DNA from: Siphonodentalium dalli
Taxonomy: Eukaryota; Mollusca; Scaphopoda; Gadilida; Siphonodentaliidae
Direction: 5' to 3'
Length of the DNA stretch: 64,000 bases
Assembly: GCA_032622095.1 (NCBI GenBank)
Contig: CP136066.1
Location: 155,767,152-155,831,151, forward strand
Shown: in pieces, positions 1 through 64,000 of the stretch
Layout: each line of letters starts with the position of its first letter
Numbering within the stretch: the first letter of the stretch is position 1
The notes under the pieces: model-generated
Databases searched by the model: none
The model's input: only the letters and a program-made list of their open reading frames with translations
What the model was told of the DNA's origin: nothing
Made by a program: the position numbers and the translations under genes

Positions 1-324
1 TTATCACGCGTTTGGCACACGCATCGTGATATATCGCGATAACATACACAAAATCAGTTTAACATTAAAATCGAGTACAAAAGATCGCGATTGAAAACAT
101 CCATTATTATAATTATCTACCGCCTTTGTTCGACAGAATCATGGACGCTCTTTATAAGATACGACCATTGTAACTTTTGCTATATGCGCTGACAAATATT
201 CAAAACTTGTTAAAACGTCTCCTTTTCGAAGTCGATATTGGTCCGATCTAACTATTTTCTGGTATATAGAAGACACACAGATGGCTGATTTAGGGTGTCA
301 ACTCAGACCGTGTATCTCTTTAAA
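1..324. other. Non-coding, no recognised feature
   Basis: A+T-rich sequence with no convincing open frame, tandem repeat or foldback. The dispersed repeat that follows begins near 325. Confidence 0.4.
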
Positions 325-625
325 CGGACATGGCTTATTCGAGCTTCCGAAAATTGTCTACGTAATTTGGAAGGAAGTATAAGATATGTTGACAAATACA
401 CGAAATATTGATATACCGGCTTCATATATATGATCTGAAAAAAATGCCTTGGTCACAGTCATTTTCCAGCTGTTTTCAATTTTTTCGCACAGAAATGAAA
501 CAAACGTTATTTATTTTTACCATATCAGGAATAGACTAACACTGAACGCTCTTTTCTGTTAAATCATGCCGTGAACATGGCTGTTGTTTGTTTGGTACCC
601 AAAAACCGTGTAGTTTGCGTCTTTC
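325..625 (+). repeat. Dispersed repeat family R1, copy 1
   Basis: About 300 bp that aligns by eye with 54,525-54,720 (same strand), 57,180-57,463 (opposite strand) and, more weakly, 57,664-57,945. Shared landmarks in order are a GGACATGGCTTATTCGAGC-like start, CTACGTAATTTGGA, ACGAAATATTGATAT, a CATATCAGGAAT block and GAACGCTCTTTTCTGTT. No coding potential is seen. It is probably a non-autonomous element; its ends are not defined. Confidence 0.7.
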
Positions 626-639
626 TATAGGACATACAT

Positions 640-1356
640 ACGCCATATAATGCCCGAAGAAAAGTAGTTCATATATTTATCGACGTATTGCGATAACGGG
701 TAAAATTCAAAAGCGAATATTTTTAGGTGTCTTTTGGAGCGCAAACCGCCATGTGGCTTTAAATTAGGGTTTGAATGTCATAAAATTTGAGGCTTGAATA
801 TCATAATAATATACAATTTCTAACTTACATACCTTTATAGACTTTCGTGGAGTCGACGCCGCAAGATGTGCGACCCCACCTCACAAAGACGTTTCCGATG
901 GATTCTGGGATGATAAAAAAAAAACAGACGATGAGATATTAGTATGTGTGGTATAGATATAAATAAAAAAAAATAGAAAATTGATGGTCAGTTGAACAAA
1001 ATCGTTGCATTGATTACTTTGTCAGATCTGTTCAAGTGTAGGACCGGTCATTCCACTGTCCATTAGAAAACAAGTTGGGTTTACTTTAAGGTGCACTTTT
1101 CAGATCCCATCAGAGATAATTGTAGTCAGCCAAGGATTAGTAGATGGATTTGATATAAATCAATATCTAATTGAGGTACACGATTATATAGCGATTGATA
1201 TTCAATCTGAGTAACATGTACCACGCGATGATAGGATTATATACTTCCCTTTGGACTGATTATGTTTATTAAATAAAGGAGATATTCAGAAATTGAAACA
1301 AAATAAAAAACATTGTTAAAGAGATTCCTGAAATGTTGCGAAAACGCTGTGCCAAT
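640..1356. other. Non-coding stretch, nothing recognised
   Basis: A+T-rich with short A runs. No splice-bounded open frame and no strong repeat were found. Confidence 0.35.
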
Positions 1357-1494
1357 GCATTCTCGTATATATGCAAGTCTCCCATATAAGAGAATACTTT
1401 GGCCTAACACTATTTACATTGACCTTGTAAACCAGTGCAATCTCTTATATATGGGAGGCTCACTATGGGAGACTCGCATATATAAGAAAATGCA
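1357..1494. repeat. Foldback (imperfect inverted repeat)
   Basis: The left arm carries TGCATTCTCGTATATATGC and CTCCCATATAAGAGA. The right arm carries TCTCTTATATATGGGAG and GCATATATAAGAAAATGCA. The arms pair over most of their length around a ~50-base loop, as in a small foldback element. A short open frame across it is incidental. Confidence 0.6.
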
Positions 1495-2004
1495 CTAGCA
1501 CATGATCTTTAATGCAGCACCAGCGCAGCTCCCGCCACGAAAGGGTTAATACGAAAATACGTTCAGATTGTATTGATCATGTTAATTCCCAATCAATATT
1601 TAGTACAAAGTATAACCCTTTTAGACCACGAATCGAATATGTTCCTACTTTTGGTCAAAATTATTTTAGAGTTGAATGAAATTTTTCCGATAGTTAGAAT
1701 TTGGAAAGCTTGAGGTTTCAAGATTTTGACTTTTGGTCTTCAATGGAGCACCCAGCTTTTGAACCCTCTATCCACGTCCCTGAAACACAATCGTTGTCAA
1801 GTAAAATGTTTATATTTTATTATAAAACAAACAAATGTTGCCTGAAGACTACACTCACTTGGGTCTGGCAGTGGTTTGACTTCAATTTGTCCGATTGTGT
1901 TCTTTGCGGACGAGTATTCTGTCTGTAAATGTAGAGAGGAAGTGAAAGTAAAATTTCTGATAAAAGCGATGTTTTCACCATTTTTTATAAACAGTCATTG
2001 ATTA

Positions 2005-2170
2005 GTAGTTTATATCCTCCAGGAAATGTTCAGATAATAAGTTCAACAAACGGCCATGAACTTCCCTCAACAAATAAGACTCCTTCTGTACTTGCATTAT
2101 CTGCTGTCTGCTTTTATTACCCGAACATCCATCCAAATGAATAATAGACCATTCCAATGTATACTTTTGT
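2005..2170. repeat. Dispersed repeat shared with the 61.8-62.5 kb region
   Basis: Contains GTTCAGATAATAAGTTCAAC followed by text about a CCATGAACTT... CTTGCATTATCTGCTGTCTGC type segment. The same order of motifs recurs around 61,780 and 62,300-62,500. It is probably a mobile-element relic; the open frame on the minus strand here has no family resemblance. Confidence 0.5.
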
Positions 2171-2478
2171 AACTGAATGGGAGATTCCATTTTGTATATA
2201 ATTGGTTAAATCTAGTACGGTTTGGAAAATGGACTGGGGCAATATGCTAACAATGACGTGCTGATTGCTACCCTTTCGAGACACTGACTGTGAAGCATAA
2301 TACGAGAAATTTATTTTTAAAAGGTTAGTGTAAATATCTGTTTTTTTAAACGTATCAAAATTTGCCTTTTCTCAAGAAATGTAAATCACTGTATTCTCGT
2401 TACCGTGACACGATGAAACTACAATTAAGGTGAACATCTCTCATTTAAATATCTTCGTTAATAAAGGTATATAATTCT

Positions 2479-2790
2479 ATATACGACTCAAACTGCAAGG
2501 CAGAGTTCAGTCACCTGTTACGCGGACCGACCACTGCCTGTGAGGAAATCACACATTTTTTTAATTTAAGTTTTTGTCGGTTACAATTAATTCTGCGTTA
2601 TTCTAAGAAACCAAACTGCCCATATTCATTTAAAAATTGGCTAGATCAAGCCAGAATTAATTGTAACTGACAAAATACTTAAATAAAAAAAATGTTAGAT
2701 TTAATTACGGAAATATACGTGAAGGCAGCAGCGATCAGATCAACATAGCGAGGGGAAAGAACTCTGCCTGGCAGCTTGTATACGACTTTG
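2479..2790. mobile_element. ~310-bp foldback MITE
   Basis: The outer arms pair (TATACGACTCAAACTGC with CAGGCAGAGTT at the left; AACTCTGCCTGGCAGC and TTGTATACGAC at the right). The inner arms pair as well (TTAATTTAAGTTTTTGTCGG... with ...AACTGACAAAATACTTAAAT). No coding sequence. Target duplication not resolved. Confidence 0.6.
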
Positions 2791-3267
2791 GGTGGGATTT
2801 GAAACGAAGAACCATGGCGAATACTTGTCATTAGCACTCTGATAAGTGTGGAGAAACTACTCCTGACGATTTTGTAGATATGACAAGGGTGCTCTATTGG
2901 TTATGTTTACGTGCTCTACCGAGAAATGTCCCGATGCTCTGTCATATTTGCTCATTGTTGTACCACGGCAACCAAAGCAGGACTTTCGTTACACAACGCT
3001 CTACCAACCCAACATATGGAGCAACACTAGAAGTGCAAGTCAATCTAAGTAGTATTGAATTGACCCAACAATGAGTCGTTCCATCGCCAGAAATGCCCAT
3101 TCATAGTAATTGCGAAATTACTCGGTCATCGACGTCCGATATTTAGTTTAAACATATTTATTCGCCACATATGCACGGGAACGCGGGATTGAAGAACATG
3201 TGCGAGCAACTTATATGATACTTCTCTCCCGATTACCATACACTCAAGTGAACAAAATTACATGGTA

Positions 3268-3797
3268 TTAAAGGCACGGGCGGCGTTCGTTGCAGAAATA
3301 TTCATATTTGTTCAAATCGCCATCAACAGAAGGAATATTAAAATATATATAGTTTTGTTCATATGCCAAACATAATCAGCGGGTAAATAGTATATTGTCG
3401 CCAAGACCTACGACGGTGTACGTAAACAAGAGTCTGCTTGTGTTACAGAAGTTTTGCTTATGTTTACATAACACAGCGCTATTCTATTGGTTAATCACAC
3501 ACAGATGATATAAACGCTCTTTATTATTTCCATATCAGGAAAACAGTAACAAAGAACGCTCTTTATGTTTACCATATCCGGATCTAAACAAAAGCCCGAT
3601 TCCGTAACGTTTTTTTTGCTTTTGTTTACATAACAAAGGAAAAACATTAGACAATAACATACTGTTTGTGCCATATTTCTGATTGGTATAAGAACTAAGT
3701 CTGTATATATTTTACTATTATTTCTTTTTATGGCGGTTATTGACGGAGGTGAATATTTTAACAGCATACCCACCACCAACGCCGCCCGTATCTTTAA
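3268..3797 (-). mobile_element. TTAA-flanked MITE, family M, copy 1 (diverged)
   Basis: Begins TTAAAGGCACGGGCGGCG and ends CGCCGCCCGTATCTTTAA, so the ends are inverted repeats flanked by TTAA. The interior matches the five other family copies in this window (8,681; 13,231; 32,659; 33,568; 35,400), including paired AACGCTCTTTAT motifs. The TTAA target suggests mobilisation by a piggyBac- or Kolobok-type transposase (inference). This copy is the most diverged. Open frames inside are incidental. Confidence 0.7.
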
Positions 3798-3799
3798 AC

Positions 3800-5049
3800 A
3801 ATAATTTATGATGACATATGCGTGTATAATGGGCAAACTTTGTTATTGCTGATATATAGTATCTCCAACTTGATTGAACTTATATAAATCGAAAGTTTCT
3901 GATCGCGCTAAGATACGGTGGTCATATACGGTGGTCATCCATGGCAAAGATAAAGAGAGAAATCAGAGTCAAGTTCCTAAGACGTTTATGTACAGTTGTC
4001 ATCTATACTCAGAATTATTACTTGTGTCCGAAAATATATAATGTACTTGGAACGAAACACAGCAAGTTTGAGTTTAGTGATGATTTGCTTGGCTGATGCG
4101 ATTTAGTACATGGTGAAATGTCCCGATCGGATGCCGATTAGAGTAATTCACCAATTATTATGGAAATGCTGAGGTTAGAACGACCTATTTAATTGGTCAA
4201 ATTATATTTACATTCTCTTCCGATTCCATTGCCGCTTCATATATGAGGATGGTAAAACATTAATTATCTAACGAAAATTCTGCTTTGGTTGTCGCTGTAC
4301 AACGGCGAAGAGCAGATGTGACTGAGCACCGGAAACTGTTCTCGGTAGAGCAAAAAAAATAAAATAGAGCACATATGCACTTGCAATATATATGCCACAT
4401 CGGAAGGAGTATAGTTCCCCCACAGTGATATTGAACATATGACGAATGAATATAGTGTTATTGAAGAGAAAACTATTACAGTGCTAGAGCATGCCATGAG
4501 TCTCTACTCTTGCTATGCCCGTATAGAGATCATATTCCACCAGTACAAACCTGCATGGAAGTTTTTGATGTTTTAACAGGGAACCTTATAAGTCGAAAAA
4601 ATAACGCGGGGAACATATTTCTTAGTTGTTATCTGTTCATTAATAATGTACTTCACGGTAGGCGAAGGTCCCAACTCGAAATTACACGATTTATGTGACT
4701 TTGTGAGCGATTTTGCTTTGCATCGCTTACAATTTTGGAATTTCTCCCGGGTAATTAATTCTTATAGCGATATCGGCTCTGAAAAGTAAAAAAAAAAGCA
4801 AGCAATCTCGAGATGGAACCACTCCCTGGTGTGAAGCAGATTATCGACGAACAAGTATTAGGAAAGAAATATATTCCCTGCCTTGTTTGTTGAATATTAT
4901 AAAGTTCCCTGTCAGAACATCAGGTTCCCAGGTTTTGTAGATATTCATGAGTGTCATGATCTATACTGCCGTACTGAATACTCTATCACTAATGACTACA
5001 GCTACAGGTATTTAAATTTACTGACATATCGTATTACGACTGATCTTAC
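3800..5049. other. Non-coding stretch, possible intron of the 5.05-kb exon
   Basis: If the minus-strand exon at 5,050-5,208 is real, this is its downstream intron. A segment near 4,490-4,530 resembles the hairpin at 61,921-62,002. No second exon could be supported. Confidence 0.3.
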
Positions 5050-5208
5050 CTGCAGATGTCTCAGGTCAGACTTCAAGTTACCGATTTCTACGATTCCCAC
5101 TATAATGATCACAGCGAAAAACAAACAACACAATACGAATACGATTATAGCAAGCAATTTCTTCTTGTCGACGGATTGAACGGACACTCCATCCGAAAGG
5201 CCAGCCAT
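5050..5208 (-). CDS. First coding exon of a putative single-pass (signal-anchor) membrane protein
   Basis: The ATG at 5,208-5,206 opens 53 codons that end exactly at a good splice donor (CTGCAG then GTAAGATCA on the minus strand), phase 0. The peptide starts MAGLSDGVSV, has a KKK stop-transfer-like patch at residues 15-17, then about 22 hydrophobic residues (18-40, LLAIIVF...VGIV), then a polar stretch ending HLQ. A short charged cytoplasmic tail followed by one membrane helix is the usual start of a type II protein such as a C-type lectin or TNF-like ligand, but the ectodomain exons were not found and no family can be named. The frame is open upstream of the ATG, so a longer start is possible. 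Shadow frames on the plus strand here are ignored. Confidence 0.5.
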
Positions 5209-5360
5209 TCTCGTATCGATATTCGTTACGCTCTCATTCCGGGTATCTATATACTTGCACCGACAACGATACAACTTCGCATTATATAGCCTACTATATA
5301 ATATCTTGACAATGAAATCACATAAAGTCACGGTCTAATTTCTTAGAAATTTGGTCAAGG

Positions 5361-5529
5361 TTGTGTGGGTTCTATAGCCACTGTATTATAAATCATTGAT
5401 GCGTTCCTACATTTTGATACACAATATGCCAATTAAAGTGACATACATTCTCCAATAAATTGATTTAAATTGGATCGTTTCAATGATTTTATACGCCCGA
5501 TTTGTCAAAAAAAATGGGGACGTATTATA
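5361..5529. repeat. Direct repeat, left copy, flanking a LINE tail
   Basis: About 167 bp starting TTGTGTGGGTTCTATAGCC and ending near GGGACGTATTAT. It is repeated almost exactly at 6,525-6,694. The two copies bracket the LINE fragment between them with no extra bases that I can see. Confidence 0.75.
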
Positions 5530-6524
5530 TATATATATATCTTTATTGTCCTCCATTCACGGAGAGATATATACAGACAATTTAGGTTAACAAAGTTTTG
5601 ACGTATATACAAAGCATGTAGTTCACAATTATGAAAGCAATGAGAACAAAAAGACAAACAAACAAACTCCAACGTTGCATAATTATATATGGCAACAACA
5701 TAGTTACAATGTCCTTAGACCCGTTGTTTGACTTGCTTACGACCCACATGTCAACGAACACCATGTATTCCAAGAGAAATAAATCTACGTTCAACGAACC
5801 GACTGTGGCCCTCGATTCACGACACAGAATGTACGTGAACCAATGGCCAACGTCACCGTTATAGCGAAATCAATCAATGAGTCACGGGCCAACTCAGCAT
5901 AACAGTATATACACATATGAATATAAATACTTGTTTACATATGTATGTTATGTTCTGTCCTCTACATTTGCCCAACAAATGTGTCGAATGTCTGCCACAA
6001 GCGTTCTGGTGATTTAGCAAAGAAACGAATGAACTGGCTGTGGTTTTCAACATGGGCCAGAATATTTGGTGACGGACAACCAAAGAACGTGGCAAGTAAT
6101 TCTGATTCGGTCAGACTATCAATGTGAATGAAACAGTTCACGCCAAAGTGATTTGTGATGTGGTACCAGATATTGTTACGAATATTTGACAGCGATGTGT
6201 CATTGCAGTATAAAATAACATGGTTTACCAACAACGGAAATCTGGTACCACATAATTTGCAGATATCTGGTTCATCGTAGGCTGTCTTAGCAAGTAATTT
6301 TGCACATAGCATGAATGATGCTTTGTCTTTTGGGAAGGTTCGACAAGCGGACCATATATGTGACATAGTCAGTGTACAATGTGCTTTAGAGAAACATTCA
6401 AGCTTAACATCAGTCAGCACTCTGAGTCTCCACTGCGACAGCTCACTTGCATCAACGGAAGACTTAGATATGTGTTTCCACGTGTATTTTGATGGAATAA
6501 TACCATTTTGCAAATATTCTGATG
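5530..6524 (-). mobile_element. 5'-truncated LINE insertion
   Basis: Minus-strand insertion lying exactly between two direct repeats. It comprises the C-terminal coding tail of a LINE ORF2, a ~430-bp 3' UTR and a 3' end of the form CAATAAAGATATATATAT, that is, an AATAAA signal with an (AT)n tail. The truncation point in the ORF coincides with the repeat border, as expected for target-primed reverse transcription. Confidence 0.7.
5962..6524 (-). pseudogene. LINE ORF2 C-terminal fragment (truncated)
   Basis: An open frame of about 187 codons entering from the truncation point near 6,524 and stopping at 5,962. It contains a CKLCG...HVILYC zinc-knuckle-like motif (C-x2-C...H-x4-C) followed by a helical tail, the typical layout after the reverse transcriptase domain in many non-LTR retrotransposons. 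The reverse transcriptase and endonuclease domains are absent. The clade cannot be fixed from this tail alone. Confidence 0.7.
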
Positions 6525-6694
6525 TTGTGTGGGTTCTATAGCCACTGTATTATAAATCATTGATGCGTTCCTACATTTTGATACACAATATGCCAATTAA
6601 AGTGACATACATTCTCCAATAAATTTATTTAAATTGGATCGTTTCAATGATTTTATACGCCCGATTTGTCCAAAAAAAAACGGGACGTATTATG
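6525..6694. repeat. Direct repeat, right copy, flanking a LINE tail
   Basis: Near-identical partner of 5,361-5,529, with only a few substitutions and an A-run length change. Either an unusually long target-site duplication of the LINE or a pre-existing duplication. Confidence 0.75.
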
Positions 6695-6724
6695 GTATTG
6701 GTCCGACCGTCCGTCCACCTTTTA

Positions 6725-7020
6725 CGATTCCGGATAACTTTGGTAAGCGTCTGAACTGAATGGAATGAAATTTGGTATGTGAGTTTGCTAGCCCAAATTA
6801 TATAAGATAAAGTTCGAATTTGGGTTCCGCCTGGCAAATTTTCACAAGAGTTATGGCCAATGTTGGAATTTGCACTCAAATTTCGTTTCCGGATGATGAA
6901 TTTAGTAAGTCTGAACTGAATGGAATGCAATTTGGTATATGTGAGTTTACTAGCCTAAAATTCAGGTCAAGTTGGAATTTGGGTTCCTCCCGGGTGCCAA
7001 TTTTCACCAGAGTTATGGCC
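6725..7020. repeat. Two-unit tandem duplication (~150 bp unit)
   Basis: A segment containing GTCTGAACTGAATGGAATG, ...TTTGGTATGTGAGTTT..., GAATTTGGGTTCC and GAGTTATGGCC occurs twice in direct orientation. The open frames across it follow from the duplication and are not coding. Confidence 0.6.
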
Positions 7021-7390
7021 CTTTGTTTGGAATTACCACGGGCGATGCTCTTGTTTTTATACATATCATATGCATCGTCTAGTTGCAATGCATGTAAGAA
7101 AATAAAAAAAAATATGTTCTGAAATAAATACACATAAAACATGGTATGTTCTCAATATTTTGGTGCACAACTGATTGATGAAACATCACCAATAAATGTA
7201 AAAAAGCTTATTATGTCCTCTATAAATGATAATCATGATCATTTTGGAAAGAAATTGAAAAAGTTATTGAATTAAATGCTATTTATCAAAGTAATTAATT
7301 ACTTTCAATTACTTGTAATTGAGAAATGGCCCAATTACAAATTACACTCAATTAGATAATGCATTGGCCTAATCATATTTCGTATCGGAC

Positions 7391-7532
7391 ATCAAGTGGC
7401 TTTGTGTGTTAGTTATTTGACAAACCGGTCAAATTTCGTTGAACAAAATGTTGCTAAATAACACGTTTTGGGCAATTTTATACTATAGTTTTACTTTGGT
7501 TAGCATTATTATAACACACAAAGCCACTTGAT
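7391..7532. repeat. Short foldback with 25-bp arms
   Basis: ATCAAGTGGCTTTGTGTGTT at the left pairs with AACACACAAAGCCACTTGAT at the right around a ~95-base loop. The right arm merges into a segment also found in the MITE at 60,025-60,501. Confidence 0.7.
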
Positions 7533-7740
7533 TTTAGAGTTATCCATCTTCATCCGCAATTCGGCCCGAGACCGTCGGCTTGAAGAATATTTTCCAGGCA
7601 GCCAAAAATTAAATATCTCGGGAAATAAATTTCAAAAATCAATATCTGATCACTATGAGCTATGAAGGGTGGGTTCCTCGAATCGAATCAAATATTTGTT
7701 ACCACCGAAGCCAAAGAAATAGTAATTTTGGAGCGTTAAT
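7533..7740 (+). repeat. Partial copy of the 60-kb TTAA MITE
   Basis: TTAGAGTTATCCATC, TTTCAAAAATCAATATCTG and GAATCAAATATTTGTTACC with GCCAAAGAAATAGTAAT match the right half of the element at 60,025-60,501 in the same order. The left half is missing. Confidence 0.6.
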
Positions 7741-8680
7741 TTGGATTATACATCTTTACCCGGTACACTGATGAGCAATAATGGTTATAGTCGAGGATGA
7801 TTTGTTTCATTCTGGGTCATATATGGCAAGAAACGTGAGCAGAAAGTTATGGGGGTATGTTTTTGTCCCATGTAGAAAGCCTTGGGACAGAGCGGGACAA
7901 CCACTACCAATTCGAGCGATATCTTTCACCACGTTCACATGTTGTGGGGTTCTGTCTATGTATTAGGTGCATTATGTACAGCATCGATTTTGTCAGTCAC
8001 ATTCAGATTACGATTGACTGCGATTGACGATTCATGCATGTATAGCTGCTTTCCTTCATGCTTAACACTTTCATGACGGGAGTTGCGCTGGTTCAGGAAT
8101 GTCAGGAAGCTCGAGCCATTGAAGGGTAAATAAATCCCAGGTTATCACAACTCGATCCCCTTATGAATGATCATTCCGAAATGGCCGTAAATTATGTGGG
8201 GAAATTTACACGGCGTATGACAGACATTGTTTTAGCGACTTAAATAATTAATTTCCAAATTACAATTAGGCCTATCTTGTTAGTGTGATATTGCTGATTA
8301 ATGTGAATAATGGCCCCATTGCGTGCATGGTGGAACTTTAATTGGTACATGTCCCGCGTAGGACTATGCCATATCTTTCGAAAACCGTCAAACTCAAAAT
8401 TATCGTGTTGAATCGTCTGCACGTTTCGTATTGGGCAATATACCTTGTCAGACACCAGTAGTACGGTAGTACCAGTATTAGTATATGATGTAAAATAAAT
8501 TAAGTCACATGTTGTTGATGTCGATAACAGTTGTGTGTTGTTCGGATATCTTGAAACAAGCGGAAAAAGAAACATACCAAGTTACCCATTAGAAAACGAC
8601 ACTATAGCTGTGCTATGTCTTTTATATCTGATATCCTCCATGTTATATATAGTAACCATGTTTGAGTAGCTGCATTGCTC
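7741..8680. other. Non-coding stretch
   Basis: No exon, tandem array or foldback that I can support. Short open frames near 7,781-8,076 and 8,240-8,575 lack any recognisable motif or splice signal. Confidence 0.3.
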
Positions 8681-9182
8681 TTAAAGGTACGGTTGGCCTT
8701 GGCGGTGGGTATCCTGTGAAAATATTTCCACCCGTCAAAAACCGCCACAAACAGAAAGAACAACAAAATGTAGACAGACTTTGTCCGTATACAAATAAGA
8801 AATATCGCATAAACAGTATGTTATTGTCATATATTTGACCATTGTTATGTAAACAACAGCATAAAAAGTTACTTTTCTGGTGTTTGTTTATATTATGATG
8901 GTAAACATAAAGAGCGTTCTTTGTTGATGAATTCTTGATATGGAACGAATAAAGAGCGTTTATGCCATTTGTGTGTGATTAGCCAGCAGCATTGTGCTGT
9001 CTTCTGTAACACAATCAGGCTCTTGCTTAGGTAAAATATAGTAAATCTTTATGATAACATGCTGTTTACGCGATGGTCATGGTATATATGAACGAAAGTG
9101 TATGCGTTTTAATGTTTTTCTGTTTACGGTGATTGGAACAAATATGAATATTTTCGACAACTAAGGCCTCACGTGCCTTTAA
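8681..9182 (+). mobile_element. TTAA-flanked MITE, family M, copy 2
   Basis: Starts TTAAAGGTACGGTTGGCC and ends GGCCTCACGTGCCTTTAA; TTAA lies at both borders. About 500 bp, nearly identical to the copies at 13,231, 33,568 and (inverted) 32,659 and 35,400. Inside are two direct AAAGAGCGTT motifs about 38 bp apart around CCTGATATGG-like text. No coding capacity. Confidence 0.85.
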
Positions 9183-10735
9183 AACAAATTGGAATTTCAG
9201 TATAGTGTCATCTACATGTATACTTAACTTTAGCACCCTTATCTATCATTTATTAAGATGCATTTCAGAATATACTCGAGGGTTTCGTCGTGAAGGAGCA
9301 CCCAGAATACTAATGTTCCTGCGCGACGAAAATATGAAAGGGATGTATCTTGTCAGCGACACTGTGTGGTCAGCAATGGCGTCAACAAGTATAGCAATGG
9401 TACCTGTACTGTCGCTAATTGCCGCCTACTATGTTTTAATCTGGCTATCACCAACAATTATCCACGGTTATGAGGCTCATCCACACGTTTGAGCCATATG
9501 GCAGGAGAACATCGACAAGGTTCAAAACCTTTGTAAAAGATGTAAGTTAAGCATGGAAAATATTACCATCGCCAACCCATAAGGAGACAGTGCAGATTAA
9601 TTGAAAACTTTTAAACTGAGATAATTTATTATTATTTAACTCTAGATCTTCGACGATGTCATAATCAGTGACCGATTATGTAGCCACCGAAGACCTGGAA
9701 GTAAAAATCTGACTTCAAAAATGGCCTATCAGTTCCTAAATACAATTCATATAGTATCGGGGTATAAACTAATAAAATCTCCCAATATTAATTGATAGAA
9801 GCTAGCGTTTCCGCACAGGGGTCTTCTATTCATATTTATTATTTTATTATGAGGACACTATATAAAACTTGTTATGGGAAGAGATAGACCATCTTTAATT
9901 TATAAGTGGTTGAATATAGTGATCAAGCTGTAAACATAATTTTCATATCTAACATTTTTCTAATAAATTTTATAATTAAATCATTTTTTTTTTCAATTCA
10001 TGGAATACTGTAGAACAATTGGTTGTTGCTTAAATAATTTATTCTTCGAGCAAGATTTATCAACAACCAACCAACAGAATGAGTGATAAGTGGTCAATAC
10101 GCCGCCATAAATGATCACCCTGTGTAAATGTTCTAAAATATATTTCCAAGTAGAATATACGAAGAGATCGCAAAAGATGTATTAAACCCAGGTTACTGAA
10201 AGACACATTTCGGTTAACGCTCCAAATAAACCTGATAAAAAATATTCGCAAAACAATTTTTCTCTGTTGAAACAGGTCCATAAATACCTAGACTACCTTT
10301 CTATGAGCATTATATGTCCCAGAAAGATGAATTGCAGTAATAAAGATATAGTTCTGAATACAAAAATCTAACCCCATGCAAATAACTATTGCGACATTTG
10401 TATTCGTTGCAATTCTGGATCTGAATAACGTGCAACTGTCCGGAAAAAGTATGTATTGCATTATCTTAACATGAAACTATTTAAAACTGTAAGAACAGTC
10501 ACGCGTTTTCGGTGCTATATCAACGAATTTGCTCAGAAATCTTGTGCGCAATTATGTCCCGAGATACCTCTCAATAAATTATGTATACATACTTTTGGGT
10601 TCGAACGAATCATGGCTGTTGAACTAGCTGCACATTCCATAGTGTGAAACATGTACGTTGAACTTGCATAAAAAATACTTGGTCTTGAACAAATAGCAAG
10701 TAATCCCATTACCTCCAAGAAGTATTACGTCAACG
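9183..10735. other. Non-coding stretch, possible weak LINE relic near 10.1-10.3 kb
   Basis: A minus-strand frame at 10,060-10,281 has an FIW motif and Trp/Leu-rich text loosely like a LINE ORF2 tail, too weak to call. A plus-strand frame at 9,205-9,492 has one hydrophobic segment but no recognisable domain. Confidence 0.25.
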
Positions 10736-10925
10736 TCAGCCAATCACAGCGTTCTACAGTAAAACCATGCATGTCAGCCAATCAGAATATTCTACAGTAA
10801 AACCATGAATGTCAGCCAATCACAACATACTACAGTAAAACCATGAATGTCAGCCAATCACTACATTCTACAGTAAAACCATGAATGTCAGCCAATTACA
10901 ACATTCTACAGTAAACCCATGAAGC
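10736..10925 (+). repeat. 38-bp minisatellite with a CCAAT box per unit
   Basis: About five head-to-tail units of 38 bp, each containing GTCAGCCAATCA and TACAGTAAAACCATGAAT with few substitutions. A sixth, partial AGCCAATC follows. CAGCCAATCA matches the consensus of CCAAT-box (NF-Y) sites; whether it is bound is unknown. Confidence 0.85.
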
Positions 10926-11938
10926 CAATCCGAAGATTGTGGAACACCTTTCACAAACATGCTTCTATCAAACCCGCCACATTGTAACAAAAGGCGTAAT
11001 CAATTACTACAAAAGGTGTAACAAATTATATGTCACATGGCTCATTTCACAAAGTGCTTACAAGATTACGATAACTAACAAACAAAAAATAGAAACCGTC
11101 CAATTCAACTAGTTTATTTTGATCGTCAAGTTGAGACATTACAGAGATATACTATGCAATACATTTCAGTACAAGTATATATTCCACATGGCATACTAAT
11201 AGAAGATAGAAAGGGTGTCGGTATTCGATTGTTTCAGTTCGCCAGGCGGATGGAAATAAGCCTCAGGCGGACATAAATATTGCTAGGACCTTAATAAACA
11301 CTGATATATTTTTAACGGTATTTTAATTTCGAGAGTTGAAAAGAGCGGCTAATTTATAAGTGTTAGGTCACTAGTAGGGTTTCAGGTATTTTATTCTATT
11401 CACGAAGAGTGCACAATTGACTACTATTGCGAAATAAAGAGATCACAATATAAGGATTTCTAAGAATTCACCACCGAAAACCGGAAGTAGTAACTGTCAA
11501 TCGTAAAACTATTTTAATGTAGAATGTGGGCGGTGACGTCAAACTACGGGGATAGCCGGTAAAGATATGTATAGCGGTGGTAATGAGAAAGGTGTTAAGT
11601 GTTTCAGACTATCAAAACCGTGGCTAGTTCAAGAGTCTAGGTTTGACCCAGACTACCGTATTACATATGTAGATTGGGCAATGTAATACTTGCATTTTCC
11701 CCCACAACACAATTCGAATTTAATCCATGTTATGTGTTCGTGCAACACTACTTGTGTGCCTACCAACTACTTAACGTCTGTTAGATAATAATAATGACAG
11801 TTTTGTGATGATAAATCACAAATTAAAAGGCCTACCATCTTTCTTGCCTGTTAGTTACATATAGAAGTTGCCTATTGTCGTCATACCGGTACTTGTAGTA
11901 TTTGAGATTGATAGTACTTGTATTATAGAGAAATAGTC
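10926..11938. other. Non-coding stretch
   Basis: A+T-rich. No exon or strong repeat recognised. The LINE ORF1 remnant begins just downstream. Confidence 0.3.
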
Positions 11939-13190
11939 ATGGACGATCCCAATGGTTTACAAGCAGTGCAAGATGCTTTACAAGGAATGAACATGATACA
12001 AACAAATTCTACTGCCGGTGCTTCATCCAAAAGGAAAGAAAACCAATAACAGTAAAGATAAAGATAAAGTTGAGATTATATATATCAGCGACTCAATTGC
12101 AGCTATTGTAACACATGTTTTCAGTGCAATACAGCCAAGTATCACAAATGCAGTGGTAGCATCTGTATATGAAGCAACAAAGCAACTCATAACTTCCGAG
12201 GAAAACAGACAACAGACCCCAGGCGTATGCTTAAGACAGTACATGCAGTTTCGTCTAGGCGATCTCAACACCATGGGAGAAAGGACATAATACGTGTATT
12301 CGGGATACCAGAGCACCCTGATGAAAACATGATTAAGTTTATCGTTGATGTAATAAAAGACACTGTTGGTGCGATTACGGAGGGAGAATCAGATATTTTT
12401 ATGAATCTCATATTACCAGGTAAATCTGGTAAGCCAAGGCCGATAATCACAAAACTGATCAGAAGAGACCTGAAGTTTGAGGCGTTGGCAGCAATTCACT
12501 TATTGTACCACATTTTTTGTTGTACAATTCAGAATATCTAGAATTGTACCATAAATCGACGGTCGTGTCTCCATGGGAATACATGATACTGACCAATCAG
12601 GACGAGCCTTGTATGTAGGCTTTGGCAAGGTCGTATAGTAAATTCTCCAGATCAATGGCCTTGACATTAAATTTTTCTGCAAAGGGCAGACAAGACCCCT
12701 TATCGCTGAATGTTATAACACATGTAAATATCCATTAGAAAGCAAAAACCCTGATTCTTTAGTAGATGTTGCTGACAACCCTAATAGTAGAGGCGTACAA
12801 TGTACATGTAATGAAACTTCTTTTTGAAACACAAACAATATACTTTTCTCTCCATCAATTCAGATATTGCGCAACAATCGCAACAACAGAAAATTGTATG
12901 GATTCTGTTCCTTTTCGCTATTTATTCAGAGTAATGGTAATTATTGTGAATCCACGGAAACGCACAGTAGAGAAATTATGCATGAGTATAAACTATTAAA
13001 ACTAACAGGTTCTACTGATTCACAAAAAGAAAACTGTTCTCTATTCCTCTTCCCAATCACTGAAGTCAGAAGAAATGTCAGATAAAATTAACTATAATAT
13101 CAAGGCTACGGATGCTGCATCTCTCCAGTCATTGTTATAAATATTCATAATACAAGAGAGCAAGTTGCTGAAAAAATCTCTACATGTTTT
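11939..13190 (+). pseudogene. LINE ORF1 (L1-like RNA-binding protein) remnant
   Basis: An ATG at 11,939 opens a short frame that shifts near 12,040. Coding then continues in other frames. The best part, around 12,240-12,490, contains HGRKDIIRVFGIPEH, then an EN...VDVIKDTVGA segment, then KPRPIITKLIRRD. This order (RR/RKD-IR--G-PE then RPII-K--RRD) is the RNA-binding core of L1/Tx1-type ORF1 proteins. Further text near 12,860-12,900 (ILRNNRNNRK) looks like a continuation. At least three frameshifts or stops make it a pseudogene. The MITE at 13,231 separates it from its ORF2 remnant. Confidence 0.65.
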
Positions 13191-13230
13191 AATTTTATGC
13201 GCTTGAAAGTATATGGCCTACTCGGGAAGC

Positions 13231-13732
13231 TTAAAGGTACGGTTGGCCTTGGTGGTGGGTATCCTGTGAAAATATTTCCACCCGTCAAAAACCGCCATAA
13301 ACAGAAAGAACATCAAAATGTAGACAGACTTTGTCCGTATACAAATAATAAATATCGCATAAACAGTATGTTATTGTCATATGTTGACCATGGTTATGTA
13401 AACAAAAGCATAAAAAAGTTACTTTTCTGGTGTTTGTTTATATTATGATGGTAAACATAAAGAGCGTTCTTTGTTGGTGAATTCCTGATATGGAACTAAT
13501 AAAGAGCGTTTATGCCATTTGTGTGTGATTAGCCAGTAGCATTGTGCTGTCTTCTGTAACACGATCGGTCTCTTGCTTAGGTAAAATATAGTAGGTCTTT
13601 ATGATAACATGCGGTTTACGCGATGGTCATGGTATATATGAACGAAACTGTATGCGTTTTAATGATTTTCTGTTTACGGTGATTGGAACAAATATGAATA
13701 TTTTCGACAACTAAGGCCTCACGTGCCTTTAA
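13231..13732 (+). mobile_element. TTAA-flanked MITE, family M, copy 3
   Basis: TTAAAGGTACGGTTGGCC at the left and GGCCTCACGTGCCTTTAA at the right. Nearly identical to the 8,681 copy. It sits between the ORF1 and endonuclease remnants of one LINE, so it probably inserted into that LINE. Confidence 0.85.
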
Positions 13733-14885
13733 AATTGGGGTATTTAAATCCTACTCAGAAATTTGACATAATATGTTTAAGCGAAACAAAAAACAATTTA
13801 ATTTACATAAATGATGTTGCGGGATTCCCTCCTTTCATTCTGTAGCATGCAAGGAAACAATATTCATTGGGTGGCACTCATGGTCTCTGTATTTTGATTA
13901 AAGATAATTATTCCAAGCATGTCAAGATCATGCAAAGCCCGTCTTTGTAATGGGAAAATTATCTCTGGATTCATATTGACAAAAATGAATTTGGTTTTGA
14001 TTTAGTCATTAGGGCTGTTTATTTCCCTTATGAGGTACTGTACATTATGACGATGAAATATCTAACTCCTTTGCAGAAGACATCCTTTCTATGGGGGGGG
14101 GGGCATATATAATTGCTATGCCGAGAATGTCCTTCAATATTATTTCATGGAACGATTGTTTCATATAAACTTATGTCGATATCTTTTATATTTAATTTTC
14201 TTACATTATGACGATGAAATATTTAACTCATTGGCAGAAGACATTCTTTCTATTAAGTGAGTCTGACAGTCACTTATTTTACGGGGACATCAAATGATTT
14301 TGACACATATATTGGAGATTCTTATTTTACAGCTGGCGATGCCAACCATTTCAGTTTATAAAATGCTGAAGGTGGAATGAAGCATACACTGGGTTTCACA
14401 TGGTATTAACACCACGAGAAACAATATGTATAAACATTAACAATAATGGCCGAAAACTGATAAGCTTTTGCAAAGCTCATGAAATATGTATTCTAAATGT
14501 TCGTGTTGGCTCTGATGAAGGAAAAGTGGAATTCATCTGCCAAATCGCTAAATGTTGTAGCTCTATTGATTACATAATTGTTGTGCCTAAATTATTTTCA
14601 TCTATTTGACATTAACATTGATGATTTCGATAAATGACTATCTAATGTTCATACTAGTGTATGTTTAAGAGAACTTGACTCATCTGATAATAGAGCTTGC
14701 AATGTCTCAGGTCCAGATGATTCATATCTGAGAATTCGGTTTATGTAGCTCTGAAGTCTAAATGTCCTGAATTATCTGAAGATTATCAGAGTAATTTTAA
14801 TTATGAAGATATATTCTCGCTGAAATCTGAACTTGAAAATGCAATTACAAAGGATACTATGAACAATCTTACCAGTAAATTAAAA
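13733..14885 (+). pseudogene. LINE ORF2 endonuclease-domain remnant
   Basis: Translated in pieces, the sequence gives FDIICLSETKNN, later GGTHGLCILIKD, then IHIDKNEFGFDLVIRAVYFPYE, then LTPRETICININNNGRKLI with FCKAHEICILNVRVG and later SSIDYIIV. These are the successive blocks of the apurinic-endonuclease domain of LINE ORF2 (Q/D-ICLSET, HGG-I-I, D-IVYIP, R-S-D-N-NG--L--FC, DY). A short segment (CATTATGACGATGAAATAT...) is duplicated at 14,043 and 14,204. Many stops and shifts; the reverse transcriptase is missing. Same strand and order as the ORF1 remnant upstream. Confidence 0.7.
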
Positions 14886-14944
14886 TGGGTTGGTGTCCTC
14901 ATTTTGGAGGAAGCAATTTCCTCTTGCTGAATATTGAATGTTTT

Positions 14945-16523
14945 CTAGAATGGAGTTCACATGTCAGCATGGTTTGGTCAAGTTGCCATATGCCAATAAA
15001 TATTCAGTGCATCTGCATCTTCTTCGTGAGTGCCATCCCCATTTCCTGGTGACTTGAGCTATGTCGGAGGACATACCGAAACACCAACTCATTCCGCAAA
15101 CATCTGCGCAGAAAGCATCCTGATTTTACAAAATAGCAAGAAGTTCTAAGTGCGTCAAATTATGAGATTTCTCGGTAATATTGACACAAGAGGAACTAGT
15201 TGAAAAAGTTAGAAATCGAATGGCTTTGTTTATTTTTGAGCTCAGAGAAAAACATGTCCTGCCAAAGCTTGTTCAGGAGACGGTTTCAAATGAGACTCTC
15301 AATCACAAACGTTTTGTTGGATAACATTAAGGATATTTTCCATCAAAATCTCATTGATAATGGATATAACTTTAGTCAAAACGTCGATTTTCGACGCCTC
15401 TTGAAACAAAAGAAGTTATGGCTGATTGTTTTTTTTTAAAAGTACTGTGAGAAGAATTTGGATTTCATTGCGCCGATTCAACATTTTCTTGATGATGGTC
15501 AGCACATACGTTAGGTGGTTTCACTGTCTACTTCAATGCAGGTAGAATGTGTCGATTCTGTATGACAGTATACAATGAGGTAGAATCTAAAGTACATGAG
15601 GATTTGTGTATTGTTCGGCCGGAGAAGGCGCACATCAAGCGTTTAAATGTAACCAATGATCCTCAAAATTCTCGGATTTATGGTGTGAAGGGAATGTGTT
15701 TACCGAACTGCCCTATTTCGAGGTAACGAAAATGTTTCTAACGGACATCATGCATGATATTTTTGGTGTTATACCTTTAGTCATACAGCTATTACTTAAA
15801 TTATTGCATGCAGACAGGGTAATAATGCTAAACAATGTAAATGAGCTTTTGTTGGAATTTAAGTTTGGACAAAATGATGGGAAGAACAAACTTGTTGTGA
15901 TGCCACAGAAAGTTCTCAATGATGGACATATACATGGCAAGTCTTCAGAGAAGTGGGTGTTTTTTCGGTTATTGGAATTGATAATTATGGACTATATACC
16001 AGAAGATAATCGCCTTTGGCTATTGTATAATAGTCTCAGGGAAATCGTAGAACTGATAAGGGCACCAGCTATTCGACAAACTAGCATTTTCTATCTCCAA
16101 ATTCTTATTACTGATTTCATAGATTGCTTCAAGAATTTGTATCCTGGAAAGATGACACCAAAGATGCATTTCATGACTCATTATCCACTGCTTTTAATAG
16201 AGTGTGGTCCACTTAGAAACTTCTGGTGTATGAGGTTCGAGGCCAGACACCAGTACTTTAAACGTTTGTATGGTGTTGTCAATAACTTTAGGATTATTGC
16301 CTACACATGTGGTAACCAATTTCAAATGCGTCAGGGCTGGAAATTTCAGACAGAGGACTTACTCGAACAATCATCAACAAACAGTAAAGAACTCCAGTTC
16401 AGAAATTTGTCCCTTGAGGTGCGTGAACATCTGCACAATATTACAGATGAATATTTTGACAATACTGAAACTGTGTGGAGTTTAGGTAGCCTGAGTCTCC
16501 ATGGGATTTCTTATAAAAATTAA
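14945..16523 (+). pseudogene. Decayed transposon-encoded protein (C2H2 start, MHD and HFMTHYP motifs)
   Basis: The longest frame is 15,696-16,523 (275 codons), with LTDIMHDIFGVIP near its start, PKMHFMTHYPLLLIECGP in the middle and WCMRFEARHQYFKRL after it. Upstream, in other frames, are a finger-like FTCQHGLVK piece (about 14,950), ELVEKVRNRMALFIFELREK (about 15,195) and a CRFC pair (about 15,550). This order is that of a protein family repeated widely in invertebrate and fish genomes; the late block resembles plant En/Spm-linked DUF4218 proteins in layout (from memory). At least four frameshifts or stops, including one near 15,694, make it a pseudogene. Its LINE neighbour ends just upstream. 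Confidence 0.6.
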
Positions 16524-16934
16524 CAATGTCCTAATTATTTATACTTGCTCAACAGAACAAGCTCATGTTTTCTTCCATATCCTTCAAGTATTGAAAGTGA
16601 GATCTGAATATTAACTATATGGCAAAATCCTAATAAGTTCAAAGTATGATAGTCGCCGCTCTGCATATGAGGTAATACTATTGTATCCGGGAGGAGAAAT
16701 AGTCAATCATTCACTGGACCTGTACAACCACGTCTCTGGAAAGACATTTGTCGTTCTTCATCAAGCAGTTGTGAATGATGTTTGTTCATGGTGATGGCAT
16801 TGCATTACATTTTAGAGATACGTCAATTGACCTAAAGTCATGACCGTCCGTTAGTCGTCAATTGAACTTTTTACGCATTTAAAGTGTGAAACGCTCCGGT
16901 ATGTTTGTCAAATAGAAGTGGAGAATAAGCTTGT
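16524..16934. other. Non-coding spacer
   Basis: No exon or repeat recognised between the decayed transposon gene and the start of duplicated unit 1. Confidence 0.3.
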
Positions 16935-18489
16935 TCAAAGTAGTAATTTTTACAAATATAATATCCAAATTGACAACACACACCGTCATTCTTATATATC
17001 AATTAGATGCAGTGACTCTCGATGGCGAAATCGTTTTCAGTCGTTTATCGCCGATAGATGCGTCCCGAATCGAGTAGTAAATATTTACAATTGAGCGCTG
17101 TTCTGACATGTTTTCTATGGAGTGGTACAGTCGATTTGCTTCAAATTTTCGGCGATGTTTGTATAGTAGAATGTTACATTCCTCCAGTTGTCATAGCGCC
17201 TGAATACTAACTTGTCAGTTTCATGCACCCGAACAAGTATATAATGTCTTTTAAGATCTAAACAAGGTATTTTAGGTAACACGTGGCTCGATTTTCAGTA
17301 ATTATATGTCTGTCTCCCTCCCATCACAATTTCAGGAGCCCTGCCTAACACCCCACCCAATGCCTGCGACAGTTGTGTTACCTTAGCGTGGTGAGGGCTA
17401 ATGCAGAATCCTCTGAATTCTTGTGTGTCATACCAACAGTAGCTTATCTGACACATGTCACAGTCAGTAGTGTGATAAAAATTATTTTGCCTGTGTTCTA
17501 TCCATATTTTGATGCTATATTTTTAGTTAAACACCTTATTTAAGCTTTTGAAACTGGGTGACGACCATTGAATTTTGATGACGACTCATAGTGACACAGT
17601 TAGAAGGGCAAATTGCCATCATGTTTAATTGTCCATAAAGAAGAACTTGTCTTGCGACAAAAAGAAAAAAACAATCCAGCGCAAATGTTGATAACTGGTT
17701 GTAATTAAATGAGAATCTTCAAAAACTGACTACTTTTGGTCGATTGACGTTAGTTCACAATATACACTGCTGTGCTTGAAGTTTTTTTGTTGATTCTTTT
17801 ATTCCAATAACCAATAATACATGGTAATAAGGAACATGAATTAATAAAATAATGTGGGTGCGGGAAAACAGCATGGCGATTCAAAATATTTCACTGACAC
17901 ATTATTTGCTCTTAAAAAATCTCTCAAACCAAGTCATATTCACTAATCTAATCACCAGGGGTAATGGGGCTCACATTTTAAGGGTCACCTGAACGCTGAA
18001 AATATGGACAATCTAATTATAATTCAGATGCAGGAATTGATTTATCTTCAATTTGATACCAAATTTATTTAAATCCGCCAATCGGTCGCGGAGTTATAAT
18101 AACACGAACCAGAAATGTCATTGCGGATGATTTGCCAGCCGAACATGACGGCAGAGGTAAAGACGTAACACTCACTGATAAGCGGCAAAAGGCTTTTTTA
18201 CCATGCAGTCGATGGCTTTTGACCTTGGAACTAGTGTGCCGATTTTCTTGATGTGTGTATAATAACGAAGCTGATATATTTTCTGTTACGAATCGATAAA
18301 CACTTTTTTTATAGAATGTATTTATTGTATTATTTGCGGCGATGTAGCGCTGCCGTCATGTTCGGCTGGCAAATCATCCACAAGGACATTTCTGGTTTGC
18401 GGGACTATAACTCCGCGACCGATGGGCAACAGTTACTACTATATAACATGTGAAGGCCAAGTTAACATTAACTTCTGTTTTATTTCCAG

Positions 18490-18631
18490 AACATCCAATT
18501 GATGTGGAGTTCTTATTAGACCTAATTAAGCTGAAGGTTAAGGACATAAGCAATGGCGATATCAGGTTACGGTGTAAGCTGAACAAACCTATTGCAGTCT
18601 TAAAGACTTCCTCTGCGGAAGCAACACCAAG
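18490..18631 (+). CDS. 142-bp tandem exon, copy 1 (unrecognised protein)
   Basis: A 142-nt open segment bounded by a good acceptor (TTTTATTTCCAG) and donor (CCAAG then GTAAGTTAA). It encodes 46 full codons starting HPIDVEFLLDLIKLKVKD and ending SSAEATP, with split codons at both ends (enters needing 1 nt, leaves with 2). Because 142 is not a multiple of 3, adjacent copies cannot be spliced in series in frame. They must be alternative exons, parts of separate transcripts or dead copies. The family is not recognised; composition is Leu/Lys-rich, likely helical. Surrounding intron sequence is duplicated with the exon. Confidence 0.5.
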
Positions 18632-18916
18632 GTAAGTTAATGAAAATAAATATGAACTGAATATATATTATTTAATCATTTGAGAAATAGAGAAACATCA
18701 TGGGCTGCCATTGCAAAGGGCAAGTAAGGTATTTTTCAATAAACCTCTCTAATTGTGACACCAGTCACTGTCAATCAGTGCTTCCAGTTAAACCTGAAGC
18801 ATGTCATAATTGTTTGCTGAGTACGAGTTGTTTATAACTCCGCGACCGATGGGCAACAGTTACTACTATATAACATGTGAGGGCCAAGTTAACATTAACT
18901 TCTGTTTTATTTCCAG

Positions 18917-19058
18917 AACATCCCATTGATGTGGAGTTCTTATTAGACCTAATTAAGCTGAAGGTTAAGGACATAAGCAATGGCGATATCAGGTTACGGT
19001 GTAAGCTGAACAAACCTATTGCAGTCTTAAAGACTTCCTCTGCGGAAGCAACACCAAG
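18917..19058 (+). CDS. 142-bp tandem exon, copy 2
   Basis: 427 bp downstream of copy 1, same acceptor and donor, almost identical peptide and flanking intron. Intact splice sites. Confidence 0.5.
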
Positions 19059-19340
19059 GTAAGTTAATGAAAATAAATATGAACTGAATATATATTATTT
19101 AATCATTTGAGAAATAGAGAAACATCATGGGCTGCCATTGCAAAGGGCAAGTAAGGTATTTTTCAATAACCTCTCTAATTGTGACACCAGTCACTGTCAA
19201 TCAGTGCTTCCAGTTAAACCTGAAGCATGTCATAATTGTTTGCTGAGTACGAGTTGTTTATAACTCCGCGACCGATGGGCAACGGCTACTACTATATAAC
19301 ATGTGAGGACCAAGTTAACATTAACTTGTTTTATTTCCAG

Positions 19341-19482
19341 AACACCCCATTGATGTGGAGTTCTTATTAGGGCTAATTGAGGTGAAGGTTAAGGACTTAT
19401 GCAAGGGCGATCTCAGGTTACGGTGTAAGCTGAACAAACCTATTGCAGTCTTAAAGACTTCCTCTGTAGAAGCAACACCAAG
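19341..19482 (+). CDS. 142-bp tandem exon, copy 3
   Basis: 424 bp downstream of copy 2. Acceptor TTTATTTCCAG, donor GTACGTTAA. Several coding changes relative to copies 1 and 2 (LLGLIEVKVKDLCKGDLRL) that make it closer to the unit 2 copy at 27,204, suggesting it is the ancestral form and copies 1 and 2 arose by later tandem duplication. Confidence 0.5.
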
Positions 19483-19959
19483 GTACGTTAATGAAAATAA
19501 ATATGAACTGAATTTATATTATTTAATCATTTGTGAAATAGAGAAACATCATGGGCTGCCATTGCAAAGGGCAAACTTGTAAGATATTTTTCAATAAACC
19601 TCTCCAATCGTGACACCCGTCACTGTCAATCAGCGCTTCCAGTTAAACCTGAAGCATGTCATAATTGTTTGCTGGGTACGAATAGTTTGTATAAATTGGA
19701 ATCACAGTGCACATGTAAATAGTAATTATTAGTACTTATTCATGATTCAGCATAATTACATTTCTCCCCTTGTTGAAACTCAACGAGGTTGGAAACCGAA
19801 ATTCTCCCATTTCTGTTATCAGTATTAAAGGGATGCAAATTCCGATAAAAGAGAACATTGCATTAAAACAATATTTGCATGCATGTATTGGCGTGTAGTA
19901 TACACCGAAATGTACTCTATGCAGTATACAACGAACTGTACTCTATGCAGTATATACAC

Positions 19960-20235
19960 ATCAGACAGATCGATCAACTGCACTAAAAACTCTTGTGAAC
20001 AACTACTTGATGTCCTCAAAAATATTTGTAGAACTTTGAATGCTGAAACTTCATCGCCAACAGCTTCCTGCACATGGAGTCGGGCATTTTTGAAAGATCC
20101 CTAAATTTGACCCACATGTGGAGACCACACTCTCAGCAGAATCTGCCAAAGTTTTCAGAAGCGGACGAAATTCGCACAGGAGCAAGTTGGTTGCGACTTT
20201 AGTGGAAAAAAAAAAAATAATTCAGAATCTAAGTA
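19960..20235 (+). pseudogene. Unit 1 copy of the CEQLLDVLKN exon, broken
   Basis: Homologous to the exon at 27,788-28,053. It reads SINCTKNSCEQLLDVLKNIC and on to the CTWSRAF block. A small length change there puts a TAA in frame; an A-run expansion before the end shifts frame again, and the donor GT seen in unit 2 is lost (AATCTAAGTAAA). Non-functional in this unit. Confidence 0.55.
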
Positions 20236-20702
20236 AATATTGAAGAGGGTTCAAAATTACCATCGTGATGAATTCGTCTTTCAAAGAAAGGGGCTGTCAC
20301 AACATGACCCACCCCACAATATTGCGATGTTGTTTATGCAAATAATTCTACACATTTAGAGCTAAATTTTAGTAGTGTAGCATACAATCCTGGTCCACCA
20401 ATTCAGTCAGAATAAACTTAAATACTCTGAATTTCCCCGATTGATATTCACAATTGTTTCAAAAATTATTTTCAATTTGAACTTTTATGTTCAGATACAG
20501 AAGATCCTCAGGCCAACGCTCAAAGATCCTTATGTCTTTCGTTTGCAGATGTGGCTCTGCATTCTGACCTGCAGATTTTGTACAAATGAGCTGCACGCTA
20601 ACAATTGTGGTCCACCAAATACAAATCAGTCAGAATAAACTGTAATACTCCGAATTTTCCCATCGATGCTCACAATTGATTCAAATATTATTTTCTTCCA
20701 AT

Positions 20703-22693
20703 CGGGGGGGGGGGGGGGGGGGGGGTCGGAAATTTTTTCCAGGCACGTATGATCATTTTAATTTTTTCCGGCCTCGGGGGACCACCCACCCAATTTCGTC
20801 CGTTTCCGGTCTTTTTTCCCAGGCAATTTTGGACACCCACCCTTTTTTCCGGTCAGTTTTGGACACCCAACCCCCTAAATTTGAGAAAATTATCAATTGA
20901 CCAACCAAATAGCTGATTGACTGCCGCTGATTTTGTCAATAAACAAACTGAAAGTGGCAACAACACACAACAAATCTTCTATCAAATTATGGTAAGTAAA
21001 GCTTGTATATTCTAGTTTTCAACAATCTGTTCTTGCAAAAAGCTAAAACTATTATCATAGCTAAAGCATATATAAAGAAAAAACTTCTTAAAGTTATTGC
21101 CCATAATTTTTTTTTAATGAAAACATTTGTACATATCTTGGAACAGTGTGTTAAAATTCCATTTTGTTGGCAGTTTGGATGTTCAATCGACCTCAAGAAA
21201 ACTTCACATAAGACTCAAATACCTGTCTCAAACTAATATATACAGCAAATTCAGATTGAAGCCAGCATCGGTGTCAAAGGATAGTGCACCATGCACTAAC
21301 AGACCGGTCCAATGCACCGAATGCCATGTTGTATATTGGTCTTATCACATGACCACACATTATGCTAAAAAACATAGTGGCATCAATCCATGCGTCCCTA
21401 TTTTGCCTTTTTTTCTGATCCATCAATAGTGACACATTCAAACGTGGATATGGTAGAACTGTTATATAGGAAAAGTTCATATAATAACTTCAAGAAACAA
21501 CATATGGTTGTTCGTTGAATTCATCATATGAACATTACAACGATATATGAACCATGAAATAAAAGTGCAATATTGTATAAGAACAATTCAAAATACAGGA
21601 GTTTGACTGAGTTTGCGACAACTGTCTGAGAGCCGTCTGTCATAGTACAGAGCATAATGAAGATAACGATACTATTTGAATTTATCATATAAGTGTCATT
21701 AATCAAGAAGTGTGTCAACATAATCACATTTCTAGCGATAGGCAGAGTGCCAAAGTTTTTATTAACATTCATTTTCATAATATATAGTCACATGATATAG
21801 TCACATAATCACATTTGAGTATTCTACAGACTACATGGTACAACACATTTCAGATTATTTGATGTGATATATTGCTGGAACCAAATTGTTTATCAAAACA
21901 AGTGGAAATACAACTGTTCATCCCAGTTCGAAGAATAATGCTAATACCAAACATAACCATTATATACCCGCATGACTCTTCTTGGGGCATCTCAGGAACC
22001 AGAACTGATGAAACATGTTATAGCGTGTAATGGCAGGCTGGTAGCCATTGCCTGAAGTAATAGGCTTCGTAATAATTGGGAATAACATATGGATGGATAG
22101 CCCAATCTCACTTCTTTTTTGCTCACGATATCAGTGACGATAAAATCTTTGTTACTGTGATTAACATTACAAGCTGATCCACATTAACTTGGAAAACAAT
22201 TATGAAATTGTTCAAGCTGGCCCGGCTGGCCTTCAATTTATATGTTAAGATTTTATGTTTTACGTTGTCAAAAGTTTATTTTATTCCATTATTTATTATA
22301 TCTTTATTTCCATGTCACATATGGTCAAGTGTGCTTTCATTCTATTGCTTATTTTCAGCTGAGTTCTGCATAGTTATTCTTATTTTGTTGTATCAGTAGA
22401 TGGAATCCTGATTAAAATTTATTTTTCCAATAGCGCAGTTTCTCGTTCTATCAAGTTGAATTTGGGTTATTGTTGGCCATTGTGCAACTGATCCAACTTC
22501 TGATAACCTCTATATATATAGTATAGCATTGCTATTAACTATATATGACCTGTTTCTGTTCAAAACACATCAAAATAAGACTCAATAGCAGAAATGGAAA
22601 AAAAAATTGGCACATGGAAACAACTGCTTTTCGGACCCGAGAGACACCCACCCCATCATACGTGCCTGGACATTTTACCGACCCCCCCCCCTG
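20703..22693. mobile_element. ~2-kb element with G-rich inverted ends
   Basis: The left end is a run of about 25 G followed by TCGGAAATTTTTTCCAGGC and ACGTATGAT. The right end, read on the minus strand, is a G run then TCGGTAAAATGTCCAGGC and ACGTATGAT, so the ends are inverted repeats. The element lies exactly between unit 1 and unit 2 of the duplicated locus. It contains one zinc-finger-like fragment at 21,255-21,429. Target duplication not resolved because of the homopolymers. Confidence 0.55.
21255..21429 (+). pseudogene. Zinc-finger-like transposon protein fragment
   Basis: Within a frame from 21,127, the end carries RPVQCTECHVVYWSYHMTTH followed by YAKKHSG. The pattern C-x2-C-x4-W-x3-M-x2-H-x4-H resembles a finger of some DNA-transposon proteins. 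It stops soon after and no catalytic domain follows. Most likely a relic of the autonomous version of the surrounding element. Confidence 0.35.
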
Positions 22694-22696
22694 TTA

Positions 22697-22905
22697 AAAG
22701 TAGTAATTTTTACAAATATAATATCCAAATTGACAACACACACCGTCATTCTTATATATCAATTAGATGCAGTGACTCTCGATGGCGAAATCGTTTTCAG
22801 TCGTTTATCGATTTGCTTAAGTAGAATATTACATTCCTCCAGTTGTCATAGCCTCTTAATACTAACTTATCAGTTTCACGCACCCGAACAAGTACATACA
22901 AGAAA
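22697..22905 (+). repeat. Duplicated locus, unit 2, first part
   Basis: Matches 16,935-17,045 and 17,180-17,245 with the intervening ~140 bp deleted. Ends abruptly after CACCCGAACAAGTACATAC; the match to unit 1 resumes at 26,428. Confidence 0.75.
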
Positions 22906-23868
22906 ACCATAGTCAGAAATGGTAACGCCACCAAGATTATAGTATTACATATAAATAGAAATTATAAAAAATACATAAAATATTTTGATAACAATTGCGT
23001 TTAAACAAGTAATCCTTCAAATTATTACTAACAAAGCAAGTAAATGACTGTGGGGTCACTCAACAGATTATAAAGACTTGGACTTAGTATACTGTAAATA
23101 CTGGGACTGTATATTTTTAAATTTTAGTCTAAAATTTAAATGAAATAATTAAAAGATAAAATTTAGCAAGTAGTAAAAGTTAATTTTCTCATTTAATTTT
23201 ATTTTTTGGTTAAATAAAGGAATAATTTAAATGTAAAATTTGGTTTAAAAAAAATGATTGACCGTGGCTCTTCCAATAATTGCGCGACTGACCTGGTCAA
23301 TTGTTCTTAAGAAGTTGTTTTGAGAATTACAATGGAGGGAAATAGTCATGGCTGTGGCTTCGCAAGTAATTGACTTGGTGACGTGATGTTAACAAATCTG
23401 AACTCCAGTAAACAAAGGACGCTCCATACCAAATATAAGGTAAATAAATAATTCTTTAGAAGTTGTTTTAAGATTTACTATGGAGGGAAATAATTGTGGT
23501 GCTGGCTTCGCAACTATTTGACCCCATTGTAACAAATATAAATATTAGTCACTCAGGCAATAGATGTATCTATTCTGTATATTAAGTTATTGGGTCTTAC
23601 GTGTCTTGAGATGTCTAAATATGCTTTGATGGACAGATCGCGCAAGCGCAAGGGACCCCCGCCAATCTTATCTGTTGTGATTCCAATTGTTGACTTATTA
23701 AATATGCACATAGAAATATGCTTAAGAAACAGTCGGGAGCGAGCTTCGCGCGCTCCCGTAGGTCGGTTTTTGGATCCCAGTTAATGAAAATATCATTGAA
23801 ATAATCGGTTTCCCCCCAATAAACATCCATATATTCAATATACATGTTTTTGGAGCAGAATTGAACGC

Positions 23869-24282
23869 CATAATTCTGCTGTGGTTAAGTGGTCAATTAC
23901 TTTGGACATTACTGTATGTAGATGGAGTTATCATTAGATCTCACATCATTATATGGGATACAGTAATGCCCAAAGTAATTGACCACTTAACCACAGCAGA
24001 ATTATGGGTAATTTTTCAGGATTTAAAATCCGGAAAAATTACCCATAATTCTGCTGTGGTTAAGTGGTCAATTACTTTGGACATTACTGTATGTGTATGG
24101 AGTTAGCATTAGACCTCACATCCTTATATGGGCTACAGTAATGCCTTAAGTAATTGACCAATTAACCACAGCAGAATTATGGGTAATTTTTCAGGATTTA
24201 AAATCTTGAAAAATTACCCATAATTCTGCTGTGGTTAAGTGATCAATTACTTTGGACATTACTGTATGTAGATGGAGTTAAA
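23869..24282. repeat. Array of alternating hairpins with the ATTCTGCTGTGGTTAAG motif
   Basis: ATTCTGCTGTGGTTAAG plus TGGTCAATTACTTTGG and its reverse complement alternate, giving two full ~135-bp hairpins and a third half. The linkers (GGTAATTTTTCAGGATTT / AAATCCGGAAAAATTACC) are palindromic themselves. The same ATTCTGCTGTGGTTAAG motif recurs twice in each arm of the large palindrome (43,668 and 43,828 region and mirror). Confidence 0.8.
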
Positions 24283-24436
24283 CCTCACATCAGTTTGTTG
24301 GGGATTTGGACCTTGACTTGGGACCTTTGGTTTTTAACGCAACTAATGCGAGTACACCTTATACACAAATTTCTGATGTAGCCAGAGTTTTTCTTGGATA
24401 ATATGAGTTTGAAGCCTGCTTACATTTCAATATGTT

Positions 24437-25345
24437 GTCAGTTTTGTATTGTCTGCAGCAGAACTCGGCGATTTGAAGCAAAAGTTATGAGATAAAATGT
24501 GTACGTAACGAGACTATAATACAAATGAAAAAATAAATTGAGGGAGGGGTGGGCATTACAGGGAACTAAGGGTTGAACCGATATAAATTTGTAGAGCGAT
24601 AACGACCAATGTTGACATATTATGCATCTCAACTCTACTGTTGCAACAAGGTTATAAAATAGGGGGGGGGGGTGTCAGAATCTTAGTCATCTCTATATAG
24701 TGCCAGAATAGTCATTTATGGACTTCTATAGTGGTACAATACAAATTAGAATCAAATGATAAAAATATGTATGTAACACAACTATACCGATGAAAATAAA
24801 AATAATAATTTAGGCCGGGATAAGATGTTGGGTTGGTTATATGGACTCGGAGAAAAAGGGGTTCGTACCGATGAACTGACATAAATTAGTGGAGCGATGT
24901 TGCCATGTAATGCATCGCGACTGTACTAAAGCAGCAATGATTGGGGGGGGGGGGTCGGAAATTATCTCTATCTCTATAGATCGCACCAGAATTATATAGA
25001 AAGGAATAGCAATTGATATACGTATACGGTATACTATAGTAATACCATAGACATATAAGTACAAGTATCACGCAATAAAATATTTCGTAACGTGACTATA
25101 GCGATGAAAAAAAATAAAAAATTGGACTGGGATTAGAGATTGGGTTGGTTATATGTGGATAATTGGATATGGAATTCATACTGATGAAATGATACAAATT
25201 AGTGGAGCGATAAAGACCAATGTTGACACTTAGTCAGGCTACGCGGGGGAAATAGGGGTTGATACGATAGACCGAAATAAATTTGTCGAGTGATAATGAC
25301 CAATGTTGACGTATAAAGTAACGCGACTGTACTGTTGCACAATTA
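24437..25345. repeat. Diverged ~300-bp tandem repeat, three units
   Basis: Each unit has an ACTATA(C/G)-ATGAAAA-A-rich start, a GGTTGGTTATATG-like or equivalent middle, TAAATT(A/T)GT(G/A)GAGCGAT, CCAATGTTGAC-type text and CTGTACT. Two units end in a long G run (24,662; 24,944). Units are roughly 70-80 percent alike by eye. Confidence 0.5.
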
Positions 25346-25424
25346 TCATGTAGAACCGGTCAAATATGGACTCTGGTGCCCAATACGGAACAGCTCAGAA
25401 AACATTTGAAGGGCCCTAAAATTT

Positions 25425-25750
25425 ATTTAACATGGGATCTGCCATACAAATCGATTTATGTTGATAAATCTCTTATTTTTCAAAATTTTAAGCTGAGACT
25501 TGGTGTGTCTGAGTGGGATACGTATATATTCCTAAAATGATAGGATACAGCACATAATTATGTTTTAGGTGGAAGAAATGAATTTTTTTCGATGATAAAC
25601 TTTAACATGGGATTTGCAATTAAAATCGATTTATGTCGATAAAACTGTCATTTTTCAAAATTTTGAGTTGAGAATTCGTGTGTCTATTGTGTAATACTTA
25701 TATATTCTTAAAATGACAGAGTCCAGCGCGTAATTATGTTTTAGATGGAA
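25425..25750. repeat. ~178-bp direct duplication
   Basis: AACATGGGAT(C/T)TGC, ATCGATTTATGT(T/C)GATAAA and TAATTATGTTTTAG(G/A)TGGAAG occur twice in the same order and orientation. Diverged. Confidence 0.65.
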
Positions 25751-27203
25751 GAAATTGAATTTGTTTTCGATAACAAATTTACAGCATGTACGGCCGTACT
25801 ACGGGTTTATCGAGTACGCTATTTTATAAACAAACTTTTGTCAATAGCCGTTTTGGTGAAACTAAACCTTTTTCGACCGGGAAAGCAGATCCGAATAGTA
25901 GCTAAGATGTATTTAGATAGAATTATCAAAAGAATTTGACCGATTAGGGTGCATTTTAAAAGAATCGAGTGGAGAAATCTTGGTGACATTTTCATAAAAC
26001 ACGCCGATAATTCCAGAAGATAAAAGATGGCGGTTATCACAATAGAACAGGCATAATATTACCCATAATTCACCTCACTACACCAGGGGGCTTACCCATA
26101 ATTCACCTCACTATACCAGGGGGCTCCCAATGGGTTATATATTATTTTCAGGCTATCTGATTATTTATATTTTCAACAACATATTATTACACCGGTGACT
26201 TTAAGATTACAATTTCAGCCTGTCCTGACTATCGATAGATTGAGTCATATTTTCCAAAACATATTATACACCGGTGGCGTTAACTTTACAATTTCAGCAT
26301 CTACGCGATTCTATCGGTACGATTTGAGTAAGGTACAAAAAAAAATCTTCGCCCACTCGACCACAGAATTGGAGACTACCACTGAATATGAAAAACAGCC
26401 ACACTAGAAACACCACATGGTGGCGTAATAATGTCTTTAAGATCTAAACAGGTTATTTTTTGGTAACACGTGGCTCGATTTTCAGTAATTATGTCTGTCT
26501 CCCTCCCATCACAATTTTCAAGAGCCCTGCCCAATGCCTGCGCCAGTTGTGTTACCTTAGCGTGGTGAGGGCTAATGCAGCATCCTCTGAATTCTTGTGT
26601 GTCATACCAATAGTAGCTTATCTGACACATGTCACTGTCAGTAGTGTGATACAAAATATTTTGCCTGTGTTCTATCCATATTTTGATGCTAGATTTTTAG
26701 TTAAACACCTTATTTAAGCTTTTGAAACTGGGTGACGACCATTGAATTTTGCTATGACGACTCAATGTGACACAGTTAGAAGGGCAAATTGGCATCATGT
26801 TTAATTGTCCGTAAAGAAGAACTTGTCTTGCGACAAAAAGAAAAAACAATCCATCGCAAATGTTGATAACTGGTCGTAATTAAAATGAGAATCTTAAAAA
26901 ACTGACTACTTTTGGTTGATTGACGTTAGTTCACAATATACACTTCTGTTTCTTGCAGAAGTCACATTATTTGCTTTTAAAAAATCTCTCAAACCAAGTC
27001 ATATTCTCCAATCTAATCACCAGTGCTAATGGGGCTCAACTTTTAAGGGTCAGCTGAACGCTGAAAATATGGACAATCTAATTATAATTCAGATGCAGGA
27101 ATTGATTTATCTGGTTTGCGGGACTCCCTTTTACTCCGTGACCGATGGGCAACAGTTACTATACTATTTAACATGTTATCATTAACTTCTGTTTTATTTC
27201 CAG

Positions 27204-27345
27204 AACATCCCATTGATGTGGAGTTCTTATTAGGGCTAAGTGAGCTGAAGGTTAAGGACTTATGCAAGGGCGATCTAAGGTTACGGTGTAAGCTGAACAA
27301 ACATATTGCAGTCTTAAAGACTTCCTCTGCGGAAGCAACACCAAG
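27204..27345 (+). CDS. 142-bp exon, unit 2 copy, donor site lost
   Basis: Same acceptor (TTTTATTTCCAG) and length as the unit 1 exons. The peptide again starts HPIDVEFLLGL and ends SSAEATP. The donor is CCAAG followed by GAAAGTTAA, so the invariant GT has become GA; this exon cannot splice normally unless a cryptic site is used. Unit 2 therefore has a damaged first exon and a good second exon, the opposite of unit 1. Confidence 0.45.
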
Positions 27346-27787
27346 GAAAGTTAATGAAAATAAATATGAACTGAATATATATTATTTAATCATTTGTGAA
27401 ATAGTAATGAAACATTGGGCTGCCATGAAAGGCAAGTAAGGTATTTTTCAATAAACCTCTCAAATTGTGACACCAGTCACTGTCAATCAGTGCTTCCCGT
27501 TAAACCTGAAGCATGTCATAATTGTTTGCTGAGTACGAGTTGTTTGTATAAATTAGAATCCCAGTGCACATGTAAATAGTAATTATTAGTACTTGTTCAT
27601 GATTCAACATAATTAAAATTTTCCCCTTGTTGAAACTCAACGATGTTGAAAACCTAAATTCTCCCATATCTGTTATAAATACTAAAGGGATGCAATTCCG
27701 ATAAAAAAGAATATTGCATTAACAAATTATTTTTATGCATGTATTGGCGTGTGGTATACACCGAACTGTACTCTATGCAGTACATAG

Positions 27788-28053
27788 ACATCAGACAGGT
27801 CGATCAACTGCACCAAAAACACTTGCGAACAACTACTTGATGTCCTCAAAAATATTTGTAGAACTTTGAATACTGAAACTTCATCGCCAGCAGCTTCCTG
27901 CACATGGTGTCGGGCATTCAAGATTCCTAAAGTTGACCCACATGTAGAGACCACACTCTCAGCAGAAGCTGCCAAAGTTTTCAGAAGCGGACGAAATGTG
28001 CTCAGGAGCAAGTTGGTTGCGACTTTAGTGGAAAAAATATCAATTCAGAATCT
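27788..28053 (+). CDS. Exon of an unrecognised protein (CEQLLDVLKN exon)
   Basis: Open for about 88 codons, bounded by a possible acceptor (TACATAG) and a strong donor (AATCT then GTAAGTAAA). The peptide includes CEQLLDVLKNICRTLNTET, a small Cys/Ser-rich SCTWCRAF stretch, and FRSGRNVLRSKLVATLVEK. Helix-rich, with several cysteines. The family is not recognised. The exon lies about 440 bp downstream of the 142-bp exon and on the same strand, so both probably belong to one gene. Upstream frame is closed by TAG at the proposed acceptor. Confidence 0.45.
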
Positions 28054-28321
28054 GTAAGTAAATATTGAAGAGGGTTCAAATTTACCATCGTGGTGAATTC
28101 GTCTTTCAAAGAAAGGGCTGTTACAACATGACCCACCCCACAATATTGCGATATTGTTTATGCAAATAATTCTACACAGTCATTTAGACCTAAATTTTTA
28201 ATAATAGTGTAGCATTAAATTTTGGTCCACCAAATCAGTCAGAATAAACTGAAATACTCTGAATTTCCCCCAATCGATATTCATAATTGTTTCAAAAATG
28301 ATTTTCAATTTGCAGTTATGT

Positions 28322-28450
28322 TCAGATACAGAAGATCCTCCGACCAACGGAGTGGAGAGGTGGCTTGGTTCGCTCAAAGATTATTATGTCTTTCGTTTGC
28401 AGAGGTGGCTCTGCATTCTGACCTGCAGATTTTGTACAGATGAGCTGCAC
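28322..28450 (+). CDS. Possible third exon of the duplicated locus
   Basis: Follows an ATGTTCAG acceptor-like sequence conserved in both units (20,490 and 28,318). In unit 2 two frames stay open, one giving RSGEVAWFAQRLLCLSFAEV before a TGA and one giving VERWLGSLKDYYVFRLQRW. Which frame is used is undecidable. The unit 1 counterpart has a deletion. Low confidence. Confidence 0.2.
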
Positions 28451-28689
28451 GCTAACCAATTCTGGTCCACCAAATGCAAAACAGTCAGAATAAACTGTAA
28501 TACTCCTAATTTCCACGATGGATGTTCAGAATTGATTCAAATAGTATTTACTTTCAATTGGAACGAAATTTATCGTCAAACTTTTTAGTTGAATACTTTA
28601 CTATATTCAAGTGCGAAATATTGAAATTATTTAACAGCAAATAATTAAAAGATTTCCCGACAGTGCATGTGGAAAACAATTGATACCAT

Positions 28690-28905
28690 GGTGATATATG
28701 TATAAATAAAGAAGAACCAAATGGTTCTAGATTTGGTTCTCAATAGTCCCAATCATGAGGAAACAAATGGTTCTTGGTTTGGTTCCCGATAGACCCAATT
28801 CTGAAGAACCAAATGGTTCTGGGACACCTGAAGAACCAGTCGGTTCTTCATTTGGTTCCGCCTGGAGGACAAGTGGGGAACCAATGAAGAACAGTTGGGT
28901 TCCGA
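28690..28905. repeat. Interspersed AACCAAATGGTTCT repeats
   Basis: The near-palindromic word GAACCAAATGGTTCT and variants (AACCAGTCGGTTCT, CATTTGGTTCC) occur at least seven times in about 210 bp. No coding role supported, though frames stay open on both strands because of the repeat. Confidence 0.7.
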
Positions 28906-28927
28906 TTTTTTCTAAGAGTGTACGGCA

Positions 28928-29060
28928 CGTTAGCCGAACTCTAGTCAATTGCTAAAGTACGGCACCGTATATGGCACTTTAGCCGAACTCTAGTCAAACT
29001 GCTTTAGTAGCGTATACGGCACTTTAGCCGAACTGCTAAAGTACCGTATATAGCACTTTA
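28928..29060. repeat. Short tandem repeat with TTAGCCGAACT
   Basis: Three imperfect units containing GGCAC(T)TTAGCCGAACT, GCTAAAGTAC and CCGTATAT. Unit about 45-55 bp. Confidence 0.6.
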
Positions 29061-29589
29061 TCAGTTGGACCAGAAACATTCTTTGGTGAAATACGAATAA
29101 TAGTTCCAGTTTTCGTGCTACGAACCATGATCACAAGTTTCTATTCCTCGTGAAACATTGAGCAACATGGTCCGGTGTTTTTTCCTGAAGCGATTTAAAA
29201 ATGGTATATTAACTCGGAATAAACCATCCGGCCTATATAAATATAGATATATATATATCTAATTAATTAAAATTAACTTTGATTATATTGTACATTTTTT
29301 TTTTAATAATTTTTTATTTATATCATTTATGTACATTATATAGGGTGATGTCATACAAACAATATGTAAGTATTACAAAAACAATCATGTTATTAATTAG
29401 AGTGACATCACATGTGGGGCGGGTGGGGTCCTTGTACACTAACATGCACTCTCCTTACACACCATCCAGTACAAGATACACGAATTTATTGCAAAACACC
29501 TCAATGGGCAGTTGCAAGATACTGATGAATATCATATACATAAATAAACAATACATAACAAAATTATTATAACAAACACAGTTCTTATC
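29061..29589. other. Non-coding stretch
   Basis: A+T-rich with AT and T runs near 29,240-29,310. No supported gene; the frame at 29,279-29,572 has no recognisable feature. Confidence 0.3.
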
Positions 29590-29851
29590 AACATTCCCTC
29601 AACAATTTCTTCAAGTTTTATTATTCCGCCGAAGGAAGAATAGCCGGACAATGTTGCAAACCTTGTTAATTAATTTAATATTTACTTTTCTCATAATCAG
29701 TGCAAATTTATCTGCATCATTCAAATTATTGAATTCACTATCGTGTTTCTCAATTTCGCTGAATAAATTAGGTCTTAAATCATCGTATGCATTACATTCA
29801 ATGATAAAATGCATGTCAGATTCGACACATGGAACACAGCCGATGTTCTAA
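29590..29851 (-). pseudogene. LINE ORF2 C-terminal fragment
   Basis: Minus-strand frame beginning HFIIECNAYDDLRPNLFSEI and ending in a basic RRNNKT tail. H-F-x3-C-x2-Y-x2-L-R is the zinc-knuckle region common at the end of non-LTR retrotransposon ORF2 proteins. Only the extreme C-terminus remains. Confidence 0.6.
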
Positions 29852-30169
29852 TGGTATTACTGGTTGTCTATGCCTCCCTTTTTCTATTGCCAATATGTGG
29901 TTGCTCACGCGCAATCTAGAAAACATTTCGCGAGCAATTTGTGATCGTGGGTGAATGACATATGGCTCAATTTTGTATTCATCTTTAAATATCCTATAAT
30001 TTATGTTTTACATGCATATCAATAAGTGTTTATAAATGATAGACAAACACAGACCTTCAGCTGTCAAAAACATGATACATGTATATGTTGGTATTTAATT
30101 GTGTTTGTGTGTACACCTATATCAATAAAACAACATATATGTTGGATTGATACCTGGTTTCAGTTCTTG

Positions 30170-30722
30170 AATTGATGTATATGGTTATATGTCAAAATAG
30201 TTTTTATTGCTTTATCGGGCTATTTGTTTAACGCTAATGTCAAAGTACCCCATTCTTCCTGAAAATTCAACAGTCTATCGTTTCTCAAAGCACTGATCTT
30301 TTCCATATGAGTTCTGTTAACTAATTCATTCACAAAAGCTTTTAAAGATAATTCAATGGGGTCGAATTTCGTTTTTATAAATATAGTATTTTAAAATAAT
30401 GTTTCTTATATTGGCACCCTTTTCCGGCGAGACACCAAATAATATATTACATTTTGTAATTTGAATATCTGGTATGTTGGCCGTATACTTTTTAGAAGCA
30501 ATGATAACTGCCCGGGAATCATGGGACTTTGTTGTTTTTATAGTCTTTGGTCAAGCATATGCGACAGATTGATCAACTGTTTATTGATACTATGGATTGT
30601 AATAAAGTTTGTCGATATATCATAAATTTCTTTCATCCTAGCTACAGTTGGGAGTTCATTGTTGTCTGAAATAAGGTCATTCACAAATATCACGCCTTTG
30701 CGCTTCCATTCCTGTATAGTTC
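30170..30722 (-). pseudogene. LINE ORF2 C-terminal remnant (L1/Tx1-like)
   Basis: The minus strand read in pieces gives QEWKRKGVIFVNDLISDNNE, then LPTVARMKEIYDISTNFITI with HSINKQLI, then later KAFVNELVNR. W-x2-KG-x2-F-x-NDL with a following YN/YDI---F----I is the post-reverse-transcriptase region of L1/Tx1-type LINEs. Several stops; not functional. Confidence 0.55.
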
Positions 30723-31029
30723 AAGTTCAAGTTTATTATTAATATCTCTCCTTATCATGATTGACATAAGAGATCATTACAAGTAATAACATATGTGATG
30801 ATATCAATGAATGAGCATGGAAGCAAAAATGTATGATCTCTTTGTTTTGTTATTTAAATGTGATTCCAATTATAATCATGAATGTTGTATAAGTCATCAC
30901 ATATTTCCCCTCCGGGTGCACACATACGAGTGTAAGCTCTCGAGGTGGTTACAGCGTTTCAGTAGCGTGTTTGATAAAAAGTGCAAGACCATCATTTATC
31001 TTTTCATGTCCAGAGTTAAATAATTCGTA

Positions 31030-31842
31030 CAACTTAAATTAATTTGGTTTCGTATAAAAATATGTATCAATGTACTTTTTGCGTACTTCAGTAAGAGACT
31101 CGCAGATCAAAATAAAGTGGTATTCATCACCCACTGCATTCCCACACTTATTACAAATTCGTAGCGCAGCATCTGTATTTGTCCATGAGCCTGTTTCAAT
31201 AGGTAGTCTATGATTTCTAGTCCTGAATTTCATAAGTTGTGTTACATTACGAATACTCAATGATGATAAATAATTTGCTCTACCAAATTCTCGTTTGATT
31301 ATTTTATAAAAATCACTCTTACTTGATATTTCGACCTGGCATAGCCACTCATTTATATGTCATACACTTTGCGCTTGCAAGCTCCATTAAACCAGGTATT
31401 ACCATATACACATTGATATAGCCAATTATCGCTCATACCTATAGTTCACATAATGTACTTTTTATATTGTTAATCCAATCACATTGAAGTTGGCCTGAGC
31501 CATGCAAATCATACATCAAGGAGTAGATATGATATACTAGTTTGCCTTGAGTATTGGTTTATGTTAATATTATCGTTTTTCCATAAAGTATTTAAGATTA
31601 TATGTGAATTTTCACTGGGTAGCTTCTTGAGTAAGTTTTTCCAAGCCGCGATGACGTCACACCAAAATGGGTTTTTGATTGTATCCTTGATCGATTCCAG
31701 GTATTTTGCACCGTATGTGACAAATAGTGGGTCAGATAATATTTCGGGGGCAACACTTATCCATTTTGATTGTCTTGTGGTAAATCTCCTGAGCCAGGTT
31801 ATTTTTAGAGCTTCGATAAATTATTTAATTTTTGTCATTTTT
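31030..31842 (-). pseudogene. LINE ORF2 remnant with C-terminal zinc knuckle
   Basis: From high to low coordinates the minus strand reads TWLRRFTTRQSKWISVAPEI, later NPFWCDVIAAWKNLLKKLP and LWKNDNININ, then after stops LMKFRTRNHRLPIETGSW and RICNKCG...GDEYHFILIC. These are successive blocks of the region after the reverse transcriptase in L1-like or CR1/Jockey-like LINEs. Interrupted by stops. The upstream side is cut by the TIR element starting near 31,842. Confidence 0.6.
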
Positions 31843-32625
31843 AAAGGTGCATTTACACTGATACAGAACTGTATACAGATCTGTATGAACTCACGTGTCG
31901 CGCATTACTGTGATCACAATATGATTACTAATAGTGAACGCGCGCTCATCAGTACTCTGGTAATTGACAATTCACTACGAGTCGTTTCAGTTTAGGCCAG
32001 ACATAAAAATGGATCAACTATATCAGCAGATAACAGCGATTTGGTATGTGCCGCATGTATTTAAAGTGTATCCTTATACCACTTGACAATCTTTCCAAGT
32101 GTTGGAAATTTCCAACCTGACACCCGCCCCCATGATAAGGTTGGAAAATTTCCAGCTGATGACCATTCCAGCCCAAAATGTTGATAAAAAGTAGAAAAGT
32201 ATGCAAATATTGGTCCGAAAACAATACCCCCACCCCAAATAAAATGTTTGAAAATCAAACTACAAGATCATGTTCAACCTATTGTTGGTTTGGAAATTAC
32301 ACTAATGTTGTGTCAGGTATGCAATTTTCAACTGTTGAAAATTTTTACCAAAGTTGCCACGTCCGTGTTCAATATTCGAAATACACGGGTTGAAATGACA
32401 ACGAAAACTAAAACACATTCGCCAAGCCCGAGCAACAATTAATCAAAACATATTTGCCTGTCGCAATGGTTCGGCGTTGACTGTGACGTATAGCGGACAC
32501 GATTTTTGCTCACACGAACTAATACCGTTTTCTTTCTGTGTGCATTTCTATATCAACCCGTTTACACTAGTCTGCGTGTAGATCTGTGTACAGTTCTATA
32601 GCAATGTAAATGCATCCTTAGGCCG
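31842..32625. mobile_element. ~780-bp TIR element (non-autonomous)
   Basis: The left end TAAAGGTGCATTTACACTG with GAACTGTATACAGATCTG pairs with the right end (minus strand CCTAAGGATGCATTTACATTG with GAACTGTACACAGATCTAC). TIRs about 45 bp, imperfect. The interior has duplicated AATTTCCA(A/G)C text and no gene. It sits between LINE remnants. Confidence 0.6.
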
Positions 32626-32658
32626 CCTTATTGATAATTTTTGCACATTTGTGAACGT

Positions 32659-33164
32659 TTAAAGGCACGTGATGCCTTAGTTGTCGAAAATATTCATATT
32701 TGTTCCAATCACCGTAAACAGAAAATCATTAAAACGCATGTATACAGTTTCGTCCATATATACCATGACCATCGCGTAAACAGCATGCTATCATAAAGAC
32801 CTACTATATTTTACCTAAGCAAGAGCCCGATTGTGTTACAGAAGACAGCACAATGCTACTGGCTAATCACACACAAATGGCATAAACGCTCTTTATTAGT
32901 TCCATATCAGGAATTCACCAACAAAGAACGCTCTTTATGTTTACCATCATCATATAAACAAACACCAGAAAAGTAACTTTTTTATGCTTTTGTTTACATA
33001 ACAATGGTCAACATATGACAATAACATACTGTTTATGCGATATTTCTTATTTGTATACGGACAAAGTCTGTCTACATTTTGATGTTCTTTCTGTTTGTGG
33101 CGGTTTTTGACGGGTGGAAATATTTTCACAGGATACCCACCACCAAGGCCAACCGTACCTTTAA
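32659..33164 (-). mobile_element. TTAA-flanked MITE, family M, copy 4
   Basis: TTAAAGGCACGTGATGCC at the left and GGCCAACCGTACCTTTAA at the right, that is, the inverted orientation of the 8,681 copy. Nearly identical interior. Borders the LINE fragment at 33,165. Confidence 0.85.
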
Positions 33165-33567
33165 TTCGGTCTCGTTTCCCGTTCCAAATAAACCTGAACA
33201 ACATGGTATTTATTTCGTCAATAAAATTTTGGGTGGGATTTGGAAGGGATGGACTAATTTGGGAATTATGGTAGATTTGATTATTACAATACGACCCAGT
33301 GGAGTTAAGGCTCTATGCTTCCATTTTTCAATTCCAGCTTTCATTTCGATAAGTTTGTTTCCAAAATTGAGGGTATGCAATTGTGATAAATCTGTACTGT
33401 ATGTTCTTCCCAGCAATTTGAATTGTTTTCTTACACGAATGTCGCAATTTTCAAAGGGTGCACAGTCGGTATCTTTGTTTGCGCCTAACCAAACTATCTG
33501 ACATTTTTCCAGGTTGGCTTTCAATCCTGACATGTTTGCGAATGTGTCGAGAACATTCAAGCTTTCT
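33165..33567 (-). pseudogene. L1/Tx1-like reverse transcriptase fragment
   Basis: Minus-strand frame reading LNVLDTFANMSGLKANLEKC, then FKLLGRTYSTDL, then WKHRALTPLGRIVIIKS and finally LFRFIWNG. SGL--N--KC, F--LG, W--R-L---GR--IIKS and FIWNG are the thumb-region blocks of L1/Tx1-type reverse transcriptases. The frame is open but both ends are cut by family M MITEs (32,659-33,164 and 33,568-34,067), and predicted starts inside the MITE are artefacts. Confidence 0.75.
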
Positions 33568-34067
33568 TTAAAGACACGGTTGACCTTGGCGGTGGGTATC
33601 CTGTGAAAATATCTCCACCCGTCAAAAACCGCCACAAACAGAAAGAACATCAAAATTTAGATAGACTTTGTCCGTATAAATAAGAAATATCGCATAAACA
33701 GTATGTTGTGGTCATATGTTTGACCATTGTTATGTAAACAAAAGCATAAAAAGTTACTTTTCTGGTGTTTGTTTATATTATGATGGTAAACATAAAGAGC
33801 GTTCTTTGTTGGTGAATACCTGATATGGAACTAATAAAGAGCGTTTATGTCATTTGTGTGTGATTAGCCAGTATCATTGTGCTGTCTTCTGTACCACAAT
33901 CAGGCTCTTGCTTGGGTAAAATATAGAAGGTCTTTATGATAACATGCTGTGTACGCGATGGTCATGGTATATATGAACGGAACTGTATGCGTTTTAATGT
34001 TTTTCTGTTTACGGTGATTGGAACAAATATGAATATTTTCGACAATTAAGGCCGCACGTGCCTTTAA
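33568..34067 (+). mobile_element. TTAA-flanked MITE, family M, copy 5
   Basis: TTAAAGACACGGTTGACC at the left and GGCCGCACGTGCCTTTAA at the right. Plus orientation, opposite to copy 4. The two copies bracket 403 bp of LINE. Confidence 0.85.
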
Positions 34068-34530
34068 GGGATTCTTCGCTTCCGTCCAGGATCGATCGAT
34101 CGAGTGTAGTGTCGTCGGCATACTGATTAATATTGTACAATTTTGTCATTTATTTGTGTAATGTATGTGTACATATGGCATCTGTTCCACGTGGTATGTT
34201 ATGTTATAAAACTTTTCTGCTAACGGCGGCTGTCAGACTAATCTGCATCAAGAAAATAACACGTAATATTAAAGAGCGTTCGTTATCATAATTATCCTCA
34301 TAAGGTAAGGATAAAGAGTGTTTATGTGAAATGCAGAAAACTGACAATTTTTCTCACTTAGTAACCACAGGGGTATAGGAATATATTTTTTTAAAGCCAC
34401 TTGGCAATTTGCGCTCCAAAATAAACCTAATAATATTCGCTTTTGATTTTTCGATAAATGCTGCTACTTGCACTATCTTTCTACGGAGTTTTGTTGCGGG
34501 ATGAATGATGGTGTTGTACAACGGAAAGTG
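34068..34530. other. Non-coding; degenerate AAAGAGCG module
   Basis: Contains TTAAAGAGCGTTCGTTATC and AAGGATAAAGAGTGTTTATG (34,268-34,327), a degenerate version of the paired AAAGAGCGTT module of family M and R1. No gene supported. Confidence 0.4.
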
Positions 34531-34884
34531 GTCAGTGGTGTTACCAAGATATAATTGGTATTTATGGCAATACAAAGTTATTGAGATAGAGCCACTGATA
34601 TTTGCTAAGTTCTGTTGCAGCCGTTCTTGAAAGCCATGGGGGAGTTTTGAAATATCCAAGAAGGTTAAAGTGGAAATAAACCATCAAACAGGTAAATAAA
34701 TATTGTATCTTATATAACTCCCGTATACAGCATGCTATAACATTTTGGACACAAAACACCATAAAATTATCAAATAAGGAGTATAATTTAAAATTTTAGC
34801 AAACAAAACAACCTTGGTAAAAAGCAAAGGGAGGTAGGTTTGATTGTTGAAATGTATGTGGTGTTGCCGTGTCAGTGGTGTTAC
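34531..34884 (+). repeat. GTCAGTGGTGTTAC motifs, left cluster
   Basis: The 14-mer GTCAGTGGTGTTAC occurs at 34,531-34,544 and 34,871-34,884. The same word recurs at 51,960-52,014 and inverted at 52,331-52,344, just beyond the right end of the 16.5-kb transposon. Possibly repeats of an older element into which that transposon inserted. Confidence 0.6.
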
Positions 34885-35237
34885 TATAGTAGATGCAACA
34901 TATCCAACTTAATTGACATAATTTACAACTTGAACACTATTGAAGTGTTTGCAGAAAAGAATATGTTTGTTGTTGTCGAACGCCTGGGTCATTTGATTCT
35001 CCTGACACCAGACTTTGCATTGCACAGTGCATGGCTTGTGTTTTATGTAACAGATAGAAGAAGTCTACCATGGTTAAATATTTGAGCAGTTTATGTCAAC
35101 ACAGATCTGGTCTGCTATACGACATATAATTATTATGTAACCGATTGGCATTCAATTTGGTCGAATAGACCTGATCGCACACTTTAAATGGTTCTGTGAA
35201 ACGGCATATCACAGCCTTGGTATATATGAGAAACCCA

Positions 35238-35241
35238 TGTA
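35238..35241. repeat. Target-site duplication TGTA, left
   Basis: TGTA immediately precedes the terminal inverted repeat; the same four bases follow the right terminus at 51,737-51,740. Confidence 0.75.
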
Positions 35242-35254
35242 GGGCAATTCCACG
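35242..35254 (+). repeat. Left terminal inverted repeat of the 16.5-kb transposon
   Basis: GGGCAATTCCACG, perfect inverse of 51,724-51,736. Confidence 0.8.
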
Positions 35255-35399
35255 ACGGAGAATGAAATTTGTGAAAAAATTAAATCTTGAATATTGACTA
35301 AACAGTTTGAAAATCTGATAGTCATGGTATTCAAGTTATTGAAAACAGTTTTTCTCTCTCTCATATTTATCATTTTAGTGCTGAAAGCTTATGCCATTG

Positions 35400-35901
35400 T
35401 TAAAGGCACGTGAGGCCTTAGTTGTCGAAAATATTCATATTTGTTCCAATCACCGTAAACAGAAAATCATTAAAACGCATACAGTTTCGTTCATATTTAC
35501 CATGACCATCGCGTAAACAACATGTTATCACAAAGACCTACTATATTTTACCTAAGCAAGAGCCTGATTGTGTTACAGAAGACAGCACAATGCTACTGGC
35601 TAATCACACACAAATGGCATAAACGCTCTTTATTAGTTCCATATCAGGAATTCACCAACAAAGAACGCTCTTTATGTTTACCATCATAATATAAACAAAC
35701 ACCAGAAAAGTAACTTTTTTATGCTTTTGTTTACATAACAATGGTCAACATATGACAATAACATACTGTTTATGCGATATTTCTTATTTGTATACGGAAA
35801 AAGTCTGTCTACATTTTGATGTTCTTTCTGTTTGTGACGGTTTTTGACGGGTGGAAATATTTTCACAGGATACCCACCACCAAGGCCAACCGTACCTTTA
35901 A
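35400..35901 (-). mobile_element. TTAA-flanked MITE, family M, copy 6
   Basis: TTAAAGGCACGTGAGGCC to GGCCAACCGTACCTTTAA. Lies 146 bp inside the left end of the DDE transposon and so inserted after it (or was carried with it). Confidence 0.85.
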
Positions 35902-36096
35902 CACACGTGTGCTACTAAAATATTTGCCAAAAGTGGCTTGTAAGAAATTGAGCAAATAGTAACAATTATTTAATATTGGCCTGTAGTATTTCAGTATTTA
36001 AATAGGTCGATGCACGCTATAACACATCTTGGGTTTATATTTCTGTGACTGATGTCCATTTGGGGAAAAATATTTTTCAGAAATCTACATACTATA

Positions 36097-36312
36097 TGTA
36101 ATGTCAGTCACGAAAATACTACCTTTTTTGGTATAAAACAATATTGCATGACAATATAACAACCATATCTTAGAGGCGCTCAATAAACCTGAGCCGCAAT
36201 GTCTGTGTTCAATATAAGCACCATCCGATGTCTAAGTTGACCGCTAGCAAGCGTTGAAATATGTAATGTCAGTCACACGTAATGTCAGTCACGGCATGTA
36301 ATGTCAGTCACG
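36097..36312 (+). repeat. Repeats TGTAATGTCAGTCACG, left cluster
   Basis: Copies at 36,097-36,112, 36,262-36,276 (last base A), 36,278-36,293 (first base C) and 36,297-36,312, all in the same orientation. Such repeats are often transposase-binding sites (established for several DNA transposons); binding here is inference. Confidence 0.85.
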
Positions 36313-37279
36313 TTTTGCAATTTGTTCCTATTCTGGTAGATGGCATAAAAATCTTGTAAGAAAACATACTACATGTAGTAATTGGATTTGTAAACGTATG
36401 CAGTTCCATATATAGGTGCATCTACTACTAGTAATTTTGAATATTGTTCTCATGATGTACATGTATGTGAGCATTGAATGTATGCGTAGTGGTATTTAAA
36501 TTTTAATATAATAAGAAAAGTTTCAGAACATAGATGGCGAGTGAGTAAGTCGTACACGTCGTCTTATCTCCTGAGATGTGTGTTTGCGATTTTAATATTA
36601 ATTCACAAGAAGATGACATGGAAAATCGGACCAGACTTGAAAGGTATGCTACATATTTTCCAAATTATCACAATATATATAAATATATAGATCTTGTTAT
36701 GATATGAATTGGGACCTGAAGTAAAAACAAAATTAAATTTTTTTTTTTTATTTTGTTAATTTTTTTATTTTTTTACCCCTGGAGTTTGGGCGCCCAAACC
36801 GGTAAACTGTATCAAAAACGGCCTGGATATGTCACTGGGTCAACAATATATATATTATACTGATTCATACATATACATGTGCCGTACATTTTTATGTACA
36901 TTTGTGGAGTTGAACTTGATACTTGAATATATAGATGGATTTAGCATGTTACAACTTTCCCTGAAGTTCTATACTTCTGAATATATGACCCCTTTCATTC
37001 ATACAATTTTATGAATGAAGTAAATGTCATCAATGATGACATCACTAATGATGTCATTTTGTTGTTGCTATGCCAGCTATGCTAACTTTTAGTAGTCTGC
37101 TTCAGGTTTGGAAAACAAATTTGCTCTTGATATTATCTTCATAATATTGGAATTTTACCATTTTATCACAGTATTGACATAGATACAGGTATGACATGAA
37201 ATAATTTGTATATGTAGGGGTATTGGTTATTATTTAGGGGCTTATTTGAATAAATGCAACTCATTTTTCGGCAGAAAGT

Positions 37280-39840
37280 GTTTTTTTGTTTAAAAAAAAA
37301 GGAAAATTGAAATTGGTGTATAATTCCCAATATAAATCTTCATTGTTTGCCTTGGATTACAAAAATGTTTATTTCAATGACTACATAACTACTAATGTAT
37401 CTACTTCGGGTTATTTCAATCATAAGAAACTTATTTTGTGGCAAAAAGAGGTTTTTTTTAACATTTTAAACCATGAAAATTGGAATCACATTCTAGTTCG
37501 AAGATTTCAATGTCTGGTAGGTTGATGTTCAAATCAAACTGTTTTCATAACTGAAACCCAATGTTTATCATATTGAAAATAATATTTAATGTGGAAGAAA
37601 CTCAATTTTTGGGGCAAAAAGTGACCTTTTTAGCATTTGAAACCAGTGAAAAATTAAATTGAAAATTATTTTCATATTTGCGGTGTTTGGTAGGTTGCTA
37701 ATCTGACAGAAATGTTTGCATGAACATTATCCAAGGTGTATACTTTTGAAAATCATATTTAATTTGAAACAGAATTCTATTTTTGGGTAAAAATGCATTT
37801 TTTTTATTTGAAACCAGTGAAAATTGGAATCGGATGCTAATTTCCAATTTGGGGTGTTCATTAGGTTGCTATCCCTAAAAAATTGTTTGCATGAATTAAA
37901 TCCAATATATCTCATATTGAAATTCATACTTACTGTGATAAACACTGTTTTTAGGCAAAAAGTGCCTTTTTTGGCATTTGAAACTAGTGAAAATTGGAAT
38001 CAGATCCTCGTTTCAAGTTCTCAATGTTTAGTGGGCTACTGTCACTCATAATAATTGCATCAATGATATCCAATGTTTCTCATTTTGAAATTATATTTAA
38101 TGTGGAAAAAACTCATTTTTTTGGGGCAAAATGTGCCTTTTTTGCTTTTGAAACCAGTGAAAAATGAAATTTAAACTATTTTCAAATTTGCCGTGTTTGC
38201 TAGGTTGCTAATCTGACAGAAATGTTTGCATGAACATTATCCAAGGTGTATACTTTTGAAAATCATATTTAATTTGAAACAGAATTCTATTTTTGGGTAA
38301 AAATGCATTTTTTTTATTTGAAACCAGTGAAAATTGGAATCGGATGCTAATTTCCAAATTGGTGTGTTCATTAGGTTGCTATCCCTAAAAACTTGTTTGC
38401 ATGAATTAAATCCAATATATCTCATATTGAAATTCATACTTACTGTGATAAACACTGTTTTTAGGCAAAAAGTGCCTTTTTGGCATTTGAAACTAGTGAA
38501 AATTGGAATCAGATCCTCGTTTCAAGTTCTCAATGTTTAGTGGGCTACTGTTCAGTGTTCACTCATAATAATTGCATCAATGATATCCAATGTTTCTCAT
38601 TTTGAAATTATATTTAATGTGGAAGAAACTCAGTTTTTTGGGCAAAATGTGCCTTTTTTGCTTTTGAAACCAGTGAAAAATGAAATTTAAACTATTTTCA
38701 AATTTGCCGTGTTTGGTAGGTTGCTAATCTGACAGAAATGTTTGCATGAACATTATCCAAGGTGTAGACTTTTGAAAATCATATTTAATTTGAAACAGAA
38801 TTCTATTTTTGGGTAAAAATGCATTTTTTTAATTTGAAACTGGTGAAAATTGTAATCGGATGCTAATTTCCAATTTGAGGTGTTCATTAGGTTGCTATCC
38901 CTAAAAACTTGTTTGCATGAATTAAATCCAATATATCTCATATTGAAATTCATACTTACTGTGATAAACACTGTTTTTAGGCAAAAAGTGCCTTTTTTTG
39001 GCATTTGAAACTAGTGAAAATTGGAATCAGATCCTCGTTTCAAGTTCTCAATGTTTAGTGGGCTACTGTTCACTCATAATAATTGCATCAATGATATCCA
39101 ATGTTTCTCATTTTGAAATTATATTTAATGTGGAAGAAACTCAGTTTTTTGGGCAAAATGGGCCTTTTTTGAATTTGAAACCAGTGAAAAATTAAATTTA
39201 AACTATTTTCAATTTGCCGTGTTTGGTAGGTTGCTAATCTGATCGAAATGTGTGCATGAGCAATATCAAAGTTGTATACTATTGAAAATCATATTTACTG
39301 TGAAACAGAGCTCTAATTTTGGGCACAAACTGTATTTTTGGTATTTGTAACTGGTGAAAATTGGAATCTGATGCTAATTTCCAATTTGGGGTGTTCATTA
39401 GGTCGGTATCCCCATAAACTTGTTTGCATGAATTAAATCCAATATATCTCATTTTGAAATTCATACTTACTGTGATAAACACTGTTTTAGGCAAAAAGTT
39501 ACTTGTTTGGCATTTGACTCCAGAGAAAATTGGAATAAGATACTCGTTTCAAGTTTTCAATGTTTATTTGGTTAATTACTGTTCACTCATAATGATTGTA
39601 TCAATTTCAATGATATCCATTGTTTCTCATTTTGAAAATTATATTTAATGTGGAAGAAAGTCAGTTTGTTTGGGTAAAATGTGCCTCTTTTGCATTTGAA
39701 ACCAGTGAAAAATGCAATTGAAACCTATTTTAAAATTTGCGGTGTTTGGTGGCAATAATTACTCAGCCGATTGAAATGTTTTCATAAACAATATCCAATG
39801 TGGATAATATTGAAGATCATACTGGTATTTACTGGTACTC
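37280..39840 (+). repeat. Higher-order tandem array upstream of the transposase
   Basis: Built of ~170-bp monomers marked by TTTGAAACCAGTGAAAA(T)T and a (C)ATATTTAATG/CATACTTACTG-type segment. Three monomers make a ~510-bp higher-order unit. The landmark GCATGAACATTATCCAAGG or its variant recurs near 37,719, 38,229, 38,746 and 39,257, spacing 510-517 bp. Copies in the middle are nearly identical and outer ones more diverged, the usual pattern of an array expanded by unequal exchange. Open frames of 60-80 codons inside are repeat-driven. Confidence 0.85.
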
Positions 39841-39891
39841 TTAAGCAATTTAATGTTAGAACTGTGTTTAATAAAATCTTATTTTCTAGCT

Positions 39892-40937
39892 ATGGTGTTG
39901 ACTGCTGCGGAGAGACAAGGCAGACGCAGGGAAAAGCTCAAACAGGACCCTGAAGCTTATGCATCATATAAGGAAAGAAACACAGCTCAACAAAATAAAA
40001 GTAGATTGAAGAAAAAAGTTGAACTGTCCGATTTGCACCCATCAGTCCAATATGAGGAACAAAAGAGATTAAATTTGATGAACAAAAATAGAGTAGCAAA
40101 CTGCAGAGAAAACCAAAGAAAAGAGCAGGCTGCTTCAACGCCGGCATTCAGGAGTGCCCAGGCTTTAGGTCGTGCGATATCACGTGTTAAGAGGGTGCTC
40201 CCCATTACTCCAAGAAGGAGCTGGGCAATTTGTCAATCAATTGCTAGGAAGTTATCAAATTCTTCAGAAAGTAGTGACAACACACCAAACCAAAGGCCAT
40301 GTGCAAATTCCCTAAATGAACAAACTGCAACACTAGTGGCAAATTTTTATTCACGTGACGATATAAGTCGTCAAGCTCCAGGGATAAAGGATATCGTGAA
40401 TATTCGAAATCATGATGGAACAAAATACAAAGTTCAAACGCGTCATCTTACTTCATCAGTAGTTGAAGTGTACGCACTATTCAAAGAAGAGCATCCATCA
40501 GAAAAGATAGGGAAAAGCAAGTTCGCAGAATTAAGACCTAAGAATGTTTTACTCAGTAGCAAGCTTCCCAAGAATGTTTGTTTATGTAAATATCATGAGA
40601 ATTTTATCATGGCTGTGAATTCATTACACAATGTTCACAAGGAATTCCCAAAATATGGCCATGAAATGCCAGAAATGTTCTTGTGCAAGGATGCAACGGA
40701 GGCGTGTTGGTTCAATGAGTGTAGTGAGTGTGGCAATGGGGAATTGTTTGTGAAAAAGTTTTCCATACCAGCAAATGATGTGGTCCCTGTAAGCTGGTGT
40801 GTTTGGAGAAATAACGATGACCAATTATGCAAAGCTTTAGAGGAAGGTACATCATCACAACTCTTCAATCATATTCTTGAGTTACTTCCAAATTTCATAA
40901 CTCACTGTCATATCAAACGTGAACAAGCTCGTACAGA
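39892..40937 (+). CDS. DDE-type transposase, N-terminal part
   Basis: Starts at the ATG after an acceptor-like TTTTCTAG; the longer upstream start at 39,853 is less likely. Residues 1-75 are highly basic (MVLTAAERQGRRREKLKQDP start, several Lys/Arg/Gln clusters), as in DNA-binding ends of transposases. A second basic region (SRVKRVLPITPRRSW) follows near residue 110, then a conserved-looking region with CLCKYHENFIMAVNSL, a CWFNECSECGNGELF cysteine cluster and FITHCHIKREQART. This last part normally runs straight into the catalytic domain, which here lies in another frame. The open frame itself continues to 41,121, but its final ~60 codons are out of register with the downstream homology. Likely one gene with the next entry, broken by a single-base frameshift near 40,930-40,980. 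Confidence 0.7.
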
Positions 40938-41921
40938 ATGCAAAGGGAATCTGTGGGTAGTGAAACATATAATCCCGCCATGGCTTTGCTACAAATTGAT
41001 TATGCAGAAAATTATTCATGTTCTCAACAGGATGAGATTCAAAGTGCTCATTGGCAGCATAACCAAGTCACCCTGTTCACTGCAGCTTTGTGGTATGACG
41101 GCCAGTTGCATCCGAAAGTAATCACATCAGATGATCACAGTCACTCAAAGGATACCCTAGTTGCCTACATTGACATGCTCATGGAACATTTGCCTCAAAC
41201 TGTGAAATACATTTCTATCTGGTCCGACGGACCTTCCTCACAGTTCAAGAACAGATTTGTGTTTGCTTCAATACCCATGCTTGAAAAGAAACACAATGTG
41301 AAAATTCAGTGGAATTTCTTTGCCACGTCTCATGGGAAAGGGCCGGTGGATGGCATTGGTGGCTCTGTCAAGAGGCAGGTATGGACTTGTGTGAAGACAC
41401 GGAAGGCAGTGGTAAAGGACGCAGCTTCGTTTACTGTTGCTGCTGGACTCTCTTCAAAAGTTCATTGTATGGCAATGACCTCTGCGGAAATAAAGCAGCG
41501 AAATGAGTCCCTAGAGCTCGAAACGATTTTCAATAATGCACCGTCAATAAAGGGTATAAAGTCTATCCATTTTGTGAAGTTTGAAGCTGGCATGATATCT
41601 TGCAGAATGACGAAACAATCACCGGATTGTAGCTCAACTGCAGAAGTTTTGCATTCACAACCAGAAAACACTTCTCTAAGCATTGGTGAATGGTGTGCTG
41701 TGAGATATGATGATGAAGTCTTTCCTGGTGAAGTAAAACGCATCTTTGGGGAAACATATGAAGTTTCTGTTATGGTCAGTGCTGGGAAGTTCTGGAAGTG
41801 GCCTTCACATGAAGACACACTTGTATATCAACGGGAAGATATATGCAAGAAACTGAATGGCCCAGTTGTTGTAAATTCACGTGGGAATTTTGATTTCCCA
41901 GATTTCCCAGCAAATAGTTAA
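40938..41921 (+). CDS. DDE-type transposase, catalytic and C-terminal part
   Basis: 327 codons in the frame after the shift. Near residue 17 ALLQIDYAENYS supplies a first acidic residue on a beta strand. Near residue 95 SDGPSSQFKNRFVF supplies a second. HGKGPVDGIGGSVKR follows near residue 130-145 with another Asp. The spacing and glycine-rich contexts fit an RNase H-like DDE/D fold (inference). The C-terminus has an SH3/Tudor-like module: GEWCAVRYDDEVFPGEV then FWKWPSHEDTLVYQ. I recognise the family from many invertebrate and fish genomes as a multi-copy transposon protein, but cannot give its official name. The gene sits between two clusters of TGTAATGTCAGTCACG repeats, which supports it being the element's own transposase. 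Confidence 0.75.
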   Translation: MQRESVGSETYNPAMALLQIDYAENYSCSQQDEIQSAHWQHNQVTLFTAALWYDGQLHPKVITSDDHSHSKDTLVAYIDMLMEHLPQTVKYISIWSDGPSSQFKNRFVFASIPMLEKKHNVKIQWNFFATSHGKGPVDGIGGSVKRQVWTCVKTRKAVVKDAASFTVAAGLSSKVHCMAMTSAEIKQRNESLELETIFNNAPSIKGIKSIHFVKFEAGMISCRMTKQSPDCSSTAEVLHSQPENTSLSIGEWCAVRYDDEVFPGEVKRIFGETYEVSVMVSAGKFWKWPSHEDTLVYQREDICKKLNGPVVVNSRGNFDFPDFPANS

Positions 41922-42044
41922 ATGCATGGTGTAGATGATGACACAGTGCAGTACTTTGTTCAATATTATTTAGTGTTCATATTAAATTATTTGAATGTAA
42001 AACTAAATTTGAAATCCAGTTACCATGTATCTTGGATAATTTTG

Positions 42045-42243
42045 TGTAATGTCAGTCACGCTTACAATGGCCAATGTCATGTTTATGTGCTGTATATGGT
42101 AATACAATATATTAAATGCATATATACCCCATAAAATATGATTGTAGGGCACTAATTACTCATTTGGATCAGAAACTGTTGGAAATACTTGATATATTTC
42201 ATAGCGTAATGTCAGTCACGAAATTAGTGTAATGTCAGTCACG
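42045..42243 (+). repeat. Repeats TGTAATGTCAGTCACG, middle cluster
   Basis: Copies at 42,045-42,060, 42,206-42,220 (preceded by C) and 42,228-42,243, same orientation as the left cluster, just before the palindrome insertion point. Confidence 0.85.
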
Positions 42244-42310
42244 CATAATTTAGACAACAACAAATATTTTATTATAGTTCTGAGCTTAAATTTTGCTTTA
42301 ACATTATCTT

Positions 42311-42316
42311 GAAATA
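42311..42316. repeat. 6-bp target-site duplication GAAATA, left
   Basis: GAAATA abuts the left end of the palindrome; identical bases at 51,426-51,431 abut the right end. Confidence 0.85.
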
Positions 42317-42342
42317 AGAAGAATGGGGGGCTCGTTACCTTC

Positions 42343-42690
42343 ACATCTAAAAATAGAATCTTTGGGTCTAAAATTGGTTGTGGGTGTCTCGTTCGCCTCA
42401 CATCTCAAAATAGAATCTTTGGGTCTAAAATTGTTTGAGGGTAAAATTGTGTGAGGGTAAATTGTTTGAGGGTAAAATTGGTTGTACTAAAATATTCTCA
42501 AAACTTCCAAAATATCAAAACCCAAAACTTCCAAAATTTCAAAACCCAAAACTTATTTTTCCAAAACAAAAAATTTCAAAACCCTAAAATTATTTTTTTC
42601 CAAAAACAAAAAATTCAAAACCCCAAAATTATTTTTCCAAAAGAAAAAATTTCAAAACCCCCAAAATTATTTCTCCAAAAAAAAAGTTTA
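42343..42690 (+). repeat. Left arm outer motif block A and CAAAAYTTC-rich tract
   Basis: Two copies of AATAGAATCTTTGGGTCTAA, GTTTGAGGGTAAAATTG repeats, then GGTTGTACTAAAATATTC and a purine-strand tract of CAAAA(C/T)TTCCAAAAT and CCAAAATTATTT units. The same block A plus tract recurs, in the same orientation, at the inner end of this arm (46,613-46,790), so each arm is bracketed by direct repeats. Confidence 0.75.
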
Positions 42691-43683
42691 AATAAAAAAT
42701 TTATAACGAGTTTTCGGTTTCTGATAATCTCGATATTAAAATGTCGAATGTTTATAAAATTATTTGTGTGTAATATCTTTCGTTATTTTTTTGTTCAACC
42801 AATGTTTCAATGTATTTATTAATCGATGATTAGAAATATCTTTATACCAATTATATGTGTATGGACAGTCGCTGTAATGTTGGACATTGTGACCATCGGT
42901 ATGAATGCATACATTCCAGTGTTTATCGGACGCAGTTCATACATATAATTGTCATACCTGAAAATAGACACCATTACTCTTACATAAATAATAAAGAGCG
43001 TGTATTCTTAACTTCTCTATCCCAGATGAAGTTATTGAGTATATGACAGGTGTGTATTATCGTGAATTATTGGAAGTATGGAGATGTACTATCTTGAATC
43101 ACGAGCGGACAACCCCCAGAATGAATTGTCATATTCGATGTACACGTAATCACACACGACATTGTGGGTAACAATGTATGTGTCACACCTTGCTTTACCA
43201 AATGAATTCTATTATATCCCGTTCACAGTTATATGCTATTCAGAAAACATATCGATTTAATGTCTGAGCAGAATTAGTTGTTTAACGGGTTAGTATCAAT
43301 TAAGGTTGATAAACTGTGTCATTGTTAGCATTAACACGATAATTAGTTATCCAAAACATGCATACATAATACGTCCAGGTCGTGAGACACTCAATAATAG
43401 AAATTGCTTCGGTGTCATTGTTATAACAACATTACGTAATAACCACTTATCATTCCATTCACATTTACGCTCATTTTGTATACCAAAACTCCAGTTAGCA
43501 CCGATGAGGCAACATTATATCACTGCTCATTGATCTCACGTAAATAATACTCTTAGTTGTTCCAATAAAATAGTTATCAAATTCGATCACCAATAGATTT
43601 TACTTTCAAAAATTTCCAAAACTTCAAAAATTTCAATACAATGAAGATGACGAAAAGTTACCTATAATTCTGCTGTGGTTAAG

Positions 43684-43685
43684 CC

Positions 43686-43718
<33 letters not shown>

Positions 43719-43719
43719 G
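43684..43719 (+). repeat. (CAA)n microsatellite, left arm
   Basis: CAACAACAA run between two ATTCTGCTGTGGTTAAG motifs. The mirror in the right arm (50,009-50,036) is shorter by a few units. Confidence 0.8.
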
Positions 43720-43954
43720 CCACCAAGCGACATAACATCCTGCTTTGATGATCCAATGGCCAATGTCCATGAAGATTTTATTTCCGATGCAAGTCATATT
43801 TCCGACTAACTCCTGAAAAGTTACCTATAATTCTGCTGTGGTTAAGCAGTCCATTATTTAGGGCATAACTGTATGTAGGCCTACCAGTGGATGAATAGTC
43901 TGCCGGAGAAGTACTGTGTAGACAGGTCTTGTAGGTAAGAGAGTCAGACGAGAA

Positions 43955-44173
43955 GTGAAGGCTCGGCTATTAAAACATAGTAATGCGATAGCGAACATCA
44001 AACGAGTCTGCGCACGCATATCTGTCAAAGGATACAATAGCAGTCATTGGTCAATTTATCCCCGGTGTCAGCTCAGTACCCAATCGGGACGAAGCCGGAG
44101 GTCAACTCATTTTTTTTTTGCTCATTATAGTACGTCACTTGGACATTTTATCAGTTTATCACGTGATCACTAA
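43955..44173 (+). other. 72-codon open frame in the left arm, doubtful
   Basis: Identical in the right arm (49,554-49,772, minus strand). It reads toward the centre, opposite to the three clear genes. No recognisable motif. Conservation between arms is expected from arm identity and does not show coding. Confidence 0.2.
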
Positions 44174-44509
44174 ATGTGGCAATCGGGTATCCACCGATGC
44201 CTGCAATTTATTATTTATAATAATTGGACTCATTGATCTCACGTAAATAATACTCTTATTTGTTCCAATAAAATAGTTATCAAATTCGATCACCAATAGA
44301 TTTGACTGTGGAATATAATGACCTTTAACTTATTTATCGATCTATGTTAGAACATGGTCTTAACAAAAAACTTGACCATAACAAAAATTACCTTACATTT
44401 ATGCATGAATCTAATTAGACCATGCGTAAATATTGTCAGCTTATCGTCTGATGAGCAAATCCGATGTTTATCAAAAATAGTACAACTTCCAGTTGGTAAT
44501 TACTCTTAC

Positions 44510-45093
44510 GAATGAAGAGCGTTGAACATATACGAAATTACTACACGAATGAACTGAAATTTATATTTTCACATCTTACCAACAACAGATACAGACATAG
44601 TCATAGTGTTATACTATCTTACATGTACCCATGCTATGACATCATTCGAAGGGGCAATACACTCAAGGAGTTAAAGTGACACGAAACAAGGGACGTGATG
44701 TAATATTGGTGTTTGAATCTTAAAGGAACACAAGACACTCTAAAGGGACACTCATTATGAATGAATGTTAACAATACAAGCGCACGAATGAAGAGCGTTG
44801 AACATATACTAAATTACTACACGAATGAATTGAACCTTGAAATTTATATTTCACATCTTACCAACAACAGCTACAGGCATTATCATAGGGTTATACTGTC
44901 TTGCATGTACACACGCTATGACATCATTAAAGGCGGACAATCCACTCACGGTGTGACAACAGATACAGACATAGGCATAGTGTTATACAGTCTTCTATGT
45001 ACCAATGCTATGACATAATTAAAGGGGGATAATACACGCACGGTGTGGAATGTTAAAGTGACACGCGGTAAGGGACGTGATGTAATATTGGTG
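44510..45093. repeat. Tandem repeats in the left arm
   Basis: CGAATGAAGAGCGTTGAAC, ACTACACGAATGAA, CATCTTACCAACAAC and GCTATGACAT recur two to four times with ~100-270 bp spacing. Mirrored at 48,630-49,220. Confidence 0.7.
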
Positions 45094-45150
45094 AAACCCC
45101 CTCCCCACTTATAGATATATAACGAAGACGAGAATAACATGTTGATGAAG

Positions 45151-45156
45151 TTTATT
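45151..45156 (-). promoter_or_regulatory. Polyadenylation signal AATAAA, left arm gene block
   Basis: AATAAA on the minus strand 6 bases past the stop of the zinc-finger gene, mirrored at 48,567-48,572. Fits a single 3' end for the whole three-gene block. Confidence 0.6.
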
Positions 45157-45161
45157 GAAAT

Positions 45162-45731
45162 TTAATCATTGTCTGAATCTTCGACCGTTAGATTTACTTC
45201 TAAGAGTTTCTTGAATTTTCTCATCGCTTCATCTGCAGCCCATTCATTATTATATCCGTGTTTGGTCAGTTTGACCATTTTCTTCATGATCATGTTATGT
45301 ATGCGTGATGTTTTCAATCGATACTGGTATTCTATAAATCGTCTATAACTTTTGAGAAACAGAGCAAACTCTGTGTTGATGGTATCCTCTTTTCCCGACA
45401 TGCTCTCATCTCCCGAAATGCTCTCTTCTTCTTTCACATCATTGGTGACGCGTTTCATCATACTTTTGAATGTGTCCATCTCGTTGACACATCGCGCAGC
45501 TTTCTTAAGACCGAATACCGTTCTACTACCGACGACATTACCATCTTCTGAATCTGATAGCGTTCCCCGTTCATCTTCATCTGAATCTAGAACCGCTTCG
45601 TCAGATTCATCGGTATCTTCTCCGAAGAGAGTTGGTTTTGTCTCGGACATAACTCCGTGTTTAATCTGTTTATGTCTTTGTAGATTGTAGTTCGTCGATA
45701 AAATAATGCCACATAAATCACACCCGTGCAT
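45162..45731 (-). CDS. Left-arm gene 3: C2H2 zinc-finger protein, 189 aa
   Basis: Begins with one C2H2 finger within the first 26 residues (C-x2-C-x12-H-x4-H; CDLCG...LQRHKQIKH). The middle (about 35-65) is acidic Asp/Glu/Ser-rich, then two further acidic Ser/Glu patches (about 100-118), then a helical basic segment (about 120-170) and an acidic end (VEDSDND). The start overlaps the end of gene 2 by 14 bases. A single N-terminal finger with acidic spacer suggests a nucleic-acid-binding or regulatory protein of the element; I do not recognise a named family. The right-arm copy differs at two residues (Asp/Val and Phe/Leu). Confidence 0.65.
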   Translation of the reverse strand: MHGCDLCGIILSTNYNLQRHKQIKHGVMSETKPTLFGEDTDESDEAVLDSDEDERGTLSDSEDGNVVGSRTVFGLKKAARCVNEMDTFKSMMKRVTNDVKEEESISGDESMSGKEDTINTEFALFLKSYRRFIEYQYRLKTSRIHNMIMKKMVKLTKHGYNNEWAADEAMRKFKKLLEVNLTVEDSDND

Positions 45732-45975
45732 TATCGCGAATTATTGGAAGAACCATCACTCTTATAAGTAGCGATAAAAAGAGAGAATAAGGTGTGGTAT
45801 ACAACCGTCGCGCTAAGAGTACGTTCGTCCCGGGGCTAGGGTATAGATATTTGACCGCCGGTGATTCAATTAATGCCAATTTATCAGTATGGTACTCTAT
45901 GTATTCATTCATGATTTGGCTAATCGTATGACACTGGTCTTTACATTTTCTTCTTATTATTAGACAAACCTCCAA
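45718..45975 (-). CDS. Left-arm gene 2: small hydrophobic-ended protein
   Basis: The open frame is 85 codons if started at the first ATG, which overlaps gene 1 by 35 bases. A more natural start is the internal MNEYIEYHTDKLALIE (about residue 22), giving ~64 residues and a short spacer after gene 1. It has a YLYPSPGTNVLLARRL block and one hydrophobic helix (YSLFLSLLIRVMVLPII) near the end, so it could be membrane-associated. No family recognised. Identical in both arms. Confidence 0.5.
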   Translation of the reverse strand: MEVCLIIRRKCKDQCHTISQIMNEYIEYHTDKLALIESPAVKYLYPSPGTNVLLARRLYTTPYSLFLSLLIRVMVLPIIRDNARV

Positions 45976-46243
45976 CAGACACTCTCTTGTTGGTTTGTTT
46001 GGACGCTTTACGTGTGTTTGTCAACTTATTTGCTGCAACTTCGGCCTTAGCCATTTCAATCGCTTGAGCGATGGGTGTCACCACGTTAATATGTGGTTTT
46101 AGAACGTCTTCTTCACTATCACTATTTTTAGTTCTGTCAATAAAGTATCGACATTGATTATCTGGTATTAACTTCCCATCAACCATATCTCTGAAATGTT
46201 TTCTCCACATTTCAAGATCTGCTGGAATATACGGGATCGACAT
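45941..46243 (-). CDS. Left-arm gene 1: 100-aa basic-ended protein, Polinton-like
   Basis: Starts MSIPYIPADLEMWRKHFRDM and continues GKLIP, has a middle alanine-rich helix (IAQAIEMAKAEVAANKL) and a strongly basic tail (RKASKQTNKR ... NKKKM). The short IP-Y-P-D---W--HF--M--GK opening and Lys-rich tail recall small virion-type proteins of Polinton/adintovirus-like elements; this is from memory and needs a search. First gene of the outward-reading block, 570 bp from the palindrome centre. The right-arm copy differs at Cys/Gly 31 and Arg/Lys 37. Confidence 0.6.
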   Translation of the reverse strand: MSIPYIPADLEMWRKHFRDMVDGKLIPDNQCRYFIDRTKNSDSEEDVLKPHINVVTPIAQAIEMAKAEVAANKLTNTRKASKQTNKRVSVGGLSNNKKKM

Positions 46244-46454
46244 GTTTCTTCAAAATGTACAAGTCACTCTTTTTTCTGCATTTTATTTTAGAAAGTTTAT
46301 CGCCTCTTATAAAAATCGATTATTGGCCATGAATGCCAAATGCACCATGATAGTTATCGATGTCAATAATGCGTTTCGTTGAGATCTTGATTGAGTATGC
46401 ACCAATCAATTAACAATGACACAGAATATCACACAAAGTATATTCAAGGGGGTG

Positions 46455-46545
46455 AGAAAAATGAGCAAATGAGCAAATAAATGAGCAAATGAGCAAAAAA
46501 ATGAGCAAATGAGCAAATGAGCAAATAAATGAGCAAGCAGGATGT
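46455..46545 (+). repeat. GAGCAAAT repeat, left of centre
   Basis: Seven to nine units of ATGAGCAAAT(AA/GAGCAAA) type. The mirror at 47,050-47,265 is more than twice as long, the main length difference between the arms. Confidence 0.85.
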
Positions 46546-46612
46546 TATGTCGCTTGGTGTTGTTGTAGCGGAGGTAGCATCACCAAATTACCCTCGGGGG
46601 ACCTCATTCTGC

Positions 46613-46790
46613 CATCTAAAAATAGAATCTTTGGGTCTAAAATTGGTTGTACTAAAATATTCCCAAAAACCCAAAATTTCAAAAATTTCAAAAAACTTCC
46701 AAAATTTCAAAAATTTCAAAAATTTCAAAAATTTCAAAAATTTCAAAAAAATTCAAAAATTTCAAAAACTTCAAAAATAAGACCCCGGCG
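46613..46790 (+). repeat. Left arm inner block A and TTTCAAAAA tract
   Basis: AATAGAATCTTTGGGTCTAA and GGTTGTACTAAAATATTC, then many TTTCAAAAA units running up to the GC-rich centre. Direct-repeat partner of 42,343-42,690. Confidence 0.8.
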
Positions 46791-46842
46791 GCGGCGGCGG
46801 CACCGCCGCCGTAAAATATCGCAATGCCGCCGCCGCCGGGGT
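46785..46842. other. GC-rich palindrome centre with (CGG)n arms
   Basis: CCCCGGCGGCGG... (five GGC) and ...GCCGCCGCCGGGG (four GCC) surround a ~20-base spacer that includes TAAAATATCGCAA and a further CCGCCGCCG. It is the most GC-rich spot in the window. Both sides are followed by the TTTCAAAAA tract. A tight hairpin would form here on single strands. Confidence 0.8.
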
Positions 46843-46974
46843 CTTATTTTTGAAATTTTGGAAGTTTTTTGAAATTTTTGAAATTTTTGAAGTTTTTGAA
46901 ATTTTTGAAGTTTTGGGTTTTTGGGAATATTTTAGTACAACCAATTTTAGACCCAAAGATTCTATTTTTAGATG
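46843..46974 (-). repeat. Right arm inner block A and tract
   Basis: Inverse of 46,613-46,790, with fewer TTTTTGAAA units. Confidence 0.8.
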
Positions 46975-47049
46975 GCAGAATGAGGTCCCCCGAGGGTAAT
47001 TTGGTGATGCTATCTCCGCTACAACAACACCAAGCGACATAACATCCTG

Positions 47050-47265
47050 CTTGCTCATTTATTTGCTCATTTGCTCATTTATTTGCTCATTTATTTGCTC
47101 ATTTGCTCATTTTTTTGCTCATTTGATCATTTGCTCATTTATTTGCTTGCTCATTTTTTTGCTCATTTGCTCATTTGCTCATTTATTTGCTCATTTGCTC
47201 ATTTTTTTGCTCATTTGCTCATTTTTTTGCTCATTTGCTCATTTATTTGCTCATTTGCTCATTTT
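47050..47265 (-). repeat. TTTGCTCATT repeat, right of centre
   Basis: About twenty units of TTTGCTCA with ATT or TTT spacers. The two open frames over it encode only low-complexity Leu/Ile/Cys/Phe/His repeats and are not genes. Confidence 0.9.
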
Positions 47266-47479
47266 TCTCACCCCCTTGAATATACTTTGTGTGATATTCT
47301 GTGTCATTGTTAATTGATTGGTGCATACTCAATCAAGATCTCAACGAAACGCATTATTGACATCGATAACTATCATGGTGCATTTGGCATTCATGGCCAA
47401 TAATCGATTTTTATAAGAGGCGATAAACTTTCTAAAATAAAATGCAGAAAAAAGAGTGACTTGTACATTTTGAAGAAAC

Positions 47480-47782
47480 ATGTCGATCCCGTATATTCCA
47501 GCAGATCTTGAAATGTGGAGAAAACATTTCAGAGATATGGTTGATGGGAAGTTAATACCAGATAATCAGGGTCGATACTTTATTGACAAAACTAAAAATA
47601 GTGATAGTGAAGAAGACGTTCTAAAACCACATATTAACGTGGTGACACCCATCGCTCAAGCGATTGAAATGGCTAAGGCCGAAGTTGCAGCAAATAAGTT
47701 GACAAACACACGTAAAGCGTCCAAACAAACCAACAAGAGAGTGTCTGTTGGAGGTTTGTCTAATAATAAGAAGAAAATGTAA
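47480..47782 (+). CDS. Right-arm gene 1: 100-aa basic-ended protein, Polinton-like
   Basis: Mirror of 45,941-46,243 with Gly 31 and Lys 37. Same IPYIPADLEMW start, alanine-rich middle helix and Lys-rich end. Reads away from the centre. An A-rich leader precedes the ATG; no canonical TATA box is clear. Confidence 0.6.
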   Translation: MSIPYIPADLEMWRKHFRDMVDGKLIPDNQGRYFIDKTKNSDSEEDVLKPHINVVTPIAQAIEMAKAEVAANKLTNTRKASKQTNKRVSVGGLSNNKKKM

Positions 47783-48005
47783 AGACCAGTGTCATACGAT
47801 TAGCCAAATCATGAATGAATACATAGAGTACCATACTGATAAATTGGCATTAATTGAATCACCGGCGGTCAAATATCTATACCCTAGCCCCGGGACGAAC
47901 GTACTCTTAGCGCGACGGTTGTATACCACACCTTATTCTCTCTTTTTATCGCTACTTATAAGAGTGATGGTTCTTCCAATAATTCGCGATAATGCACGGG
48001 TGTGA
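47748..48005 (+). CDS. Right-arm gene 2: small hydrophobic-ended protein
   Basis: Mirror of 45,718-45,975 with an identical translation. Overlaps gene 1 by 35 bases at the first ATG; the internal ATG at 47,811 removes the overlap. Its last codons overlap the gene 3 start by 14 bases. Confidence 0.5.
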   Translation: MEVCLIIRRKCKDQCHTISQIMNEYIEYHTDKLALIESPAVKYLYPSPGTNVLLARRLYTTPYSLFLSLLIRVMVLPIIRDNARV

Positions 48006-48561
48006 TTTATGTGGCATTATTTTATCGACGAACTACAATCTACAAAGACATAAACAGATTAAACACGGAGTTATGTCCGAGACAAAACCAACTCTCTTCG
48101 GAGAAGATACCGATGAATCTGACGAAGCGGTTCTAGATTCAGATGAAGATGAACGGGGAACGCTATCAGATTCAGAAGATGGTAATGTCGTCGGTAGTAG
48201 AACGGTATTCGGTCTTAAGAAAGCTGCGCGATGTGTCAACGAGATGGTCACATTCAAAAGTATGATGAAACGCGTCACCAATGATGTGAAAGAAGAAGAG
48301 AGCATTTCGGGAGATGAGAGCATGTCGGGAAAAGAGGATACCATCAACACAGAGTTTGCTCTGTTTCTCAAAAGTTATAGACGATTAATAGAATACCAGT
48401 ATCGATTGAAAACATCACGCATACATAACATGATCATGAAGAAAATGGTCAAACTGACCAAACACGGATATAATAATGAATGGGCTGCAGATGAAGCGAT
48501 GAGAAAATTCAAGAAACTCTTAGAAGTAAATCTAACGGTCGAAGATTCAGACAATGATTAA
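47992..48561 (+). CDS. Right-arm gene 3: C2H2 zinc-finger protein, 189 aa
   Basis: Mirror of 45,162-45,731, differing at two residues (Val for Asp in the block before TFKSMMK; Leu for Phe in YRRLIEYQ). The zinc ligands and acidic regions are intact, so both copies could be expressed. Confidence 0.65.
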   Translation: MHGCDLCGIILSTNYNLQRHKQIKHGVMSETKPTLFGEDTDESDEAVLDSDEDERGTLSDSEDGNVVGSRTVFGLKKAARCVNEMVTFKSMMKRVTNDVKEEESISGDESMSGKEDTINTEFALFLKSYRRLIEYQYRLKTSRIHNMIMKKMVKLTKHGYNNEWAADEAMRKFKKLLEVNLTVEDSDND

Positions 48562-48566
48562 ATTTC

Positions 48567-48572
48567 AATAAA
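48567..48572 (+). promoter_or_regulatory. Polyadenylation signal AATAAA, right arm gene block
   Basis: Six bases past the stop of gene 3. Mirror of 45,151-45,156. Confidence 0.6.
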
Positions 48573-48629
48573 CTTCATCAACATGTTATTCTCGTCTTCG
48601 TTATATATCTATAAGTGGGGAGGGGGTTT

Positions 48630-49220
48630 CACCAATATTACATCACGTCCCTTACCGCGTGTCACTTTAACATTCCACACCGTGCGTGTATTATTATCCC
48701 CCTTTAATTATGTCATAGCATTGGTACATAGAAGACTGTATAACACTATGCCTATGTCTGTATCTGTTGTCACACCGTGAGTGGATTGTCCGCCTTTAAT
48801 GATGTCATAGCGTGTGTACATGCAAGACAGTATAACCCTATGATAATGACTGTAGCTGTTGTTGGTAAGATGTGAAATATAAATTTCAAGGTTCAATTCA
48901 TTCGTGTAGTAATTTTGTATATGTTCAACGCTCTTCATTCGTGCGCTTGTATTGTTAACATTCATTCATAATGAGTGTCCCTTTAGAGTGTCTTGTGTTC
49001 CTTTAAGATTCAAACACCAATATTACATCACGTCCCTTGTTTCGTGTCACTTTAACTCCTTGAGTGTATTGCCCCTTCGAATGATGTCATAGCATGGGTA
49101 CATGTAAGATAGTATAACACTATGACTATGTCTGTATCTGTTGTTGGTAAGATGTGAAAATATAAAATTTCAGTTCATTCGTGTAGTAATTTCGTATATG
49201 TTCAACGCTCTTCATTCGTA
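48630..49220. repeat. Tandem repeats in the right arm
   Basis: Inverse of 44,510-45,093, with one three-base insertion in the GTATTATTATCCCCC region that the left arm lacks. Confidence 0.7.
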
Positions 49221-50008
49221 AGAGTAATTACCAACTGGAAGTTGTACTATTTTTGATAAACATCGGATTTGCTCATCAGACGATAAGCTGACAATATTTA
49301 CGCATGGTCTAATTAGATTCATGCATAAATGTAAGGTAATTTTTGTTATGGTCAAGTTTTTTGTTAAGACCATGTTCTAACATAGATCGATAAATAAGTT
49401 AAAGGTCATTATATTCCACAGTCAAATCTATTGGTGATCGAATTTGATAACTATTTTATTGGAACAACTAAGAGTATTATTTACGTGAGATCAATGAGTC
49501 CAATTATTATAAATAATAAATTGCAGGCATCGGTGGATACCCGATTGCCACATTTAGTGATCACGTGATAAACTGATAAAATGTCCAAGTGACGTACTAT
49601 AATGAGCAAAAAAAAAATGAGTTGACCTCCGGCTTCGTCCCGATTGGGTACTGAGCTGACACCGGGGATAAATTGACCAATGACTGCTATTGTATCCTTT
49701 GACAGATATGCGTGCGCAGACTCGTTTGATGTTCGCTATCGCATTACTATGTTTTAATAGCCGAGCCTTCACTTCTCGTCTGACTCTCTTACCTACAAGA
49801 CCTGTCTACACAGTACTTCTCCGGCAGACTATTCATCCACTGGTAGGCCTACATACAGTTATGCCCTAAATAATGAACTGCTTAACCACAGCAGAATTAT
49901 AGGTAACTTTTCAGGAGTTAGTCGGAAATATGACTTGCATCGGAAATAAAATCTTCATGGACATTGGCCATTGGATCATCAAAGCAGGATGTTATGTCGC
50001 TTGGTGGC

Positions 50009-50036
50009 TGTTGTTGTTGTTGTTGTTGTTGTTGTG
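50009..50036 (-). repeat. (GTT)n microsatellite, right arm
   Basis: Mirror of the left-arm (CAA)n, with fewer units. Confidence 0.8.
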
Positions 50037-51049
50037 GCTTAACCACAGCAGAATTATAGGTAACTTTTCGTCATCTTCATTGTATTGAAATTTTTGAAGT
50101 TTTGGAAATTTTTGAAAGTAAAATCTATTGGTGATCGAATTTGATAACTATTTTATTGGAACTAAGAGTATTATTTACGTGAGATCAATGAGCAGTGATA
50201 TAATGTTGCCTCATCGGTGCTAACTGGAGTTTTGGTATACAAAATGAGCGTAAGTGTGAATGGAATGATAAGTGGTTATTACGTAATGTTGTTATAACAA
50301 TGACACCGAAGCAATTTCTATTATTGAGTGTCTCACGACCTGGACGTATTATGTATGCATGTTTTGGATAACTAATTATCGTGTTAATGCTAACAATGAC
50401 ACAGTTTATCAACCTTAATTGATACTAACCCGTTAAACAACTAATTCTGCTCAGACATTAAATCGATATGTTTTCTGAATAGCATATAACTGTGAACGGG
50501 ATATAATAGAATTCATTTGGTAAAGCAAGGTGTGACACATACATTGTTACCCACAATGTCGTGTGTGATTACGTGTACATCGAATATGACAATTCATTCT
50601 GGGGGTTGTCCGCTCGTGATTCAAGATAGTACATCTCCATACTTCCAATAATTCACGATAATACACACCTGTCATATACTCAATAACTTCATCTGGGATA
50701 GAGAAGTTAAGAATACACGCTCTTTATTATTTATGTAAGAGTAATGGTGTCTATTTTCAGGTATGACAATTATATGTATGAACTGCGTCCGATAAACACT
50801 GGAATGTATGCATTCATACCGATGGTCACAATGTCCAACATTACAGCGACTGTCCATACACATATAATTGGTATAAAGATATTTCTAATCATCGATTAAT
50901 AAATACATTGAAACATTGGTTGAACAAAAAAATAACGAAAGATATTACACACAAATAATTTTATAAACATTCGACATTTTAATATCGAGATTATCAGAAA
51001 CCGAAAACTCGTTATAAATTTTTTATTTAAACTTTTTTTTTGGAGAAAT

Positions 51050-51400
51050 AATTTTGGGGGTTTTGAAATTTTTTCTTTTGGAAAAATAATTTTGGGGTTT
51101 TGAATTTTTTGTTTTTGGAAAAAAATAATTTTAGGGTTTTGAAATTTTTTGTTTTGGAAAAATAAGTTTTGGGTTTTGAAATTTTGGAAGTTTTGGGTTT
51201 TGAAATTTTGGAAGTTTTGGGTTTTGATATTTTGGAAGTTTTGAGAATATTTTAGTACAACCAATTTTACCCTCAAACAATTTACCCTCAAACAATTTTA
51301 CCCTCAAACAATTTTAGACCCAAAGATTCTATTTTGAGATGTGAGGCGAACGAGACACCCACAACCAATTTTAGACCCAAAGATTCTATTTTTAGATGTG
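51050..51400 (-). repeat. Right arm outer block A and tract
   Basis: Inverse of 42,343-42,690, with one extra GTTTTGAAATTTTGGAA-type unit that lengthens an incidental open frame here by 8 codons. Confidence 0.8.
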
Positions 51401-51425
51401 AAGGTAACGAGCCCCCCATTCTTCT

Positions 51426-51431
51426 GAAATA
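51426..51431. repeat. 6-bp target-site duplication GAAATA, right
   Basis: Partner of 42,311-42,316. Confidence 0.85.
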
Positions 51432-51530
51432 TCTACCACGCAAAATTAACAAAGAAAATCATATGAGTTTCTGTAAATTTAAGACAAATTTAATTTGAAA
51501 ACAAGTTCGCAATGTGCCTTGATATTTTCA

Positions 51531-51725
51531 TGTAATGTCAGTCACGCTAACATTGAACGATGCCATTTTATCATCGCTTGACTAAATTCAGAATAATGCA
51601 CATTTTTGGGTGCACCATGGCACAAGCCAACATCACACATAGAAATAAGATTATATAGTTATACATGTTGCTGGTATCATCACAATTAATCTGGAAAAAG
51701 TTCTTTGAATGTAATGTCAGTCACG
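51531..51725 (+). repeat. Repeats TGTAATGTCAGTCACG, right end
   Basis: Copies at 51,531-51,546 and 51,710-51,725; the last overlaps the right TIR by two bases. Their presence beyond the palindrome shows that the palindrome lies inside the DDE transposon. Confidence 0.85.
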
Positions 51726-51736
51726 TGGAATTGCCC
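51724..51736 (-). repeat. Right terminal inverted repeat of the 16.5-kb transposon
   Basis: CGTGGAATTGCCC, followed by TGTA. Confidence 0.8.
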
Positions 51737-51959
51737 TGTAGATGTATACTGGTTAGACCCGTTAAAAAGGGTTAAATAGTTTTATTAGACTGCCACGGAG
51801 CATGATGTTTTTTTTCTGTAATCTTTAGCGCGGAGTTAAACAATCTATTCTGGACTTTTCAACATTCCGATTCAATTTCATTGATATTTACCCCAAACAT
51901 AAAATATAAACATTTTGCCACACGATTGTACGTAGCTGTTAAAGGCTAACACGATGAAT

Positions 51960-52344
51960 GTCAGCGGTGTTACAATCAGCGTCAGTGGTGTTACTTTGTA
52001 GTCAGTGGTGTCACGTGTGATTAACCATTTTTCAAAATTTCCCATATTAGCTGCTTTTGCGTACTGTGCACCTATAGACAGACACTGTTTAGTCAATTCC
52101 TTACAGTTGGTGATACGTCACATACCCTTGGTATTCTCATGGCCATCAGAATATGGGCACTCAACTATTTACGCTTTTTCGTGAGTATGGTGCTAGTCCA
52201 ACATTTCCTGGGCCAGTTAATGTGCAAATTTTCATCACAATTATATGTTAACACAACTAATATATCTGTAGAAATATAAGGAATGTGTGCACCTTATGTA
52301 TGGAACTACAACATGGGGCATCATTGTGCAGTAACACCACTGAC
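51960..52344. repeat. GTCAGTGGTGTTAC motifs, right cluster
   Basis: Copies at 51,960 (one mismatch), 51,981, 52,001 (one mismatch) on the plus strand and 52,331-52,344 inverted. A weaker variant lies near 54,020. See the left cluster at 34,531-34,884. Confidence 0.6.
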
Positions 52345-53156
52345 AAATGTTATTGCGTCATCTTCCAAGAACGTGTCCAGTCTGTAAGAGTGCCACAGTG
52401 CGCCACTATCAATATCTGGTTAGTCACATATCTCATTTTCCCCTGGAGATAAAAATAGAACTGTTGAATAGTTTGAATTTTTTTCTTCAAAATTAATCTA
52501 TACGCTTTCAGATTGAACCATCTATATTTTAGTATGTAGCTTATCAGTTGGTTGTGTTAATCGTGCATAGCATCAGGGATGGGGTAATTGTAATTTGTAA
52601 TTGTAATTGATTGTAATTAATTACATTTTTTCAAGTAATTGCATGTAATTGGTAATTGAGTTTATTCTCAATTACATGTAATTGCAATTGTAATTGGTTA
52701 GGATGTAATTGTAATTGTAATTAGGGTCTAATTTCAATTACTTCAAAATCACAGGTACTTGTTTCTTCTCAAAGTTCTCTTTCATGATTCATCCAATGGT
52801 TTCTTCAAATGTTTTTTTTTCCAAATTTCAAAGTGTAAGACTGGTGACTGGCTATCACTATGTTGTCACAACACTGAGTTTTTATCCACTGTGTCTCAAT
52901 GGTGAATTATGTTGACACCCCCTGTTTGTTTGCTTAAGCATTGGTTAACCTTTGAGGTAGAAGGCTTGTTTTGATAAATACAAAGAGAAACCAAATTCAA
53001 ATAATTGACAATAGATCACTATAATATATCACTCTTATGATCATGTTTCATTATCTCCATCTGTTATGGTATATATGCTATGGTAGAAATTCATACCAAC
53101 CATTGCTAATGCTATCAACATGTCTACAAAAAATCTGGCAGCATTTTAATTTGCAG
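52345..53156. other. Non-coding, includes TAATTG-rich tract 52,590-52,745
   Basis: The tract is built from GTAATTGTAATTG units in both orientations. The remainder has no recognised feature but may be intron or 5' flank of the BED-finger gene. Confidence 0.5.
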
Positions 53157-53764
53157 AAAGACACATCGTGTCCTATGAAAGCGAAGTGCAAACTTTGCCC
53201 AACTACAATATCCAGTTCCAAAAAAGTTACCTCCAATTTTGTGACACATCTGAAGGTAAGTTTCCATTTCTATGTATTAGTTTTGTTTAATTCCATTGTC
53301 ATATAACTTCAGTCATATGGTGGTATTGGTATATCCATTGTTTCTTGTCCCTTCTAATTTGCAACTGAATGACAAAGTGGGGACAGATATCTGCCTCAAT
53401 AATCCCCCAATTAGCACTTTCTAGAGGCATTGTGTTACCAGTAAGCTGGTAGCCACAAAGGCTAATTAAGTTTATGACTCTAATTAACAATCAGAGTGTT
53501 GATTATCTCATTGTCCTTTACAATTGGCCTGGCTGTGTGTCTGACTTACTGAGATAGTCTTATTCCCTTAATAATTAAATGATGGATACATGTGTGTTAC
53601 TAAAATACTCTATTATTTTCATTTTATAGCGAAAGCATCAAGATGTCTATGAATCCACAGTCACACAAGCACCATCAGCAATTGATCAACAACCTACTAG
53701 GATCTTTCAGTATGCAAAAACATCGGTCAAGATTTCCAAAGCATTGAAGCTAGTTAGCATGTGA
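53157..53764 (+). pseudogene. hAT-type BED zinc-finger gene fragment, two exons
   Basis: Exon 53,157-53,255 follows an acceptor (TTTAATTTGCAG) and ends at a good donor (CTGAAG then GTAAGTTTC). It encodes SCPMKAKCKLCPTTISSSKK and THLK. Exon 53,630-53,764 follows ATTTTATAG and begins RKHQDVYES, ending with a TGA. Spliced, the pieces give C-x2-C...HLKRKH, a BED finger as found at the N-terminus of hAT transposases and their domesticated relatives. The reading frame stops about 44 codons later, so the catalytic domain is missing here. Either a truncated transposon or one end of a gene whose remainder was lost. Confidence 0.55.
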
Positions 53765-54524
53765 AATTTCCATTGTTAAAAAGTGAGGCGAGGAACGCGA
53801 ATAATTAAAATATAAAATACAATTTAAAGCTTCTCAGTGTAAACAAATAATTGAAAACAAATGACTTTCTAGCCTTTATTTGGGCACACTACGGACAAAG
53901 TAAACATATGTAATATCTTATCATTCCACCATACCACATAAAGTAACAGATCTGTCTATTATATGACAATCATATATCGATTAAATGTCAAATAATATGC
54001 AGGCGTTCGACATGTTATTCAGCGGTGTTGCATTCAATTATATTCCACGTCTGGTATCTGCATGAAAGTCTGGAACCCTAAATACATCTTTAAATGTCCG
54101 TGAAATATTTTGAATCGCCGTGCTGTTTTCCCGCACCCACATTATGTTATTAATTCATGTTCCGTATTACCATGTATTATTGGTTATTGGAATAAAAGTA
54201 TCAAACAAATAAAAAACATCCTGTTTATTCAAAATTGTTCCATGGGCTTCATTGTATGTTCTATATATGTTGTTAATCGCGATTCGCGTGCACGCCATCA
54301 AAAATACAACGCCTCGCACTCACTAATAATCAGCACAAACTTTCCGAGTTTTCGATCGCAAAGAGTTCATATTTAGATTTAAATTATATTTCTGGGATTT
54401 ATACACATGGCACGAGCGATTAATCACATAATTGAATGAGAGACAAAACTTTTTACAAGTTTTTCATGAACATATCCTGATTTTGTTTATGCACCCGGTA
54501 AAATTGTGTAGCTTATAACCGTCC
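53765..54524. other. Non-coding stretch
   Basis: No supported exon. Around 54,120-54,200 a short segment resembles 17,770-17,880 in inverted orientation (CATTATGTTATTAATTCATG / CCATGTATTATTGGTTATTGG), so it is dispersed repeat sequence. Confidence 0.4.
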
Positions 54525-54720
54525 GGGCTCATTCGAACTTCCAAATTTGTTCTACGTAATTTGGAATGAGGTATAGGATAGATTGACAAATTGACGAAAT
54601 ATTGATATATATCGGCTCCATATGTTCTGAGAAATACTTGCCATATTTTGCAGCTATTTTCAAACGCTCGTCTTTTCTAAAATATCAGGAATAAAACAAT
54701 GGTTGCGCATCGTAAAATGG
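54525..54720 (+). repeat. Dispersed repeat family R1, copy 2
   Basis: GGGCTCATTCGAACTTCC, CTACGTAATTTGGA, ACGAAATATTGATAT and ATATCAGGAAT in the order of copy 1. Shorter at the 3' side. Confidence 0.65.
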
Positions 54721-54837
54721 CGATCATCGAGTTTTTTTTTTGTCTGAAAGAGTAAATATCTCCAGATTTGGTGCAAGAAGTATACATTATGCATTTGTAA
54801 CCGGGATTACAAGTCAAAAGATGTCGGACGTGTTTTT

Positions 54838-55640
54838 TTGTCACAAAGTTACATTTGCAAGTCGTTCGAAAAATCGAACGTTTTTTTTTTGGTCATAAAG
54901 TTACCAATGCTTATCAGAGAACAACTCCAACGAGAAAAATGAAAATATTTCACCAATTCTTGTTTAAAAAGGGTCACAAAGTTACATTTGGAAGTCTTTT
55001 TAAAAATCCGAAGTGTTTTTGTCACAAAGTTGCCAATGATTATCAGAGAATAACTCCAATAGAAAAATGATAATATTTCACCAATCCTGGTTTAAAAAGG
55101 GTTGCAAAGTTACATTTGCAAATCGTTTGAAAAATGCGGCGTGTTTTTTTGTCACAAAGTTACAAATTCTTACCAGAGAATAACTCCAAATAGAAAAAAT
55201 GAAAATATTTCACATATCCTTGTTAAAAAAGGTTACAAAGTTACATTTGGAAGTCGTTTAAAAAATCCGACGCAATTTTTTTGTCACATAGTTACAAATG
55301 CTTATCTGCGAATAACCGCAACTAGAAAATGAAAATATGCGTCGTATTTTTGTTTTTGTTTTCGCATTTGGAGTTAAATTTGGAAGACGTTTAAAAAATG
55401 GGACGTGTTGTTTGTCACAAAGTTACCAATGCTTATCAGAGAATATCTCAAACTAGAAAAATGAAAATATTTCACCCGTCCTTGTTTAAAAAGGGTCACA
55501 AAGTTACAATTGCAAGTCGTTTACAATTGCATTTTCTTTAAATTTTTCTAGTTGGAGTTATTCTCTTATAAGCATTTGTAACTTTGTGACAAAAAAACAA
55601 GTCGGATTTTGTAAACGACTTCCAAATGTAACTTTGTAAG
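54838..55640. repeat. ~130-bp tandem array ending in an inverted unit
   Basis: GTCACAAAGTTAC or close variants occur at about 54,840, 54,974, 55,102, 55,232, 55,416 and 55,495, with a second internal (CAC/CAT)AAAGTTAC in each unit. Units also share TATCAGAGAATAACTCCAA and GAAAATATTTCAC. From about 55,525 to 55,640 the same sequence runs inverted (TTGGAGTTATTCTC, GTAACTTTGTGAC). Confidence 0.8.
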
Positions 55641-56689
55641 CCTTATTTGTTTTTTAATTTAACTCCAAATACCAAAAAAATACAAAAATACGACGCATTT
55701 TTAACCGGTCGGAGCTAACTCACGAGCAAACGTGGAGTCGTTTTGTAAAAAAAAAAACACCTCGTATTAAAATTTTGTAACCCAGTAACTGCTTACAAAT
55801 GCGTCGAATTTTTTTTTTTCTGCACCAAAATTTGCCATATATGTGAAAGAGTGGATATGTCGCAAAAAGAATTATTGGCCACCAGTTTTTTTTAATACAA
55901 ATTTCGAGAAAAAAGGGAGGCTCCCATCTAGAGGTCACCCCAAGGTCCATATGAAGTTTGGTTGACAAACTAATAAAACCAGTAATATGGTTGTGAGTTA
56001 TGGCTGGGAGGTGTACCGAATCCCCACACTGATTCTTTACCTTGCGAGCAGGTTCAATTGAAATTTTGCAAAAACGTACGCTGTATTAATAGAAAAGCGT
56101 CGAAGCATGCTTCTCGTGCAGAACTGGGTAGATTCCCCGTATTTCATGACGCTTTTTTAAAAAGTTTCAGATATAGGAATAAAAGTCAGAGCGTCATACA
56201 TTAGCTTATGCGGCCTAGGTAGAATCAAATGATTCGAAATTATCCCCGGCATCGTGGAAGGCATTATTGCAGAAGTATGGAATCGATATTGCGACAGACG
56301 GTCGAGTGGAATTGGAACAAGAATTGAAAAAAAAAGCTGAAAATAGAGCACATTAAATGTTTTGTGAATGACGTTTTTGAAGATACGAGGTCAATCGGTG
56401 TAATAAACTAAGAACGTATCGCATTTTCCAACGCAGATATGCGACATGATCCGGTTCTTCTTTGAAAAGCGACAGATTTTATCAATTGCATAATACTTAT
56501 ATCAACAACTTATGATTGAGTAATGAGACTAAATGAGTACAGAACATAATTTTTTACTGAGTCGGGTTTTGGTTCAATTCATGCTATTACATGTATGTTT
56601 TATACTGTGTGTATATTATGTTAGCAACTGCCTATTGAGGTATTATTGCAATAAAATCTTGTATCCTCGGGCAAATAGGTTCAAATTGG
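55641..56689. other. Non-coding stretch with foldback remnants
   Basis: No supported gene. T and A runs are frequent. Short frames show no motif. Confidence 0.3.
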
Positions 56690-57640
56690 ACCTAAATATT
56701 CACATTGGTTCATATTGGACTTATTTGAATCTGAAATAAAACTCATAGTGAGCTTATTTTAATGTTTTTTTTAATTATTTAATTAACTCAAAATTTAGAA
56801 ACACTAACGTCGTTACAACCTCTTCCAGTGTACCCCGAGTCAATACACCAAATATTGTTGATATATCGGCCCATCGGTCTGGGAGAAAATTCCGAACAGA
56901 CAGATCCTACTCTTATATGTATTTATATATATACACACTAGCCTTTATTCTTGTCGGACGGGCGCTTGGCACACATTTGGACCTAAATATTCACTTCATA
57001 AGGTTCATATTCGACTTATTTGATTCTAAAATAAGCTCATAGTTCCAAAAATACTAACAATATTATTCACTTTTGAATTTTCCTCGGTATCCCAATAGGT
57101 CGATACATATCTGAACTACTTCTACGAACATTCTGTAACCCAAAATGACGCATTTAAGTAATGAAAAATGAACTATGAACATAGCGTTTGGGTCCCAAAC
57201 AAAAAACGCGCAATTTGCACGACATGTAACAGAAAAGAGCGTTCCGTGTTAGTCCATTCCTGATATGGTAGAAATAAAGAGCGTTTCTCTGACTTCTGGC
57301 GAAAAATTGAACACGGCTGCAAAATGGTTGTGAGTTTGGCAAGTGTTATTCAGATAATATGAAGCCGGTATATCAATATATCGTGAATTTATCGACCTAT
57401 CATATCCGTCCCTCCAAATTACGTTTATATAATTTGGGGGTTCGAATGAGCCATGTCCATTAATTTTTTTTTTTTAAATACAAATTTCGAAAAACTAACG
57501 CCGTTATAATCTCCGCCAGGGTACATCAAATTTGGTTTTAAAAATCGGTCATGTGGTCTGGGATAAAAATCCGGGCAGACAGATGGACAGAAAGATCCTA
57601 CTCTATAATATATGTTAAATCCAGGACCCCGCCAATGATC
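56690..57640. repeat. Duplicated dispersed segments
   Basis: GACCTAAATATTCAC with GACTTATTTGA...AAATAA...CTCATAG occurs at 56,690-56,750 and 56,980-57,045. A second segment with CTAACG(T/C)CGTTA, GGTCTGGGA, CAGACAGAT and GATCCTACTCT occurs at 56,800-56,925 and 57,490-57,610. The order suggests two partly overlapping repeat copies interrupted by R1 copy 3. Confidence 0.55.
57180..57463 (-). repeat. Dispersed repeat family R1, copy 3
   Basis: Inverse of 325-625. Best-preserved AAAGAGCGTT...ATTCCTGATATGG...AAAGAGCGTTT module of the family at 57,234-57,292. Confidence 0.75.
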
Positions 57641-57663
57641 ACTTGCCACAAAGAATGTGATAC

Positions 57664-57945
57664 ACATTGAACGGACGCCCTCATTTGAATCTCCATTATG
57701 GGCTTATATGTCTACATAGTTTGGAAGAGCAATTCGGTAGGTCGATAATTACAACAAATTATCGATATACATGCAGGCTTCCTATATACACTAATATAAA
57801 CAAAATAGCTAAAGTCATAGAAATTTTCCACTACTTTCAAATTTTCGAGCACACTAAGTCCAGCTGGGAGGCAAATTATTTAGTTTACCATATCCAGCCA
57901 TATCAGGAATATACTAATACGGGACGCTCTTTATTGCCATGCTGA
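57664..57945 (+). repeat. Dispersed repeat family R1, copy 4 (diverged)
   Basis: CATTTGAATCTCC, AGGTCGATAATTAC and CCATATCAGGAATATACTAA ... GGACGCTCTTTATTG follow the R1 order with many changes. Confidence 0.45.
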
Positions 57946-58237
57946 AGAATACTCGGAACCCTATTTTACTAAATTCTATGATTGTTATGTCTTTATGTTG
58001 CATGAGGTTACATAAATATGGTATTTGGAGAATTTCAGAGTTATGATTTTCTTGGTATCCATGACGTATGTAAACTAGCTATCTGATTGATGCTGATCTA
58101 GCGTCGAACATATCACCTATTTAACAAAATACTCTTTATTTGGGTATATATTAACACGAGGGGCTCTTTATTGGAGTATAAGTTTTGACTACGAACATTC
58201 TCTCCACACTGAAATTTCAGCATCTTCTCCCGAAAAT

Positions 58238-58386
58238 GCGCACATTATTTGCTTACAATGCTGTAGGTTGATAATGTGCTGAGAATCGCCTCATTTTGAG
58301 TCGATAATGTGTCGAAAATTACAGCGTTTTCGTCACATTATCGACTCATAATGAGGCGATTCTAAGCAGATTATGTGCGCACAATG
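58238..58386. repeat. Long hairpin
   Basis: TGCGCACATTATTTGC...GAATCGCCTCATT...GTCGATAATGTG pairs with CACATTATCGAC...AATGAGGCGATTC...GCAGATTATGTGCGCA around a ~20-base loop. Confidence 0.8.
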
Positions 58387-58734
58387 ACGCATATAAGCCA
58401 ACTCACGACTTGTTCATGTGTACGCTCGTTAACGTGTGTTTTCACTGTGACCCGCTCCATAAAACAAAATAACTGACATGACTCCGTTATATGCTTATTT
58501 CATAATCAAATAATCACATTATGTACATTTATAGGTCGATTTATGTGCGGAATTTGCGCGAGGACATGTTGCAAATTGGTACACCGATATTATAATGAAC
58601 GTGGTATCAGTACGAACTCGTTATTTGAACGTGATTATGTTTCAGAGGTCAAATATTTCATGGCATGCAACCATTCTAATTCCCACATAAGGACATGCGG
58701 TCATTTATATAAAGAGAGGTCAATGTTTTAAAAT

Positions 58735-59370
58735 AATTTATTTCAAAAATATACAAAACATAACGGAGAATATGTGGAAGCGTATCGGGGACAAACATTG
58801 CTTACTAATTGAAGTAAAAAATATATAGTAGTCACAATGAAACATTAGTTAAAGTGGAAATCCGGTGCTAATTCCAGATTTCGATTTATAACTATTTTTG
58901 CAGGTACCCTAGTACGCTTCCACAACAATGACAAAATGACGAAAGAATGAGTATTAACCACTAGTAGGCAAGCCACATCGGCGAATAACTCAGTTAAGAT
59001 AACTACTCAAAATCCAAATACACCTTAATTTCTAACATAATTGAGTTGAAATGGCATAATTAAATTTGAGCCGAATAACATCACAGTTTGGTCATTTCAA
59101 CAATTGGGCAAGATGGACTGCTCGTGATGACATCTTTCAAAAGTGTCAACAAAAACAACCCTCAAAATTTAGGACGAGAATTTATATAACATTTTGGCAC
59201 AATGTTCGAACAATGTCTACAGCAAATGAGCAATCCCCAAACATAGCACCGCATATAATAAAAAATAATGACTACTTATTACACATGATGACATAGAAAT
59301 ACATTATGATGTGGCGAGAGAGCAACTACACAAGTGTATGAAGTAACAAGCATGGTGACCTTCCAGAAAG
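58735..59370 (-). other. Probable 3' UTR of the minus-strand gene
   Basis: Runs from the stop codon at 59,371 to an AATAAA signal on the minus strand near 58,738-58,745. No competing frame. Short frames on the plus strand are shadows. Confidence 0.45.
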
Positions 59371-62300
59371 TTAGCGGTAGTTGATACTGCACACTGTCGT
59401 GTCGTTATTGACGGCGAAGACGTCTTCAATAGAGGAATGGTCGTCAAAGTCGATCACCAGCCTGTCGTCTTCATCATCTATAAAATAAACCACAATTTTG
59501 TGATGGTCAGATATATAACATGTCATTATCAACAATTATTAAAGATGATGTAAATCTTCCTGACCAAAGTTACAATATAACAATATAATTTTTTATAAAA
59601 CACGATGTCAAGACTATAAAAAGGTTTTTTGTGTGAATAAAATACAGTTAAAACTGAAGATTGGGTATATTATTTGTCAAATTTGCCTAAAGATTGACGG
59701 TGCTAACAAGATAGAGTTCTCCTTCTTGGTACGCTCCGAACATTTCCGCGAGGGTTGAGGGGTAATATATCAAGAGCTATACTCGCCTTGATCTCGATCA
59801 ATGGTATACTCATAGGGCGCGCATCTATAATATCAAACGACTCCACTAACCCCATATGTGCAATTTTACTTATATATCAAGATGTTCCACCCACTTTGGT
59901 GTTCTAGAAACCACCCGAAAGAGACCCGTTAATTAGTTGAATATAACGTGACTGCCAAATCTGAGGTGAAGGTCGAGTATAACTTCCCATATTGAGTCTG
60001 AATTTACGATATGAAAGAATCAAGTTAAAGGTACTCAACCCGATAAAACTCCTCTCAATTACTATTTCAATGGCTTCGGGGGTCAAAAATATTTTATTCG
60101 AGTCGAGGAAGTCACCCATCAAAGCTCAGATTTGTTAGATATCGATTTTAGAAATCTATTATTTTTCATTATCGGGAATACTATCTGGCCCAGAACTCAG
60201 TAAAAATTGCGTTAAAATTACCACTTGATTTTAGAGTTATCCATCCTTGTCTGTTTGAATAGATTTGGAGAACACATCCAGAGCAGATTACGGCAGTTAG
60301 TAGTACTGATCTCGAGTTTATAACAAATTTCAAAAATCAATATCTAATAACTCTGAGCTTTGTTTGATGGGTTCCTCGACTCGAATCAAATATTTTTTAC
60401 CCCCAAAGCCAAAGAAATAGTAATATAGGACCCTCCGATCGGATTGTTGTTGTTGGAATCTGTTGAGATGGGGACCCTCTTTACGGGTTGAGTACCTTTA
60501 AGTCAACATTGATTAAAGGGACATAGCCGAATGGGACTGGGAGGACTGTACCCCCCCCCCCAACGGAAAATTGTCGGGCAAATTTTGGTATCGTCTAAAA
60601 GAATTCGGGCAATAAGTCTCACACCCCCTAAAACATTGGGCGCCCGTAGATCTATGTGAAGGGATGAAGAAGATCCCCCCAATCCAAAATGGAAATATGG
60701 TGGTACTTGATGTGAAGGACTTACCTATATATCGTGTGGTCTCGTCGAATATATTGAGCTCGGAAAGTGCACTGGTATCATCTGAAAGAGAGAAAAAGTT
60801 CGTCAAATTCGATTGGATGATCCCGCGTACCAATATAGCTGGGTAACGCCCTTAGGAAAAGAATGATATAAGAGCCGAAAATCAACCGTGGCTAAGAACA
60901 AATGCGTAAACAAACCGTCTATATATATATCACTCAGCATGGAAACAGACATTATTAATGTAATCACGAATTTTTGGAGTGGGTGTGGTTTAGAAAATAG
61001 TATAAAGATATGTACCACGGAGATATTTTGCGACATTCGCGCGCGATTAGATTATACATGTACAGGAATATAGGCGTTTTGCTTATTTCGATCATAGTCA
61101 TATTTTTAAATTAAATAGAGTGAATATAATATTTATCAGCGAATAGTATAGAATAAACAAAAGAACGTAATAAAATCTAGTATGACTGAGTTGACTGTGA
61201 TTTATATGAAATGAGCAATAACAGAACTAATGCCATTTTTGTGAAGCAGCTGAGTTTTGGATATTTAAAAAATAAAGTAAATTTCCAATGAATTTTGTCA
61301 GAAACAGAAAAGCAAATTACCTCGGAAGCTTTGGTTGGTTACATGGGAATAACTCGCCTGGACGAACTGTCTGTCTGTGCTGGTTGTGCTGTCTGGCAAC
61401 CTACATAATAAAAATATCACATTATAAATCTATTCAATTCAGAAGAATTTGCTTAGTTCAAAAAATTTCAGAATTCGGAAATGTATCGACGTCATACGTT
61501 TTGAATAATTAGAATTCGCTATAAACTGATTCAAATGATTCGAGTGAGATAAATATGCGACCGTATATATAAGCGTGTTTCCGTAATTAACAACAACTAA
61601 AATTACTTATTTCGTTACCAAAATAACAGACAAAGTCTTTAATAACCATTTCTATACTAAACAGATTCCGTTTAAAAGTGTCCATCGGAATGGTTTATTA
61701 TTCATTTTGAGAGAAGTTAAGGCGATAAAGCAGACGATCAATAACTAAAAGTGAAAAGGAGCCCTATTTATTGAGGGAAATGTTCAGATAATAAGTTCAA
61801 CGTTTGTCTGACCATTTCCTATGGGATAACTACTCAACGATGATTAAGTATAGACAGGGTTAAAACACTGGACTGTCACGAAGAAAGAAATTAATGGAAT
61901 TGTTCGCTCGTGTATATGTAGATCATGCCATGAATCTCTACTCTGGCTAACGCCCGTGTGTTTATACGGGCGTTAGCCACAGTTGAGATTCATGGCATGA
62001 TCTAATGTATTTGCAACTCATAAAACACGCCGGCGTTATATTCACAGATTGTTATACACACCTCATGCTCGTTGGCTGTTCCACTTTCTCGCTCTTGGCA
62101 GCATCAACAGTCATCTGAAAAAAAGATGAAATTTAGAAATTATAATCTTTGAAAAGGTATTACGATTGCATTATAAAATCAATTGGATTATTCCGTTTGT
62201 CGCAAATGCCGAATATTATGAAGTAAGTATAAATTGTACTATTAGTATTAATTATTTCTATTACTAAATACGCATTGACGAGTAGTTATCCTTATGAATT

Positions 62301-63285
62301 GTTCAGATAATAGGTCCCACAAACGACGGTCCAACAAACGACGGTCCCACAAACGACGGTCCAACAAACGTCGTTTGTTGATCTTATTAATCTGAACATT
62401 TCCCCACAAAAGACCATGAATACTTCTGCACTTGTATTATCTTTTCGTCATACTGTCGTCTGCTAAATGTTGCTGAACACAGAACACCCTCCATATGAAT
62501 AATATACAATTTCTTTTATTTACTCTTAGTTTGAGAATCCACAGAACAGGTTAAGATACAGAACATGAAACATAAATTCTAGACATGAAGTGTCGCTTTT
62601 TGGCTATCAACTAGATACACCTGACAAATAAAAAAAACTGGCAAGTTCCATGTACGTTAATTCATAAGTAATCAATCATACGGGGTTTCGATTTCAAACG
62701 CCGAACCATCATCTCATATTTGATGAATATTTGAACATATCTGAAGTTTTAAATTACATTGTGTTATCAATTACCTGTTGTCGATTGCGGCGTCGCTTCG
62801 TGAGACGTAACTTGAGACAATTGAGCATGTTCTTTGGGTCGAAATCGTTCTTCATCTCCCAGAAGCCTTCACTTGACGTTGCTGACGATTTGCTTCCAGA
62901 CGTGTGGTCTGATTGCTGGTCTGTGGAAGAAAGGATAGTCACGTGATAAATCAGCTGAACATCTGGGCACATGAAAGCAATGTTCTAAAAAGGCCCATAG
63001 CTATTGCATAATGTTTTAACTATTTCCAATTCTTGGAAGTAACACTCGAACACTCTTAGAAGTAAATACATTTAATTGTTATATGCCATGTCTATAATAT
63101 TAATCGAAATTGATATAAATAAAGTGGATTGTATTTAGTGATTTAATTTAGCTTTGTATCCTTGCATCCAACTCGATAAAGCATTACAGGAGACTGTGAG
63201 ACTAACCTGCTGAGGTAATGCTGGTCGCCTTTGTTGTTATGGACGCCCCGTCGTTGACACGAGTATACTCCCCTTGAAGTAAGTT
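59371..63285 (-). CDS. C-terminal five exons of an unrecognised host gene
   Basis: Exons in transcript order: 63,285-63,207 (79 nt), 62,920-62,775 (146), 62,114-62,062 (53), 61,400-61,321 (80), 59,477-59,371 (107, ending TAA). Every boundary has AG/GT sites (for example TTCTTTGCAG, TTCTTCCACAG, CTTTTTTTCAG acceptors) and the codon phases carry through (1, 0, 2, 1), which is strong evidence for a real gene. The ~154 residues are hydrophilic: NLLQGEYTRVNDGAS, then SEGFWEMKNDFDPKN, a basic LRLTKRRRNRQQ, Ser/Thr-rich spacers, an acidic DDEDDRLVIDFDD and a final VCSINYR. No membrane segment; it could be the cytoplasmic tail of a membrane protein, but that is a guess. Upstream exons lie beyond or near the window end and were not found. 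The last intron (59,478-61,320) and the 62.1-62.8 kb intron hold MITE or hairpin repeats. Confidence 0.7.
60025..60501. mobile_element. TTAA-flanked MITE with long inverted repeats
   Basis: TTAAAGGTACTCAACCCG at the left, CGGGTTGAGTACCTTTAA at the right. A second stretch of inverted homology (AATAGTAAT ... CTCGACTCGAAT ... GAGCTTTG) lies inside, so each arm is ~190 bp. Sits in the last intron of the minus-strand gene. The first eight bases equal those of family M, hinting at the same transposase. A partial copy lies at 7,533-7,740. Confidence 0.8.
60502..61320. other. Remainder of the last intron
   Basis: Contains a C run (60,552-60,561) and no supported exon. The minus-strand frame at 60,513-60,833 and plus-strand frame at 60,664-60,846 have no recognisable motif. 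Confidence 0.35.
61921..62002. repeat. Perfect-stem hairpin in an intron
   Basis: GATCATGCCATGAATCTC...GGCTAACGCCCGTG pairs with ACGGGCGTTAGCC...GAGATTCATGGCATGATC. Stem of ~36 bp with one small internal mismatch region. A half-copy with changes lies at 4,489-4,530. Confidence 0.85.
62300..62400. repeat. Foldback with internal ACAAACGACGGTCC repeats
   Basis: TGTTCAGATAATAGG at the left and CTTATTAATCTGAACA at the right are inverted. Between them ACAAACGACGGTCC(C/A) is repeated four times at ~16-bp spacing, then inverted once (CGTCGTTTGTTG). Located in an intron of the minus-strand gene. Confidence 0.75.
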
Positions 63286-64000
63286 CTGCAAAGAAGAATA
63301 GGAGATTAGAAGAAATAAACACGATGAACTATTCAAATAGTGAAAAAACTGACTCAACTGACTTCATATTTCACGCCCAATTCTGGTGTATGTTCGGCCT
63401 CTATTTCCATTTTTAGCAATGCATGACTTTGTAGTACATCGATATTATTATATTATATGATGATGGTTAAAATGTAATGATACCAAAGACTATGAAGAAA
63501 TATTACTAACTTTTAAGGTGAAAATGGAATTTTGACACACTGTTGTAGATTTCTATGATAATGCGACTGCAAGCTGTGTAATGTTTGTGATGGACCAAAC
63601 AACTGTTGACAACATCAACAAGGATATAAAGGAATATTAAACATATAGAAACACAGAGAAAAGCTTAAGTGCAAAAACTAAGGCTGTTTCATTGACTTCG
63701 GGCGCCCGAACAATCTTAAAACAGTTGATGTTATAAAACAGATATGTATTAGTATCCAAGGAAACCCACGAAATACATCTCGTGTTTTTTTTGGTGATTG
63801 ACTAAAGAATTTTCAAACAAAACATGAGTGTGTGCGGGGAATGGCCCGAATGGAAGAACATTAAATTTACGTTGACAGAAACTAATTAAAAATCAGTAGT
63901 ATTTAACCCTGAATCAGACAAGAGAAACCACATATCATGGTTCTAATTCCTGTATATCATGACATATTTTATACAGAATATTATACCTTATTCGGGATGG
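63286..64000. other. Upstream intron of the minus-strand gene
   Basis: No further exon with matching phase was found to the window edge. Confidence 0.4.

What the first reader, a model, noticed from the sequence alone, without database searches (positions are those of the whole stretch)
42317..51425. 9.1-kb near-perfect palindrome that inserted as one unit
Seen: the two ~4.5-kb arms are inverse copies; the sequence AGAAGAATGGGGGGCTCG starts the left arm and its inverse ends the right arm; GAAATA occurs directly outside both ends (42,311-42,316 and 51,426-51,431). Known: Polintons/Mavericks make 6-bp target duplications and have 5'-AG termini with long terminal inverted repeats. Inference: this is a Polinton-class element in which the inverted repeats have swallowed the whole element, i.e. 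a hairpin-like or dimeric form that lost its core genes and still transposed. I know of no described family with this layout.
Basis: partly seen in the sequence, partly recalled or inferred. Interest (0 to 1): 0.95.

Follow-up and report, generated by a model that had tools for sequence, protein, structure and literature searches.

The report
Palindromic satellite of Polinton transposons
This 9-kb stretch is one of probably several hundred mirror-image mobile elements in this animal-like genome that seem to live off a virus-like transposon called a Polinton: they share its end signals, the copies read lack its movement genes, and they appear to copy themselves as a giant DNA hairpin.

Summary
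In detail: 42317-51425 is one palindrome bounded by the 6-bp duplication GAAATA. It belongs to a family. The unnamed host genome (2.23 Gb, 9 contigs) holds 643 + 631 copies of the end signal (reversed-pattern control 0/0). Of the 45 facing pairs in the 100 places listed, 29 are 7-11 kb and 10 are 15-18 kb. Of 23 palindromic loci fetched, 19 held both ends; all 19 have perfect, mutually different 6-bp duplications. Of 20 pairs taken without regard to genes (at most 9.8 kb), 15 are palindromic through the centre and 3 have inverted arms around a spacer. Eight of the ten 15-18 kb pairs contain a Polinton integrase; a 19.4-kb copy with the window's exact ends also has PolB, ATPase, protease and capsid genes. 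The window copy has only PW-like and zinc-finger genes; other palindromes read carry a zinc-finger/packaging-ATPase gene. New: the two arms of a copy are sisters in 18 of 18 copies (0.27% apart, 5.2% between copies), so arms are made alike before insertion; and the midpoint holds a shared, often asymmetric T-shaped hairpin (633 motif copies). Best reading: non-autonomous Polinton satellites copied through a self-complementary hairpin and integrated by helper Polintons. Replication is inferred, not shown.

The parts
42311..42316 (.). left target-site duplication GAAATA
   Evidence: perfect 6-bp duplications at 19 of 23 fetched loci, the other 4 lacking one or both ends in the stretch
42317..46811 (.). 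left arm of the palindrome
42317..43535 (+). Polinton-type terminal repeat region, left (ends in (AGA)2 AT..., subrepeats, A-rich tracts)
   Evidence: collinear with the C4 Polinton end (94%) and with the ~1.1-kb terminal repeat of a 16-kb partner (81-83%)
43651..43782 (+). remnant of the ATPase gene carried by other palindromes (Q-rich linker + first codons), left arm
   Evidence: tblastn 5e-8
45162..45731 (-). zinc-finger ORF (189 aa, N-terminal C2H2-like), left arm
   Evidence: zf-C2H2 E 0.003, below Pfam's cutoff; genome copies
45853..45912 (-). first ~20 codons of a major capsid protein gene, truncated, left arm
   Evidence: tblastn 1e-6
45941..46243 (-). PW-like ORF (100 aa), left arm
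   Evidence: 77% to helper PW over 103 aa
46218..46316 (-). 3' end of a minor capsid protein gene, truncated, left arm
   Evidence: tblastn 1e-6
46459..46536 (.). (AAATGAGC)n array, left of centre
46613..46650 (+). copy of the subterminal repeat beside the apex, left
46777..46846 (.). apex hairpin (GGC-rich; looks like a collapsed version of the T-shaped apex of other copies)
   Evidence: the apex flank recurs in facing pairs elsewhere in the genome
46812..51425 (.). right arm of the palindrome
46937..46974 (-). copy of the subterminal repeat beside the apex, right
47051..47264 (.). (AAATGAGC)n array, right of centre (longer than left)
47407..47505 (+). 3' end of a minor capsid protein gene, truncated, right arm
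47480..47782 (+). PW-like ORF (100 aa), right arm
   Evidence: 79% to helper PW over 103 aa, 2e-51
47811..47870 (+). first ~20 codons of a major capsid protein gene, truncated, right arm
47992..48561 (+). zinc-finger ORF (189 aa), right arm
49945..50001 (-). ATPase-gene remnant, right arm
50183..51425 (-). Polinton-type terminal repeat region, right
   Evidence: C4 Polinton end 99.8% over the last 466 bp, 94.6% over the next 0.7 kb
51426..51431 (.). right target-site duplication GAAATA

Best explanation
The window element is one member of a high-copy family of non-autonomous, Polinton-derived palindromes (satellites). Each copy inserted as a complete palindrome, with the same ends and the same 6-bp target duplication as full-length Polintons of 15-19 kb in the same genome, which supply integrase and protein-primed polymerase in trans (trans supply inferred). 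Between insertions the element exists as a single strand folded into a hairpin of about 4.5 kb: the Polinton end is the open end and the central T-shaped hairpin is the turn (inferred). In that form the arms are made identical, by mismatch repair of the hairpin or by copy-back across the apex, before the duplex palindrome is remade and integrated. It probably arose like a snapback defective genome: the polymerase turned round at a hairpin and copied one end of a Polinton twice.
For: SHOWN. Palindrome bounded by TSD: (19 of 23 loci held both ends; 19 of 19 perfect TSDs, all different; 20 of the 23 loci had been picked as PW gene pairs). Pairs taken without regard to genes: TSD perfect in 9 of 10 (8 palindrome-size, 2 of 16 kb), the tenth after one extra TCT; 15 of 20 palindromic through the centre, 3 with inverted arms around a spacer, 2 neither. 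End census 643 + 631, reversed control 0/0. Partners: 8 of 10 listed pairs of 15-18 kb contain an integrase match, 0 of the other 35 listed pairs do (the integrase list is the best 107 of 3,598 candidates); gene content of the C4 copy; C4 shares 465 of 466 terminal bases with the window's right arm while their PW genes are about 84% identical, i.e. ends have been exchanged. Both ends carry the same terminal variant in 44 of 45 pairs, 10% expected. Arms of a copy are sisters in 18 of 18 complete copies; 719 variants sit in both arms of every carrier copy, 132 in one arm only, 35 split; random pairings as close 0 of 2000. Apex motif 324 + 309, control 0/0, mostly at the midpoint of palindrome-size pairs and in none of ten 15-18-kb pairs. 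Apex folds T-shaped in 7 of the 8 asymmetric apices folded.
Against: No replication intermediate, helper dependence or transposition was observed. Gene conversion after insertion could also keep arms alike, though the one-arm variants show that arms diverge once inserted. In the 1.2-kb gene segment alone (23 copies) the mate is the nearest arm in 15, tied in 4, and an arm of another copy is nearer in 4 (L015, L016, L028, L029); in four blocks of the arm the mate is nearest or tied for 34, 26, 31 and 36 of 36 arms. The copies in the tree were chosen for good PW matches. Apex asymmetry is not universal (20 of 24 in one count; 8 of 13 in another); 30 of 43 loci had no such motif pair, the window among them, and the 5 symmetric apices were not folded. 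Palindrome PW and ends are 16-20% diverged from the sampled 16-kb partner, so the sampled helper is not the direct parent.
Confidence: 0.77

Rival explanations
1. A foldback-type DNA transposon: the palindrome moves as ordinary double-stranded DNA by cut-and-paste with the Polinton integrase, and the arms are kept alike by gene conversion in the chromosome.
For: Foldback-like long inverted arms with tandem subrepeats at the ends. In a 1.2-kb segment 4 of 23 copies have a nearer arm in another copy. Conversion between inverted repeats is well known (recalled).
Against: Over the whole arm the two arms of all 18 complete copies are sisters at 0.13-0.45%, and 132 variants private to one arm show arms diverging rather than being converted after insertion. 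The same end-to-end matching holds for 15-18-kb partners whose ends lie far apart (44 of 45 pairs of all sizes). This favours matching during replication.
Confidence: 0.15
2. Assembly artefact: inverted-repeat chimeras from long-read library preparation.
For: Palindromic chimeras are a known artefact (recalled).
Against: 19 independent loci with exact element borders and different TSDs, arms with private substitutions, shared apex and end signals genome-wide. Artefacts would extend into host flanks and would not stop at TSDs.
Confidence: 0.01
3. Inverted duplication of a normal insertion by the host after integration.
For: Would also give two arms.
Against: A host-made inverted duplication would copy the flank as well; here direct TSDs lie outside the whole palindrome in the 19 complete copies and the 8 palindrome-size pairs (one of these with 3 extra bases).
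Confidence: 0.02
4. A multipartite virus-like element: palindromic segments with different genes (PW + zinc finger; zinc finger-ATPase) are co-inherited parts of one replicating system rather than parasites.
For: Palindromes with different genes share ends and apex; the ATPase frame is open over 333 and 307 codons in two copies read and passes the Pox_A32 cutoff.
Against: No palindrome with polymerase or integrase was seen among those read; pN/pS of the zinc-finger gene is about 0.9-1.2 and of PW 0.43-0.55 in a sample picked for intact frames, so selection on the genes is not demonstrated. The genome count of the ATPase did not complete.
Confidence: 0.12

Closest known systems
Polinton/Maverick transposons
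   Same: 6-bp TSD, AG...CT ends with a doubled trinucleotide, long terminal repeats, capsid-module fragments (mCP-PW-MCP) in the same order as in the partners read
   Different: wholly palindromic, 8-10 kb, no PolB or integrase in the window copy; no PolB and only an integrase chromodomain remnant (3 of 22) in the other copies checked; one end present twice, central hairpin
AAV snapback (defective) genomes, PMC8235507 (passages read)
   Same: self-complementary genome made of one end folded on itself, symmetric and asymmetric forms, needs helper functions
   Different: those are virion DNAs replicated with Rep; here the form is a lineage inserted many times with TSDs and Polinton ends
Parvovirus/AAV terminal hairpins (recalled)
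   Same: T-shaped hairpin with two side arms, a mismatch in the stem and two orientations
   Different: sits at the centre of an integrated palindrome; no Rep-like gene found in what was read; mechanism untested
Foldback elements such as FB, TU, Galileo (recalled; listings only)
   Same: long internally repetitive inverted arms
   Different: other superfamilies with other TSD lengths (recalled); arms there are not known to consist of a viral genome end with capsid-gene fragments
Bidnaviruses, PMC4061559 (passages read)
   Same: another case in which parvovirus-like and Polinton-like features meet in one genome
   Different: their terminal repeats do not form hairpins; they encode PolB and are separate virus segments

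Membership tests
Polinton/Maverick | 6-bp target-site duplication | tested here: met
   19 of 19 complete copies; 9 of 10 other pairs perfect, tenth shifted by 3
Polinton/Maverick | 5'-AG / CT-3' ends and terminal inverted repeats | tested here: met
   AGAAGA... ends; terminal region collinear with the ends of Polintons in the same genome
Polinton/Maverick | encodes protein-primed PolB and RVE integrase | tested here: not met
   no hit in the window element; PolB (C-terminal half as query) 0 of 22 other fetched copies, integrase only a chromodomain remnant in 3 of 22. Hence Polinton-derived and non-autonomous, not an autonomous Polinton
Polinton/Maverick | size 12.7-24.6 kb (intact vertebrate elements, PMC8097293) | tested here: not met
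   window copy 9,109 bp; the 19 complete copies 8.2-10.0 kb
Polinton/Maverick (15-19 kb partners in this genome) | PolB, integrase, ATPase, protease, capsid genes | tested here: met
   C4 copy (ATPase and protease below Pfam cutoffs); integrase in 8 of 10 listed pairs of 15-18 kb
Snapback/defective-interfering genome | self-complementary genome with one end duplicated | tested here: met
Snapback/defective-interfering genome | dependence on a helper for replication | not testable with these tools
   inferred from missing PolB and integrase
Parvovirus-type hairpin telomere | T- or Y-shaped hairpin with side arms | tested here: met
   7 of 8 asymmetric apices folded; not met in the window's own apex, which lacks the side arms
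Parvovirus-type hairpin telomere | Rep/NS1 nickase encoded | tested here: inconclusive
   no such Pfam match among the ORFs scanned, but arms of groups B and C were read only in part
MITE | short (under about 0.8 kb, recalled) non-coding element | tested here: not met
   9.1 kb with two ORFs per arm
Foldback (FB-type) | 9-bp TSD (recalled) | tested here: not met
   6-bp TSD

The most novel reading that the evidence does not exclude
The palindromes are a self-sustaining lineage of hairpin-genome satellites, a parvovirus-like genome plan evolved independently out of a Polinton. Each is a ~4.5-kb hairpin with a Polinton end and a T-shaped apex that acts as a true replication element. Different segments carry different genes: PW + zinc finger, and a zinc finger fused to a packaging ATPase that could steer the helper's capsids to satellite DNA. 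Together with full-length Polintons they would form a helper-satellite, perhaps segmented, virus system living in an animal germ line.
Probability: 0.22. Interest if true: 0.93.

Novelty: new variant of a known kind. Interest (0 to 1): 0.82.

Why it matters
Polintons are thought to be integrating viruses with protein-primed replication, but their replication is hardly observed (recalled). A large family in which both arms are made alike before insertion, with ends exchanged between helper and satellite and a shared hairpin at the turn, is a natural record of that replication cycle and makes it testable from sequence. It would also be a germ-line case of a snapback genome turned into a successful transposon, and it shows one way in which parvovirus-like hairpin genomes could arise from Polinton-like ones. 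I saw no description of palindromic Polintons in the listings of seven searches of the open-access library; subscription papers, preprints and Repbase were not searched.

Tried and rejected
Homologues of the two window proteins in 5.8 billion public proteins: none at E <= 1e-3. In viral contigs: none; the exact end: none; the neighbouring 332-aa ORF: none. Pfam on the window's other long ORFs gave nothing above cutoffs. Selection on the palindrome genes was looked for and not shown for the zinc finger. The idea that the palindrome is two complete monomers joined tail to tail was dropped, because the terminal-like motif beside the apex has the same orientation as the nearer terminus, not the opposite one. 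Assembly artefact and host-made inverted duplication were rejected. A genome count of the palindrome ATPase was asked for ten times and never answered. An adenovirus literature search gave nothing used here.
Full report
WHAT WAS CHECKED. The window is 64 kb at G000:C6:155767152-155831151 of a 2.23-Gb, 9-contig genome. The palindrome is real: arms 42317-46517 / 47206-51425, 98.9% over 4,229 columns, continuing to an apex near 46812, 18-bp ends found only there in the window, GAAATA on both sides.

IT IS A FAMILY. The exact 18-bp end occurs 8 times in the genome, as 4 facing pairs. Two of the other three are palindromes, C1 (9,749 bp, TSD GTAGGG) and C2 (8,510 bp, TSD GGCATG); the third, on C4, is 19.4 kb, not palindromic, TSD CACGTG. 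Searching the genome with the two arm proteins gave 150 scored matches each out of 955 and 3,336 first-look candidates, many of them in outward-facing minus/plus pairs a few kb apart (pairs not counted). I fetched 20 such PW pairs. With the window, C1 and C2 copies that makes 23 loci; 19 of 23 had both ends inside the stretch, and all 19 have perfect 6-bp duplications, 19 different ones. The other 4 (L014, L015, L026, L027) lacked one or both ends and were left out of that count; L031, among the 19, has uneven arms. A looser end pattern, AGAAGAATRGNNGNCTCGTT, has 643 forward and 631 reverse matches; the reversed-pattern control has none. Only 100 of these places were listed (C1, first 160 Mb): they hold 45 facing pairs under 25 kb, 29 of 7-11.2 kb, 10 of 15-18 kb, 5 shorter and 1 of 13.5 kb.

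A SAMPLE NOT CHOSEN BY GENES. I took the first 20 pairs of at most 9.8 kb on C1 not already fetched and read the middle 1 kb of each. 15 of 20 are palindromic through the centre; 3 (L041, L045, L051) have inverted arms around a spacer; 2 (L040, L052) show none. Flanks of 8 of these plus two 16-kb pairs: 9 of 10 have perfect TSDs; the tenth has one extra TCT, i.e. one extra terminal AGA unit, and then its TSD (the shift read by eye). Scaling 29 of 45 to the 1,274 ends suggests some 350-400 palindromes; this is an extrapolation.

THE PARTNERS ARE POLINTONS. The C4 copy encodes, in pieces read apart, DNA_pol_B_2 (7e-21, 5e-31), rve 3e-15 plus chromodomain 9e-8, a Pox_A32-like ATPase (1.2e-3, below Pfam's cutoff), an adenain-like protease (6e-4, below cutoff), and ORFs in the positions of mCP, PW and MCP without Pfam match (the capsid names rest on position). 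The order int-mCP-PW-MCP-protease is that given for vertebrate Mavericks in PMC8097293 (passages), which also report 6-bp TSDs, (AG)3 or (AGT)2 ends and terminal repeats of 46-1,447 bp. The C4 integrase has 107 scored genome matches (of 3,598 first-look candidates) at 98-100% identity, 102 of 107 without a stop. 8 of the 10 listed pairs of 15-18 kb contain one; the other 35 listed pairs contain none; one match on that part of C1 lies in no listed pair. A 16-kb partner has terminal repeats of ~1.1 kb, 97.5% alike over 1,115 columns.

WHAT THE PALINDROMES CARRY. Read from the apex outwards, the window arm has a truncated mCP 3' end, a PW gene, the first ~20 codons of MCP, a zinc-finger ORF (189 aa), an ATPase-gene remnant and the ~1.2-kb Polinton terminal region. 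So it repeats one end of a Polinton-like genome with a large deletion. In the 22 other fetched copies: PolB (C-terminal half as query) 0 of 22, integrase only a chromodomain remnant in 3 of 22, ATPase remnant 1 of 22. PW is 83-85% identical in DNA to the partner's, while the C4 and 16-kb PW proteins differ from each other at only a few residues (by eye), so the palindromes look like an old side lineage, not fresh deletions. Yet C4 and the window's right arm share 465 of 466 terminal bases (the left arm lacks 24 bp there), while the 16-kb partner's end is 80.6% over 324 columns: ends have been exchanged between the two classes. By the arm sequence beside the centre 16 of the 20 gene-blind pairs fall into three groups, read by eye: A, window-like (L034, 35, 37, 44, 48); B (L036, 39, 42, 47, 50, 53); C (L038, 43, 45, 46, 49). 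The automatic clustering there joined 15 of 20 through shared pieces, so the groups are not sharply bounded. Further reading of one B copy (L053, piece L077) and two C copies (L038, piece L078; L045), and of L041, shows a gene that the window has only as a remnant: a packaging ATPase behind a Q-rich linker, in the C copies with an N-terminal C2H2-like finger (333 codons open in L077, 307 in L041; Pox_A32 3e-6, above cutoff; 32-37% to the partner's ATPase). The 5.7-kb element L052 has parts of both gene types side by side in opposite orientation and may resemble a two-gene progenitor whose halves were separately doubled (inference).

ARMS ARE MADE ALIKE BEFORE INSERTION. In a tree of both arms of 18 complete copies (L031 left out because its arms are uneven; 3,148 of 5,978 columns kept), the two arms of a copy are sisters in 18 of 18. 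Mean distance is 0.27% within (0.13-0.45%) and 5.2% between copies (smallest 1.1%). Variants: 511 shared by several copies always in both arms, 208 private to one copy in both arms, 132 in a single arm, 34 split in some copies, 1 split in all. Random pairings of arms as close: 0 of 2,000; in four blocks the mate is nearest or joint nearest for 34, 26, 31 and 36 of 36 arms. In the 1.2-kb gene segment alone, over all 23 copies, within-copy distance averages 0.21% and between-copy 0.97%, but the mate is strictly nearest in only 15 of 23, tied in 4, beaten by another copy in 4. If the palindrome were copied simply as two arms, differences between arms would be handed on; mostly they are not. The same holds at the ends of both size classes: 44 of 45 pairs carry the same terminal variant on both sides, 10% expected. 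This fits displaced single strands whose inverse ends pair, over the terminal repeats in Polintons and over the whole length in palindromes.

THE APEX. The motif GCAGTAAAATACYGCAATGCC occurs 324 + 309 times, control 0/0; 100 places were listed. On C1 below 159.7 Mb 38 of 51 listed occurrences lie inside end pairs that cover 0.29% of the sequence, mostly at relative position 0.47-0.54 (exceptions near 0.40, 0.60 and 0.73 in three pairs), none in the ten 15-18-kb pairs; 13 lie outside listed pairs, and many palindrome-size pairs have no exact motif. Among 24 innermost facing pairs in the listed rows, 20 are asymmetric at the Y position (12 T/C, 8 C/T) and 4 are C/C. In the stretches that I hold, 13 of 43 have such a pair; 8 of 13 are asymmetric, 5 are not. 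The inner loop is alike across groups. I folded the 8 asymmetric apices only: 7 form a T, a stem with an A.C (other strand G.T) mismatch and two side arms. The window's own apex is a shortened form without side arms. So arms are homogenised while a small asymmetric apex is often inherited, in both orientations, as in a hairpin telomere. Resemblance to AAV and parvovirus hairpins is recalled, not tested.

MECHANISM. Shown: insertion as whole palindromes with Polinton-type TSDs; shared ends with gene-bearing Polintons; arms alike before insertion (in the copies sampled); shared apex. Inferred: (i) origin by fold-back copying at a hairpin, as in the snapback genomes of AAV (PMC8235507, passages); (ii) a hairpin strand as replication form; (iii) polymerase and integrase supplied by the partners; (iv) a role of the zinc-finger and ATPase genes. 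For (iv) the evidence is thin: pN/pS 0.43-0.55 for PW and 0.9-1.2 for the zinc finger, in copies chosen for good protein matches.

VERDICT. The object is a new variant of known kinds (non-autonomous Polinton plus snapback genome), unusual in being a whole high-copy lineage with a shared hairpin turn. The listings of seven literature searches showed no such family in the open-access library.

Noticed in passing
L013:5860-8985 (C4 element, inside its right terminal repeat): A ~3.1-kb insert with a 601-aa tyrosine-recombinase-like ORF (Phage_integrase 2e-11, DUF3504 4e-8) splits the right terminal repeat of the 19.4-kb Polinton; it would account for its excess over the ~16.2-kb class.
   Followed up: partly
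G000:C1:159746518, 159751852, 159757262, 159762679: Four end signals, all on the plus strand and about 5.4 kb apart: looks like a tandem head-to-tail array of element ends (listing stops there).
   Followed up: no
L010, L018, L026 (about 2240-2420 and mirrored): Three palindromes keep an integrase chromodomain remnant in both arms; in the arm tree L010 and L018 stand on a long common branch.
   Followed up: partly
G000:C1:126246494-126249615, 46816177-46820900, 48408574-48414619, 128007321-128012996: Shorter elements (3.1-6.0 kb) with the same ends; L041 looks like an asymmetric snapback with one ATPase gene, L052 has two opposed genes and no palindrome at its centre.
   Followed up: partly
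window 39814-41921: Two overlapping long frames (435 and 332 aa) directly left of the element, without Pfam family above cutoff, beside a 37434-39821 tandem array of ~514-bp units; may be another transposon.
   Followed up: no
window 3268-3800, 8681-9184, 13231-13735, 32658-33164, 33568-34067, 35396-35905: A ~500-bp repeat present six times in both orientations, five copies about 93-97% alike.
   Followed up: no
window 46613-46650 and 46937-46974: The subterminal 38-bp repeat stands also beside the apex in the same orientation as the nearer terminus, so the centre looks like a nested mini-palindrome of the same make.
   Followed up: partly
G000:C1:16701727-16710205 (L058/L059): One end has an extra AGA/TCT unit before the TSD, as expected from slippage at the doubled terminal triplet in protein-primed initiation (recalled).
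   Followed up: no
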